Program-made: the position numbers and the translations under genes
Shown here: piece after piece, positions 1 to 64,000 of the stretch
How the letters are laid out: the number at the start of each line of letters is the position of its first letter
Position numbering within the stretch: the stretch's first letter is position 1
The notes under the pieces: model-generated
The model's input: the letters and a program-made list of their open reading frames with translations, nothing else
Told to the model about the DNA's origin: nothing
Database searches by the model: none
From: Uranotaenia lowii
Taxonomy: Eukaryota; Arthropoda; Insecta; Diptera; Culicidae
DNA: 64,000 nt
NCBI RefSeq assembly: GCF_029784155.1
Contig: NC_073693.1
Span: 153,857,442 to 153,921,441, forward strand
Direction of reading: 5' to 3'

Positions 1-3000
1 ATCTTTCTTCCTAAAGGCCGGTAAGTCGAACCAACCATAGATAAATTCCTACTATAGCTCCTGATTTTTTTCCACTATTTTAAATACTTCTGTTTATCAC
101 TTTAATTCTATTACTATCATGGCCAACAATAATCGCAATAGCCCAACACAAAAATCTACAACCAACTTCGCTATACAGTGGAACATCTTTGGTCTCAGAA
201 CTCGACTACCTGAAATTCAACTACTTGCCTCTAAATACTCCCCAATCATTCTCGCTGTTCAAGAAACCCTCGCCCCACACTCATCAATACAAACTAACAT
301 AATTAACGGCTACCACTTCTTGTCACATAAAAACCCCTCGAACCCCTACAGCAGAGGCGTAGGCCTCGGAATAAAAAATGGAATCCCATATTCTTTAGTT
401 AACACAAATTCCTCCCTCAACACTATCTGCGTTCGTCTCGAAGCCCCCATCAAGATCTCTGTAGTTTCCCTTTATGCATCGCCGTCATTATCATACGAAG
501 ACTACACCAAGGGCTTTGATGATCTGATCCCACAAATACCAACCCCTTTCATTCTACTTGGCGATTTTAACGCCCACTCTACTGAGTGGGGGAGTAAAAA
601 CGTTGACCGAAAGGGTGAATTCATCGAGGACTTTGCCCAAACTAATTACCTAACCATCCTCAATGATGGCTCCCCTACACGTTTATGCCCCCGTACGGGC
701 AACACGTCAGCTATTGACTTAAGCATAGTATCCTGGACTCTCGGGCCTAAATTCGGTTGGAAAGCCCTAGAAGACAACGGTGGGAGTGACCACTTTCCCC
801 TCTTAATAAATCTGCAACACCCCTCCCCTGTAGCCGCCACAAGGCCTCGCTGGCGATACGATGAAGCCAACTGGGATGACTACCAAACCCACATTGAAAG
901 TCTCCTCTCCGTTAACGACTCTATTTCCCTCGAACAATTCAACAACATCCTATTGGAAGCGGGTTCCAAATCTATTCCCCGGTCAAGCGGAACACCAGGT
1001 AAAACCTCGGTCCCATGGTGGGGGCCTGAGGTCCGAGAAGCCCTAAAAAAACGAAGGAAGGCTCTTCGACTCTTAAGACGTATTCCCAATGACCATCCCA
1101 ATAAACAAAATGCTTTAATATCTTTTAAAAATGCCAGGGCTGAAGCCAGATCCGCAGTTCGGACCGCGAAAAACAATTGTTGGCTTAAGTTTACCGAAGA
1201 AATTCACCCCAACACTCCTTCCAAAGTCCTTTGGAGCAAAATTAAAATCCTTAACGGAGAACCCCGCAAAAATCAGTTCCATTTGCTCCTTAACCAAAAC
1301 TACACCAATGACCCACTCCTTCTCGCCGAAGCCTTCTGCAAACATTTCTCCTCAACCAACACTGTCAATCAAAATTCAACACCTCCCGAAGAAACCCTCC
1401 CATCTTTTCCACATCTTTCTCTCAGCTGTTCCTACAACTCCGACTTTACCCTAGATGAACTCAACACGGCCCTTCATAAAGTCAAGGGTCTATCTTCAGG
1501 GCCCGATGACATCGGATACCCGTTTCTCAAAAACCTGCCCCTATCAGCCAAAACAACATTTTTAAATATAATCAACCAAATTTGGAATGATGGTTCGATA
1601 CCAAACAACTGGAAACGCGGTCTTGTTGTCCCTATCCCCAAGCCCCAAAAAGATCCAAGTAACATCGATAGTTATCGCCCTATCACTTTGATTGACTGCT
1701 CCGGCAAAATCATGGAAAGACTAGTCAATCACCGCCTCAACACCATTATTGATCAAAAACTACTCTTAGACGACCGTCAATACGCTTTCCGTCCCGGCCG
1801 ATCAACCGATGACTATCTTTGCCTCCTCGAGTGCATTCTGGATGATGCCTTAAGTCGAAGCCAACACATTGATCTATTATCACTGGACCTATCCAAAGCA
1901 TTTGATTGCGTCGAACATAACACCATACTCACCTCCTTGCGAGACTGGGGAATTTCCGGCAGATTATATCTATATATCCAAAGCTTTCTAACAAACCGTA
2001 CTATTCAGGTACTTGTCAACAACTCTCTCTCCAGCCCAAGACAAATGCCTACAGGGGTCCCGCAAGGATCAGTTATCTCTCCTACCCTCTTTCTGATTGC
2101 TATAAACTCTATTTTCAAAATTATTCCCGAAAACATCAAGATTCTTGTATACGCGGATGACATCCTGCTCATCTCGATATCTGCATTTGCCCGCCTAACA
2201 CGAAACAGGCTACAAACAGCCTTAGACAAAATTGCCATTTGGGCACCAAAAATAGGTTTCCGATTTTCCCCTGATAAATCTAAACTTCTGCATCTTGGCC
2301 CTAACAGGAAAAAACTTAAAAAACTCCCTCCCTTGAAACTATTCAATCAGTCCATCCCCTTCGTCCATTCCTTCCGTTTATTGGGTGTTTGGATTGACGA
2401 CCGACTAACATTTTCTACTCATCTCAACCAAGTTAGAAAGAACACCAAGAACAAATTAAACCTACTCCGTATCCTAAGTAAAACCCCAAGTCATGCAAAT
2501 CGGGACTCCCTTGTCAAATTTGTTCATGGATGGTTACTGCCATCAGCGCTATATGGTCTGGGTCTTATCAGCAGATCCGGCCCTAGGCTCTATCACAAAC
2601 TTGAACCTTTATACAACGGATGCATCCGAACAGTTGGTTCTGCGTTTGTCACAAGCCCTATCGTATCGATCATGGCCGAATGCGGCCAACTTCCGTTCAA
2701 CTATCTGGTTGCCAAACACCTTACCTCTAAATCAGTCCGTTGGCTTGCCATTGGAGGCAACAGTGATGCGCCCCTAGTTATCCGCACCAACATCATACTC
2801 CAAAATCTCATAAACTGCTCCCTTCCATCTGTTTGTCCTAGGAGGAAACCTCCGTTTCGATACTGGACCGAAAAAACACCACCTATTGACTTCTCCCTAT
2901 CCCTAAAAATCAAAGCCGGTCAACACCCCTGCACAGTACTACCTCTTTTTCACGAACTAGTTGACAGAAAATACAGGACGACGACTAACATATACACCGA

Positions 3001-3813
3001 CGGCTCCAAAACCATTAACGATCAAGTCGGCTGTGGCATCGAGGATCCTCTCAACAAGCGCAGCCTTGCTCTACCATCTCAGTGCTCCGTCTTTAGCGCC
3101 GAAGCATACGCCCTATTGGATGCCCTTCAAAACATGCCAAATCAACCAACCTCTACAACCATCTTTTCCGACTCCGCAAGTGTGCTGAAAGCAGTCGCCA
3201 AGGGCAGCATAAAACACCCCTGGATATCTTCCATATCCCACGAGGCCTTAACGAAAAGAGCCACCCTGGTTTGGATCCCCGGTCACGCTGGCATACCCGG
3301 CAACGAATCTGCCGACCGCTTGGCTTCTATAGGTGCCAACCTGACCCCACCATCTATACCCATCCCGCAACAGGACGCTTATCGTGATACCTCAAACAAA
3401 ATCTTCCTCGCCTGGGAGAGAGACTGGTCAGCAAATCAAACCGCCAAACTCAGAGAAGTGAAGAACTGCCCCCGCAAATGGATCGACCGGAAAAACCCCA
3501 GAGAAAGGACTGCCCTAACGCGACTACGAATCGGCCATACCAGGCTCACCCAGGGGTATCTTTTGGATAAAGAAGAACCCCCCATTTGCCCCTCATGCAA
3601 TTGCATAGCTTCTGTGAAGCACATATTAGTCGACTGCTCAACATATGAGGTACAAAGAGTAGCTTGTCGATTGGCCAGCAGCTTACGGCAAATACTCTCA
3701 AATTGCCCAGACGAAGAGGAAAAGTTATTAAACTTCCTAGAAACCACAAAACTCCTATTCGAAATTTAAGAGTGCAAATAGGGAAGAATGACATCTAAAT
3801 GTTAAATTCCCAG

Positions 3814-3841
<28 letters not shown>
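1..3841 (+). mobile_element. I-type non-LTR retrotransposon, 5' end outside the window
   Basis: The span holds an intact ORF2 followed by a short 3' UTR (3770-3813) and a run of 28 A (3814-3841), the usual 3' end of a LINE-type element. The 118 bases before the ORF2 start show no recognisable ORF1, which would lie upstream of the window. RNase H in ORF2 places it in the I group of clades (I, Loa, Outcast and similar); the exact clade needs a tree. The open ORF2 and the uninterrupted poly(A) tail suggest a fairly recent insertion. The target-site duplication cannot be checked because the 5' end is missing. Confidence 0.9.
119..3769 (+). CDS. ORF2: AP endonuclease / reverse transcriptase / RNase H polyprotein
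   Basis: Intact 1216-aa ORF2 that nicks target DNA and copies the element RNA in place (target-primed reverse transcription). The endonuclease domain covers about residues 15-235, with GDFNAH near 147 and SDHFPLL near 223. The reverse transcriptase covers about 480-740: RPGRST near 557, DLSKAFD near 590, PQGSVISP near 647 and the catalytic YADD near 677. RNase H runs from about 957 (IYTDGSK) through SAEAYALLDAL near 993, FSDSAS near 1017 and GHAGIPGNESADRLA near 1055, so the D-E-D-(H)-D set appears complete. A C-x2-C-x8-H-x4-C finger sits near 1156-1175. The ATG at 119 is preceded by 'actatc', and no stop or frameshift was found. All expected domains are present, so it could be active if ORF1 is intact upstream. 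Confidence 0.93.
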   Translation: MANNNRNSPTQKSTTNFAIQWNIFGLRTRLPEIQLLASKYSPIILAVQETLAPHSSIQTNIINGYHFLSHKNPSNPYSRGVGLGIKNGIPYSLVNTNSSLNTICVRLEAPIKISVVSLYASPSLSYEDYTKGFDDLIPQIPTPFILLGDFNAHSTEWGSKNVDRKGEFIEDFAQTNYLTILNDGSPTRLCPRTGNTSAIDLSIVSWTLGPKFGWKALEDNGGSDHFPLLINLQHPSPVAATRPRWRYDEANWDDYQTHIESLLSVNDSISLEQFNNILLEAGSKSIPRSSGTPGKTSVPWWGPEVREALKKRRKALRLLRRIPNDHPNKQNALISFKNARAEARSAVRTAKNNCWLKFTEEIHPNTPSKVLWSKIKILNGEPRKNQFHLLLNQNYTNDPLLLAEAFCKHFSSTNTVNQNSTPPEETLPSFPHLSLSCSYNSDFTLDELNTALHKVKGLSSGPDDIGYPFLKNLPLSAKTTFLNIINQIWNDGSIPNNWKRGLVVPIPKPQKDPSNIDSYRPITLIDCSGKIMERLVNHRLNTIIDQKLLLDDRQYAFRPGRSTDDYLCLLECILDDALSRSQHIDLLSLDLSKAFDCVEHNTILTSLRDWGISGRLYLYIQSFLTNRTIQVLVNNSLSSPRQMPTGVPQGSVISPTLFLIAINSIFKIIPENIKILVYADDILLISISAFARLTRNRLQTALDKIAIWAPKIGFRFSPDKSKLLHLGPNRKKLKKLPPLKLFNQSIPFVHSFRLLGVWIDDRLTFSTHLNQVRKNTKNKLNLLRILSKTPSHANRDSLVKFVHGWLLPSALYGLGLISRSGPRLYHKLEPLYNGCIRTVGSAFVTSPIVSIMAECGQLPFNYLVAKHLTSKSVRWLAIGGNSDAPLVIRTNIILQNLINCSLPSVCPRRKPPFRYWTEKTPPIDFSLSLKIKAGQHPCTVLPLFHELVDRKYRTTTNIYTDGSKTINDQVGCGIEDPLNKRSLALPSQCSVFSAEAYALLDALQNMPNQPTSTTIFSDSASVLKAVAKGSIKHPWISSISHEALTKRATLVWIPGHAGIPGNESADRLASIGANLTPPSIPIPQQDAYRDTSNKIFLAWERDWSANQTAKLREVKNCPRKWIDRKNPRERTALTRLRIGHTRLTQGYLLDKEEPPICPSCNCIASVKHILVDCSTYEVQRVACRLASSLRQILSNCPDEEEKLLNFLETTKLLFEI

Positions 3842-3844
<3 letters not shown>

Positions 3845-5760
3845 AATTTCCAACCAACTGAAAAAATGATCACTGAACTATTGAGTTCTTCATAAATTTT
3901 TTGCTAAATCAGGTATTATGAATGGAAGGTAATCTACAACCAGGCATTAAACAATTCAAGTTTAGTTCTACTTGCGCTTGCATTGAGTTTCTTTCTTTTT
4001 TTTTAAACTGACCCACTTCATAAAGATTTTTTTAATATAAAAGTAAAAGATTTAACTGTCATTTAATGGAATGTTACGCCTGCTCCAATTTCATGGTGGA
4101 TTTCGGCATGCTTGTGATTCCTGTGCTGCAGAGAAACCTCTACACATCACCTAATAGAAAATTAAGCAACTGAAAAGAATTGATGAGAAGCCACTTTCCA
4201 GCAATCCAGCCGTACTAGGCCTATCATCTCTGTTTGCGTTTGAATCCTTTCAATTTTAGAAAGTGAATACAATGTAAAATCCATTTGTTTGAACCACCAT
4301 AACCACACATACACACAGGCACATTCACACAGGCACATTCACACATTGATCTTTAGATGATAAGTAATAATTTAAAGAAAAAAATGCTTTCCGCATTAGA
4401 TTTCATCACCAACTCTATAAATATTAGAATTCAACCAGCATTCTTTCTGCAATAATTATCCCCTTTTATCCTCTCAAAACGTAATGTGTAAAATGAGAAA
4501 AAGTAATCAACAATTTTACTGCACATAAATTGAATCAGTTTGGCGCTTGCATTTATGAACCGAGCGTGTCGTCCTGACAGTGTAAATTAGAATAGATTAT
4601 ATGGAAATAAGATATGCGAAGTCCCTTTGAGGAAATGAGAACAGAAAATCAAACGAAAATGTGTGAAAGTTGATTGTGTGACAAATACAATATTTAGAGA
4701 TTTATAAACTGTATGTGTGAGAGTGTGCGTGAAACATGTATGAATGAAGGAAAAGAAACATATAAGTTTTTAAACGTAAATGAAACAATATTTAGTTTTT
4801 TTCATTGTTTTTTTCCTGGCGATTTGACGGAAAAGTTGAATCCATGATAGCAAACACTATAAAAGCAGATTAAACTTCAAGTGAAAGAATCGAAAATTAA
4901 GCTACAATACATTGTAATTACACTAGTGAATAGTTAAGTGTTGAAAGAGAGTCATTTCTATCAATGATCGCAATTTAACAGTGGTCGATATGTTAGCGAC
5001 TAACGCGCAAGCAACCACTGCGGGTTAAAAGTGTTTCTGAATGCTGCGTGAGAAAGAAGAAAAGAGAAAAGTATAATATATATTTAATCTTACACAGGCT
5101 AAGTGAAACTCACTGGACAACGTGAAAATTGTAACAGGAGACTCTTCCTGGGCGTTCGCGATCTGCAGAAAGCCAACATACAACACACAGTGAATGCAAC
5201 TGTACATCTCAAATTTTTAATATTCGTATCTCAAACAAAAATAGAGTAACGATGAATTTCTGCATACTTTTGCGTGAGTGACAAACGTTGGAAATTCACA
5301 CATATACACACACAACACATATTTGCTACATAAAATAATCAGAGATAACTCACATGAAGAAAAAACAGACACTGTCACAAAGAAACATACTTGCATGAAA
5401 ATAATATATAAATATAACATGTGAAGCAAACTATAAAAAACTATTATATACAACAACAATTATATTATTGATTATTATTATATCATTATTACTATTATTA
5501 TTGCGAATAAATGCTAAAAATAATTGTGACCAAATGTGCTTCATTCAACCTCCGAAATCATAGGATTCAAGCATGGTAACCTGCTAGAATGTTCGAATCA
5601 CTGAAGCCCAAGCCGCCAACTGTCCCGATGACTTTAGAGACATTAACGATGGCTCCAGAGAAAAATCTCAGGAGCCACTACCATCTCTTTAAATTTTCTG
5701 AGCGTGAAAGTGAAGAGAGAGAACGCATGGCGAAACTGAGCGGCATACTTGAATAAGAGA
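3842..5760. other. AT-rich stretch without a recognisable gene
   Basis: Nothing coding is supported here; the open frames are short and low in complexity. There is a small CA-rich tract near 4300-4345 with a repeated 'acacaggcacattcac' motif, and an ATT-rich tract at about 5455-5500. No TIR pair or tandem array could be defined. Confidence 0.5.
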
Positions 5761-5763
5761 GCG

Positions 5764-6270
5764 TCACCCGTTTTTGATGTGACGGGGCGTTCCAGGAAAT
5801 ACACCCGAATCTGGGTCTGCACTTTCTTTGACGCCCATCTGGGTTCCAGTCAAACGCCTCTCTACAAATCTCGTCCACGTCAGTAGGGTTTCTGAAAGAG
5901 AGGCGGTACTAGTTTTTCTTTTATTTACATGGCTTTCCACCTCACGACATAACCTCACGACATAATCCCGCTCCACTTGGTCTAACAACCTCGCTAGTTG
6001 CGCTCCTGTTCGTCTTATTCCTACCGGATTGGTAGCGAACGTCTGTTTTGCAAGAGAGTCGTCCGGTATTCTCACAACATGTCCTGCCAGCATTCACCAC
6101 CTTCTCGATACTGGGTTCGCCGTAGAGTCGCGCAAGCTCGTAATTCATCCTTCGCCTACACACTCCGTTCTCCTGCTTGCCGCCAAAGATGGTTCTTAAC
6201 CTTCCTTTGCGGTTAGGGTGTATATGACCCGAACTGTGGGCTTGTGAATATAGCTCAGTTGGCAAGTCAG
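5764..6270 (-). pseudogene. Non-LTR retrotransposon RT C-terminal remnant (first copy)
   Basis: Read on the minus strand, two overlapping frames carry pieces of one reverse-transcriptase C-terminus: GRLRTIFGGKQENGVCRRR followed by ELARLYGEPSIEKVV, then AGHVVRIPDDSLAKQ and ATNPVGIRRTGAQLAR. They lie in different frames, so at least one frameshift has broken the gene. The same motif order (FGG.QENGVW, LARLYGEP, GHVARMPD) recurs at 54.4-54.7 kb on the same strand. The motif set recalls the RTE/JAM-like elements common in mosquitoes; that clade name is from memory and is less certain than the RT assignment. Confidence 0.72.
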
Positions 6271-6296
6271 TTGCTTCCTGAGTCTCCTACTACAAC

Positions 6297-6906
6297 ACAC
6301 AAATCGAATACTTACTTACCAATTCCAAATAAATCTGCCAAATATTGCCAAAGTATCAAGCGTTGAAGATCGTCGTTTGGACCAACCTTCGCCTACGATC
6401 GATTGGAGCATTAAAAAGGAAGTTCGCGCCGGTGATAATACATTAAGAATTCAAATAATATTTAACGAGCTGCTGACCCGAAAATATGTAAATCACGATA
6501 AAATCTGCACTGATGGCTCTATGTCAACGAACGGTGCTGGAGTATTTTCTTCTACCCATAAAGTTTCTGCCAAGCTTGGCGACTCATGCTCTGTGTTCTC
6601 GGCTAAAGTGGCAGCTTTAAACCTTACCATTGAATCAATTACTAACAATTAGATAAAGGAATCGGTCATATTCACCGATTCTGCTAGCGCTTTGAAAGCA
6701 CTCGAAACTGGTCGATCGAAACACCCTTGGATAAAGAGACTAGATTCAAAAGACCTATCAAAAGTCACTTTCATTTGGATCCCAGGACATGCGGTATAAC
6801 CGGCAATGAGGAAGCCGATAAATTAGCTGGCATCGGGTACGATAGAAGTTATTGGAAAACAGACGTTCCTGGGAACGACCTTAAGAATTTGATCGAAAAC
6901 ATAGCT
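6297..6906 (+). pseudogene. I-type element RNase H remnant, truncated by the assembly gap
   Basis: The plus strand encodes a decayed RNase H domain: ICTDGSMSTNGAGVF (near 6500), an FSAKVAALNL segment, a stop at 6650-6652, then IFTDSASALKALETGRSKHPW, FIWIPGHA, a frame change, and TGNEEADKLAGIG. Spacing and order match the RNase H of the ORF2 at 119-3769, but the sequence clearly differs, so this is a separate and older copy. About 80 bases upstream of 6377 stay open in frame and probably belong to the RT-RNase H linker. The copy runs into the N gap, so its 3' end is unknown. Confidence 0.8.
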
Positions 6907-7406
6907 NNNNNNNNNNNNNNNNNNNNNNNNNNNNNNNNNNNNNNNNNNNNNNNNNNNNNNNNNNNNNNNNNNNNNNNNNNNNNNNNNNNNNNNNNNNNNN
7001 NNNNNNNNNNNNNNNNNNNNNNNNNNNNNNNNNNNNNNNNNNNNNNNNNNNNNNNNNNNNNNNNNNNNNNNNNNNNNNNNNNNNNNNNNNNNNNNNNNNN
7101 NNNNNNNNNNNNNNNNNNNNNNNNNNNNNNNNNNNNNNNNNNNNNNNNNNNNNNNNNNNNNNNNNNNNNNNNNNNNNNNNNNNNNNNNNNNNNNNNNNNN
7201 NNNNNNNNNNNNNNNNNNNNNNNNNNNNNNNNNNNNNNNNNNNNNNNNNNNNNNNNNNNNNNNNNNNNNNNNNNNNNNNNNNNNNNNNNNNNNNNNNNNN
7301 NNNNNNNNNNNNNNNNNNNNNNNNNNNNNNNNNNNNNNNNNNNNNNNNNNNNNNNNNNNNNNNNNNNNNNNNNNNNNNNNNNNNNNNNNNNNNNNNNNNN
7401 NNNNNN
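6907..7406. other. Assembly gap of exactly 500 N
   Basis: All positions are N. The round length suggests a placeholder gap rather than a measured distance. It falls inside a retroelement remnant, where repeats commonly break assemblies. Confidence 0.98.
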
Positions 7407-7779
7407 CTTACAGAAATCAATTTAACATAGTATAGGGGTTAAGTCTACATTCTGTAAAATCTAATTTCTAGTATTTATTGTAACTGTGAACTGAAATTCC
7501 GCTAGGTTATAACTTCTAATCATTTCATTTTTTTTTATTATTTTGGAACAAATATCAAATTCTCCTTTTGTCTTTTTTTTTTCTTTTATGTAATTCCTTC
7601 GTTGTCTTTACTTCATTCGTTTATGTAACACGTATGTATCTAACGGATTGTTTTCTCTCTATCAGTAATCCAATGAAGATATATACACCGTTTAGGAACA
7701 ATACCACGCCGTTCCGACTTATTCATATTTCAGAGAAGCACCACTTTAATAATCAACAATCATGTTAAAAATATACCGT
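7407..7779. other. No gene; possible 3' end of the interrupted retroelement
   Basis: AT-rich sequence after the gap. It may include the 3' UTR of the I-type remnant that enters the gap at 6906, but no poly(A) or simple-repeat tail marks an end. No coding frame is supported. Confidence 0.35.
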
Positions 7780-7798
7780 ATTATTAGATTCTGATATT

Positions 7799-8895
7799 CA
7801 CCCTTATTCTCGTTTTCGATCGAATGACATTCGTTCGAAAGTTATGAAATTTTGTATTCTTGTTTTCGTTCGAACGAATGAGAACAGTTCGATCTTTCGA
7901 ACATAGTTCGTTCGAACAAAACTTTGCATTCCCATTTTCGTTCGAACGTTTTTCCTATATGAGCCGACAAACGCGAGTCTGATGCTGCGAACAGGGCGCG
8001 TTTGTGAAGTTGAGAACAGTTTTGATTCAAAATTAATATAAGTTGTGAGCTATACAGTTTTAAAATAAAGTATTTTACTACTTTATTTTAAGTATCAAAA
8101 AGCAAAATTGTATGGTTTGAAATAAAAAAACAAATTATTTGATTCAACATGCACTACTTTATTTATAAATTAAACTCGTCAGAACTATGCGCTTTTTCAA
8201 TACTGCAAAACATAAATGTAAGATTTTAAGAAATCATTTTTATTTCAACTAGGTATTTTTTTCTGCAATTAGTTCTCAAAATACTCTCCTTCTTCGGGGC
8301 AGCTCTTCAGAAGAAACAGCACCCTCACCATCGACTGGTATCGGCTCCGCCTCTTTGAAGTATCGAAACAGCCCCAATTTCAACCGGGCGCGGCAGCTGC
8401 TGCTGCTGATAGAAATTTTTTATTGGGCCTGACCTGCTTGTTGTCCCTGTTGTGATGATTCTGGATGCTACGTTGCTACGTGGTCACGTACGGCGTTGCC
8501 GACCAACTCCAGCACTTCACTCGCCAGGACATCGTTCCGATTCGTTCTACATAAATGCCTTTTCTCAGGAGCCGATACATTTGACTAGCCGGAACATGAA
8601 GCGGTCCCGACGTTGCCTTTCCACCTGATCCGGTCCGATCATGGCAATGAATTTCGTTCTTTTACGTGCGCCGATCCGACAAGTCAAAATTTCACGACAT
8701 TACAAAATCAACATTGTTTACATGACTGGCATGTGATTTTGACAGATCTCTGGATTTCGAAATCTAGAATTTCATCTGGTAACACCAACATCGAACGTAT
8801 CGCGTTCGAACGAAAACAAGAATACCTTTTTCGAATTCGATCGAAAGTATCCGTTCGAACGAACGACAGATACGCCGTAAACAAGAATAAGGGTG
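7799..8895. mobile_element. 1.1-kb TIR element with GTTCGAAC-rich subterminal repeats
   Basis: The left end starts CACCCTTATTCTCGTTTTCG and the right end is the inverted counterpart, ending in AAGAATAAGGGTG at 8895. Both subterminal regions are packed with the palindrome TTCGTTCGAACGA and variants (7800-7950 and 8800-8880), in inverted relation. The 10-bp sequence ATTATTAGAT lies directly after the right end (8896-8905) and also at 7780-7789, nine bases before the left end; this may be a target duplication with small extra sequence on the left. No transposase was seen, so the element appears non-autonomous. The superfamily is uncertain. Confidence 0.72.
8440..8640 (-). pseudogene. Decayed histone H2A-like segment inside the TIR element
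   Basis: On the minus strand one frame reads GGKATSGPLHVP, then MYRLLRKGIYVERIG; one base out of frame it continues ASEVLELVGNAVRDH before a stop. Canonical H2A has R-L-L-R-K-G-N-Y-A-E-R-V-G followed later by A-A-E-V-L-E-L-A-G-N-A-A-R-D, so two adjacent H2A signatures occur in the right order and orientation. The stretch between them (the region around APVYLAAVMEYL in H2A) is missing, and a frameshift separates the two pieces. It is therefore a broken H2A-type histone-fold copy. It may be an H2A variant fragment captured by the surrounding TIR element, or an old retrocopy into which the ends later moved. Confidence 0.68.
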
Positions 8896-8905
8896 ATTAT
8901 TAGAT

Positions 8906-9268
8906 AGTGACTGAACTAAGAATTCTATATACGTATTGCAACCTCCCAGTGAAAAAACCTGACCCTAACAAACAACTTTATGCTATATTAATATTTAGAT
9001 AATTAGAAATATTTGACCACTCATGGGGTTTTCGTATTTTACTTTCTACTTTTTTTATTTTTATTTTTTATTTTTTTATTTATTTATTTTTTTTTTATGC
9101 AACTTTGTTATAATTATAATTTAAACTTCTGATGATTTTGATATTGATGGCAGAAGTATTCAAATCTTAACGTATCTTAATTTCTTGTACATTATTTAAA
9201 GAGCAAACAATCCTTGGTGAACTCGATCTTAACTATTTTTTTTCTTATTGCTTCACTATAACTTCAAT
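8906..9268. other. AT-rich sequence, no gene
   Basis: T-rich tract at 9040-9100 (mostly T and A). Nothing else is seen before the target duplication of the LTR element. Confidence 0.5.
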
Positions 9269-9273
9269 GCATG
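9269..9273. repeat. Target-site duplication GCATG (left copy)
   Basis: GCATG directly precedes the 5' LTR; the same five bases directly follow the 3' LTR at 14561-14565. Five bases is the normal footprint of LTR integrases of this group. Confidence 0.92.
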
Positions 9274-9469
9274 TGTAGTGTATTGACTATTATTCAGGAT
9301 TGGAATAGTTCTCTGCACACCTTGCCATATCTACCTTGTATTATGTCATATTGCTACCACCAGCATATACACATACCTTGGCTTGCTGACGGGCGAGCTG
9401 TCAGGTAGCCCGCCACTCGATCGGGGATTAAGTTGCAGACTGCGAAGAAGGACGGACGCGAATCTTACA
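9274..9469 (+). repeat. 5' LTR (196 bp)
   Basis: Starts TGTAGTG and ends CTTACA, with the usual TG...CA termini. It matched the 3' LTR base for base on reading. An LTR supplies promoter and polyadenylation signals; no clear TATA box was identified in this short LTR. Confidence 0.95.
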
Positions 9470-9471
9470 AC

Positions 9472-9489
9472 TGGCGACGATTGGAAAAA
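9472..9489 (+). promoter_or_regulatory. Probable primer-binding site
   Basis: TGGCGACGATTGG begins two bases after the 5' LTR, where a tRNA 3' end (CCA) would pair with TGG. The start TGGCGAC resembles primer-binding sites reported for mdg1/412-type elements, but the priming tRNA cannot be fixed by eye. Confidence 0.65.
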
Positions 9490-10029
9490 TCGAGGAAATT
9501 AGAGGTAAATATACAACTCGTGGAAAACTCTTCTTGTGAGGAAGGGGAGGAAAACTTTAGCTAGAAAAGTGAGCTACTGGTGGCGGCTTGAATAGTGTGT
9601 TTAAACGCGAGAATCAAGTAGGATTTTCCGTGGGTCGAACTTTGCGAGAACCAAAGTGGTTCTCATGGCGTTGGCGGGAATCATAAGGATTCCCCCTGTA
9701 TGAATAGCGAGAATTTCTTAGAATTCTCCTGGGGGCAAAGTTCGAGAGAATGTGGAATTCTCAAGGAGTAAGCGGAAATCTTGGGATTTCCCTGAAGTTG
9801 ATTCCGAATCGGAAGGATTCAGATTGTATGACGGGACGCAAAGCTTGATGTTCAAGAGTGAGGTTATGTCAAAGAAAACTTTGCTCTGTCCAGGATATTC
9901 CCAGGCATGTTTTCTTTCCCTCCAGGCGTCATATTCGGGGTTAATTCACGTTGGAATTAATCGGAGTTAGATTCACATTTACAAGTAAATGAATGTGTTG
10001 AGAGTAAAGTTTTGTTTTTGTCATTCCAG
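9490..10029 (+). other. Leader of the LTR element, possibly containing a third intron
   Basis: This 540-bp stretch has no long gag-like frame. It ends in 'gtttttgtcattccag' directly before the gag ATG, a good splice acceptor, and has good donors such as AGAG/gtaaat at 9505. A leader intron of about 525 bp is thus possible, but several donors exist and the pairing is a guess. Confidence 0.4.
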
Positions 10030-10533
10030 ATGGAGGAATCGCGAGCTGTTCCACCCTTTCGTTGCGATAGGATCGAAACGGGAAAGCTTGCTCGGGAGTG
10101 GAAAGCGTGGAAAGAGTCCCTAGAGTGTTACTTTGCTGCCTATGACATAACCGATCAAAAGGTTATGCGTGCGAAGTTGCTCCACCTGGGCGGCACTGCC
10201 TTGCAGTCGGTTTTCAAGAACCTTAAAGACCACGACCACGTCCCACTAGTAGCACTTGTTCCACGATGGTACGATGTGGCGGTGGAGAAACTCGATGAAT
10301 TTTTCGAGCCACGGCATCAAAGTACCTCCGAGCGCAGAAAGCTCCGGCTGATGAAGCAGAACCCTGGTGAGAGGTTTGCGGACTATATCATCCGACTCAA
10401 GCAGCAAACTGCCGAATGCGGATTTGAGAAATACGGAGCCGAGATCGAAGAAGTTTTGAAGGACATTTATCTTACCGACGCTGTGGTCGAAGGATGCTCT
10501 TCGAATGAAGTACGCAGGATGATTTTGCTAAAG
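10030..10533 (+). CDS. gag, exon 1 of the spliced gag-pol frame
   Basis: Starts at the ATG at 10030 (context ccagATGG) and encodes 168 residues of a capsid-like Gag: WKAWKESLECYFAAYD near the N-terminus, then a region with RRKLRLMKQNPGERFADYIIRLKQQTAECGF, typical of the retrotransposon gag family. An upstream in-frame ATG at 10012 would add six residues. The frame stays open only to 10545. The last exon codon is AAG at 10531-10533 and the next bases are gtttgt, a splice donor in phase 0. Gag forms the virus-like particle in which reverse transcription takes place. Confidence 0.88.
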
Positions 10534-10601
10534 GTTTGTTGCTGATGTTTTTTTTTATGAGTCAGACTGGTTTAATAGATAGGTTTTTTTTTGTATTAAA
10601 G
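10534..10601 (+). other. Intron 1 of gag-pol (68 bp, GT-AG, phase 0)
   Basis: Donor AAG/gtttgt and acceptor ttttttttgtattaaag/GAT, with a strong pyrimidine tract. The length is not a multiple of three and the segment contains an in-frame stop. Removing it joins RRMILLK to DLPFADIEAIG in one frame, the expected run from the Gag C-terminal domain into the nucleocapsid. A size of 60-70 bp is typical for insect introns. Confidence 0.82.
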
Positions 10602-11993
10602 GATTTACCCTTCGCGGACATTGAAGCGATTGGTATGACCCAAGAAAGTGTGGATCAGCAGATGGTTGAGATTACTTCGACCCAGTCGGCATCTCGCTCA
10701 GGAGAGAAAATATTTAGCGTTCACCCACAATCTCGGGACCGCCGTGCAGCTCCCAGGAATGACACCAACACCACGTGGCAGATGAAGACATGTTTCAATT
10801 GTGGCCGTACTGGACATTTTTCAACTGCTTCAAAATGCCCAGCTCGCGGGAAAGAATGCCGCAACTGTAAAACACACGGCCATTTCGAGAAGCAATGTCG
10901 TAAACGAAAGTTGCTGCACACAGGACCCTCGGAGAGGAAGCAGGTTCGGGTGATTGAAACCGTCAGCACGGACAACGCTCTACGTGTCGAGCCACTTGAG
11001 AATGAATACAAAGAAAACTCTACGCCGGATAAGGTGTACTACGCCTTTTACTCTGGTAACGAGTCCAATGTGCTTACCTGCGTCGTCGGTGGTATCCCAA
11101 CGCAGATGTTGGTTGATTCTGGCGCTGATGCCAACTTGATTAGTGAGGTGGCGTGGACGAAAATGAAAAAGGACAACGTTGCGGTGTACTCTTCAATGAA
11201 AGGAAGCAATCGGGTGCTGCGGGCGTATGGAAGCAACAATCCTTTGACCATTTTGGGATCCTTCGTTGCAGATATATCAGTGGGTGTTAAGACCGTTCAA
11301 GCTGAATTTCTCGTCGTTAAAGGCGGTCAACGGTGCCTTCTCGGGGACTTGACGGCAAAGCAACTTGAAGTGTTGCATGTTGGACTGCCCGTTAATCGTG
11401 TCGAGATTGCTGCGCGTCCATTCGGAAAGATCAAGGGAATCAAGGCTTACATTCACATGGACCCCGAAGCTGTTCCTGTATTTCAACCTATGCGCCGGAT
11501 CCCTTTGCCGTTGGAGGAGGCTGTCGCCAAGAAAATTGATGAATTACTGAAGCGTGATATCATCGAGGTCAAAAAGGGTCCCACCAGCTGGGTATCTCCT
11601 CTGGTTGTCGTAGGAAAAGCAAACGGCGAACCGCGATTGTGCGTTGATCTTCGGCGAGTGAACGAGGCCGTTCTCCGCGAGCATCACCCGATGCCGGTCG
11701 TTGAGGACTACATTGCGCGATTGGGAAGAGGATCTGTTTGGAGCAAGCTAGATATTCGTGAGGCGTTTCTGCAAATCGAACTAGCAGAAGATTCTCGAGA
11801 CGTTACAACTTTTATGACTAACCGTGGACTATTCCGCTTTAAGCGATTGCCGTTTGGCTTGGTAACGGCACCAGAGCTTTTCCAAAAAGCTATGGACGAG
11901 ATGTTGGCAGACTGTAGCGGAACCTATTGGTACATCGATGACATCATCGTCGAGGGAAAGGACGTCGAAGAACACGATGATCGTCTGGAGAAG
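10602..11993 (+). CDS. gag-pol exon 2: nucleocapsid, protease, RT N-terminal part
   Basis: 464 codons. Two zinc knuckles lie at about 10792-10906: CFNCGRTGHFSTASKC (C-x2-C-x4-H-x5-C) and CRNCKTHGHFEKQC (C-x2-C-x4-H-x4-C); they bind the genomic RNA. The protease has the catalytic LVDSGAD near 11110. The RT begins around 11490 with PMRRIPLPLEEAVAKKIDELL, then LCVDLRRVNEAV and KLDIREAFLQIEL, and reaches the catalytic YIDD near 11932. The exon ends LEK at AAG 11991-11993, followed by the donor gtacat. The frame would stop seven bases later if unspliced. Confidence 0.93.
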
Positions 11994-12137
11994 GTACATT
12001 GATCTGCAGATTATTTGATAAAGCTTTATTTCTTGTTTCTTTTCAATTCTTATATAAAATAAACTAAATTTCTCGAACTTAACTCCTATCGTTATGAAAT
12101 AAATATAACTGGGTCTTAGTAAGTGTTTTGTTTCTAG
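11994..12137 (+). other. Intron 2 of gag-pol (144 bp, GT-AG, phase 0)
   Basis: Donor AAG/gtacat and acceptor gtgttttgtttctag/GTT. The segment is AT-rich, unlike the GC-richer flanking exons, and holds in-frame stops (first at 12000-12002). Removing it joins HDDRLEK to VLSRLKDREVEL, the normal continuation of a Ty3/gypsy RT after the YIDD block. Confidence 0.85.
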
Positions 12138-14288
12138 GTTCTTTCTAGATTGAAGGATAGGGAAGTTGAGCTCAAATGGGAAAAATGTCAACTGCGCGTG
12201 GACGAATTGGAATTCTTGGGGTATCACATCTCCAAACAGGGAATTAGGCCTTCCGAGGCGAAAGTAGCAGCCCTAATGTCATTCCGCGAGCCTCAGAATG
12301 AAGCAGAGGTACGTAGCTTTCTCGGCTTAGCAAATTATCTGAACAGATTTATCCCACACCTTGCTACTATTGATGAACCGTTGCGAAAACTTTTGGTCAA
12401 GAGTACTAAATTCGAATGGGGTACTAGAGAATCCGATTCTTTTCAATCAATCAAAACTGCATTGAGTAACGTGAGTATCTTAGGATTCTATCGAGTAGAA
12501 GACCATACAGCTGTTGTTGCCGATGCCAGCCCTTCTGGGCTAGGAGCTGTTCTACTCCAATTCGACCATGAAAATAAGCCACGCGTCATCAGCTTTTCAT
12601 CCAAATCCTTAACAGAAACCGAACGACGGTACTGTCAAACTGAGAAGGAAGCGTTAGCCGTCGTTTGGAGCGTGGAACGCTTCCAGTACTATCTACTTGG
12701 AAAGAAGTTCGACATTATGACTGACTGTAAGGTTCTTGAACTTCTGTTTTCTAAGCGCTCAAGACCTTGCGCACGCATAGAACGCTGGGTCCTGCGACTG
12801 CAAACATTCGACTACAACATCGTACATGTCTCTGGTGATAAAAACATAGCTGATCCTCTGTCTCGCTTAGCTGTCCAAGAGCCGAAACCTTTCGATACTG
12901 CGGAGGAAATATTCGTTCGTGAAGTAGCCATGCAATCAGCTAATTGTGCAGCACTTACATGGAACGAAATATTGAAGGCTTCAGAGGCCGACAACGATAT
13001 TCTTGAGGTTTTAGATATTCTGAAGGATGGCAATCTACAGAACTTGCCTGTAGAGTATAGGGTAGTTGCCAATGAGTTGTGCAGCTTCCAAGGAGTGCTG
13101 CTACGAAGCGACCGAATCGTTATACCTGTTTCATTGAGGGAAAAAGTACTAACAACAGCTCACGAAGGCCATCCCGGTATCGTGATGATGAAGGGTCACC
13201 TGAGATCCAACGTGTGGTGGCCCAAAATGGACCAGGCAGTGGAACGATTCGTCAAGCGCTGCAGAGGCTGTGCATTAGTTGCTGCACCAGAACCACCAGA
13301 GCCAATGAATCGTAGTCGTCTTCCTACATCCCCTTGGCAAACTCTTGCGCTGGATTTTTTAGGTCCATTACCTGAGGGACAACACTTGTTGGTTGTAGTT
13401 GACTGCTACAGCCGGTACATGGAGGTAGTTGAAATGGAAACAACGACTACGAAAGATGTTATGCGGGAGTTAATGATCATGTTTAGTCGGTATGGCATTC
13501 CATCCTTCTTGAAGGCTGATAACGCGCCACAGATTAGTTCGGATTGTGAGGAATTTCGGGAGTTTTGTTCGACTAACGGAATTAAGCTGCTGAACACCAT
13601 ACCCTACTGGCCTCAATCCAACGGAGAGGTAGAAAGGCAAAATCGGTCGATTTTAAAACGCCTTCGTATCTCACAGGAACTCGGGAAGGATTGGAGAAAC
13701 GAGCTACGGCTGTATTTACTAACATATCATTCCTCCAAGCATCCAACCACAGGAAAATCTCCAGGAGAGTTGATGTTTGGACGTCCGATCAAAAGCAAAC
13801 TACCGACCATTTCAAACTTTCCTGAAGACGGAGAAGTGCGCGAGAGAGATGCTCTCGTCAAAGAAAAGGGGAGAGAGTATAGTGACAGAAAGCGGCATGC
13901 AAAAGAAAGCGATATACGACAGGGGGATGTTGTACTCGCTAAACGGATGCGCAAAGCGAATAAATTGGACACAGAGTTTTCGAACGAAGAGTTCGTAGTT
14001 CAGCGTAAAGAGGGGACTGATACCCTTATACAGTCAAAGCTCACTGGTAAACAATACAGGCGTAGTTCGGCGCACCTGAAGAAGATCGAGGACCAAGAAA
14101 CCATACAGGAGACTCACAGCGATGAACTACGAGATGTTCCGGATCTTATGCCGGCAACGGCTCAACATGAATCCGGACCTATGACGGAAACAGAAAACAC
14201 ACCATCGGAGACAGCATCTTCCCTAAGACCTTCAACTACACGACGAAGGAATGCACCGTCGAAGTACCAAGACTATGTTCCGCATTGA
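12138..14288 (+). CDS. pol exon 3: RT C-terminal part, RNase H, integrase
   Basis: 716 codons plus stop. The RT thumb (CQLRVDELEFLGYHIS) leads into RNase H (VVADASPSGLGAVLL near 12520, TEKEALAVVWSVERF, TDCKVLELLF). The integrase has an HHCC finger (HEGHPG...RCRGCAL, about 13160-13275), a DDE core with LALDFLGPL near 13350, FLKADNAPQ near 13508 and PQSNGEVERQNRS near 13612, and a C-terminal basic region ending near GKQYRRSSAHLKKIE. The spliced gag-pol product would be about 1348 residues. No frameshift or stop was found, so with both introns removed it looks functional. A polyadenylation-like AATAAA lies near 14313. Confidence 0.93.
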   Translation, partial: VLSRLKDREVELKWEKCQLRVDELEFLGYHISKQGIRPSEAKVAALMSFREPQNEAEVRSFLGLANYLNRFIPHLATIDEPLRKLLVKSTKFEWGTRESDSFQSIKTALSNVSILGFYRVEDHTAVVADASPSGLGAVLLQFDHENKPRVISFSSKSLTETERRYCQTEKEALAVVWSVERFQYYLLGKKFDIMTDCKVLELLFSKRSRPCARIERWVLRLQTFDYNIVHVSGDKNIADPLSRLAVQEPKPFDTAEEIFVREVAMQSANCAALTWNEILKASEADNDILEVLDILKDGNLQNLPVEYRVVANELCSFQGVLLRSDRIVIPVSLREKVLTTAHEGHPGIVMMKGHLRSNVWWPKMDQAVERFVKRCRGCALVAAPEPPEPMNRSRLPTSPWQTLALDFLGPLPEGQHLLVVVDCYSRYMEVVEMETTTTKDVMRELMIMFSRYGIPSFLKADNAPQISSDCEEFREFCSTNGIKLLNTIPYWPQSNGEVERQNRSILKRLRISQELGKDWRNELRLYLLTYHSSKHPTTGKSPGELMFGRPIKSKLPTISNFPEDGEVRERDALVKEKGREYSDRKRHAKESDIRQGDVVLAKRMRKANKLDTEFSNEEFVVQRKEGTDTLIQSKLTGKQYRRSSAHLKKIEDQETIQETHSDELRDVPDLMPATAQHESGPMTETENTPSETASSLRPSTTRRRNAPSKYQDYVPH

Positions 14289-14353
14289 TTTTCTGATTTT
14301 GAAACATTATTAAATAAATCTCTTATCGTTAAACTATTTTGCATTTTTATTTC

Positions 14354-14364
14354 AAAGGAGGGAT
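14354..14364 (+). promoter_or_regulatory. Polypurine tract
   Basis: AAAGGAGGGA lies directly before the 3' LTR (one base apart), the expected primer for plus-strand DNA synthesis. Confidence 0.85.
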
Positions 14365-14560
14365 TGTAGTGTATTGACTATTATTCAGGATTGGAATAGT
14401 TCTCTGCACACCTTGCCATATCTACCTTGTATTATGTCATATTGCTACCACCAGCATATACACATACCTTGGCTTGCTGACGGGCGAGCTGTCAGGTAGC
14501 CCGCCACTCGATCGGGGATTAAGTTGCAGACTGCGAAGAAGGACGGACGCGAATCTTACA
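14365..14560 (+). repeat. 3' LTR (196 bp)
   Basis: No mismatch to the 5' LTR was found on reading. It starts TGTAGTG and ends CTTACA, followed by the target duplication GCATG. Confidence 0.95.
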
Positions 14561-14565
14561 GCATG

Positions 14566-16055
14566 TCTATAAATAGGTCAACCGATACATCTCCTGATTG
14601 AATAAACAAATAAACCTATTTGTATATTGATATTTTTTTCATTTCATGCTTACACAAAAATAACTCACAATACTCATATTTATTCAAAACTATGGATGGT
14701 CAGCATCTCTCTAACTCGTCTGCTCATTGTGAAAATTTCGTTTTCTATTTCTGTTTCGAAAGCGCTCTACTTTGTTTACGAACTATACACTCGTAATCGA
14801 GTGCCTCACTAAACCAAGCGCCGAGCGATGTCGGCGCTCGAACAACAACACTGCTGTGAGAGATGGAGAAAGCCCAAACACGGGATTTGGTTTAAAACTC
14901 CAATGACATTGCCTCACTAAAGTGCAAATATATCACCCTTTTTCTATCGCTAGACAACCTTGTCTATGAACACGAGGACCGTTTTCACTGCTCGTTAATT
15001 TGTATGGACGACCGGCGTCTCAACAAAGATGCAAACAAAATATTGCATTAAGATGAAGATTGTAATGGGATATATTCAAGTCGTTCGGAGAGAAATTGCC
15101 AAACTTGTTAGAAACGATAGTGAATAAAATAAAGATGGTTCACCTGTCATATAACCAGTCGATGTAAATCGCAGTGCATTTAGAATTACAGTAGACAAAA
15201 GAGATGTAGTTCATTATTCATGAGGTTCTCTCGGATGTTCATAAAAGACTAGAACCAAATCCTTGTACCACGATTCAGTATCTCAATGGCATTTTATCCG
15301 TATCGAAGTGTATAAAAACCTTTTGTACCCACTATACGTACTCCAGAATCGTTGTGCATCCATGCACGTAAATCAGAACTTCAGTCTCTATCCTTTTTTT
15401 TTCAATGAACGATTATAGTTCCACCTTCTATGAAATCTAGCTGAAAATACGCAGTTTTCCGTACAGACATTTATACCTCCTCAACATTTTTTTTTTCAGT
15501 AGTATTAGATGGGTATATTTTTGTTCAAATATTAAAGTCATTTTAAGACACTTTGCTCTGTGTCTAAAAGCTCGTGAGCCAAAATGTTGGCCTATTCGAA
15601 GTCCTTCCTAACTAATACAAACCCATACAGCATCTCAGAGGAATTTTGCATTTTCCAATATATTTCTGCAGAAATCCAATAATAAATTCAATTAAGTGGT
15701 GCACTGTCATGATACGTTACTAAAATCCTACAACAATCATGATTTTATTTTACCAATTGGTGAGTTAACTTATATAATGAACCATTCAGAACTTTGTGAG
15801 TTGATAATACTATTCTCAACCAATAAGCCGAAGTTTTATTTCTAGTATCGTTGTGCACCAATGAGTGAAAGTATTTTCAAGATGTTTTTCCTTCAAACAT
15901 TCATAATTCGTTTTTTTCATGATTGTAAACCTTAACCAGGTTTATACACATATAGGATTTTTTCTCTTAATTCTCAACATTGTATAAGATTTTTTTTCTC
16001 GTTTTCATTTTTTTATTTTTTATTTTATTTTATTTTTTTTTTTTTTGATTGCCAA
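14566..16055. other. No gene recognised
   Basis: Sequence on the right side of the LTR insertion. It is AT-rich, with only short open frames. No TIR, tandem array or tRNA-like structure was defined. The T-rich run at 15985-16050 borders the tandem repeat that follows. Confidence 0.5.
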
Positions 16056-16059
16056 CCTT

Positions 16060-16580
16060 AAAAGGTCCGTGTTTATACAAACACATAAAGCGGTTCCTTG
16101 AACCCGTGCTAGCGTCAGCTGCACCTCCAATTCGACCTGATAGGCCCGTGTTTGAATAAACACATTTAGCGAACTATATAAGTTCCGTGCCTGACAAAAC
16201 AGCACATATATCCCGACCAATTTGGTCCGTGTTTCAATGAACACATTCAGCGAACTCTTTAAGTTCCGTGCCTGACAAAACAGCACATACATATATCCCG
16301 ACCAATTTGGTCCGTGTTTCAATGAACACATTAAGCGGACTCTTTATGTCCCGTGCCTGACAATACAGCACATATATCCCGACCATTAATGGCCCGTGTT
16401 GTTTCTGCATTCATTTAACAGTCATATAGACCCGTGCCAAGCACATTTAAATCAACATCAATAAGGTCCATGTTCTACAACATTTTCCAATACCTTTTCA
16501 AAATGCTAACACTATCCTAGCTTCCAGTCATGTAGACCAATACCAATCACATTCAAACTAACCTTTAACTAGGTCCGTGT
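16060..16580. repeat. Degenerate tandem repeat, period about 80 bp
   Basis: The motif GGTCCGTGTT (or GGCCCGTGTT) recurs near 16064, 16142, 16224, 16309, 16391, 16465 and 16570. Between motifs the units share 'gaacacattcagcgaactctttaag' type and 'ttccgtgcctgacaaaacagcacatat' type segments. The middle units (16142-16390) are the most alike and the outer ones decay. The minus-strand frame across it is only a by-product of the repeat. Confidence 0.85.
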
Positions 16581-16599
16581 TCACCAACACTTTAAATGA

Positions 16600-17455
16600 T
16601 CAGTAACATTCATGTTTAAGTTTGTCGTCCGCAGATATTACAATAATCAAATCTGCAAGACTCGATGAAACACCTTTCCTCCATTCATTAATCATCGAAA
16701 TTATAAATAACAGTCCTAAATCAGCAGGCAGTAAACGAAAAGGCTATGTCAGATACCACGATGGTGACTTCGAAATATTTGTTTTAATTTTACATTTACA
16801 TATCTGTTTTCTTCTTCGATAACTAGGTCCATTATATTCTAATTCACATTTTCTCGATAACCAGACGCATTATTATGTATCATTAAACTTCAATAGAAAT
16901 CTCTAAATAAATATTTGCAACTTTGATAACAATAAGCTATTCATGAATTTTCAATCGCCTTGTTACATTTGTATGAAACCACTCCGTCTACCAAATCCAA
17001 CAACTTTTTTTCGGAACCAGATGGGAGCCTTCCACGATCTCAGCAGGTTTTTTTTTGTTTTGTTACCTACGGGTATATATTCAAACCAACAAAATAATTT
17101 ATATTTCCGATCAATTCCAACTCTTCCAAAACTGAATCTAATTTTTTTTATAATCGGAAACAACATTAGCTTTAAGGCTACCGTTATTTCAATAAATAAA
17201 TCAAATTTAATTAGCCAACTACCTAATCAGAAAATTGTTGCTACTTACATTCAAATAGGCACATTGCACCAGCGTCCCCGATTCCACAGTCATAATAATG
17301 AGGCAATTGTATTTTCAGTTCAATTGCATTTTCGAAATTCCCATACGGAAAGATTGTTTCGAGATCAAGTCTCCTTACCTTTAGTTGGATCCCATCCTCG
17401 TCGCCAGTTTGTGGTACTTCCACTTCCTGTAATTAGTTGTACTCACCAACTTATA
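16600..17455. other. No gene recognised
   Basis: A frame is open from 16943 to 17482 but is rich in low-complexity residues, lacks a family motif and runs into the MITE end, so it is not called as a gene. Confidence 0.45.
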
Positions 17456-17464
17456 ACACCCAAC

Positions 17465-17936
17465 CTGGGGGAGGAAGACTGAATAAAAAAAGAAAAAAAA
17501 ATTTCAAACGTCAAATTTCTCTCATCAATCTACCGACCAGTGCGAAGGTTCAAAATTTTACTTTTTTATTTAGTAATTTTTAATAAAACTTTTTTCATGC
17601 TGAAAAGCACTTGTTTTGCATAAAACAATGATTTAATTAGGTTTTGCTTTGCTCTGGTAAATTCCTGCATGATCAGGCGTATTATGTCGCTCAAATTTCG
17701 TCAAAGTTTTGAAGCTGATAAATAAAAATGGCTTGATTAATGGTTGTTCTAAAAATATAGCTAAATCTAAATTTAGCACCTAAACAACTGAGTTACATGA
17801 CTCACTACACGAAACTGATCATCGTAAGTTAAAATTTGAACGATTACAAATCTTTTCAACAATTGCTGGCTTTTTGCCGAACAGTAAAAAAACGATGCAG
17901 AAAACGATGCAGCAAATTTCAGTCTTCCTCCCCCAG
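17465..17936. mobile_element. 472-bp hAT-like MITE
   Basis: Perfect 19-bp inverted termini: CTGGGGGAGGAAGACTGAA at 17465-17483 and its complement at 17918-17936. It is flanked by CACCCCAAC on the left and CACCCAAC on the right (17937-17944), an 8-bp target duplication with one extra C. An 8-bp duplication with a C(A/T)GGGG-type terminus fits hAT. There is no coding capacity inside. Confidence 0.83.
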
Positions 17937-18481
17937 CACCCAACTAAAGATATCCCCTGCTGCGGTGCACTTCAGCACTTGTTATTGTACCTTATGTTGT
18001 CTCTTCTCATACCATGGTCTATCTATCATGTCACTGTTGTCGAGTACTGAATATATATTTAAACCACAGTTTATCAATACAGCGGAGCCCGATACCACAA
18101 TAGCTACTAAGCGATAAATTGAGTTTCAAAAACTGGTGTTTTTCTTGCGATTGAAAACACACCTAAGTATTTTAAATCTTTTTGAATGAAAAAGTTTTAT
18201 TTTCACAAAAACATTCATTCACAAAAATTGTTGGAGATCCCGCATAATCAAATATCATACCCTGAATCGTGAATATTATTCTGTTCTGATTACATGAATA
18301 GTGACTATTCCAGTAATCGTTCTTAAATCTTTTAATTTTTAACAAATTTTTCATTTTTTATGTGTCTTCGCTTGGAATGATTGAAAAATATTTTTGAAAG
18401 ATAAGAGCAATAATCCGTAAAATTAAACTCCGAATACATCCGAGTGTGACGTGTGTCTCCGCTGCCAACAAACCAAACAAA

Positions 18482-20109
18482 ATGGCGTGTTTTGGTTGCT
18501 TAAAAGTGTTGGAAAATTCGAAGCTCCTAATTTTTTGCAATTATCAGCTGAAACGTAAGTTTTAAACAATTTTGATAATCATAAACTTCATTTAAAATGT
18601 TTCTTCACCAGGGCTAAGCAGCACCTCCAGCATATCATATAGCGGAAATGGTCCGGAAGTTAAATTTGCCGGTCGAGACCATTCGGACAGAATCAAAAAT
18701 GGGAAATACCGGTGTTGGACATCATAATTATTCGTTTAACTAGAATAAATATGACAAGAAGAAAGTCGTCAATCTTTCCCACGGGGTACTTTCGGATCGG
18801 ATCGCATTAAAAGGAATCTCCGGTGACCCAAAGGATTCTTCCGGACTTATCTTTAAATTGGCAGTAAAAAAGGTAAGTTTCGTTTTTGTTTCGTTTTTCC
18901 TTGAGGTGAGCAGCAATTGCAATGTTCTGGAACCAGCATAATCGAAACTCCGGAATTGCGCAAAATCAATATTTTTGATTTTTTTGAATTTTTTTTTTCA
19001 AGGTTGCTGGTGTTGCAGAATCAGCAGAACGGGTTGGAAAAGGTTTTCTCATTCTATTTGTTATTTACTACTGAAAATTTTTCATCTCAATCTCAAATCT
19101 CAAAAAACCTGAATCTAACACCGTATGGGAAGGCATTATCTCCTATGGCACCATTTATATTTCCGGTTGTACGTTGCAGTGGAATTTGTAAGTGTCCCAA
19201 TGTTTTTTGTTTATGTTATTTTGTTTTCAATTTGTTCTATTTTAGATCTGATACAGTTGTTGGATCAGCGAGATGGTTCGGAAAAAAAACCTGTCTGTCA
19301 TAGAAGACTCGAATTTAGCCCTGAATCGCATATATATAAGAAATATACAGAGAAGCATCGGTCGTTCTCCAATGAAACCTTCGTTTCAAAACGCATATAG
19401 TGAAAACGATGAATCCGGATTAAAAAAAATGTGTACTTCAACTGAATCTGTCGATGGAAAAAGTTCGGTCTCCGGGGCGGCTGGTATTGGAACTAGTGGG
19501 AAATCAATGGCGGAAACAGCTGATTTTAACACAGCCCAGGTGGTAAGTTCCAAACCACTCTCCATTGCCTTGGTCTTGTTGAGTTAAAAAAAATTCTTCT
19601 TTTTGCAGGTGCTACCACCAAATCATCAATCAGAAGCGTCCCCACGCATCACTATCCACTTGTCAGCGAAAGAGACAATCACCACGACAGAAGCTTTCAT
19701 TCCTATCATAAATAACCAAAAAAAGTAAACCAGCTAGCAGCAGCAGCGACCAGTTCTGCAGCTCCGCAATAAGTCAGGTTGAGCTTTTCCTCGTCGAAGA
19801 GGGCCTATTTGATATAACTATTTGCATTACGACACCTATAAGAATATTTGCGAGCAGAGGAGCACAGCAAACAGTGACTATCCGGCTATCAGCAAGGAAA
19901 TAGGATTGTTTTTCTAGGGGATGTACAGCGAGCATCATTTGGGAATGTTCGCTGAGAAGAATGTTTCCCAAGCTCACGGATCAAGATTTCTGCGAGTTGG
20001 GATTCCAGTTACCATTCGAACGGAAAAAGATTCTTCGTGGTTTGCTCAAGTTTCATCGGCAGGCGTGGAACAAACGCAACATGAAACAATTTCGAAAGCA
20101 CAAACTTAA
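18482..20109 (+). pseudogene. Decayed multi-exon gene with a SAM-like segment
   Basis: Several open stretches are bounded by good splice sites: ATG at 18482 (caaaATGG) to a gtaagt donor at about 18555; a donor AAAAAG/gtaagt near 18871; ttttttcaag/GTTGCTGG near 19000; CAGGTG/gtaagt near 19542; tttttgcag/GTGCTA near 19609; and AACTTAA/gtaagt at 20110. Readable peptides include KKVVNLSHGVLSDRIALKG, EDSNLALNRIYIRNIQRS, SAISQVELFLVEEGLFD and RMFPKLTDQDFCELGF with PFERKKILRGLLKFHRQAW. The last two resemble the start and the end of a SAM domain (LTxxDxxELG...RxKIL). Stops and frame changes break the exons, so it looks decayed. I do not recognise the gene; exon pairing is tentative. Confidence 0.45.
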
Positions 20110-20375
20110 GTAAGTTTTCTTAAGACTTTTTTAATTAAATTTATTTACAGAACTTTTGAAGTTATAACTACAAAGGAAAAAATCTTACTCAAATTTATTA
20201 TTTTTCCATTTAAAGCTCTTATACAATCTGATGGAACTAATCGCCAATCATTTGGATCAAGGACCACAAAGCAGTCTCCATTCGTGTTCAACTCCAATAT
20301 ATATTTCTAAGCTAAATTTACGAAAGTTCTGTTTTGGAAAGCATTCTAACAAGAAAAAAACCTGGTTGAAGAAAC
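20110..20375 (+). other. Continuation of the decayed gene region up to the mariner insertion
   Basis: A pyrimidine-rich acceptor (tttatttacag near 20150) and a frame starting MELIANHLDQG at 20231 suggest further decayed exon sequence, but no motif confirms it. The mariner target TA lies at 20376-20377. Confidence 0.3.
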
Positions 20376-20539
20376 TAAAGTCTGCTTCATTTAATATTGG
20401 AACAAATTCTTTTGCTAATTGTGGCGCTCCTAGTGGACGGATTTGGAAACTTTTTTCACCCACGTGTCGGGAAATTCATTACCTTTCACCATGTATTTAT
20501 GTCATAACACCAAACGATAGCATTTTGTAAACAACCGCC

Positions 20540-20578
20540 ATGGAAGCCGAACGGAGAGATCAAATTGTGCACAGTTTT
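20540..20578 (+). pseudogene. DD37E transposase, first 13 codons
   Basis: ATG at 20540 (context ccgccATGG) begins MEAERRDQIVHSF, then the frame is cut by element A. The next codon is at 37360 (CTT, Leu). The same start, MEAARRK, is seen in the second copy at 50534, which supports this ATG. Confidence 0.88.
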
Positions 20579-20770
20579 TTTTTTCCTCTCTTAATTTATG
20601 GCTCAGACCTATCGTTCCATAAAGCCAGGTCTTGTGGATATTTTAGCTGTTATCTTTTGAACAGTATTCGTGTTTATTTTAAAACGACCGTTCATTCCCG
20701 TACAGTGGGGTTAGTGCTCTAAGGTCGGTTTCATGATTCAGAATTCTTAATTGATTTATTTAAAGTATTT

Positions 20771-21165
20771 TCATATATTTCTTTTTGTATTCCGTATGTA
20801 GTCAGATAGTTCTTGGTATTCAACTATGTTTTGTTCTTTTAGAATATCTATTAATGGTTTTTGATTTTCAAGGAAAACATATTTTTTTCTTAAATTGGAG
20901 AAATCTTTGCAATTATATAATATATGATTGATGTTATCTACTGTACCACAATTCTCACAAAGATCTGATCTTATAACATTCCACTTTGCAAGTCTGTCTT
21001 TTGTGGTCATGTGTCCTGACTTCAATCTGCTATAAGAATAATCGTATCAAGTGTTGACAAATCTGTATTGTTGAACCATGGTTTTAAAGATACTGTTTTT
21101 GTGTGTTCAAAATGAAATCTACCTTTGTCTTGTGATTGCTCTTCGTATTTACTTTGCCACTCTTT
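20771..21165 (-). pseudogene. Element A ORF2, C-terminal end with CCHC finger
   Basis: Minus-strand continuation of A's ORF2 after the B insertion: KEWQSKYEEQSQDKGRFHF, then SLKPWFNNTDLSTLDTII, then, after a one-base frameshift near 21035, RLKSGHMTTKDRLAKWN and CENCGTVDNINHILYNC (C-x2-C-x8-H-x4-C), the finger that ends I-type ORF2 proteins. The stop TGA is at 20771-20773. The 3' UTR (about 186 bp) follows to the poly(A). Confidence 0.88.
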
Positions 21166-21415
21166 AAGTAAGTTTCTTGGCATTCGATGTTTTTCGCCGC
21201 GTGGGCTAGACCTGTTTTTCAGCGAGACGTCGAGTTTTCGAGTTTTTACCTCTAAAAATCGGAGAAAAGTGGAAGTATTTTATATTTTCGAAAGTGCGAG
21301 TCAGCTCCGAAGAGCCTGATTGTATTTAACTTTGGCAAAAAGTTTCATTTGGAGTGAAAATATAAGAATTCGCGAAAGGACGCTAGCTAACCCAAAAGTG
21401 AGGTTAGGAGTGGAA

Positions 21416-21642
21416 ATGGTCGGCGGAAAAGACCCACCCGACATATTGGATGGAGATGAAAACCCTGCGGAAAAATTGGAGCGGAACCCGAAAGAAAAGG
21501 AATACAGCAATGTTCGATATGAGATTTCGGACTCAGCGCCATATCGTGTGTATTTCGAAACTATCAGCGCAACCGGGAAAATAAACAAATTTGCCCTTGG
21601 AAGCACTTTAAGGAAAATGGACCAATTCAAAAACTTCATCAC
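21416..21642 (+). pseudogene. Element B ORF1, N-terminal part
   Basis: ATG at 21416 (ggaaATGG) starts MVGGKDPPDILDGDENPAEK; the frame includes YRVYFETISATGKINKFALG and LRKMDQFKNFIT, then stops at once inside insertion C (TAG at 21644). An upstream in-frame reading exists to 21320 but has a non-ATG start. The protein continues at 26863 after C is removed: FKNFIT joins DMKYVSQKKIIVFLSSF. Confidence 0.88.
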
Positions 21643-22077
21643 TTAGAGCTTAGAGCTTAGATAAACCGTACATTTCAGTAGTTGCTACTCCGTGATTGAC
21701 AAGAACCATCAAAATTGTACATAGATCCAAATAAATGGCGCTTGGGATTAGCTTACCATTTTCTGTGTACACGTTTCGAAGGTTCCTTATCTTATATGGT
21801 CAATAACGGCGCCGGCCACGTCCTTACGGTTCATCGGGGAAAGGGAAGGATTGTTAGTTCGACTTCCGTTGCTACTAGAGACCGAATACACCTCTAAATC
21901 TCCACGGTCGTCACAGGAAGGGTGGTTTGTTAGTGGAGAAGGTAAATAGGATCCGGATTCCCTTTGGAAAGGGATGTGATCAAAGCAAAGTTAAATATTT
22001 AATGAGCGTCGCGTCGCACACTATCGAGTACATCGCGTTTTATTTAGAGCAAATACATCCTGACTTGGCATTGCCAT

Positions 22078-22187
22078 ACACGTACAATGTACTTAGCACC
22101 GGTTCAACTCACCGAATTTTACCGCGCGCTTATAACGAGAAGAGCAGAGCAAAACGTCCTAACGTGGCATTCTCCTTCACGTACAAT
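22078..22187. repeat. About 100-bp dispersed repeat unit, copy 1
   Basis: Shares acaatgtacttagcaccgg, caactcaccgaattttacc, cgcgcgcttat, cgagaagagca and cgtcctaacgtggc with copies at 23995-24085 and 24086-24165. Copies 1 and 2 were separated by element D. Confidence 0.78.
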
Positions 22188-23994
22188 CCCAAGTAACCAA
22201 AAGTTCCGTAAAACATTCTCTTAAAAGCTTACTCAGCCCTGCTCAAGGGCTGTATAGCATTCTATTCAGCTAGAAATTTAAGTTCATATCCACACTTTCA
22301 AGTTCCATATCCAAAGCTGAGTAGAAGGCTATTCAGCCTTTGCATGAACTTTGAAAAAAAAAAACAGAAAAAGGACAAAATAAAGCGTTCACATTTTTTT
22401 TGTTATTAATCTTACAATTACCAATGAAATCTGTTTTTTTTAAATCCTTTTCTCTAAATGAATATCATACTTACTCTAAAACTTGCTTCTTGCTTGGGGA
22501 TTTGAACCTGAACCCTCCTGATGAAAGCTGAGCATGTTACCTTTGTACCATGGGCGATTCATATGGTATCGATGTTCAGAACATCAATTTAAACAAATTA
22601 AGGACTATCCCTTCTCAAAGTAGGCTTTTTACCAAAAGATAAACAAACAATCACGGAATTAGATTCAGCAAGATTTGGAATTGAGCTAACGTTAGTATAA
22701 AGTTTGATGTTATTTTTGTGAAATCTTTTTTGCACCACATTCTTTCTTCTACTTGTTTCGACAGTTTAGAAAGAAAACTTCTTAAACTATCAAACCAAGA
22801 AGAGTTACAGAAGGACTAATCAGAAGAAAATGGAAAATTTAGTGAGGATTAAAAGCAAACTGAAAAAGGAGGCAACCAACAGAAAATCGTAAGTTTTGAT
22901 AAATATTTTTGTTCCTTCAGAGTGTCTATTATGTTTTATGATTTTCAGGATGCTTTCGAAGTTTTGGACAGTTTTGGAAATAAATTTATAAAACGGTTCA
23001 ACTAATCGGAACGGTCCGTTGACCTAGACGGAAAACCGATGCTATCAACTGATAACCCTGTGCTTGGTCACTATCCTGCTTGATTCGACCTTATTGTTAA
23101 AGTAATTTGCAAGATGAGTCTCTCAATGAAATGATTATCACAATGCTCAAGTAGAGGAGAAAAATAACTAAAATCCAAAAACGACGTCTGATTTGAGGTT
23201 TGAAACATTAAATTGAATTCATTAATAAAAACGGTTTCTCTTAATAAAATGTTATGGGTTTTCATTTATTTTTGAAAATTAACCATTTTCTTCATTTTAA
23301 GCTTTCAGCATCTTTCTAAACTCATCTGGAGTTTAAAGTTTTATTCCTATATAATTTAAAACCTATAAATAATTCCTTTGACAGAGGAGTAATAAGGATG
23401 TAATAATAACTTCGCGAAGGAAAATTAAACGAAAAATCGGATTGTCAACGAAGAGATGTGATTTTTTGGTTCGGTTTATTAGATATAAATATTATTCAAA
23501 TTTAAAACGTGAAATGAATTTTTAAGACAATCTTTAAGATTTATGACATCTTTCCATTTGGATCAAAACAATTGATTTATTTGTGGGTTTATTTCGTTGT
23601 TCGTATATTCGTAGCTCTGATTTTCTGTTATTCTTTCTTGTGCAAAATCTTAACGCTTACGTTTGCATTGAAGTTCTTTAGAAGTTCCTCATGGAACCAA
23701 AAAGTTCGTATCAAGTTCTGCATGAAACCAAAAAGTTCGTAAGAAGTCCTGCATGGAACCAAAAAATTCGTTAAAAGTTCGTAACGAAGCACAATACGCC
23801 AAATTGAATCCTGGATTTTTTAAGGTACTTGGAACGCACAAAAATGTTCCATGCTACTTTTTTAGACTTTTTATGTTCGTTCAGAAGTCCAAATCAAGCA
23901 CTTTTTTTCATTTCTCTCGAGTACCTTTTATACAGCCAAATGTGAACTTTTGATGCACAAAATTAAGTATCTTTGCGACTTTTGGTTACTTGGG
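22188..23994. mobile_element. Element D: 1.8-kb TIR element inside C
   Basis: Inverted ends CCCAAGTAACCAAAAGT at 22188-22204 and ACTTTTGGTTACTTGGG at 23978-23994. It interrupts a repeat unit: the uncut version at about 24085 reads acaatgtactt, and the flanks here read acaat and aatgtactt, giving a 3-bp AAT duplication. A 3-bp duplication would fit a PIF/Harbinger-like or related group, but TWA is expected there, so the class is open. It carries subterminal GGAACCAAAAAGTTCG-type repeats (23690-23775) and a tRNA-like segment. No transposase frame was found. Confidence 0.75.
22494..22562 (-). other. tRNA-like sequence inside element D
   Basis: On the minus strand a B-box match GGTTCAAATCC (near 22500) follows an A-box-like TGGTACAAAGGTAAC (near 22545) at tRNA spacing, with AGCTTTCATCAGG where an anticodon arm would lie. 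It may be a tRNA-derived Pol III promoter, as in SINEs, or a decayed tRNA pseudogene. A complete cloverleaf was not confirmed. Confidence 0.45.
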
Positions 23995-24165
23995 AATGTA
24001 CTTAGCACCAGTGCAACTCACCGAAGATTATCGCGCGCTAAAAAGTAGAAGAGCAAAATCGTCCTAACGTGGCGTTATCATACATGTACAATGTACTTGG
24101 CACCGATGCAACTCACCGAATTTTATCACGCTTTTAATACGAGAAGAGCAAGAACGACCAAACGA
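23995..24165. repeat. About 100-bp dispersed repeat units, copies 2 and 3
   Basis: Two head-to-tail units beginning aatgtacttagcacc (23995) and aatgtacttggcacc (24088), each followed by caactcaccga and an agaagagca segment. See copy 1 at 22078. Confidence 0.78.
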
Positions 24166-24389
24166 GCCGAGGAGCCGAGGGAGAGAAAGAGAAAAAGAAA
24201 AAAAAAACGTATCCGATCGCGCCTCGCTTGCCTGATGTACTCTTTTCCCTAGCATCTGAACGGAGGAGGAAATTTTCTTTTTTTGCTCTCTTGCTGCTTT
24301 TTGTTTGAACTCCCAGCAGCATTAAGACACTATATTTATAAACACCGACGACCGAACCAACCGATCACGTAAATTTTCCCCACGCTAAC

Positions 24390-24545
<156 letters not shown>

Positions 24546-25457
24546 CGAACCGACCCTACTCAGTTTTAAACTTGATTGTTGGATCTCTGAACTGCATTGG
24601 TAACTTTATTATGACATCCTATATCATCCTTCTTCAATCCTCCTCTCTACAAATTAAATTTAGAAACCTATTCCATTTTACAAATGTTAACTTTTTACCT
24701 AGGAACAGTATTCAGATTAATTTATGAGCAATACTTTCATATTTCTTTGGTAGCAAGTAACAAATATTACATCAAACAAAGAATGGTTCTCTGAATTATT
24801 AAGCGGTAATACAATGACATACAACAACAACAACAAAAATTGTGAAAGCCTTCAGCGCACTCATTCAGTTCATACATACACCATCATTCATCAGCGATCA
24901 ATTATAAATATTATTCTTCAGAAAATGTTGAATACGTTATCAAACAATTGAAAAAAGGAATACTTAGCTTGGGACTGACGCAGCATACTGGGAATCCTTG
25001 ATGGTTCAAAATTCCAATTGGAAACACTATTTGTCATCTTACTGGACCTAAATACAACACAAGCTTTTCATAATAGCTTTAGAGCTTTTTAAACCATTAT
25101 GATGTCGAAGCTTCATCCCAGTTACAAAGCGTTACATCACGAACAGGGAGCTTTTGTTGCACAGCATGAGCTTTTAGAACAGAAACTTTTAGTACACAAA
25201 CCGCACTTTTTCATATTACGATGTTTTTCTTTTTCTGTTCAGATTCAAGCGTCAATGTTTTTAAAATAACACCAAATGTAATGTTTTTTTCATCACAACT
25301 TCACATTACACATAAAGAATAACACACTGCGCGTTCGAATCACTATAAGAAACATTCAAATATTGTAAATTACACCGAAATTCAATGAATTAATAACAGC
25401 GATCGGAGGAAAGAAGCTGCACTCGACAGGGTTGCCAGTCTCCTCAGACTTGAAATT

Positions 25458-25459
<2 letters not shown>

Positions 25460-25492
<33 letters not shown>
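25460..25492 (-). repeat. Poly(T) of about 33, possible poly(A) tail on the minus strand
   Basis: An uninterrupted T run. It may mark the 3' end of a minus-strand retrocopy whose body would lie to the right (25493 onward), but no recognisable body is present, so it could equally be a simple repeat. Confidence 0.6.
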
Positions 25493-25575
25493 CAAAAATT
25501 CATTTGACAGTTAGAAAATATTACTTTTTGCCTATTTGTTACTGGAATGGGTGATTTAAAAAAAAGAAATAGCAT

Positions 25576-26066
25576 TACCTGATAGAGTAATTTTAAAAAT
25601 TTTAAATTTCTAAGTAATCATATTTATAACTTGGTTTCAAGTGGTTTTTAATTGTTTAAACTAAAACTGGAAAGCTTTGTAATTTTAAGATTCAAACAGT
25701 AAGTATGTCCACGTGGACATAACCCAAACCCCTACCCCCTCTCCGTGGACAAGCGTGGACATTTCCATACTCCCCCCCTCCCCCTAAGTTGTCCACGTGG
25801 TATGTGAACGGCCCCTTACCTGATATTAAATAATTTTTTTTTTATTTCTTAATTATCATATTTATTACTCGCTTTCAAGTGGTTTCTAATTGTTTGAACT
25901 TCAACTGGAAAGCTTTGTAGTTTTAAAATTCAAACAGTAAGTATGTCCACGTGGACATGACCCAAACCCCTACCCCCCTCTCCGTGGACAAGCGTGGACA
26001 TTTCCATACAGCCCCACCCCCCCCCCCCTCCCCCTAAGTTGTCCACGTGGTATGTGAACGGCCCCT
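25576..26066. repeat. Tandem duplication, period about 241 bp, with GTCCACGTGGAC palindromes
   Basis: Unit 1 (25576-25816) and unit 2 (25817-26066) share the whole order: tacctgata start, tttcaagtggttt, aactggaaagctttgta, aaacagtaagtatgtccacgtggac, cccaaacccctacccc, ctccgtggacaagcgtggac, and a final gttgtccacgtggtatgtgaacggcccc. They differ by scattered changes and short length variation in the C-rich run. Confidence 0.88.
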
Positions 26067-26862
26067 TTGAGAACCGGAGGGATACTTTTCGTCACATTTT
26101 TTCACCTCTTCTCAGAAACGGTATCAGAGCGATAAGAGCTATGAACCACCATAACACTTTTTCATGAGAATGAACTTCATACATGGGAGAGCGGTTCTCT
26201 CGCTCATTTGAGTTCATCCTTACGATGATTCAAATTATCATGGTAGCACTGTAGCATGCGTCGAATATCTTGGGAATAATATAATACTATATTCCTTTCA
26301 AAAGAACACAACTTTAAAACCTACGTTATGTGCAACTTAAACTGCGATTTCGGCTGCTGAAACTGTTTACATATTGAACTAAACGAAGAGATCCATGTCT
26401 CAAGTCTCCCGAAAAGTATGGGAGATATTCAGCAACCAAAATGTAAACATAAACAAGTCTCGTCAAACGAAATCGCACTTCAAGTTGCCGAGTGTGGACG
26501 AAGCTTTAAAATCCCAGAAAAATTAAACGTTATGTTTAAAAAGAACATTATTCACTTCCTTTAACCTATTGAATGGGAATAGTATAATACGTCGACACGA
26601 TGTTACACTGATCGTTATAACGAGGACACAACTCCGCCAAGCTTTCAAAACGAACCATAACTTGCCTTCACACGGATCAAATTTATGTTGATTCAGGAAA
26701 GTTAAATTGAGCGGTACCGCACGCGCTCTTTCTCTTCACGGACAGCCGACAGAACGAAGCACCGGACCGGAACAAAACATTCTCTATTTAGGACATTTAG
26801 GATGGGCGCGCTCGCAATCTCGGTATACAATTTTACCTGGACCAATTCAAAAACTTCATCAC

Positions 26863-28009
26863 GGACATGAAGTATGTCAGCCAGAAGAAGATTATCGTGT
26901 TCCTGAGCAGCTTTACGAAAGCCAACTTACTAGTCGATGAAGTAAGCAAAACCGGATCCGTTTACAAAGCTTACATCCCCAGCCACTTGGTATGTATTAC
27001 GGGTGTCATTGCGGGAGTACCAACTGATATTGACTTGGAAGAGGTAAAGTGCGACATCCAGAGCGATGTTCCGATAGTTAACATTAGTCGAATGTTTAAG
27101 GGGAAAGAAAAAGAACCCATAAATCGACTTCGCATCACCTTCCGATCACAACAGTTACCCGAATCAATAAAATTATTTTGCTGCTCGGCAAAAGTGAGAC
27201 CGTTTACCCCGTCGATAATGGTATGCGGACAGTGCCTGAGATTTGGTCATAAGACGACAAACTGCAGGGGAACAAAACGCTGTGAAAACTGCTCCGAACG
27301 ACACGAAGAAGCCGAAGACTTTGCAAACTGCAAAAATCAACAAAAGTGCGCACATTGCCGGAGTAACGATCACAACTCTCTTGATGGAAAGTGCCCGGAG
27401 AGAAAACGCCAGCAGGATATAAAATTCCTTATGTCCAAACGAAATTGGACGTACACGGAAGCAAAAGAACAAATCGCAGTATCAAATCAGAATCTCTATG
27501 CCCCATTATTGAACGCGGAAGACTACCCGACACCTAGTGAAAGTTTTGCCCAAATGACAAAAGGTAGCTATACATGGAAGGACCCTATGCGAGAAGCTTG
27601 GACGAAGACTAACATGGAACGCAAACCAATGCAGGCGGCAGTAAAAACTTATCAGGATCACCCGAAGCAGAACAACACGAACTATAAAAGGGCCAGATTA
27701 GAAGAGGCTAGCACATCGAAAGTCAAGGAAACATACGATAAGCGCGATGAAATCATTGCCAAACTATCAGGTAATAACCGTGGAACAGCAATGTACAACT
27801 CCAGGAAGGTCGAAGAACAAGAGAGATGGCAAAATGCGGTAAGTCAAGCCAAATTAACTTTAGATCGAGACTATCAAGAAAGAATGATGACTTTCTACGC
27901 AGATTTTATAAGTCTGCTAGGACCACAGGAAGAAGTAAAAGCTTTGTTCAAAAATTGTACGAAAAAACATTTCAATTTAGCAAACTCTGTAATTTTAAAC
28001 AAAAAATGA
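26863..28009 (+). pseudogene. Element B ORF1, main part with zinc knuckles
   Basis: Continuation of ORF1 to a total of about 457 residues. It carries an RRM-like/ORF1 core (KTGSVYKAYIPSHLVCITGV, INRLRITFRSQ) and three knuckles: CGQCLRFGHKTTNC, CENCSERHEEAEDFANC and CAHCRSNDHNSLDGKC. The tail is polar and has a helical stretch (RWQNAVSQAKLTLDRDYQER). It would package element RNA with ORF2. Only the internal ATG at 26867 remains as a start on this side, so a truncated product lacking the first 77 or so residues is conceivable but unproven. Confidence 0.88.
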
Positions 28010-28062
28010 GCCCCTGCAATATTATCGCATTTACCCCTGAATAACAACCCATCTAACCAGAA

Positions 28063-31000
28063 ATGGCTACGACAAACGAACTTAAAATTTTACAAGCAAA
28101 TGTACAAAGCATTCATAAGAATAAAGCTGAAGTTCAACGAATACTTTCAGCAGGAGGTTATTGTGCGGCAATACTGTCAGAAACTTGGACGAGTAAAGAT
28201 CTAGAAAACACGAACAGATACAACATTTCAAATTATCATTTTATCCCACATTCACGAAACGACAACTACGGAGGAGCAGGAATTTTCCTTCAAAATACAA
28301 TGAATTACATTAGATTACTAACACCTTCAAACCTCTCTCCACTTACACAAACAGTAACCATCCAGATTGCCCAGTTAGATCTAACTATTTGCTCGGTTTA
28401 TGTGAGCCCATCGATCAGCATACAAGATTTTGAGGCAGATATTCAGGCTATTTTTACCAACATTGAGCGTCATTCAAAAATTATATTGGGTGGCGACTTC
28501 AACGCACACCACACGGATTGGGGTGATGAGACATGTGACACAAGAGGAGAAAAATTTATGGAAATTATTAACAACAGCAATCTTTTGATACTCAACGATG
28601 GTAGCAAAACATTTGTGCCTTTACAGCTAAACAAACGTTCTTCAGCTATTGATGTAACGCTGTGCTCCACAAGTTTAATAGATGAGGTTTGCTGGACCGT
28701 TCTAGACTACGGGGTAGGAAGTCATCACATGGGTATGTCGATAACATGGAAAACCGACTCTTACCGAAACAATAAATTTTATTTCAACAAAAAACTCATT
28801 TGCAAAGAAATTGCTAGCTTAGAATGCTATGAGTTTGACAATATCTCTGAGTTTTCGTCTAAAATTAAAACAATACATAAAGCCAACAGAATGAAAAGCA
28901 AATACACGCCGAAGTTTTGGTGGTCCGAAAATGTAGATGAAGCGTGGAGGGACAAAACAGCTGCTAGGAAAAAATTTAATCAAGTTTCAACTGCAGCTAA
29001 TCTGTTAGAGTTCAAACGAAAAGCTGCTATCTTTCAAAGGAAGAAGAGGGAGGAAATCCGCAAAAAGTTCGAAGACTTCTCCAACGAAGTTAACCCCTTC
29101 ACTAGTTCGAAGGAACTATGGCAGAAGGTGGGACGCTTAACTGGTAAACGTTTCTATAAAAAAGAGAACAGCTTGTTACACGACGATGAAGCTATGGCAG
29201 AGGATTTCTTGGACACGCATTTTGGTAAGCACGACCCACAACCAGTTGAAAATCCTCTAAGTACATTTACTGGAAGTTTGTTGGACAGAGAGTCCTGGTA
29301 TAGGATATTAGCCTCTAAAAAGAAAACATCGGCTCCTGGGGAAGATAATCTTTCCTATGAGCTTTTGACTCATCTAAATCCAATTGTAACTGAAAAAATA
29401 ATTTGCCTTCTAAATGGCATGTGGATGCGAAGCGCTCTTGAAGAAAGTTTAAAAGTAATTAAAATAATAGCTATACCAAAGCCTGGCCGAGACCAGAGCA
29501 CTGCAGCAGGTAAACGTCCTATTTCTTTAGTACCTACTCTCACAAAAATGGCAAACACAGCGGTACTAGAACGTTTACAAGATTTTCTCGATGCTAATAA
29601 AATCCTCCCTGAAACATCATTTGGCTTCCGCAAACACACTTCGACGAATACATGTGTAACCTTTGTTACCAATTGGTTGAAACACAGCAAAAGAAATAAA
29701 TTCCTGACTGCCATGATCTGTATCGACTTATCGAACGCCTTTAACGCTATAAATGTTGATAAGCTGGAAGAAATATTAAAACAAATAAACACTCCACATG
29801 AAGTGCTCGGTTGGATAACATCCTTCCTGAGAAACAGAAAGATCAATTTTCATATGAAGCATAAAACTTTATCGAGAGTAATCAATAATGGGCTTCCTCA
29901 GGGTGACGTACTCTCGCCTACCCTTTTTAACATCTACACTATAGATCTACACAAGAACGAACATCCTGACGTAGTTCTGGTACAATATGCAGATGATTTT
30001 GGAATTCTGATAAGAGCAAAACAGCTGCACACACTCAACGAAGTCGGAGAAGCTTATTTAAGCAGATTTGCTGAAACAGCCAGAAATTTAAATTTCTCGA
30101 TAAACCCAGAAACAACGAAAACATTACTTTTTCAACATGGCGTTAAACAGCTCACTATCTTTCTAAACGGTACTCTTCTAGAGTCGGTAAGATGTCATAA
30201 GTATTTAGGCATAGTATTCGACCGTTACCTTAGCTTTGGTGTTCATATAAAAGAAGTTAGATCAAAGGTACAAGATCGTTTAAATATGATCAAAGTACTT
30301 TGTGGGACAAAATATGGAGCTCACCCAGAGTCTATGATAAAAATACAAAAAGGACTCTTCCGAAGCAAAATGGACTATGGAAGCTCAATATATAATAACG
30401 CCTGCAAAACAAATCGGAATATCCTAGCAGTACTGAACAATCTATGCCTAAGAAAGGTGACGGGAACTACAAGAACAACGCCTAGAAATGTATTAGTAGC
30501 TCTAAGTGGACAGGAGCCCGTTGATCTTAGACACACATACATCGCCTCCAGAGAAATTTGCCGGCATATATCCAGAAATAACTTAATTGCTCGTCAACTC
30601 AAAGAAATCCAACTACCTGAGGATACGAATCAATGGAACCAGTACACTTACTTAGAACGAACATACTGGATGAACAGAGAGGTGTTTGATCGTATTCAAA
30701 TTATCGAACGCTCCGGCAATGTGCAAAACGTTGAAATATTCCCGAACTTGGAAGGTTTGACCAGCTCGAAACAAAACTCAAATCCGTTTAGACTGAAACA
30801 ATTGGCACTCTTCGTGATGAATGGCAAATATCGGAGTCGTGGTCGCGTTTTTACGGATGCTTCCAAGGAAGGCGCGATTTGCGGCATAGGAATTTTTGTT
30901 GAACGATCAAGAACACGGCTATCACTAAGGCTTTCAAAGGAAACTAGCATCACCTCTGCAGAGCTGATCGCTATCCACAAAGCAACTGAAATAATTGAGC

Positions 31001-31674
31001 AACAGTGTCTAGAAGACTCAGTCATTTACACTGATTCACAAGCCTCGTGTATGATGCTTTTAAATGCACAGGAATCCAAGGAGGATGAAGGAATTCTGGT
31101 AAAAATTCTCCAAAGCTGCTCTCAACATCGAATCACCATCCAATGGATTCCGAGTCATGTGTCCATTGGTGGTAACGAAATAGCTGACGCACTAGCCAAA
31201 CACGGGCTCCAGTCGGATCATGTGATAGAAAATATGTTCATGCTAACGGATGGTTTTAACGCACTTAAGAAAACTCTGGCTAGAAGCACTACGGAATGGT
31301 ATCAACAGTACTCACTAGAAAAGGGGAAAACCTTTCACTCCATCCAACCGGTTTTTTCTACATCGCCTTGGTTCGTGGGAAAGAATTTGAACGGAAAAGA
31401 TGTGCGCCTCTTAAATCGCTTGATGGCTGGCCATGATTTTTCAAGGTACTGGCTGGCTAAGATCAAGGTAATCGATGATGCTGACTGCGACCTTTGTAAC
31501 GAACCCGAAACCTCCAACCACGTCATTCTTTCTTGCCCACGATTCACCTCTACAAGAGTAAAATATGACTTTAATGGAAAGTACACAGAATTGAAGGATC
31601 TATTCAAAGCAAAGAATTTAACTCATTATGAGGAAATAGTTAAATTTATTAAGGAAATCAAAATCGATTTATAA
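28063..31674 (+). CDS. Element B ORF2: endonuclease / RT / RNase H, intact
   Basis: 1203-residue open frame starting 53 bases after the ORF1 stop. Endonuclease: LQANVQSIHKNK, LSETWTS, GGDFNAHHTDWG, SAIDVTLCS and SHHMGMSI (residues about 8-230). RT: IPKPGRDQ...KRPISLVPTLTKM, FGFRKHTSTN, ICIDLSNAFNAIN, GLPQGDVLSPTLFNIYT and the catalytic QYADDFG near residue 640. RNase H: VFTDASKEGAICGIG near 928, SAELIAIHKA, IYTDSQASCMML and WIPSHVSIGGNEIADALAKHG. The C-terminal finger is CDLCNEPETSNHVILSC. All catalytic residues appear present. The protein could act on other RNAs in trans if expressed, although ORF1 in this copy is broken. Confidence 0.94.
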   Translation: MATTNELKILQANVQSIHKNKAEVQRILSAGGYCAAILSETWTSKDLENTNRYNISNYHFIPHSRNDNYGGAGIFLQNTMNYIRLLTPSNLSPLTQTVTIQIAQLDLTICSVYVSPSISIQDFEADIQAIFTNIERHSKIILGGDFNAHHTDWGDETCDTRGEKFMEIINNSNLLILNDGSKTFVPLQLNKRSSAIDVTLCSTSLIDEVCWTVLDYGVGSHHMGMSITWKTDSYRNNKFYFNKKLICKEIASLECYEFDNISEFSSKIKTIHKANRMKSKYTPKFWWSENVDEAWRDKTAARKKFNQVSTAANLLEFKRKAAIFQRKKREEIRKKFEDFSNEVNPFTSSKELWQKVGRLTGKRFYKKENSLLHDDEAMAEDFLDTHFGKHDPQPVENPLSTFTGSLLDRESWYRILASKKKTSAPGEDNLSYELLTHLNPIVTEKIICLLNGMWMRSALEESLKVIKIIAIPKPGRDQSTAAGKRPISLVPTLTKMANTAVLERLQDFLDANKILPETSFGFRKHTSTNTCVTFVTNWLKHSKRNKFLTAMICIDLSNAFNAINVDKLEEILKQINTPHEVLGWITSFLRNRKINFHMKHKTLSRVINNGLPQGDVLSPTLFNIYTIDLHKNEHPDVVLVQYADDFGILIRAKQLHTLNEVGEAYLSRFAETARNLNFSINPETTKTLLFQHGVKQLTIFLNGTLLESVRCHKYLGIVFDRYLSFGVHIKEVRSKVQDRLNMIKVLCGTKYGAHPESMIKIQKGLFRSKMDYGSSIYNNACKTNRNILAVLNNLCLRKVTGTTRTTPRNVLVALSGQEPVDLRHTYIASREICRHISRNNLIARQLKEIQLPEDTNQWNQYTYLERTYWMNREVFDRIQIIERSGNVQNVEIFPNLEGLTSSKQNSNPFRLKQLALFVMNGKYRSRGRVFTDASKEGAICGIGIFVERSRTRLSLRLSKETSITSAELIAIHKATEIIEQQCLEDSVIYTDSQASCMMLLNAQESKEDEGILVKILQSCSQHRITIQWIPSHVSIGGNEIADALAKHGLQSDHVIENMFMLTDGFNALKKTLARSTTEWYQQYSLEKGKTFHSIQPVFSTSPWFVGKNLNGKDVRLLNRLMAGHDFSRYWLAKIKVIDDADCDLCNEPETSNHVILSCPRFTSTRVKYDFNGKYTELKDLFKAKNLTHYEEIVKFIKEIKIDL

Positions 31675-31780
31675 TACCATGAACCGAAGAAACAGGGCAT
31701 ATAGTCTTAGCCACTGGCCCTTACAACCCGAACTGCGATGCAGTTCAAGTAGAGAAAGAAGAAGAAGAAGTAAGTTTCTT

Positions 31781-33985
31781 TTAAATGCTATCAATAAATC
31801 GTCTTTGGTAAGAAGAAAGTGTTCAATATTCGTTCGAGTTGTTCCAAGTTTTGCTGCTATATCAGCTCTTTCATTTCCCAGATGTCCCGTGTGTCCTGGG
31901 ATCCATTGGATGGTAACTTTGTTAATTGTACTACTCTCTATAATTTGTTTAATATTTGCAGCTATATGGTTGTTTGTTACGTGTTTCTTCAGCAGTGTAC
32001 AGGCGCTTTGAGAATCAGTAAAAATCACGATTTCATTAATATTTTTATTGATAAGATGTTTAAGTACTTCTTGTATGGCAATTAACTCCGCATTCATGAT
32101 AGTGTATTCTGGCTTAAGTCGACCGCTATAGGACACCTTTTCTTGAGGATCGTAGTATCCGTAGCCTACCTTTTCTTCTATTATTGAGCCGTCAGTGAAA
32201 ACTTTATATTGGTTTTTATATTTATTATTGTTAAGTTCTGTTATCATAATTTTCTGTTTTTCTTTCGATGAATCCTTTTTAGTGATATTTTCTATTTTAT
32301 TTTTAATTATTATTTTATTGCTAGTCGTTTCTTTTACTTCAGAGGCTAACTGTCTGAAAAGATAACTGTTCTCTGATGCTACTTTTTCAAGATAACTATA
32401 GTGTTTATATGTTGTATTCGTTAACATCAGATCTGAGAGATGTTCTATGATAGGATTATTTTTATAATATAATATTTTTGTTATTTCTTTAGATGCTAGC
32501 CACTCCGCTCTCAGTTTAAGCGGAATTTCTCCTGTTTGTTGGAAAACTACATGATTTGGAGTTGTATGTAATAGTCTCGTTGAAAGTCTAAGTGCTAAGA
32601 GCAAGACTGGTTCTAGTCTTTGGAAATTAGTCTTTGCGGTGGCTGCATACACAGTTATTCCGTAGTCTAATATAGATTTGATTAAAGCTTTTGTTATTTG
32701 CAACATTTGTGCTGGGTGAGCTCCACTTTTTCTTCTACTAATCATTTTTAAAATGTTGATTTTGCGTTTGGCTCTAATTATTGTTTCTTGAATGTGGGTT
32801 TTAAATTTGAGTTTATGATCTAATATTATACCTAGGAATCTGTGATTTTGTACTAGTTCTACTACTTGTTGTTCTATTTTTATATTGATTGTCTGTGGAA
32901 TTTTATTTGTAAATATAATGGAAGCTGATTTGGATGGATTAATTTCTAAATTTAAATCTTTGAATGCCTGTATTAATTTGTTGAGAATAGTGTTTGTATT
33001 TCTAGCTGCTATTGTTGCATTTATTGCTCTAACTAATATTGTGAAATCATCTGCAAACTGTATCAAGATATCATTTCCCATCAGATTATGTAATTTCTTC
33101 GTGTATATGTTAAATAATATGGGGCTCAAGGGACATCCTTGGGGTAGACCCTTGTTCGTTTTATTGATTATTTTTTCTCCATTTTGGAGTGTCAAAATAG
33201 TGGTTCTAGTTTTTAAATAGTGGTAGATCCAATTTGTAATTTGATCTGGTATGTTTTCGTTCTCAAGTATCCCTAGAAGTTTTTCTATATTAACGTTATC
33301 GAAAGCTTTAGTGAGATCTAGAAAAGTGGCAATGATAACTCCACCGTCTCTTTTTGTTTCTTGTATTTCGGATACTACCGTGTTAATGCAGTTGACTGCT
33401 GAAGTATTTTTCTTAAATCCAAAAGATGTTTGCGGAATGATTTTGTTTTCGGTAAGGTAGTCTACTAATTTATTTTTAACTGTAAAATTGTTGAGCTTTA
33501 ATAGAACCGACATCATAGATAAAGGACGATATGATGTTGGAATCAATGGATCTTTATTTAATTTTAAAATTGGTACAATTCTTGTTTCTCGCCAATCTTC
33601 AGGAATGTTGCCTGTTTCTAATACTTTTGTCAGTAACTCTGCAATTCTTATTAAGAGATCAACTTTTAGATTTTTTAATATATAAAACGATATGTTGTCT
33701 GGACCTGGAGTGGAATGATCCTTTTTTGCTCTCAGGATTTTTTTAATTTCTTCTAAACTTATGCTGAGTTGTTCATTTGTTGTTTTATTTCGATATTGGA
33801 TTGATTTCTCTATTCTAGGAAAGTTCAGGTTCATGAAATTGTTACTTAAATTTGAGTCATTAAGCAGCCATATATTGTTTTTAGCAGGTCTGCCTCCACT
33901 TATTATTTTGACTGTGTTCCAGAGTTGTTTACTATTCATGTCATTGTTAATACTTTCAATTGTTTCTTTCCAACATTTTCTTTTT
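31781..33985 (-). pseudogene. Element A ORF2: reverse transcriptase and RNase H
   Basis: Minus-strand frame with RT motifs TSYRPLSMMSVLLKLNN, TSFGFKKNTSAVNCI, TFLDLTKAFDNVN, GLPQGCPLSPILFNIYT and the catalytic LIQFADDFTIL (FADD in place of YADD). RNase H follows: VFTDGSIIEEKVGYGY, NAELIAIQEVL, IFTDSQSACTLL and WIPGHTGHLGNERADIAAKLG. The domain order matches element B, but the sequences differ, so A and B are different families. The frame is out of register with the endonuclease part at an AAAAAA run near 33990, and the real element ends at the B junction (31781); the open frame to its left is antisense B 3' UTR. Confidence 0.9.
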
Positions 33986-35020
33986 TCCGTCCTTATTTGT
34001 TTTTTTTAATTTTGCTCTCGCCTCTTTGTATTCTATAAAATTTCTATCGTTTTGGTTTCTTAAGAAAAATTTTAATTTATTGTTTTTCTTCGCTAACAAA
34101 AACTCAATTTCTTTCGTCCACCACTTTTTGGGATTTTTTTTTGAATTTTCTGAAATTTCAAAAGAACATTTATCCATTTGCTCCTTGAATATTGACGTTA
34201 TATCTTCCGGTTCATGAAACATTTCCGGTTGAAGATTGTTTAAATTTATTAAAAGTTGATTTTTATTTACGATCTTTCTATTGATTGGAATTGTCTTCGT
34301 TGAATTCTGGATGATAATTTTAATGACTCTATGGTTGCTAAAAAAATCTTCGTTCAATACACTCCATTCCGATTTTGAAGCTATCGTGGGGGTTGTGAAC
34401 GTTAAATCTATTGCCGAAGGTGTGGTATTTGGGGGTTTAATTAATGTTGGTGTTCCATCGTTTAGTATTATCAAATTAGTATTTTCGGTTAAATGGCTGA
34501 TTAATTCTCCTCTAGGACAGTTGACGTGATAAGGATTCCACATTTGGTGGTGCGCATTGAAATCACCAGCCAGAATTGTTTCACAACCTATGGTTTCTAT
34601 TTGTTGGATTAATTTAACTAGGGGTGTTCTAATATTATTATTGTTGACTGGATATGGAGGTATATAAATTGATATTAATAGTATGGGAAAAGATGTATTA
34701 ATTGTTCTGATAGCTACCACTTCTACTGGGTTTGATTTATCTATTTTAATATTTTCAAAAATTATATTCTTTTTAATTAGGATGCCTACTCCACCGTAAC
34801 CTGATTGTCTCGATTGAGTGACTAAATTATATCCTGGAAAATTATATTTTTCATTTGGTTTCAACCAAGTTTCTGATAATAAAACTATATCTACGTCATG
34901 TTTTTTAAGGTACTGTTTTAGAAGCTCTCGTGTGTCCATGGGTCTGATACTATTGATATTACTTTGTAATATTATTAAATCCTTATAATTTTCACAATCC
35001 ATTTTGGTTACCTGTATCAT
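33956..35020 (-). pseudogene. Element A ORF2: AP endonuclease part
   Basis: 354-codon frame beginning MIQVTKMDCENYKDLII. Endonuclease motifs: LQSNINSIRP, LLSETWLKP, YGGVGILIKK, LAGDFNAHHQMW, TPSAIDLTF and SNHRVIKI. It ends in KTNKDGKKKMLERNN after a slip at an A-rich stretch; the correct frame continues as KCWKETIES into the RT part. One extra or missing A thus separates the endonuclease from the RT. Confidence 0.88.
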
Positions 35021-35102
35021 TAATACTATTATCTAGCTTCTAATTGTTAGATTTTAATAATTTTTTTTTTTGTATTTTTTTTAATATTTTATTTTTAAAA
35101 AA

Positions 35103-36687
35103 TTAATCAGCATCCATTGTAATCTCAACATTTGAAGATGAAATTTCAGGATTTATAATAGCATTTAAATCTTTACTGACTTTGATGAGTAAAATATCTC
35201 TCTCTATTGAGTCTTTGCATTTAACACCATCAATCAAATTGTCGTGGATAGTTTTAATTTTATTCATGAGATTACGTAAATCTAATTGCTTGATTATTTC
35301 ATTTTTAATTTGTTCTATCATATTGCTCATTTCATTAGTTTTATTTGCCGTTTCCAAAATCGTTGGTTGTTGCTTATTAGATGTTTTTTTTAATTGGAGA
35401 ATTCAAAATTTGTGTAGCATATGTGCTATTGTTATTTGATTCCAAATTTGTGTTCGATCTATTTGGTAGAGTTGGAAAGTCTCTTTCTATAACTAATCTT
35501 TGCTGTACACTTGAGTATTTGGGATATAATTTATTTGCTTCGAAGTAAGTGAGTTTATTTAATGTCATTTCTTTTTGGATTCGTGTTTGTCTTAGTCTTT
35601 CTTTACAGTTTCTATCGTCTGCCCTATGTTGCTCTTTGCAATTCCTACAAAGTGGGAGAGATATACAACTATCTTCGTTATGGTTTTCATTACAATTAAC
35701 ACAAGAACTTTCTTTAGCCTTGCAAACTTTGTCCTTATGGCCGAAACGCCAACATTTTTTACATTGCTTAAGCGGGTAGTAGTATGGTTCCACCCTAGCA
35801 TTTATTCCATAAATTTTAATAGTTTGTGGCAAAACTTGCCCTTTAGCATAAATTTTAATTGAATGAGTATCTATTAATGATTTTTGTTTTTTGTTTTCTC
35901 TGTCTATTCTCTTGATTCTCTCGATTTTAAAAATATTTATGTTACCACTTTCTAGGTTCTCAAATATTTCTTTTTCTGTCAAAGTTGGTGGAATACTTTT
36001 TACGACACCAATTGTTTCCTTGTATATATTAGGAACATAAACTTTGTATTTGAATTCTTCTTTAAGAAGTTTAGAGTTTAGAAGCATTTCAGCTTCTTTT
36101 GGTTTTTGAAAAGTTATTTTAAATTTAGCCCCACCGTTTGATTTTAAATCCAGGTAATTTTTAATGCCAATGCTGTGTAACATTTTTGCTACCATCATAG
36201 GATGCGGAAAATTATTTTTGGTGTTCTTGGGATCTTGTGATTCGCTTATTTCTTTTTCTATGAACAATGTGGTATAGTGTGTATTTTTAATCCAACCTTC
36301 TGTGTTTTGTGTTTGCTGTTTTTGTTTTATCATTTTTGTGTTCATTTTATGTGTAGGTTCCGATTTTTCGTGTATTGTGTTTTCTTTTCGAATAATTTCC
36401 AAATTTTCATTGTCGTTCTCTTCTTCCATAATATTGAGTTCTGATTCCTGAGATGCAATCTCCGAATCCTGTGATGTGAAATCCGAGTCCATTAATGTAA
36501 TGTCCGAATCTTGTTTACTCAGATTTATGTCAGTTTTTGCTTGTTTTTTTCTGTTTTTTCTATTTCTTTTTCTTTTTTTGTTGTTAGTCGTGTTTTCTTG
36601 TTCATTGTCATTAGATTGTTCTAATTTACGTCTCAGAAATTTAACTTTTTCTCTGGGATCATCAAATCCCCTAAAATCTTCTTCCAT
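35103..36687 (-). pseudogene. Element A ORF1 (Gag-like, zinc knuckles), split by an A8 run
   Basis: The main frame (35377-36687, 436 codons) starts MEEDFRGFDDPREK and has a very basic stretch (NKKRKRNRKNRKK), a repeated DSD/QDSE acidic part, a fold-like region (NYLDLKSNGGAKFKITF), and three CCHC-type knuckles: CKKCWRFGHKDKVC, CVNCNENHNEDSC and CRNCKEQHRADDRNC. ORF1 binds the element RNA. At a run of eight A (plus strand T8 at 35384-35391) the frame ends; with one base fewer it would run on as SNKQQPTILETANKTNE and join the 84-codon frame at 35103-35357. That tail is a predicted helix-rich segment. Either a mutation or a slippery site explains the split. Confidence 0.82.
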
Positions 36688-37345
36688 GGTAGTATTCGTT
36701 TACGATCACCAAGGAAGAACAAAAAATTAACATATTAGGCAATCAAAAGGAAATATCTATTTAAACTAATAATTTTATGTGTTTGTGAGATAATTATTTT
36801 CTATAATAATAAAATTCAATAGTAAAATGTGGTAAAACGTATATCATTGAAGGTGAATTATTCTAAATGAAAGAAAGATACTGTTTAAATCAGTATCAAT
36901 AATTAGTTAATATAACTGTTTTTAAATATAATATTAAAGTAAATCAACCGTTAAATTGTAATTATTATTAATGAATTGAGTACAACATCAATCATATAAA
37001 GCCGTATTTTAAACCAAAAAGTATTTTTAATCATATGAGCACATGGCTTGTGCCCGCCATCTTGATAGACAAATTTAGATTCTAACCTATATTTTTGTTA
37101 TCCGACTACTGTAGAATATTTCAAAGAAACATATTTTATACTCATCTGATTATCCAGGTTTTTGGTATTTTTAGTCTTCCTCACTACACTGACGAGATAC
37201 ACCCTTTGTACACCATAAGGGATGAAATTTCACAATGTAAAAATTTTCCATTAATTGACGCTATCGATATCCGCGAACAAAACCGTATCCACAAGAGCCT
37301 AGCAGGAAACGATGTTGTCTTGACGGTGGCTTAGGTGAGAGTGGG
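36688..37345 (-). other. Element A 5' UTR
   Basis: Between the ORF1 ATG and the 14-bp duplication. The first bases on the minus strand are cccactctcacctaagcc. No further open frame is supported. Internal promoters of such elements lie in this region, but no motif was fixed. Confidence 0.65.
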
Positions 37346-37359
37346 TTGTGCACAGTTTT

Positions 37360-38331
37360 CTTGAAAATCCATTGTTGTCGGCATCGAAGCTAGCTAAACA
37401 GCTTAAAATGCCCAGAAATACCGTATGGCGTGTTATCAAGCAGTACAAGGAAACATTGACGACGGCTCGGAAGCCGCATTCGAAGCGTCGGAGTGGAACT
37501 GTCGACCGGAAACTGCGTGGGAAAGTCATCAAGGCCGTCAAGAGGAATCCCAATCTTTCAGACCGCGATTTGGCCAATAAGTTCCAGGCCGCTCACAGTA
37601 GGGTGCGACGAATTCGTCTCCGGGAAGGAATAAGGTCATTCCGAGCCAGCAAACAGCCAAATCGGACGCTGAAGCAGAACAATGTGGCCAGAATCCGTGC
37701 TCGAAAGCTGTACGACCAAGTGCTGACCAAGTTCGACGGATGTATTCTGATGGACGATGAGACCTACGTGAAGGCGGACTTTGGGCAAATCCCAGGTCAA
37801 AAATTTTATTTGACGACGGCTCGGGGGAATGTACCTGCAAAATTTAAGTTCGTGTTTGCGGATAAATTCGCCCGCAAGTACATGATTTGGCAGGGGATAT
37901 GCAGTTGTGGACAGAAAACCAAAGTCTTTCTCACTGACAAGACAATGACATCAGAAGTCTACAAAAAAGAGTGCCTACAGAAACGGATTCTGCCGTTTAT
38001 TCGTGCCCACGACCGTCCAGTAATGTTTTGGCCGGACCTCGCAAGCTGCCATTACAGCAAAATGGTTATGGAATGGTACGCAACGAACGGGGTCAGCGTA
38101 ATACCGAAGGACCTCAACCCCCCAAACTGCCCCCAGTTCCGGCCGATAGAGAAATACTGGGCAATCACGAATCGGAGGCTTAAGGCAAAGGGAAAACTTG
38201 TTAGGAACATGACTCAAATGAAGAACTGGTGGAATTAAATCGCCAAAACGGTGGACGAAAAGGGTGTGCGCCGCCTAATGTGCCGTATTACGGGAAAAGT
38301 ACGAGAATTTCTTCGAAACAGCAATGAATAA
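37360..38331 (+). pseudogene. DD37E mariner transposase, main part, with a premature stop
   Basis: Continues the frame begun at 20540. The N-terminal HTH region reads ASKLAKQLKMPRNTVWRVI. The catalytic triad is DDETYVK (near 37755), FWPDLASCHYS (near 38029) and NCPQFRPIEKYW (near 38128); exactly 37 residues separate the second Asp from the Glu, giving DD37E. The enzyme would cut and paste the element at TA sites. A TAA at 38236-38238 interrupts WWN; the same frame continues IAKTVDEKGVRRLMCRITGK to a later stop at 38329-38331. With the premature stop and the large insertion the gene is dead. Confidence 0.93.
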
Positions 38332-38401
38332 TTTTTTAATGTTTTTTTATGAAAGAGTAAAGAAAATGCTACATTTGTATGAAAAACAAATTATGAATTC
38401 G

Positions 38402-38758
38402 TTAATAAATGACTGAACTACACGCAATTGTTTGTGTTCCAATATTAAATGAAGCAGACTTTAGAATTTTATCCTTTTTTCTGTTGATCAAAGTAACAAA
38501 TTTGAAGGTTTTTTCTGAAATCAATGGACTGTTTGAGTTTTTTGTACTGGAAGAAGATTTAAAATGATTTAGATTTTTTATAGATTTATTTATAAGTGCA
38601 GGTATTTCATTTATGAAAAATGCACTTCTGGAATGTCTGCTCTTATGCGAGAGCTTTTTGAATTTTTTTGTAAAATAATCGAATGTATTTCTGTAGGCAT
38701 GTCTTGCAAGTACCTTTTCATGACAAAATTTTGCCCAATAATTATTAAAAAATAACAT
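38402..38758 (-). other. Unassigned 118-codon open frame overlapping the mariner right end
   Basis: The minus-strand frame reads WAKFCHEKVLARHAYRNTF, then KKFKKLSHKSRHSRSAFFI and NEIPALINKSIKNLNHF; its last part is mariner TIR. The non-mariner part is polar and could be a decayed transposon protein, but no family is recognised. It is the right-hand side of the sequence that the mariner entered, so it may also be part of the decayed gene on the left. Confidence 0.25.
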
Positions 38759-38810
38759 TAGGAGCTAATTCCCTGTTCCTAAAAGCTTCCCAAATTCCCT
38801 AAACTCTTGT

Positions 38811-39333
38811 ACACCCAAAATTCAGCCTCTGTGCCAATGGCGTGTAGTCAATTACATAGCATCATTGGTACAAGAAGATAACGCGATCGGTGCTGATTCG
38901 ATTTGCTCCCACCGGCATTAATCTCCCAAGTTAACCGAATTGCGTATGTCTGAAAGAAACAAAATAAAAACGATTTCACGTCCCTCCCTATCGCATCACA
39001 AGACGAAGAAGGATGGAAATAAATACCGGCCAACACCAGGCAGCCAGCGAACCGAGCACTGTGCGTGTGAATGTACACCCAAAATTCAGCCTCTGTGCCA
39101 ATGGCGTGTAGTCAATTACATAGCATCATTGGTACAAGAAGATAACGCGACCGGTGCTGATTCGATTTGCTCCCACTGGCATTAATCTCCCAAGTTAACC
39201 GAATTGCGTATGTCTGAAAGAAACAAAATAAAAACGTTTGCACGTCCCTCCCTATCGCATCACAAGTCGAAGAAGGATGGAAACAAATACCGGCCAACAA
39301 CAGGCAGCCAGCGAACTGTGCGTGTGAATGTAG
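38811..39333 (+). repeat. Compound repeat R, 264-bp leading unit, two tandem copies
   Basis: ACACCCAAAATTCAGCCTCTG starts at 38811 and again at 39075 (period 264). Both units run through gtacaagaagataacgcga, tgctcccac, gcgtatgtctgaaag and tcacaag to a gtgcgtgtgaatgta end. A third unit lies at 45522-45715, cut by a MITE and resumed at 46726. Confidence 0.9.
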
Positions 39334-39774
39334 CAAAAGCAACAACAAAAATATCTTTCCAATTCAATCCACCGGCGCCGGCAAACCACGGCCAAGCTGT
39401 GCGTGTGTATGCAGTAAAAGCAACAAAAAAAAACATAGCTTCAATTCAATCCACCGGCAAACAACCACGGCTAAGCTTGCGTGTGTATGTAGCAAAAGCA
39501 ACAACAAAAACATTCCTTCAATTCACCGGCAAACAATCACCGGTCAAGCTGCCCGGCTTTAGCAGCTGTGTATATGTAGCGTGTGTATGTAATAGCAGGC
39601 AGTAAGCACAGTTCTCATTCAATGGGTTTCCCGTTTCCTTCACTCCCGTTCCCTTTCCCGTTTCCATCACAAAACAAAGGAATACTTTGAAAGCCGGGAA
39701 GCCGCCGTCGTACGTTTTTTTGTGATTGATCGGTGGCAGAAAGCCTATGACAAACAGCCCTCGTCCTGTATGAA

Positions 39775-39855
39775 GCTCAAATAGTACACTGGTTAAGATG
39801 TCGGACTGGCAAGACGATTTGAATGGTGGTTTAAGTTCGAATCTCCCCACGGCGC
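39775..39855 (+). other. tRNA-like core of repeat R, copy 1
   Basis: An A-box-like tacactggttaagatgtcgg is followed by a B box aagttcgaatctcc about 45 bases later, as in tRNA-derived SINEs. A full tRNA cloverleaf was not found. Confidence 0.6.
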
Positions 39856-40569
39856 TGTGGTTATTATTTTTATTTTCTTGTTTCTGGGATGGATTATCCA
39901 ATAGGAACGAAATCCCATAAAATGTTTTTCTTGTTTCGCTTGAATGTAGTGGTCATGCATAATTTTGGTTGGAAGCCGAGTCCTTATGCCAGTTACGGTT
40001 TTTCAAACATACCGTCTTCGGCACAGTGCACATTTCAGAGCATTATCGGCACAGAGATTTGCTAAAAAGGCATTGGATTTCTGTTACCTCTTCTATGGGT
40101 GTAGCAAAAGCAACAACAAAAACATCCTTCTAATTCAATCCCTTCAATCCACCAGCAAACAACCACGGCCGAGCTGTGCGTGTGTATGCAGTAAAAGCAA
40201 CAACAAAAAAAAACATTCCTTCAATTCTATTCGCCGGCAAACAACCACGGCTAAGCTGTGCGTGTGTATGTAGCAAAAGCAACAAGAATATATTCCTTCA
40301 ATTCACCGGCAAACAAGCACCGGCCAAGCTGCCCGGCTTTAGCAGCTGTGTATATGTAGCGTGTGTATGTAATAGCAGGCAGTAAGCGAAGCACAGTTCT
40401 CATTCAATGGGTTTCCCGTTCCTTCACTCCCGTTCCCTTTCCCGTTTCCATCGCAAGACAAATGAATACCTTGAAAGGCGGCCAAACGCCGGGAAGCCAC
40501 TGTCGTGCGTTTCTTTTGTGATTGATCTGTGGCAGAATGCCTATGACAAATATCCCTCTTCCTGCATGA

Positions 40570-40655
40570 AGCCCAAATAGTACACTGGTTAAGATGTCGG
40601 TCTGGCAAGACCAATTAGTTAGTGATTTGAGTTCGATTCTCCCTACGGGCGCTGT
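40570..40655 (+). other. tRNA-like core of repeat R, copy 2
   Basis: tacactggttaagatgtcgg and gagttcgattctcc at the same spacing as in copy 1. Confidence 0.6.
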
Positions 40656-41299
40656 GGTTATATTTTTATTTTCTTGTTTCTGGGATGAATTATCCAATAG
40701 GAACGAAATCCCATAAAATGTTTTTCTTGTTTGGCTTGAATGTAGTGGTAATGCAGCATTTTAGTTGGGAGCCAAGTCCTTATGCCAGTTACGGTTTTTC
40801 AAACATATCATCTTCGGCACAGTGCACATTTCAGCGCATTATCGGCACAGAGATGGGCTAAATAGGCATTGGATTTTTGCAACCTCTTCTATGGGTGTAT
40901 GGAGCACTTTGTAGCGCTACTGTTTGGTTAATATCTCTTCTTCTTCTTCTTCTTCTTCTATTCATGGTTTCTCTGAAACCACTTTTGGATCGGCGGCTAT
41001 GACCATATATCCGGTTAATATCTCGGATTGGCAAACTTGCATGCCAACCAACGACGATGCATCAAACACCTTGGCAATCGGTAACCCTTCCTTTGTTTAG
41101 TTCCGACACTTGGAAGATGTTTGATAGATGTCTGGTCAACATGAAATGTCATCAGTGATGTCGCCGTCGCTGATGTTGACGAAAACTCCAGTTTGGGGAT
41201 TCAGCGACAATATATGTTCGGTTTTCGATATTCGACCGCCCTATCCCGCCACCCTATATTATAGTGGTACAAGATCGCATGTCAAATTTGGGCCAGATT

Positions 41300-41851
41300 G
41301 GATCACGGGAAGGGGTCGCTCAACGAGCCTGAAGTTTGTATGGGATTTTAAGACATTTTGTTCGGGACAAACATGAAAAACCAGTTTTATATCAATAACT
41401 TTCGTCCCGTCTTTTAAAAACAGGTTTTCTTAAAGCCTAAATTATGAAAAATATTTCATCCGAAGACTGCATTTGTATTAGATTTAAGATAAGAAAGTTA
41501 TTAGGCTTCAAAAATGGGCTAACTTTTGTAAGGATGGTATTCATCACTGTTAATTAGTCCAAGCGTTCGAACATATTGACGCCTCATTAACAGTGATGAA
41601 TACCACCGTTAAAAAAGTTAGCCCATTTTTGAAGCCTAATAACTTTTTTATCTTAACTGTTATCGAAATGCAGTATTCGGATGAAATATTTTTCATAATT
41701 TAGGCTTTAAGAAAACCCGTTTTTGAAAGAAATCGGCCGATAGGAACCAAAGTTATTGATGAAAAACTGGTTTTTCATGTTTTTCCCGAACAAAATGTCT
41801 CAGAATCCCATACAAACTTTAGGCTCGTTGAGCGACCGCTTCCCGTGATCC
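41300..41851. mobile_element. Foldback element, about 550 bp, arms about 270 bp
   Basis: The left arm runs from ggatcacgggaagg at 41300 through gtcgctcaacgagcct, gtttgtatggga, cattttgttcggga, catgaaaaaccag, taaagcctaaattatgaaa and ttaggcttcaaaaatggg to cattaacagtg-type sequence near 41560. The right arm is its inverted copy, ending cttcccgtgatcc at 41851. The loop is about 35 bases around 41570. The arms carry scattered differences. Transcripts across it would form a long hairpin. Confidence 0.88.
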
Positions 41852-41864
41852 GGGAATTTTTGTC

Positions 41865-42252
41865 AATTTTAGTCTGCAGCGCATAACTTTTTCAAAAGTC
41901 GGGTCATTCGGGGTAGTCTACTCTACATGTTGATCTTGTTTGGTAAGAATATTTTGGGTTATACTAAAACAAGAATAATTTTTGATGGCTATGCTTGATA
42001 ATCTTTAAAATGTATTGTCTCCAAAAATCTGCAAAACAGAAAATACCTTCGAAAAAATCTGTATTAAAAGGCTTGATTAAGTGATAGATTTTTTTGAAAG
42101 AAAATTTGTTCGAATTATTTTAGATTAGAGAATTTTTATTTTAAGTTCTTATTTGTTCATCTCTATTTCAATCGATTCAAAAAATCAATTGTGCCATTTA
42201 CCATGCATTAACTTTTTATCTTTTCGGTTATCACTAACATTGCCTGGATTTA
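41865..42252. repeat. Dispersed repeat segment shared with 47967-48110
   Basis: gtcaattttagtctgcagcgcataac near 41865 matches gatcaattttagcctgcagcgcataac near 47967, followed in both by a gggtagtc / gggcagtc block and a tattttgggtta / tattttagtta block. The outer limits were not found. Confidence 0.55.
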
Positions 42253-42260
42253 GTTATTAG

Positions 42261-43428
42261 TAGAGATGTACCGAATATTCGGTTGGCCGAATATTCGGCG
42301 CCGAATACCGCCAAAAAACCGTTAAGCCGAATATTCGGCCCACCGAATAGTTGAGCTAAGTATTCGGCCGAATAGGCCGAATAGGCCGAATATTTATTTT
42401 TTAAATCTATACAATAATATAATTGTCAAATTTTTCAAATGAATTTGGATAATTTATAGAATAGCCAAAAGTAATGTTGAAACAGCTACACAATCATCAG
42501 AAACTTATGGTTTCAGTTAAGCATCTTAGGTGTATCCGTGTATCTTTCACAGTAGATCGTACAGGAGAATGCTGATAAATAATGCTTTATACTTTGATTA
42601 TAGTTTATTCCAAATTTTTTTGAAATACTCAGGCTTTCCCATAAATCCAATAAAGAATTCATGATAAGTCAAATCTGGCCAGGAAGCTCAGATGTTCAAA
42701 TGTTCAAATAATTTGCTAAATCAAATAAAGAATTCTGATTTTTCTTTGAAAATTTCAAGATTTTATGTTCAAACACGATTTTTAAACAATTCCAAAATGA
42801 ACATTATTTTCGTTTAATCCATACGATACGATTTTAATACTGCTCCTGCTATTCAATGAAAATATTTAATTTCAAGTTATTTTCTTTCATTTTCCTATTG
42901 TATGTTTTTGGCGTTGATTTTGTTCACATTTGCCGTTTTCAATTTTTTTTCCTAAAATTGTCCTGATTTAACCGAGGTTAATGCACAGACTGCTAAAAAT
43001 CATCGTACTTTTTTCAACTATTAGACTTTCATCTAATTCGATATCAAATAAGCAATTTCAAATTGCTTGTCATCAGTTTCGACGTGTTTTTGCCAGAATT
43101 CAGAGGAACCCATCTCTTTGATCCTCTGATGTCATTTCAGTTATTGGTGATTTTTTTTTTTAAATTAGAGAGACCCTTACTTGAAAATGATTTTGTAATA
43201 CATCATCTGGTTGAAATCAATCGACTCAAAAACATGAAAAGCATTAAGATGGAAGAAATAGAAGGAAAATGAAATAATCGCTTTTGTATTTTCATTAAAA
43301 ACCCAACAGTAAATTCAACCGAATATTCGGTCGAATATTCGGCCGAATATTCGTTTGGCCGAATAGTTGAAAAGGTCAATATTCGGTATTCGGCCGTTCG
43401 CCGAATACCACTATTCGGTACATCTCTA
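42261..43428. mobile_element. hAT-like element, 1168 bp, with ATTCGG subterminal repeats
   Basis: Inverted termini TAGAGATGTACCGAATA (42261) and TATTCGGTACATCTCTA (ending 43428), with an exact 8-bp target duplication GTTATTAG at 42253-42260 and 43429-43436. Both ends are dense in CCGAATATTCGG motifs (42270-42400 and 43310-43420), a common pattern in insect hAT elements. The interior has no transposase frame, so it is non-autonomous. Confidence 0.92.
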
Positions 43429-43440
43429 GTTATTAGAGTC

Positions 43441-43492
43441 TTTAATTTAATTTTAATTAATTTTAATTTTAATTTTAATTTTAATTTTAAAA
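43441..43492. repeat. (TTTTAA)n-like simple repeat
   Basis: Repeated AATTTT units following the hAT element. Confidence 0.8.
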
Positions 43493-43791
43493 CCCGTGAA
43501 TGCTGCATAACTTTGAACAGGACTTAAATTCAGATATCAAGAAGTAATACTATTCTTATGTTATTTTACCGGCTTGACAGTATGTGTATTCAATAAAGCA
43601 ATTTATTTTTCAACAGTAATGCAAATTAGTGATAAATAGAAAATTTTGTTTTCCAAAATTTAAGATATAAGATTTGATATCAAACTTATTAATTAGTTCA
43701 AGTAAGTGTCCAGAAAACTTTACATAGAATCAAGTGTTTAGTGGAGGTTTGAAGCAATATGAGGCCCTTGGAACCAAATGGGTATAAGTTA

Positions 43792-44169
43792 AGGTTGCCA
43801 GATTTCCCGGTTTTATCCGGATTTGCCCAGTATGGCCCGGTTGCCCGGATTTAATTGAAAAAAGCCCGGATTTTGCCTTGAACTACTCACTTTATTTGCC
43901 AAAACAAACAAAATGTGTTGTTAACATTTTTATTTATGCGCCAAAAAAGAAATTTTTTAAGCAAATTTTATAAAAATAATTATGAAAAGTTTTTTCAAGT
44001 TTTTATTCTTGATTTTTTGTTAAGAAATTTCTGGGTTTTGACAAAATTTGTCTGGATATTATCCGGGTTTTTGGTTGACAATTTTTTTTATCAAATGCCC
44101 GGATTTTGCCAGATAAAGTATCTTGGATTTGTCCGACTCGGGTACATGCTGGGAAAATTCTGGCAACCT
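43792..44169. mobile_element. MITE with AGGTTGCCAGA ends and TA target
   Basis: AGGTTGCCAGATTTCCCGG at the left and TTTCTGGCAACCT-type complement (attctggcaacct) at the right, each bordered by TA (43790-43791 and 44170-44171). The inside has repeated cccggat motifs. TA borders fit a Tc1/mariner-type MITE; no frame encodes a transposase. Confidence 0.78.
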
Positions 44170-44659
44170 TAGAATAAGTGAATAAAAGCAAATTTCGAGA
44201 AAACACGCTTTTAATTTGTTATGTTTGGCAATTTTCCATGTACTTTTTTTTTAAAGCATTTTTATTTTGACCAAAATAGTAGGTAAATAAAATTCTAAAA
44301 ATCGGAAAAATCATGAAATGTTGTTCGAAATATAAGAATCATTTGACATTATTAAATCAAAATCGACCATTTTTACACTTAGCCAAAAGTTAATGGTTTT
44401 TTACCGATCAAAATTTATTTTTTTCAATAGATTTTATGACAATTTGCTTAGGGGGGCGTTGAGTTCGAAAATTTTGCTAAAGGGGGCGATGAGTGAAAAA
44501 AGATTGAAAACCACTGGACTAGAGTATCGAACTTATTTTGGACCAGGTGACTATTTTGGACCACCTTGTTTATATCTTCATTATTAAAATGAAAAATTAG
44601 GAGAAATATATTTTGATCCCGGAGTTCAATAATATCTGCTCAAATTTTTCACGATTTAT

Positions 44660-44825
44660 TGATTAGATATAAATTCGTTGTGCCTAAAGTTCCAAAAAGT
44701 TCCTCAAATAGCCTTTTTTGTGATATGTCAATCGCATCCATTCAGTATAAAAGTTACAAATTGGGTCTCAAATAGCCTTCTAGGACTTAAAGTTCCAAAA
44801 AGTTCCTCAAATAACAGTTATGAAC
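44660..44825. repeat. Short duplicated segment (two units)
   Basis: aaagttccaaaaagttcctcaaata occurs at about 44688 and 44789. The motif recalls the subterminal repeats of element D. Near 45330 the sequence ctttggttgcttggg-like (acttttggttgcttggg) matches D's terminus except one base, so a decayed relative of D may span this region. Confidence 0.5.
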
Positions 44826-45009
44826 ATGGAATTCCATTTTTTTTTAAACCGATATTATTTTAACGGATGTTTGATTTGTATGCCGTTTCGTTATGTTTCT
44901 GAGCCTAATTAACATGCGTCTTCGCTGCTGGCCGCTGGCTGCCCTTGCGGGGTTTCTAGGAAAACTTATTACCACTTCGAATTTTAGCTACCGGTGAGGC
45001 AACATCTAG

Positions 45010-45085
45010 GCGTGGCGTCGTGGCAGAGTGTTTGGCTATCATCTCGAAGGGTCGCGGTTCAAATCTGGTATCAGGACTGATGGAC
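45010..45085 (+). other. tRNA-like sequence
   Basis: tggcagagtgtttggc fits an A box and ggttcaaatct a B box at tRNA spacing. It lies inside the possible decayed relative of D, which also carries a tRNA-like segment. It is not a complete tRNA gene as far as can be seen. Confidence 0.45.
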
Positions 45086-45521
45086 TAATATGGATGCCGA
45101 GAAACCGGCAGCAAGACTTGGGCTGGTGGTGACCAAAGTAAGAAAGGAGAGTCGAATTTGTTTTTGTTTTTGCTGATGAAACAATTACTTGTAGGCTGAA
45201 CAGAAGGCCGTTCAAATCTGTAATAGAACTCTAAAGTTTCAATAAGAACTTAAATTTTGGGCTGAATAAAACGAACTTCGTTGATTATGCTGATTAGGCT
45301 GTGTTTTGACCTTTTTTAACAAGACTTTTGGTTGCTTGGGTTGTTATCGTAAATTGGGAGTCAGAAAATAAAAAAGAAATTTAATTTTGTTTAAAAATTC
45401 GGGTTTTCTCAAAACTTAGCAGCATTATAAATTTGAGCGTAGAACACGTGGTTTTGTGCACATGGGCATTCTGCCTCATTTTTTACACGATTGATTTTTG
45501 TTTAAATTTGTGGAAACACCC

Positions 45522-45715
45522 ACAATTCAGCCTCTGTGCCAATGGCGGCATCATTGGTACAAGGCATCATTGGTGCAAGAAGATAACGCGACCGGTGCTG
45601 ATTCGATTTGCTCCCACCGGCATTAACCTCCCATGTTAACCGAATTGCGTATGTCTGAAAGAAACAAAATAAAAACGAATTCACGTCCCTCCCTATCGCA
45701 TCACAAGACGAAGAA
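45522..45715 (+). repeat. Compound repeat R, copy 3, leading part
   Basis: Starts caattcagcctctgtgccaatgg and follows the unit at 38811 closely, except that the gtgtagtcaattacata part is replaced by a short repeat of catcattggtacaag. It is cut at 45715 by the next element and resumes at 46726. Confidence 0.88.
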
Positions 45716-46725
45716 CACGCAGAGAAAACTTGGATTTTGAAACAAAACAAAACTGACTTTGAATCAAAAAATTCATTTTTTCGATTCAATCTCCTGTTTT
45801 CTTTGAATCAATGAATTACTGTTTTGTTTCAAACGAATAATTTTTGAAAGAAAGAATTATTTTTTTGAATCGAAGAATTTTGGACTTTGGTTTTAAACAA
45901 ATTCTTTGATTCAAAAGACATTTGTTCAATTGCATATTTATTTGGAAACAAAGTAAATTTTCTTTCAAACAAAGAAAAATGTATTCAATGCAAAGGAATA
46001 ATATCTTAAAATAAAAACTTCAAACTTAGAAGGTTTTTTGCATTGGGCAAGAAGAATTTAAAACGAAAAATCGGTTCAAGTTTTGCTGATCGTGTGAAAA
46101 TGTGGATCAGAGTTAGCTTAGTTAGCATGATTCAGGATAAAGTATGGTAATTGTATGTTAATTAAATAATAAATATTGAAGAATTTCAATGAGTGCTTGC
46201 AATTTTACAGGACCACGGCCGATGGATGATTTTCTAAGTCCCTGGATGCCTCAACCGAGGTGACACCGCTCCAAACCAGCGATCAGGTCAACGAAAATTG
46301 ACTCCAGATGATCCGATTAAAGTAAATCAGTTTGTGACCTAGTGTTTAATTTATTTGTGAATAAAAATAAATTTTATTTTTAAAACTGTTTCTTTTTATT
46401 ATTTGAAATTCCTAATAGGAATTTCAAAACAACAGCAAATATTTCTTCCAATTCTAATAAATAGAAAATGGTTCAATGAATAAATGCAGTTAAATCTAAA
46501 TTAAATTACCTTGTGGCAAAACAAAGCAACTTTGAAACAAAAGAAACTGTTCTTTGTATCAAAGTACTAGTATTTAAAATCAAAGATTTTTCAAAAGAAA
46601 AATTCTTTGAAACAAACGAAAATTCATTTGAAACAAAGAAATTTTTATTTATCCCAAAATCAAAGGAAAAAATCCTTTGTTTTTGCGGCACTTTCCTTCG
46701 AAATAAAAAATCTTTTCGCTGCGTG
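45716..46725. mobile_element. TIR element (1010 bp) inserted in repeat R copy 3
   Basis: Ends CACGCAGAGAAAA (45716) and TTTTCGCTGCGTG (ending 46725). Large parts of both halves are rich in tttgaatcaaa/ttcaaag motifs in inverted relation. The intact R unit reads acgaagaaggatgg; here it is split as acgaagaa | aaggatag, which shows the insertion and a duplication of two or three bases. No transposase frame. Confidence 0.83.
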
Positions 46726-47505
46726 AAGGATAGAAATAAATACCGGGCAACACCATGCAGCCAGCGAACCGAGCACTGTGCGTGTGAATGTAGCAAAAGC
46801 AACAACAAAAACATCCTTCTAATTCAATCCCTTCAATCTACCGGCAAACAACCACGGCTAAGCTGTGCGTGTGTATGTAGCAAAAGCAACAACAAAAACA
46901 TTCCTTCGATTTACCGGAAAACAACACCGGCCAAGCTGCCCGGCTTTAGCAGCTGTGTATATGTAGCGTGTGTATGTAATAGCAGGCAGTAAGCAAAGCA
47001 CAGCTCTCATTCAATGGGTTTCCCGTTCCTTCACTCCCGTTCCCTTTCCCGTTTCCATCATAAGACAAAGGAATGCATTGAAAGGAGGCCAAACGCCGGG
47101 AAGCCGCCGTTGTACGTTTTATTGTGATTGATCGGTAACAGAAAGCCTATGACAAATATACCTCGTCCTGCAAGAAGCTCGAATAGTACACTGGTTAGAA
47201 TGTCGGACTGGCAAGACGTTACAATTGGTGATTTGAGTTCGATTCTCACTACAGCGCTGTGGTTTTAATTTTTATTTTCTTGTTTCTGGGATGAATTATC
47301 CAATAGGAAGGAAATCCCATAAAACGTTTTTCTTGTTTCGCTTGAATGTAGTGGTCATCATTTTGGTTGGGAGCCGAGTCCTTATGCCAGTTACGGTTTT
47401 TCAAACATACCGTCTTCGGCACAGTGCACATTTCAGGGCATTATCGGCACAGAGATATGCTAAATAGGCATTGGATTTTTGCAACCTCTTCTATGGGTGA
47501 AGTAA
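46726..47505 (+). repeat. Compound repeat R, copy 3, rest
   Basis: Resumes with aaggatagaaataaatacc, then two minisatellite units (46790-46920), the ctgcccggctttagcagctg segment, the tRNA-like core (47180-47265) and the tail ending near ctcttctatgggtg at 47500. It closely parallels copies 1 and 2. Confidence 0.88.
47180..47265 (+). other. tRNA-like core of repeat R, copy 3
   Basis: tacactggttagaatgtcgg and gagttcgattctcac at the spacing of the other two copies. Confidence 0.58.
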
Positions 47506-50500
47506 TTAAAATACAACAAAATATTTATAGTAGCAAAATAGCAAATTTATAGTAGTATTTATGGTAGCAAAAGAGCATACGAGTGGAAAAACGATAAGCT
47601 GTGATTTCATTAGATTGCGCAGACTGCATGGTTAACCATAAAACCTTAAATGTTACCCATGAAAAATAACAATTTTCACGCTGAGTTCATTTAATCCTTC
47701 TGTTTCTAAGAACTAAACTCGTTTTTGTGGAATTTTCATCCGACCAATGATGGAAAAGCTTGATTGCTACAATAAAAATGAAATAAAACATTATTCGAAA
47801 CCCGAGGTAAGTGTATTTTTGAGAAAGAATGGCATGGGCCATCTTACCTCGCTGGTGCGTCTTGTACAGTTTTCCCCTATATTTACATAATTCAAAACAG
47901 GAATCGCGAAATGTCAAAAACAGTGAGGCCAGGCAGTGCATGAATCGACCTATAATGTACTAAGACTAGGATCAATTTTAGCCTGCAGCGCATAACATTT
48001 CACAAGTTTTGAATTTCCCATACTAATTTGGGGCAGTCAAATGTAGAGCGTATACAAAATCAGTGACAATATAAAACAAAATATTTTAGTTACATTAAAA
48101 AATAATGATTGAGATACTGGAACGAAAATTTTCTTGCAGGCCTGTGAAATCATATATATTTTAGTCTTCAACCTGATGTCTAGTTTTGTAACGTTATTTC
48201 ATTTTTTGCATCGAACTAACTCGTTGTCATTCCAAATCTACTTCCAAATCTACTTTCGAGATTTGTGAAAATGTGAATTACGACCTCACCGCCCCCCTAA
48301 GCCCTTCCAACGCCCCCCAAATTTCAACATTGAGCTCACAGCCCCCTGGAAGCTCTCAACGCTCCCGAGGGGGCTCTAGTCGTTCTAACATCTTTGTGTC
48401 ATTCGCGATTAATTAAAAAAATTGAACATTGTAAAATTGAAAAAAAATTGAATAACCTTTTGCGTAAAAGAGATTCGGAAAAGTCAGGTGAAATTGATGC
48501 CATCATTTGCATAAAATGCCTATTTGTTTTTTATGCATACATGTATCCTAAGTGCGAATATATGCGATCCAAACAGTAAATGCTTGTCAGTAAAGAAAAA
48601 AAAACAGTGAACGACCGCCGCAGATTTCACGTTATGCTCTACTCTCTATGTGGAACTTCAAATGGAACTTCATTTTATTCCACGATGAATGATTATTGTA
48701 GGTAAAAAAATGTACACTCCAATTCGAAAGCGCCTGAGAAATGAGAACGATAAGATGATCAGTTCAACTGGTATCTCGTGAGTCAATTATCACGCCTGCC
48801 TGTATCTTGTGGCGGGCCAAGATGATGGGATCATCGTACAGATAACCGGTTTTTTTTTGTATCTTGTCTTCAAGAAGAGAAATTTCATCGAAAGAATTTT
48901 TCTGACGTTCGTCCTTCACACCAAATGCAAACAACAACAGAAAAAAAAACTTTCTATTTGGGATTGTACGTGTCTAAGCGCTTCCTAAAACTGACCATTT
49001 CCATTAGAAAAGAAGTGGATCGTTCTTAGCTTAATAACTGTGAATCTTTCTTACCGCGCGTACAAAGCATGGCGAGAGGAAGACTTAATGCTATGTACCG
49101 TCAATTATCAGAACAACTTTTTTAAAATTATTTATTCTCAACATAACGTTTAGAAACATTAGCATTATTCGGCCACTGAATTTGAAAAAAGATTGTTTAT
49201 TGAATCACAGCTTTTGATGTTTCATATTTTAGCAGGTGACCGTTATATACACTTGTCATCTTGTTTGGCACACACACGCTCGGCAATGCATGACCTAAAT
49301 CAAACACCAAATCGGCATCCCACAAAGTCGAGTTGAGGTGGAATAGTAACCAAATCACCGATACCAGTTGTTGACTGGTATCGAGAAGAAAATAGTATCT
49401 ATACCTACTTACAAACGTCGTTGTGAAAAACGAAGTTGCAACATAAAAAATGAACTGTGATAAAGTGAAGTTTTGGAAACCTAATTACTTCCTGAGTAAT
49501 TTCAACGCTGGTTAATCATCGAAACTCTATAATCCAATAAAGATTTTTTTGGAGGTAGTTTTCCGAGCAAGAAAAAGCTCGCGTAACATAATTTTATGAC
49601 CATCGATTTTAAACGGCAGAACAAGATAGAGTTTTTTTTATAAGTATGACACATACAACAATTGAAACGATGCTAATGGTAGTTTAAGTATTGTACTAAA
49701 AAAACTTGGAATCGAAATTAGTAATATTATGCATCGGAAAATAGTTCGTTTCATGAGTTTTATGGCTAACAATTTTGCGAGGTTTTCCATTCCACACCAT
49801 AAAAACCAATGTTGCTACTTTCTCCCTAACGTTGTCGGATGAAACTTGTCCCAAATCAGACCGTGGCATGGGAAGCAACGAGTTCAACAATAGCCGTTTG
49901 TTATTCGTTACGGCTGTTTCAAAGTCCGCGGTCCGTCTTCAATTTAGTCAGACGGACACATTCTGAGACCGGAATCGGCTTTTGACTCCGGCTGGGTGAC
50001 CCGTACTAGATCACACTCCGAAAACTGTACGGAAATGCAACTGACCGAGTATAGCTCTATCATGTTTCATTTCCCTTGGTTTCCTGCCCACAGGTTTCGA
50101 TTCGATTCAACAGGTGCTGGTGCTGGCTGGTGGGTGCCGTCTATCTTATACACCCTGAATCGTTGCTGGATAAGAGATGAGTTGTATAATGAGACCACAG
50201 TTCTTGTCAGAAACCATGGGCGTCAGAATACCCAGCATGAAATTCGTTTGTTTGATTTATATATAACCAACGTGGTTCTAATTTTATATTTTAAGTAGAA
50301 TACCTGAAGTACAATTTTTTGTTTATAGATGATGAAATTATCTTACTTCAAGTATTTTTTTTAAATTGATTAAAGCATGGATCATCTTAAATCTGAACGC
50401 ACTGTTTATTATACCACAGCGCTACTAGTTGTTGGATCTGGAATGATTTGACAGTACTTTGTCTTGGAATGTTTCCTCTATCAGTGCTGAAAATTTCATT

Positions 50501-50533
50501 ACGATTTGTTTCGTTTTAAAAAAGTTACACGTG
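47506..50533. other. No gene recognised; one repeat segment
   Basis: 47967-48110 matches the repeat at 41865 onward. A C-rich stretch at 48290-48380 (ccgcccccctaagccc and similar) recalls G-rich stretches at 44450-44490 in opposite orientation. The remaining frames, such as 49996-50298, lack motifs and are not called as genes. Confidence 0.45.
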
Positions 50534-51319
50534 ATGGAAGCCGCGAGACGGAAATTAATATTGAACACCCACGTCAAAAACCCGACGGGATCGGGTTAAA
50601 AAAAAAACGCGTAAGCATCGGCATCGGCAGGCTCATACCAAGTGTCATAGTGGAACTGAGGATCGGAAACTGCATTTGAAGGTGTTGAGAACGATCAAGG
50701 CAAACCCAGGGCAGTCGGACTATGACATCGCTAAAAAAAATCAACCGGTCAGAAGGATTCATCTGCACGAAGGAATACGATCTTATCGGGCCAGTAAGCA
50801 ATCAAACCGGGCATTGAAGCAAAATGTAGCCAAAGGACGTGCCCGGAAGTTATATTACAAGGTTCTAACGAAGTACGACGGATGCATCCTCATGGATGAC
50901 GAGACGTACGTGAAGATGGATTTGGGCAGCTTCCTGGTCAAAAATTTCATAAAACCAATGGTCGGGCTGATGGACTCCAAGATGTACAAGGAGGAGTGCC
51001 TGAGAAAACGTATTCTTCCGTACATTAGATCTCACAAAGGACTAGTAAAGTTTTCGCCAGATTTGACAAGCTGCCACTACAGCAAAGAGGTACAACAGTG
51101 GTATCGGGACAACGGGTGGATTTTGCCGAAAAGGAAATCAACCCACCCAACTGCCCTCAATTCTGCTCTTTTGAAAAATATTGGGCAATTGTCAAGCAGA
51201 AGATGAAGAAGAATGGTGGGACGACTCGTGATGCAACAGAGATAAAGAGATGGTGGAACAAAATAACCACTGAGGTCAGCGAACAGGGTGTCCAAACTAT
51301 GAACAGTGGTATTCCGTAG
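50534..51319 (+). pseudogene. DD37E mariner transposase, second copy, decayed
   Basis: ATG at 50534 begins MEAARRKLIL, as in the first copy, but the HTH part is shortened and out of frame. From about 50676 the frame reads KVLRTIKANPGQSDYDIAK, RRIHLHEGIRSYRASKQSN, YDGCILMDDETYVKMDLG, then an internal deletion removes most residues between the first Asp block and MYKEECLRKRILPY. FSPDLTSCHYSKEV keeps the second Asp. A frameshift near 51115 puts NPPNCPQF-FEKYWAIV in another frame (51098-51319), ending GVQTMNSGIP. TIRs were not located. Confidence 0.88.
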
Positions 51320-51432
51320 CTGATCTACAGTCTTTTTCGAAGCATGTTTTTTCGGAATTTTTTTTTCCAAATTTTGAATAAGGGAAAACTGAAGATTTAT
51401 TTGTCTGGTTTTTCGTCTCACGCCAAAACCTA

Positions 51433-54145
51433 CACACAAAATTTCCGAGGCCGAAAATTAGCAAAATTTTGCTCAAATTTGACCAGCTAAAAACTTAGCA
51501 ATCAATTTAGCAATTTTTTTTTACTAAAATTTTAGCAAAATTGAAAAGAAGGTGTCCGGACTAAATTTTTGCTAATTTTTCAGTAAAAAAAAATTATTTG
51601 CTAAAATTTAAGCAAAAATGATTTTCCAATTAAATTTACTAGAATTTAAGTAAATTTTAATTTTTAAAGATACCGTTGGTTTTCTTTTATAAAAAAGTAA
51701 ACTTAAATTGGATTTTAATTGTTTTTAATTTATTTAATCAGGAAAGGTAGAAACGTCTTGTTTCATTTATTCACGCCGGGAAAATTATATTCCAACAGTT
51801 TATGGTATCCGGAGTCCGGAGCCTGAAATACCATGCGAGTTTCCATGCCGGTAGGAACGACGCTACTGAGGACGTTATCAATACGTCGGCAGATTCTGGG
51901 TATAAGGGCGATGCTGTTCTGTAAAAAATAAATGGTTTGAACAAAATTTAACTAATCATTAACGAATTTCGAACTTACACCATTTCGCTAGCCCGCTTGA
52001 TTCGACGGTTTCTGGTTTCATCCAAAGCATGACCGTGACCAAAACTTTGATAAAAGCGGAATACAGTCATTACAGGCCAGACCAATAAGCTTACCTGAAA
52101 TTTTGTAAAAGAGTAAATTTTAATATTGTGTTAGACACCTTCCTTAAGTTTATAAAATGGAATTTTAAAGTTTGCCGGTACTCCCGGATTCCTAGCTACG
52201 CTGATTTTAATTAAGTATGAATCATATGAATGGCATATTTCTGATTCAGAAAAAAATTTGTGTGACTCAGCATTCAACCTAGAATTATATGATAATCAAT
52301 TTAGGATCATACTTTATTTTTCGATTATCCATTCCAGAACTGTAGGGATGAATCATTCGGGATGAAAATCCCGAGAAAAAGGAAAAAAATCCAGAACTGT
52401 AAATAGTTTTTGAGTTTTGAAGATGAAGAATTATGAGACTACGAATCTCAGTTCAAAGTTCATGCTGAAATTCTTAACTTTTTTTTTCTTTCTGATAGAC
52501 CTACATGAACTGGAAATTCATTGCTTAAATTTAATTCTAAGTTCTGAATCTGAGTACTTAAAATTTGAATTCTAAATTTTAAAACTGCGTAGAAAATATG
52601 TATTTCAATTATCACTTTTTTAAAAAGAACCATTTACAAATAATTTGAAAACAAAGGTTTGATTTTTTTATCCTTGTGATTTAATCTCAATAGTTTTCTT
52701 TTTTTTTTTTTTTTTTTTGTTTCGATTATAGTCGTTTTACCATCTTTATGGCATTCGCGACTTTATCAACGTTGCAGTTGGCGGATTGTTATTGAAAAAC
52801 TATCCGGTACAACTGTGTTCGATGTTTACTCTTGGGCTCGAACTCGCGGACATATAGTTTTCTATATTCTGACTTTGGTACATAGAAATTTGGAATCCAA
52901 TTTTTTATTTTAAATGTTTAAGTGAACTGACTTAATTTTGACTATTTCTTTAAGATTGCAAGAAGTTTGGAATCTGAAGCTCTACCAAATTATGACGACG
53001 CAGATTTAAAATTAGGCATACGTACCATACTCGTACCACTGTGGTAGAATTTTCGTATGAGTTTAACTAATTCCCACCTGGAAGAGCTTTTTCCGGTGAC
53101 TTCCGGGGGAAGGTAATTAGGCGTCACCAGTAGTCGTATGTTCGGGAGCAGCAGTAAGCTAGGGAAAATTATGTTTAGTAAAATATTTTTTTAATTAAGG
53201 TTAACTGAGGATTGGTACCTGTCAGCTTCCGATGTCAACTAGACCGGTCGTCCAATGGACACATTAAGCACAATCATAATCGTTTCCTTTTCCGGAACCA
53301 AACAGGAAATTAACCATGGAAACCGCCAATGCAGCTGCATTGTTACATTCTTCGGATGTGCATTTTGTTCGGCATCTTTCCATCCAACCCGCTCAATGCA
53401 GTTCCGTACTTTCGATTTCAGATGAAGTTCCATGCATGGATGACGAGTCAACTAAAAATAATAAAACAGTTATCATCGCTGAAAATTTCAAATCTGAAAT
53501 AAAATTTAAAATGTTTCTTTCAAATTCAATGTTTCGATTTATTTGTTTCGTTGAATTTATTTGTGATACACATTTCATTTATTTCGAAACAGACTTACCT
53601 TTCCGTCTGACGACATATAGAAAAGCGCTGGTTGGCCTGGAAGATTAGCCAGATTAGCAATTCGAAAATACAGCTCGGAAAAGGATCTGGTCATTGGCTA
53701 AGTTCGAACAGCAACTTTAGAAAGTCACCCTTTTATGCGCTATCTACCGTCAATACCAGCCGTTTCCGAATCGCCACACACCTACTTTTCACTGTCACTT
53801 TCATTCTAACATCCCGGTGGAAATAGCGACCCGGGCCGAAATTTAACTGGAAACGAATAGGTACCGGGATCAATAACAAATTAAAATTTTCTCGCGACCG
53901 AATGGATGAAACACAACCGGTTTGGTAAACAAAACAAAAAGACGACCGTGGGTTGAGTACAGACTAAACGTTTGTGTCCATGCTGCTATAAATGCTGAAG
54001 TTGGTAGCAACTGAGTTATTTTAACTCAAATTGAGCAAATCACTCGATGGAATGGGGAATTGCTAACCCATCAGTAAAAAAATATTTATGCTAACGGAAA
54101 GTAACAGCGAAATTTTGCTAAGTGGAGCCCCGAAAGTTTTGTGTG
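51433..54145. mobile_element. 2.7-kb TIR element carrying a five-exon gene
   Basis: The left end CACACAAAATTTCCGAGGCC (51433) and right end, complement CACACAAAACTTTCGGGGC (54145), are imperfect inverted repeats; both continue into TTAGCAAAATTT. TA flanks each end (51431-51432 and 54146-54147). The left subterminal region is rich in agcaaaattttgct palindromes. The interior has a minus-strand gene with introns (51763-53694). A TA target would fit Tc1/mariner-like or another TA-targeting group, but the encoded protein shows no DDE motif. Confidence 0.7.
51763..53694 (-). pseudogene. Unrecognised five-exon gene, one in-frame stop
   Basis: Minus-strand exons: 53599-53694, 53219-53451, 53026-53158, 51981-52094 and 51763-51918. 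All four introns are GT-AG and the exon phases fit (0, 2, 0, 0). The ATG at 53694 (gccaATGA) starts MTRSFSELYFRIANLANLPG. Further parts: MELHLKSKVRNCIERVGWKD, FPWLISCLVPEKETIMIVLN, LLLLPNIRLLVTPNYLPPE, RWELVKLIRKFYHSGTSM, FYQSFGHGHALDETRNRR and ALIPRICRRIDNVLSSVV; the end is LLEYNFPGVNK. The model is about 243 codons with one stop, TAG at 53239-53241, near the end of exon 2. Exon 2 may be misdrawn or the copy may be dead. I know no family with this sequence; no signal peptide or obvious membrane segment is seen. Confidence 0.6.
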
Positions 54146-54194
54146 TAATGAATAATATTTCTTCAATTTACTCGGTTCATGGCAACCAACTTCT

Positions 54195-54980
54195 CAGGCA
54201 CCCTACTTACGCTCCACTTGGTCTAACCACCTCGCTCATTGCGCTTCTGCTCGTCTCGTTCCTACCGGATTGATAGCGAACACCTGTTTTGCAGGACAAG
54301 CATTTGTAAGATGCTAGCCATCATATCCTCGAAAGATGTACGCTTAGAGTTAAGAAAAAAAGAATCTCTTCGAGGAAACATCATGTTTCATTGAGATCCT
54401 GTATGTGTTTGTGTTCGTTTTAAAAAAAAGTATCAGGCATTCTTGCAACATGTCCTGCCCAGCGTATCTGTACAGCCTTCACCACCTTTTGGATATTGGG
54501 CTCACCGTAGAGTCGCGCGAGCTCGTGGTCCTTTGCCTCCACACTCCGTTCTCCTGCACGCCCCCAAAGATGGTTCTTAACCCTCGTCGCTCGAATACTC
54601 CGAGTGTACGCAGGTCCTCCTCGAGCAATATCCATGAGTCGTGCCAGTAGAGGACAACCGGTCTAATGAGCGTCATATACAGGTTACACTTCCTGAGAGG
54701 GCTAAGTCTTCACGACCGCAGTTGCTTGTTGAGTCCATAGGTCCATAGGTGGTTTCACTGTCTGCAGTCAACAGTGAGCCGAGATAGACAAAGTCTTCCA
54801 CTGTGTCCAGCTCGTCGCCGTCGACCTTGAAAATCTGTAAATTTGGTAAAAATCGATTGGGAAACGAGGGAGCTATAGGTTTTTCAGCGAAGAGTCTTAA
54901 ATTGACATTCAAGGTCTGATTAGGGAGTTTTTTTGTCTGGTCTTTTCGAATGCGTACATTAAAACAATAATGATGCAAAA
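54195..54980 (-). pseudogene. Non-LTR retrotransposon RT C-terminal remnant (second copy)
   Basis: The minus strand shows, in several frames, IFKVDGDELDTVEDFVYLGS with LLTADSETT (the RT palm/thumb border), MTLIRPVVLYWHDSW, RRGLRTIFGGVQENGVWRQR, HELARLYGEPNIQKVVKAV and RWAGHVARMPD. After an insertion of about 100 bases (54310-54425) a short piece near 54200-54290 matches the ARLLDQVE part of the copy at 5.8-6.3 kb. It is a decayed 3' end of the same element family as that copy. Confidence 0.78.
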
Positions 54981-54999
54981 TTAAAGATTTTAAGGATTA

Positions 55000-57119
55000 A
55001 TTAGGGTCCCCTCAATAAAGTTACAAGCCGCCATACTTCCAATAGTGTTTTATTGACACAAGAGCGGATTACATTGGGGTTGAGAGAGGTTCTAAATATT
55101 TGTTTCAAGGCATTCACCGGGAGAGGTGAAACGTCGATTTCAAAGCAGATCAGTGTTTTTGGACTCAAATTTATGGACCGTTGCTGGTAGCTGGACACCT
55201 AGATTATCGTTAACATCATCTATCATGCGGCCACCAAATTGAAATAGAAACAGTTCCCCGGGTGATGTTCCCCCGTGATACAGGACGATTGTTCGAGTAC
55301 CTGTGCATTCGTGGAAATTTCGTCCCAGATTTCAGAAGAAGTGGAGCGTCTCGAGATTCAGGAGGGTTCCCATTCGAACCTCGTATAGATTCAGAAATTT
55401 CCTGGTGGTTCGGAGAGTCAATATCCCGAGGAGAATCATTGCATTCTTAGTGTGTGTGTATAATCCATAGACGGATTGAGAAACATGCTACAGAAGCCAA
55501 CACCATGAAAAATTCGAATAAGTTTAGTCGAAAGTGGCACTTAAGGTCACCATCAAAGTTATGCAAAATTTTACAAAACTTTACAAAATCAAATTTTACA
55601 CTAAGGTTTTGGAAGTCAAAATGCATCAATTGATGTCGTGGAGTTGATGATGTCAGACTTTCTTAACTCATCATTGGGCCGCCTGAAGAGGAGATACGAT
55701 AAAAAATTGATCCTTAAAATAAGCCAACTGGGCAGTATTTAACATTGCAGAACAAATTTCGTCGAGATTGCAGTGTGCTGTCGAAACTTTTAAAACATTT
55801 AAAACACACTATATAACGGAGGAGTTTTTCTGTTTTCACTCAATTCTTGGGCATAACCTGAATTTTGTTAGCGGCATACCACTCCAAGGCGTTTTTTTTC
55901 ATAATGGCAGAATCCATAATCCGGCTAAAACAGCACAGAAAAGTCATGTTTCTTCAGGAAATGCAGCAAACGCTTTTGAAGACACTCTTTCAAGTGAATT
56001 TCCTGGTTGAAGGTCCTGGTTGCAACAAAAATGTAGCTTTACAAGCAACTGGTACAGATAGCATGCATGCCAAACCAATGTTCCGAAAATCAATCATTTT
56101 CGATCAGCCGTGCTTTACTGCATTCAGAGCCAAAAAATCGAAGCAGTCAATTTTTCCTTCTCTTACCAAATCATATAAACAATCATGCATGACAACGACG
56201 CTTCTGTATTTGAAACATTCCCGCAAAACATGATGTAGTAAAGAAGGACGCAGACTATCAGCAACGAACGTCTCGATGGTGATTGCCTTCCTTGATGACT
56301 TTCAACCTTTTAGGATCATTGCTGATATACATATATCAGTTTTGAGCGATCTATGTAGGCTATCAGATGATTTTTTATTTTTCGCTTTGCGTAGAAGGAC
56401 AAAATCATGACTAGTTAACCGCAAAGAACTGTCCAGCATGTGCTACGGCTTTTTTGAACATGTGGTCCTGGTATTTCTTCAGATTTTTCCTTTTGAAACA
56501 TTCATGATCGTATGGAAATACGTGAAACACATCAAATATATGCTTGTTGTGTTTAAATACGAGCACGTGGAGACAAAAGGAACCAACACCAATTTGTTGC
56601 ACTTAGTTCAAGCTTCAATGTGGTTTATTAGTTTTAAAAATCCACTTGCACGTTTTTGCAATAAACGCTCGTGAAGTTGAGTAAAAATAAAACTGAAAGT
56701 TGCAATAACTTGGTTAGAAAACGTCGTAAAAAGCTAAAATCTTGTGCAAAACGTGTGATTTAAATGCCTCAACAAATGTTCAGAACATCTTATTCATGTA
56801 AATCCTCATCTAACTATAGTTAAGTTTAAAAAACTAACTTTTAAATAACTTTCAAAATAAAACCTTTATAACTCTGCTCTGAAAAGAGATAGAGTTTTGA
56901 TGTATTCAACAAAGTTTCGTATTTTCACGTATTCTACAACTTTGTAGTATAAAATAAAGCTATATCTATTGAAATAAAAAAGTTAGAATTTTCAATTTTT
57001 TTATAGTGGACTTTGACTAACTTTTGATGCTTTCAAGTTATGAAGCATGTTTGAAGAAGCAAATGTTCTGAAAACACTTAAGAGATAAGATGAAAGACAG
57101 AGGCGCTACGAAAAAAGTT
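55000..57119. other. No gene recognised
   Basis: Open frames at 55262-55450 and 55865-56233 have no recognisable motif. A segment at 56870-57060 (aactttgtagtataaaata, tagtggactttgac) resembles in style the repeat near 61790-61970. No TIR pair was confirmed. Confidence 0.4.
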
Positions 57120-58078
57120 CCACTTTTAGCCCTTTCGGACCACTGTGAGCACTCGGAGGTATATGTATTCTAGCTTGAAACGAATCCTGATTGCTTTTCT
57201 TGAGCGATTTTCCGAACATTGTGCCAAACGATATATTTCTTAGCACACTTTGATAATTTAATATGCTAGAAAATGTCTGCAACCTTTCTCCTTCCGGTTG
57301 CTATAAAATACTCTTGTCCCGGAAGCTGTCTGAAGTCTGCCTGGGCTAAGGTTTCGTCGTCCATTATTACGCAATCTTACTTTGTCAACAATGTCGTATA
57401 CAGCTTCCGAGAGCTTGTTTTTGCCGTAAGGTTTTGATTTTCATTGCGATTAGCAGTCACTATCTTCTTATAAGTTGATAGTCCGGTTTTTAAGCTTCAT
57501 CCAGGGTTGTAGACGATATTCCCTACTCATTGGCGACATCTCGAACGGAAAGATTGGAGTTTAGCTTGAAAGTGCTAGCCACTCTCTTGTTCGTCACTGC
57601 GGCTCCCGGATTTCGATTTCTCCCAGATCCCGGCTTTCTAGTAGTCGAAATACTTTCTCCGAACACTTTTATTACTTTGGTAACGGTTGATATCGCCACA
57701 TTCAATAATTTTGATATTTTTGCGTGCGTGTAGTTTGGATTTTCACGACGCATGTACAAAATTTTGTCGAAATACTTTCTCCGAACATTTTTATTACTTT
57801 GGTGACGGTTGATTTCGCCACATTCAATGATTTTGATATTTCTGCGTGCGTGTAGTTTGGATTTGGAGTTTTCACGACGCATGTACAAAATTTTGATTCG
57901 TAGTTCCTCTTGCTTTGACGCCATTTTGAAAACTAAAGAACTATGTCAAAAGCTCAAAAGAAACATCATTCAACACACACATACACACCTACAAAACGAA
58001 GGGTGTCCAGGTTTTTTGAATGAATGAATAAAAAAAACGGCGAATTTAAGTTGACCACTTTTTTATCCGAACACCCTT
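57120..58078 (-). pseudogene. DD37E-type mariner transposase, third copy, truncated
   Basis: The minus strand begins MASKQEELRIKILYMRRENS (57924 downward) with the HTH region HAKISKLLNVAISTVTKVIK, then VTNKRVASTFKLNSNLSVRDVANE; other frames give MDDETLAQADFRQLPGQEYF (first Asp block) and KYIVWHNVRKIAQEKQ. The second Asp and the Glu are absent, so the element is cut on the 3' side. The 5' terminus AAAGGGTGTTCGGATAAAAA (plus-strand end at 58078) is followed by TA (58079-58080). A 122-bp tandem duplication lies within the HTH part (57645-57766 and 57767-57888). Confidence 0.85.
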
Positions 58079-58080
58079 TA

Positions 58081-61000
58081 AATAGAGGCTGGGGAAGCGA
58101 TGATAAAAGTTTGTTCAAGAATAAATTCACGTGAACAAACAAAACTTGACTACAGGAATAAGACAGGAAAATATTTACTGAATTATTCGCCTAATTGTGC
58201 ATCAACCACTGCAATTGTACATCAACTAAATAAAGCAAAATTTAGGAAACAAACTTATTTAATTTAAGGGTGGTCCAAAATAGAAACCTGGTGGTCCAAT
58301 ATACCGACCAGAGAAAAAGCCTTGATCTTCGTAATGAACGGATAAAGCAGTCGAAAATTGTAACATGTACTTTTTTATTTCAGAAAACAACATAGCCAGT
58401 TCCCAAAGCGGTCCAAAATAGGTCCGTTACCCTATGCTTTGTTAAAATAGATAATTCCATTTTTAAGAAGTAACATTCTGATTGAGTTGTGGTCTGACTT
58501 CAAATTTGCGTGTCATCTCCATTAAGGACGCCCGCATAAATGAGGATTGTAAACAAATGTTTTCTGGAACATAATAACAGCACAAGAACAGGTTGATATT
58601 TCATGGTCAGCTTAATAAGCTTAGTGACAGCAAAAGAAATTTGAAGTATTTTCGGAAGATGTTTGCTAAGATGATGATGATTTGATGGACACGTTTTCTA
58701 TAGTAAAAGTTCAAGGTTACCTTTTCCGGTACACGCCCATGGCTTTGAAGATAGCCGAGAAGCGCGAATGAGAGCGCTAAACAAAGGTGAACAGCCTTGG
58801 CGTGGCGCGGCGGGTTAGACCAGGAGAAAATTTCTTCTTTCACCAAATTGGCTTCTGGCACGGCAATCAGACGGTCGGGAAAAACAGTACTCTTTCAGGT
58901 CTCGAACGGTCCACACCGATTAAACTTGGTTGCGCGTGTTCCGTACTTATTTATTTGTGCCCGTTGCTGGAAGCCGATTTCTTGCGTGGAAATCGAAGAG
59001 TCGCGTTTTATTCGAAAAAACTATTTAAATCGAAATTATCAGGATGAAATATGTCGTATTTTTGGTAAGAATCCGTTTTCGTTACAATAAGCTACGATTA
59101 GTATTCCCGAGCATATGTGGCATCGCTGCTAGAAGAAGTGCTTTTTACAACAAAAAAATAATCTTCAAGACAACTTAGCGGGTTTTCCATTCAGCGGTCT
59201 GTTAGGTGCAGCAAATGAATCGTTGAACACATGTCTTGTTTTGCGAAATGAGTTAAGAGACTGGGTGAGGTTTTCGATTTGTGGAAAGTGAACAGCAAAC
59301 GGGACTTCCGATGCGGACAAACTTGTCTAAGTGAAATGTGTTTGTGGGTCAAGTTGCGGCTCGGCTTGGCTTCGTTAGTTTTTTTTCATGTAGGTACCTA
59401 CATGTGTGATACGGAACATTGTTTCTGGTTCATTTGGGTGGATCGAATCGATAGCCATCTCAACATCACCTATTTGAAAATAATGCCCACGATCGCCTCA
59501 ATCAGCATAATCCTGAATCGAAAGCACTGCACTGGATTCGGGGCTTTCGTTGGACATTCTCGAAATTGTTCAGTAAAAGTGAAATTTGGTTTATGCCACT
59601 CCATTGGAACCTGTTCTTCGGCTCCCAGCACAGCGGGTTCGTAGCTGTGAATGTATCGAGGTCTCCTCCTGTCGCATATTCATTCTTGTTTTTCCGCTGC
59701 ATTCATGAGGAAGCCTTCACTTTCTTCGGTTTGGGATTTGGGTGACGTGATATCCGAACGTTTGGACGACCATCCCACCAGCCCTATTGAGTGAGACATG
59801 TGTTGCATTCAATGGGTTGAGCCGTTGATGGATATAAATCGAATTTTGGGTCGTAGAAAGTTGAGTTTTTATAGTAATCTTACAAGATTACGAAAAAAAA
59901 TGCAACACAAATTATTCTTCTTATGATTCTGATTTCTATGTTAAGAAACATTTTGAATTTTTAACCTCAGTTTCAACTCGTACAGAAATGATCTTGTTTG
60001 ATATTGGTTAATGAAAAAGTTTAGAAAGAAACTCTTTAAAACTTCCATCACCAGCATCAGCACCATCAACAACATTCTCTTAAATTTAAACACAATTTTG
60101 CGGAAAAATAGTGTTATTTAATTTTAGAAAGCAGGAAGTTTGAATTTGTTATTTCCATGTTACGGTAATAATATTCAACTAGTACCTTGAACTTAAAAAA
60201 TGCTAAAAAAATGATAAGCAATGTGAAGATAGTCAATCACCTTGGTAATTTATTTCTTCTAAACTTCGATCCGTCTAAAACTTCCGAAGCTTGAAATTTA
60301 CGTACTGAAAGAAACATTAACCAATAAGTTTGTAAACTTAATTCTCTAACGTACTACGTACAGTACTTGGAATATTTTCGCTCAAAAAAAAAAGTGTTGA
60401 TTCGCGAGAGCCGTGAAGAAGAACCGTACCCATGACAAAAAAAATCGTGTAAAAAGAAGCCGTGTTAGAAAAACTGAGAAAACGAATATCTAGCTAGTAA
60501 TCGCAATATTAAACGTCAAAACCGATAAAAATTATCGGGGAGAAGCTAATTTTTTAAATAAATATAAATAAGTATATGCGGTGCGCCACACCAGGTACAT
60601 ATTTGCCAAACGGGACCGCTCCATTTTCTTACTCATCCAAATCGGACTTTTAAAGCTACGGGATGGGTGGTTTAGCAGGAATTCGTGTTGGCCCGCCGAC
60701 AGTGCTCCGCGTGTGAGGATAACCTAAATTTTCCAACCTGATTTGCTTTGCTATCGCGCTAGAGAGAGCGTTAATTTGAGGCTGTGGGTTTTTATCTGCA
60801 AACATATTTCTGCTGTTTGAAGTACAGTTTTTTTATAGTTACGGTGTTTTATTTATAGTTACGGATTTGATTGTCTTTTAATTTTTTTTCATGCCATGAA
60901 AAAACAAGTTTTATTACCAAAAAATACAGAAACTAACATAAACTCGTGGCAACTTCCTCTAAATTAGAATATTTTTTAGACTCTGGACAACGTATTCTAA

Positions 61001-64000
61001 GTGTGGAGAACAAATTTCGAAGTTTTCTCCTATGTTTTGCAGTGAATTCTTAAGATGTTTCATAAGGTCTAATGGAAGCGCACACGATATCTCGAGATAT
61101 GTTGATTTTTTTTATTAAAGATGAAAAACAAACTTGAATGATCTATCGAAGGCCAATTTTCAAATTCATAAGTGAAAATTGAACGAAATGTGCGGTTTTT
61201 GTAAAGCTCCCTGTCGTTTCTGCTAACAATTGCATTTTTTTTATTTAGAAATATATTAAAGAGTTGAAACGGCATGGAACTCAATAAGCTAGCTATCTGA
61301 ATAAATGAAAGTTGTAGAAATCAAGGTAGGAATTAAAAAACCTTTATTTTATATGATAAAAACTATTTATAGAAACATCTGTGACATAATTCGAAATCAA
61401 ATTTTTGAACTGAAGGCTCACTCCACTTTCCTTCACTGAACAGGCAATTCACAATAATATAGTAAATATCTAGTACGCAATTACGACGAGTGATGAAAAA
61501 ATTGAATTTTGCAACAAATTCCATACACACATTTTTTAAATCTCAAGAAATATCTCTAAAATCTTTAAACAAAAAGCGCATCTTAACAAACAACCGCATG
61601 CGAACGACCTCGCCAATGATTGAAAATTTCTGATCGAGAAGGTCGTGGAATGTACTTTTTCTCAACTCCGCAATAAAATATCAGGTACGAAGCTTAATTC
61701 TGAAGGATATTTCGTCTTTTTTTGGCTGGGCCCACTGTGTTGTATTGGATGCGGAGACAACTGGAACCAGGGCACAGTGGTCCAAAATAAAAACACTAAC
61801 TTTTATGTTTGAGGAGATAGAGACAAAATTTGTTCCTCAAAGTTGTAGATATAATCAAAATATTAAACTTTGCTGAAATAGTAAGAGCTTTATCTTTATT
61901 CTGTGCAAAGTTATAATGCTTTAATTGAAAACATACTTAAAATTTGTTTTTTTTTTAACTTTTGCTGGTATGAACTAACATAATTATGCCGTTCACAACA
62001 TTTATTGAGTCACTTAATACGCACATTTTGCACTAGATCTTAAGTCTATACGACCTTTCCATCCGAAGTTTTCTCTATTTCAAGTATTATTTTTCCTTAA
62101 TTCTACGAACTTCAAGGGTAAAATGGGCTAGTGAGCCAATAAACTTTATACCACATCTTAAAACTTGATATAAGTACTACAAATTTAGCCAAAAACTACT
62201 CGCCTCTATGCGCCCGTTTTTGAGTACGGTTGGTATAAAGTTGTTGAATTCCTAGTTTTTAACGAGAAAATAGAGATTGTTTCATCTAATTGAAATTGAA
62301 AGTAAGAATAACAAAAAAAATGATAAGTAGTTGCACGAAAACGTTTGAAATTTACGCTTTCAAATGGCTTCGCGAAATAAATCAGTAAAAACAAAAAAAA
62401 ATAATAATAATAAAATAAAGCGACAATGATCCCGTAAATTGTTTCATCTCCTTTTTTAAGTTCTTTGTGAAGCAAAATTTTTTGATCAAAAGAAAAATTG
62501 AAAAATTCCAAACAGAAAACTTTTTTGTTTATATTATTCATAACCTTTCTGCTAAACCTTTCATCCGTTTAATTGATAATTATGCCAATCTGTGTTTATG
62601 TTTGCTCAAATAAAAATGTATAAAAATTAAACGGAAACAGTTACTTATCCAAGGAATATTTAAAGAAGGTACTGCCAAGGCAGCCCTGCTCTAGTATTGG
62701 TATAGGCTGAGACAATCATGAATTGATGTTACTTGTTCTATACATAAGAATTGTATATGGTAAACCGGTTGAATTAAAATCATGACAATCTGTTAACCAC
62801 TCAATATTTACCATCTACACCTTCTTGAAGCTGATATTTTCTTCATTTTTGCATGTTTTAGCTTCTATGCGACATTGCATTCATTAGTAAATTGAGAAAA
62901 AAAACATAATGCAATCTTCAAAGGACCAAAAAACTTCATAACACAGTGAAATAGAGGCTTTACAACAAAATCAAAATGAAATTGGAATTCGAATTTGTTC
63001 TAAAACGTGTTTTTCTTTGAAATTCCTACCATTCTCACATAAATTCCGGATACAATCGATTTTGTGACACACATATTTTTTGGATCAAGATGATTTCATG
63101 ATTTTTTGGATATTTGGCAATTGATAATTTTTCTGTCAATCATAGCAATCATTGCATTCCATGAAATGTTCCATCTAACGGCAGCTGATTACCACCCAGC
63201 AGGTGGAGCAATATAACGGAAGGCATTTGTTTCGAAATAAAGCTCTTTCTCAACAAATTCCATAATTTGCAAAACAAATTGTAGTTGTAGTTGTCCAACT
63301 CGGCAAGCCTCGTTGTATACATTTACGACTTACGGCCAAACATTCATTCGAGTTTTTAAGAAAAAACAAAAGCGATTATTTATTTCAACTTCCTCCTATT
63401 TCTTTCATCTGAATGTTTTTGAGTCGATTATTTCCAACCAGATGTGCAGTACCACTTCTGATTTTCAAGTATGAGTCTCTCGTCTATCCAAGATTTTAAG
63501 AGTTTATTTTCATCTCAGCGCGATCCTTTGCAGTTAAGGAAAAGGAAAGATCGGATGATTTTCAAAATGTTACCTAGGAATATTTGAAAACACATCAGAT
63601 CAACGATAATCAAAGTATAAAACGATGTTTGTCAGCATTCTCCCGCCCGATCTACAGTGAAAAATACACGGATACAACTAAGATGATTTATTGAAACCAA
63701 GTTTTTGGTAATTGTGTAGCTTTTTCAACATAATTTTTTGGATATGCCTATTCGTCCGAATCCTTAGCTCAATTTATATGATATTTTAATACTTTTATTT
63801 TTTTAAGATATTTAACAGCTAACTGTCATTCTTCCCAACCCCATTTTTGAGTTAAGGAGAATCATTTAATTGTTTGATTCAGTAGAATAATTTAACCTAA
63901 GTTCATTTCTATTGAAAGCACTCGAACGTTTAATTGATCATCATATCAGAAGAATGCCTTGTCCAACATCCGCTTAATGCGACACAACATGCATACCAAA
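58081..64000. other. No gene recognised up to the window end
   Basis: Short frames near 58787-59090 and 59279-59644 have no motif. Segments with gtggtccaaaata (58266-58300 and 61788-61800) belong to dispersed repeats of unknown limits. Sequence from 62.6 kb on is AT-rich and unassigned. A host gene with small exons could be missed here. Confidence 0.4.

Follow-up and report, generated by a model that had tools for sequence, protein, structure and literature searches.

The window examined here, a 64-kb stretch of Uranotaenia lowii DNA (C3:153857442-153921441 of its assembly), contains at 9274-14560 on the forward strand a Ty3/gypsy LTR retrotransposon of a mosquito lineage that appears to be active, or to have been active very recently, and to carry spliceosomal introns. 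Two of these interrupt the gag-pol frame at 10534-10601 (intron 1) and 11994-12137 (intron 2), and a third lies very probably in the leader at 9505-10029. In our reading, the unspliced RNA would be the genome and the spliced RNA the mRNA, and the splicing ratio may set the balance of products. We consider this account as a whole highly probable on the basis of sequence comparisons.

The element has the hallmarks of a Ty3/gypsy insertion. It is flanked by the 5-bp target-site duplication GCATG (left copy 9269-9273, right copy 14561-14565) and bounded by two TG..CA LTRs, a 196-nt 5′ LTR at 9274-9469 and an identical 3′ LTR at 14365-14560. Just inside the 5′ LTR is a probable primer-binding site, TGGCGACGATTGG (9472-9484), which we take to be of the tRNA-Ser type, and a polypurine tract identified by inspection, AAAGGAGGGAT (14354-14364), precedes the 3′ LTR. 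The coding region runs on the forward strand in the order Gag-CCHC, protease, RT, RNase H and integrase. Exon 1 (10030-10533, 168 codons) encodes the 5′ part of gag; exon 2 (10602-11993, 464 codons) encodes the 3′ part of gag with a CCHC knuckle, the protease and RT to just past the YIDD motif; and exon 3 (12138-14288, 716 codons plus stop) encodes the remaining RT, RNase H and integrase. Pfam matches in exons 2 and 3 were zf-CCHC, RVT_1, RT_RNaseH, Integrase_H2C2 and rve, and exon 1 gave no Pfam match; the protease is our presumptive assignment, made by the DSGA motif only. The best solved relative of exons 2 and 3 was Ty3 Gag-Pol (structure chain 7q5b_A).

Elsewhere in the window, LINE-like open reading frames with endonuclease, RT and RNase H domains occupy 65-3769 (+), 28057-31674 (+) and 31669-35032 (-), and those at 26801-28009 (+) and 35377-36699 (-) may be the first open reading frames of these elements. 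A Tc1/mariner-like transposase remnant with a helix-turn-helix and a weak DDE_3 match lies at 37339-38238, and 50565-51206 and 57523-57945 resemble it by eye. An 81-85 nt unit is present in three tandem copies at 16123-16373, and the assembly has an N run at about 6905-7407.

Both segments within gag-pol look like phase 0 GT-AG introns. The borders of intron 1 (68 nt) read AAG/GTTTGT...TATTAAAG/GAT and those of intron 2 (144 nt) AAG/GTACAT...TTTCTAG/GTT. GC content is 0.265 in intron 1 and 0.257 in intron 2, compared with 0.46-0.50 in the exons, and T content is 0.53 and 0.44, compared with 0.23-0.24. Frame 0 is closed by stops in both; intron 2 has five, the earliest at its third codon (GTA CAT TGA). 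Homologous proteins run on across both sites. At junction 1, the alignment gap was 0 in 104 of the 112 fetched proteins reaching both sides, with gaps of 1, 2 or 9 residues in the other eight, and at junction 2 it was 0 in all 102 proteins classed as contiguous. When searched separately, exons 2 and 3 abut on 7q5b_A, residue 462 of exon 2 corresponding to position 764 and residue 1 of exon 3 to position 767. The two RT pieces join on Ty3 with no residue lost, which places intron 2 within RT, a short way past YIDD. Each segment offers a single frame-keeping GT..AG pair within 12 nt of both homology borders. As for spliceosomal GT-AG introns, we found GT and AG at the exact homology border, a pyrimidine-rich 3′ end and lengths that drift free of the frame. 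Their recurrence in every family copy read, their frame-blind indels and their fixed borders place the segments beyond chance.

Searches of the U. lowii genome found 14 matches for the region of intron 2 and ten for that of intron 1. Copies of the family, which lie on two chromosomes and have several LTR variants, were counted from strand-oriented loci with exon ends as separate probes. Both introns were present in all eight copies read at both sites, and neither was missing from any family copy read. Eight copies have an intron 1 of 64-68 nt and a ninth has one of 203 nt; for intron 2, the length is 143-149 nt in eight of the copies and 103 nt in one other. The eight copies read at both sites include six insertions, the window's among them, with identical LTR pairs and a 5-bp target-site duplication of their own, all of which hold both introns and the leader segment. 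In the five besides the window, the LTR pairs are identical over 196-197 nt, the 5-bp duplications match and the LTRs are 100, 100, 98.5, 98.0 and 91.5% identical to those of the window. This variety among fresh insertions means that several variants moved recently, introns included. Over the exon pieces compared, the C1:159.45 copy differs from the window at 14, 14 and 60 sites in codon positions 1, 2 and 3; its introns are 88% and 92% identical to the window's and its exon pieces 94-98%. Two copies have no bearing on dating, namely C3:18.75, which gave no LTR match, and C1:51.611, a partial copy that lies 3,120 bp away from C1:51.614 and shares its five upstream bases; that pair (C1:51610895-51619132) is a tandem duplication or an assembly artefact. 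The copy with the 203-nt intron 1 (L017, C3:226379468-226379590) has an insertion within the intron.

The initial annotation of this DNA had described two GT-AG segments with stops, in phase 0, at points where homologues are contiguous, and its coordinates proved exact. Its observation of identical LTRs and an intact 5-bp duplication holds over all 196 nt, with GCATG on both sides, and the recent insertion that it proposed from an RNA with both introns is repeated in the five further insertions with their own duplications. Related copies without both segments, or with segments at shifted positions, which it had named as contrary evidence, were not found within the family.

Intron 1 is young and confined to the window's family. 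Junction 1 could be read in 29 loci, and an insert of 65-68 nt was present in 6/6 loci of the window's family and 0/23 loci of nine other families. The NCBI gene model P0001 from U. lowii matches exon 2 at 100% identity and fuses it to exon 1 with exactly intron 1 removed; it then reads two codons into intron 2 and stops. Its K instead of E is that of the C1:51.61 copies, and their DNA holds a 65-nt intron 1. As a gene model, P0001 supports the predicted splicing at intron 1. No precise loss of intron 1 was seen among the copies read. TAAAG occurs at both ends of the intron, a pair that may hint at a duplication made on insertion.

Intron 2 extends much further. We searched the U. lowii genome with P0014 as the probe and scored 70 of 4853 candidates; the ten families referred to here are those among the resulting 30 loci. 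Junction 2 was readable in 29 loci, and 28 of them, from all ten families, carry an insert at the same codon boundary. The inserts are 63-149 nt long, except for 1361 nt in L046, and end in AG in 28/28 and start with GT in 27/28 (L041 has GG). Across the ten families they are unrelated in sequence, have a GC content of 0.19-0.32 and are often not a multiple of 3 in length. Only L056 has no insert. It matches L058 at 98.9% identity in a block of 2922 nt and at 99.4% in one of 1385 nt, and L058 has a 120-nt GTATGA...TTTTAG segment precisely at the L056 join, so that what L056 lacks is bounded by the splice points. The LTR pair of L058 is identical over 227 nt. L056 keeps its leader, and its LTRs are incomplete (5′ positions 106-227 and 3′ positions 1-37 only), for which reason we make no claim that it was inserted by the normal route. 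The pair presents what reverse transcription of a spliced RNA would leave and supports probable splicing at intron 2. The donors are often non-consensus after GT(A/G). A uniformly weak donor, first read from S after V in 2/103 proteins, was rejected, as the DNA shows donors from GTGAGT and GTAAGA to GTTATT. In three related elements (C1:129316758-129318833, C2:139926510-139928672 and C3:142721190-142723349), the matches break near P0014 residue 480, with about 105-175 nt containing stops between the pieces, possibly an intron elsewhere.

The same site is marked in homologous proteins from other mosquitoes. With exon 2, 311 homologues were found among 7996 scored, and the best 120, all 255-812 aa, thereby excluded uncut Gag-Pol; a second homologue search was run to bring in such proteins. 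Among the best 120, 114 reach the intron-2 site and 103 of these stop within 10 codons beyond it, although 102 is the fairer count, since the tail of P0034 is pol-like and this protein is probably contiguous but truncated. Split proteins have K, E or Q (NAG codons) just before the site in 100/103, compared with 38/73 in the outgroup, and V (GTN) follows in 103/103. Tails end no more than 3 codons past the site in 92/103 proteins, compared with 53/337 AG/GT sites in the window. On the tree, the codon preceding the stop turns over at least 54 times, against just 9 changes of the early-stop state. In pairs such as P0054 and P0113, the displayed upstream residues are identical, and one continues as KKVL-stop, the other as KKVLDRFKERG onward. 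Where exon-3 homologues have a non-homologous upstream stretch, Q (CAG) stands right before the first exon-3 residue in 4/4.

The intron-2 site is spanned by 214/337 fetched proteins, nine of which were unclassable and do not appear in the trees. Tree rows lacking an NCBI organism name (source codes lgn and ena) were taken as open reading frames from assembled contigs, DNA or RNA. In the 206-row tree, the window and the split proteins fall in one 133-row clade (support 100) together with 29 contiguous rows. This clade includes 71 rows without an NCBI organism name (65 split, 6 contiguous) and 61 NCBI models (38 split, 23 contiguous), and its split NCBI rows come from nine genera, Uranotaenia, Malaya, Toxorhynchites, Armigeres, Sabethes, Ochlerotatus, Aedes, Topomyia and Wyeomyia. 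Without NCBI models (76 rows), two changes suffice to explain the tree, with five contiguous rows branching early and a sixth, P0251, nested inside. On the other side, 38 NCBI models of the clade, P0001 among them, run into intron 2 and end there, the annotation being generally without splicing there, and spliced forms are inconspicuous among the in-group rows without an NCBI organism name (6/71 contiguous). No DNA of relatives outside the host genome was found in viral contigs (exon 3, alignments A1 and A2) or in genome contigs (A2). Judged from the alignments and trees, intron 2 is an old trait of the lineage.

A third intron is very probably present in the leader at 9505-10029 (+), with the predicted borders GAG/GTAAAT ... 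TTTTGTCATTCCAG/ATG. The window's leader (9470-10029) has nine upstream ATGs, all inside the predicted intron, and the leaders of other families have 9-50. The segment is 525 or 536 nt long and present in all family copies read. A pyrimidine-rich stretch followed by CAG (21) or TAG (3) stands directly before the gag ATG in 24/24 placeable loci from nine families. Among homologues lacking an NCBI name, 8/8 of those that reach 3 or more residues upstream of the gag Met have Q there, counting P0022 after a one-Met alignment shift, whereas 0/10 contiguous distant proteins do. A donor-like site, picked by inspection, lies within about 70 nt after the primer-binding site in nine of the ten families, one of which has several candidates; no primer-binding site was found in the tenth. 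These donors are GTAAAT in the window and GTAAGT, GTGAGT, GTAAGG, GTACGT, GTTTGT or GTAATT in other families. Since the segment is present in every copy read and no copy was found to have lost it, no loss event vouches for the leader intron.

Because the introns survive retrotransposition in six insertions at the DNA level, the RNA that was copied was uncut. We propose that the unspliced transcript is packaged and copied, each new insertion carrying the introns again, and that spliced transcripts would act as mRNA. Leader splicing would remove the nine upstream ATGs, and perhaps a packaging signal too, making mRNA and genome different RNAs. By the reading frames, complete Gag would need splicing of intron 1 and RT-RNase H-integrase would need splicing of intron 2, and an RNA keeping only intron 2 would give a Gag-protease product ending 1-3 codons into the intron. 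The conserved early stop suggests that the splicing ratio could replace the usual frameshift in setting Gag:Pol. As the stop stays in place while the neighbouring codon drifts, the short product may be made and important. The splicing suggested by the initial annotation gains support from the precise intron-2 loss in a related family and from the P0001 model. The annotation's supposition of a family trait stood for both introns within the family. For intron 2 the trait extends to ten U. lowii families and a broad mosquito clade, but intron 1 does not go beyond its own family. The annotation had missed the probable leader intron before gag.

Several other explanations were weighed against this scheme. 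With nothing beyond the single window in hand, the segments could be copy-specific insertions or assembly artefacts that resemble introns, to which we give next to no credence because they are in every family copy read, on two chromosomes and with several LTR variants; their recurrence in copies with separate LTR pairs and duplications led us to reject chance insertion. The segments might instead be translated around, with readthrough, a frameshift or ribosome bypass at the end of the first open reading frame giving RT-RNase H-integrase. A stop 1-3 codons beyond the site is found in 92/103 proteins, strong conservation of the kind that a recoding stop would show, yet readthrough would have to pass the five frame-0 stops of the window's intron 2 and inserts of 63-149 nt that are variable, unrelated among ten families and often frame-breaking, and it does not account for the maintained AG ends and NAG/GT starts or for an L056 that lacks the insert exactly between the splice points. 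We rejected it as very improbable. No better, in our estimate, are the chances of a split polymerase, with the two open reading frames translated separately and the RT halves assembling. Two long open frames with a conserved end to the first would fit, as would the many homologous second-frame proteins that begin inside exon 3, but the second frame has no conserved start codon and its called starts are scattered over many places, while the Q (CAG) before the first exon-3 residue in 4/4 is what an acceptor would give; separate initiation was rejected on these grounds.

A more serious competitor accepts the introns and makes them passive: splicing would be constitutive, protein would come from fully spliced RNA, and unspliced RNA that escaped by chance would be packaged, with no role in Gag:Pol. 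All of the DNA data fit this explanation. Retained intron 1 would truncate Gag, hence some products need full splicing in any case, and leader splicing alone could separate mRNA from genome. It leaves unexplained why the stop is kept no more than 3 codons from the donor despite turnover of the preceding codon, and we hold it to be a real possibility that nonetheless falls well short of even odds. The splicing scheme proposed above can also be stated for a mosquito-wide lineage: splicing replaces frameshifting, a spliced leader gates gag and parts translated from packaged RNA, retention of intron 2 sets Gag:Pol, and introns can be gained and are kept by export of uncut RNA. In this general form it remains tentative, with a chance that we would put slightly under one half.

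Intron loss is the classic proof of retrotransposition (PMC12786077, in the part of the text available). Elements copied from RNA are expected to lose introns, and families named from nine mosquito genera have kept intron 2. Its persistence raises the questions of how unspliced RNA is exported from the nucleus with no obvious extra protein, how the element keeps its genome and mRNA apart, and whether frameshifting can be replaced by a splicing ratio. Together with the fresh gain of intron 1, the L056/L058 pair amounts to dated intron loss and gain inside a mobile element.

In retroviruses, the major splice donor lies immediately 3′ of the primer-binding site and gag is read from unspliced RNA, and a leader intron is found in HIV-2/SIV. 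The predicted leader donor of the mosquito element is at the same place relative to the primer site, but its acceptor abuts the gag ATG. An intron inside RT, a leader acceptor abutting gag and a mosquito-wide spread were absent from the portions of the literature searched, though an earlier report is possible. In Ogre, the intron lies between protease and RT. Both elements have an intron inside gag-pol, but the mosquito intron 2 follows YIDD, inside RT between YxDD and the next RT motif, and intron 1 is in gag and the leader intron before gag. Spliced LTR elements described in the consulted excerpts are Ogre, EVADE, BARE1, copia and Cer1 (PMC12786077, PMC3735527, PMC10309623). Ogre, a plant Ty3/gypsy element of the Tat lineage, has its gag-pol intron in partly spliced transcripts, with splicing between open reading frames, according to excerpts of two of these sources (PMC3735527, PMC12786077). 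According to an excerpt from 2005, introns upstream of gag had not been reported for any LTR retroelement, Ogre included (PMC1142308); no later report was found in the literature searched.

In size, LTR length, Ser-type primer site and target-site duplication, the window element is like Mag-lineage elements of Culex and Anopheles. These are given as ~4.5-5.3 kb with LTRs of ~140-300 nt, 5-bp duplications and 1 or 2 open reading frames, and Ser is listed as the primer tRNA for many (PMC3286476). The available parts of the Culex and Anopheles surveys mention host-gene introns only (PMC3286476, PMC3026039), and those of an Aedes proteomics paper do not mention element introns (PMC5248466).

Cer1, a Ty3/gypsy element of Caenorhabditis, has a genomic RNA with used splice sites that is exported uncut, and a splice acceptor before the initiator ATG is noted across species in the same excerpt (PMC10309623). 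It differs in that splicing makes an extra protein, CERV, and Cer1 gag-pol is read from unspliced RNA. In the Ty1/copia elements copia of Drosophila and BARE1 of barley, splicing shifts the Gag to Pol balance, as described in the extracts consulted (PMC3735527). Their spliced RNA is Gag-only, whereas the spliced mosquito RNA would carry Pol and the un- or partly spliced RNA would be Gag-rich: by the frames, removal of intron 2 opens Pol and its retention ends the frame.
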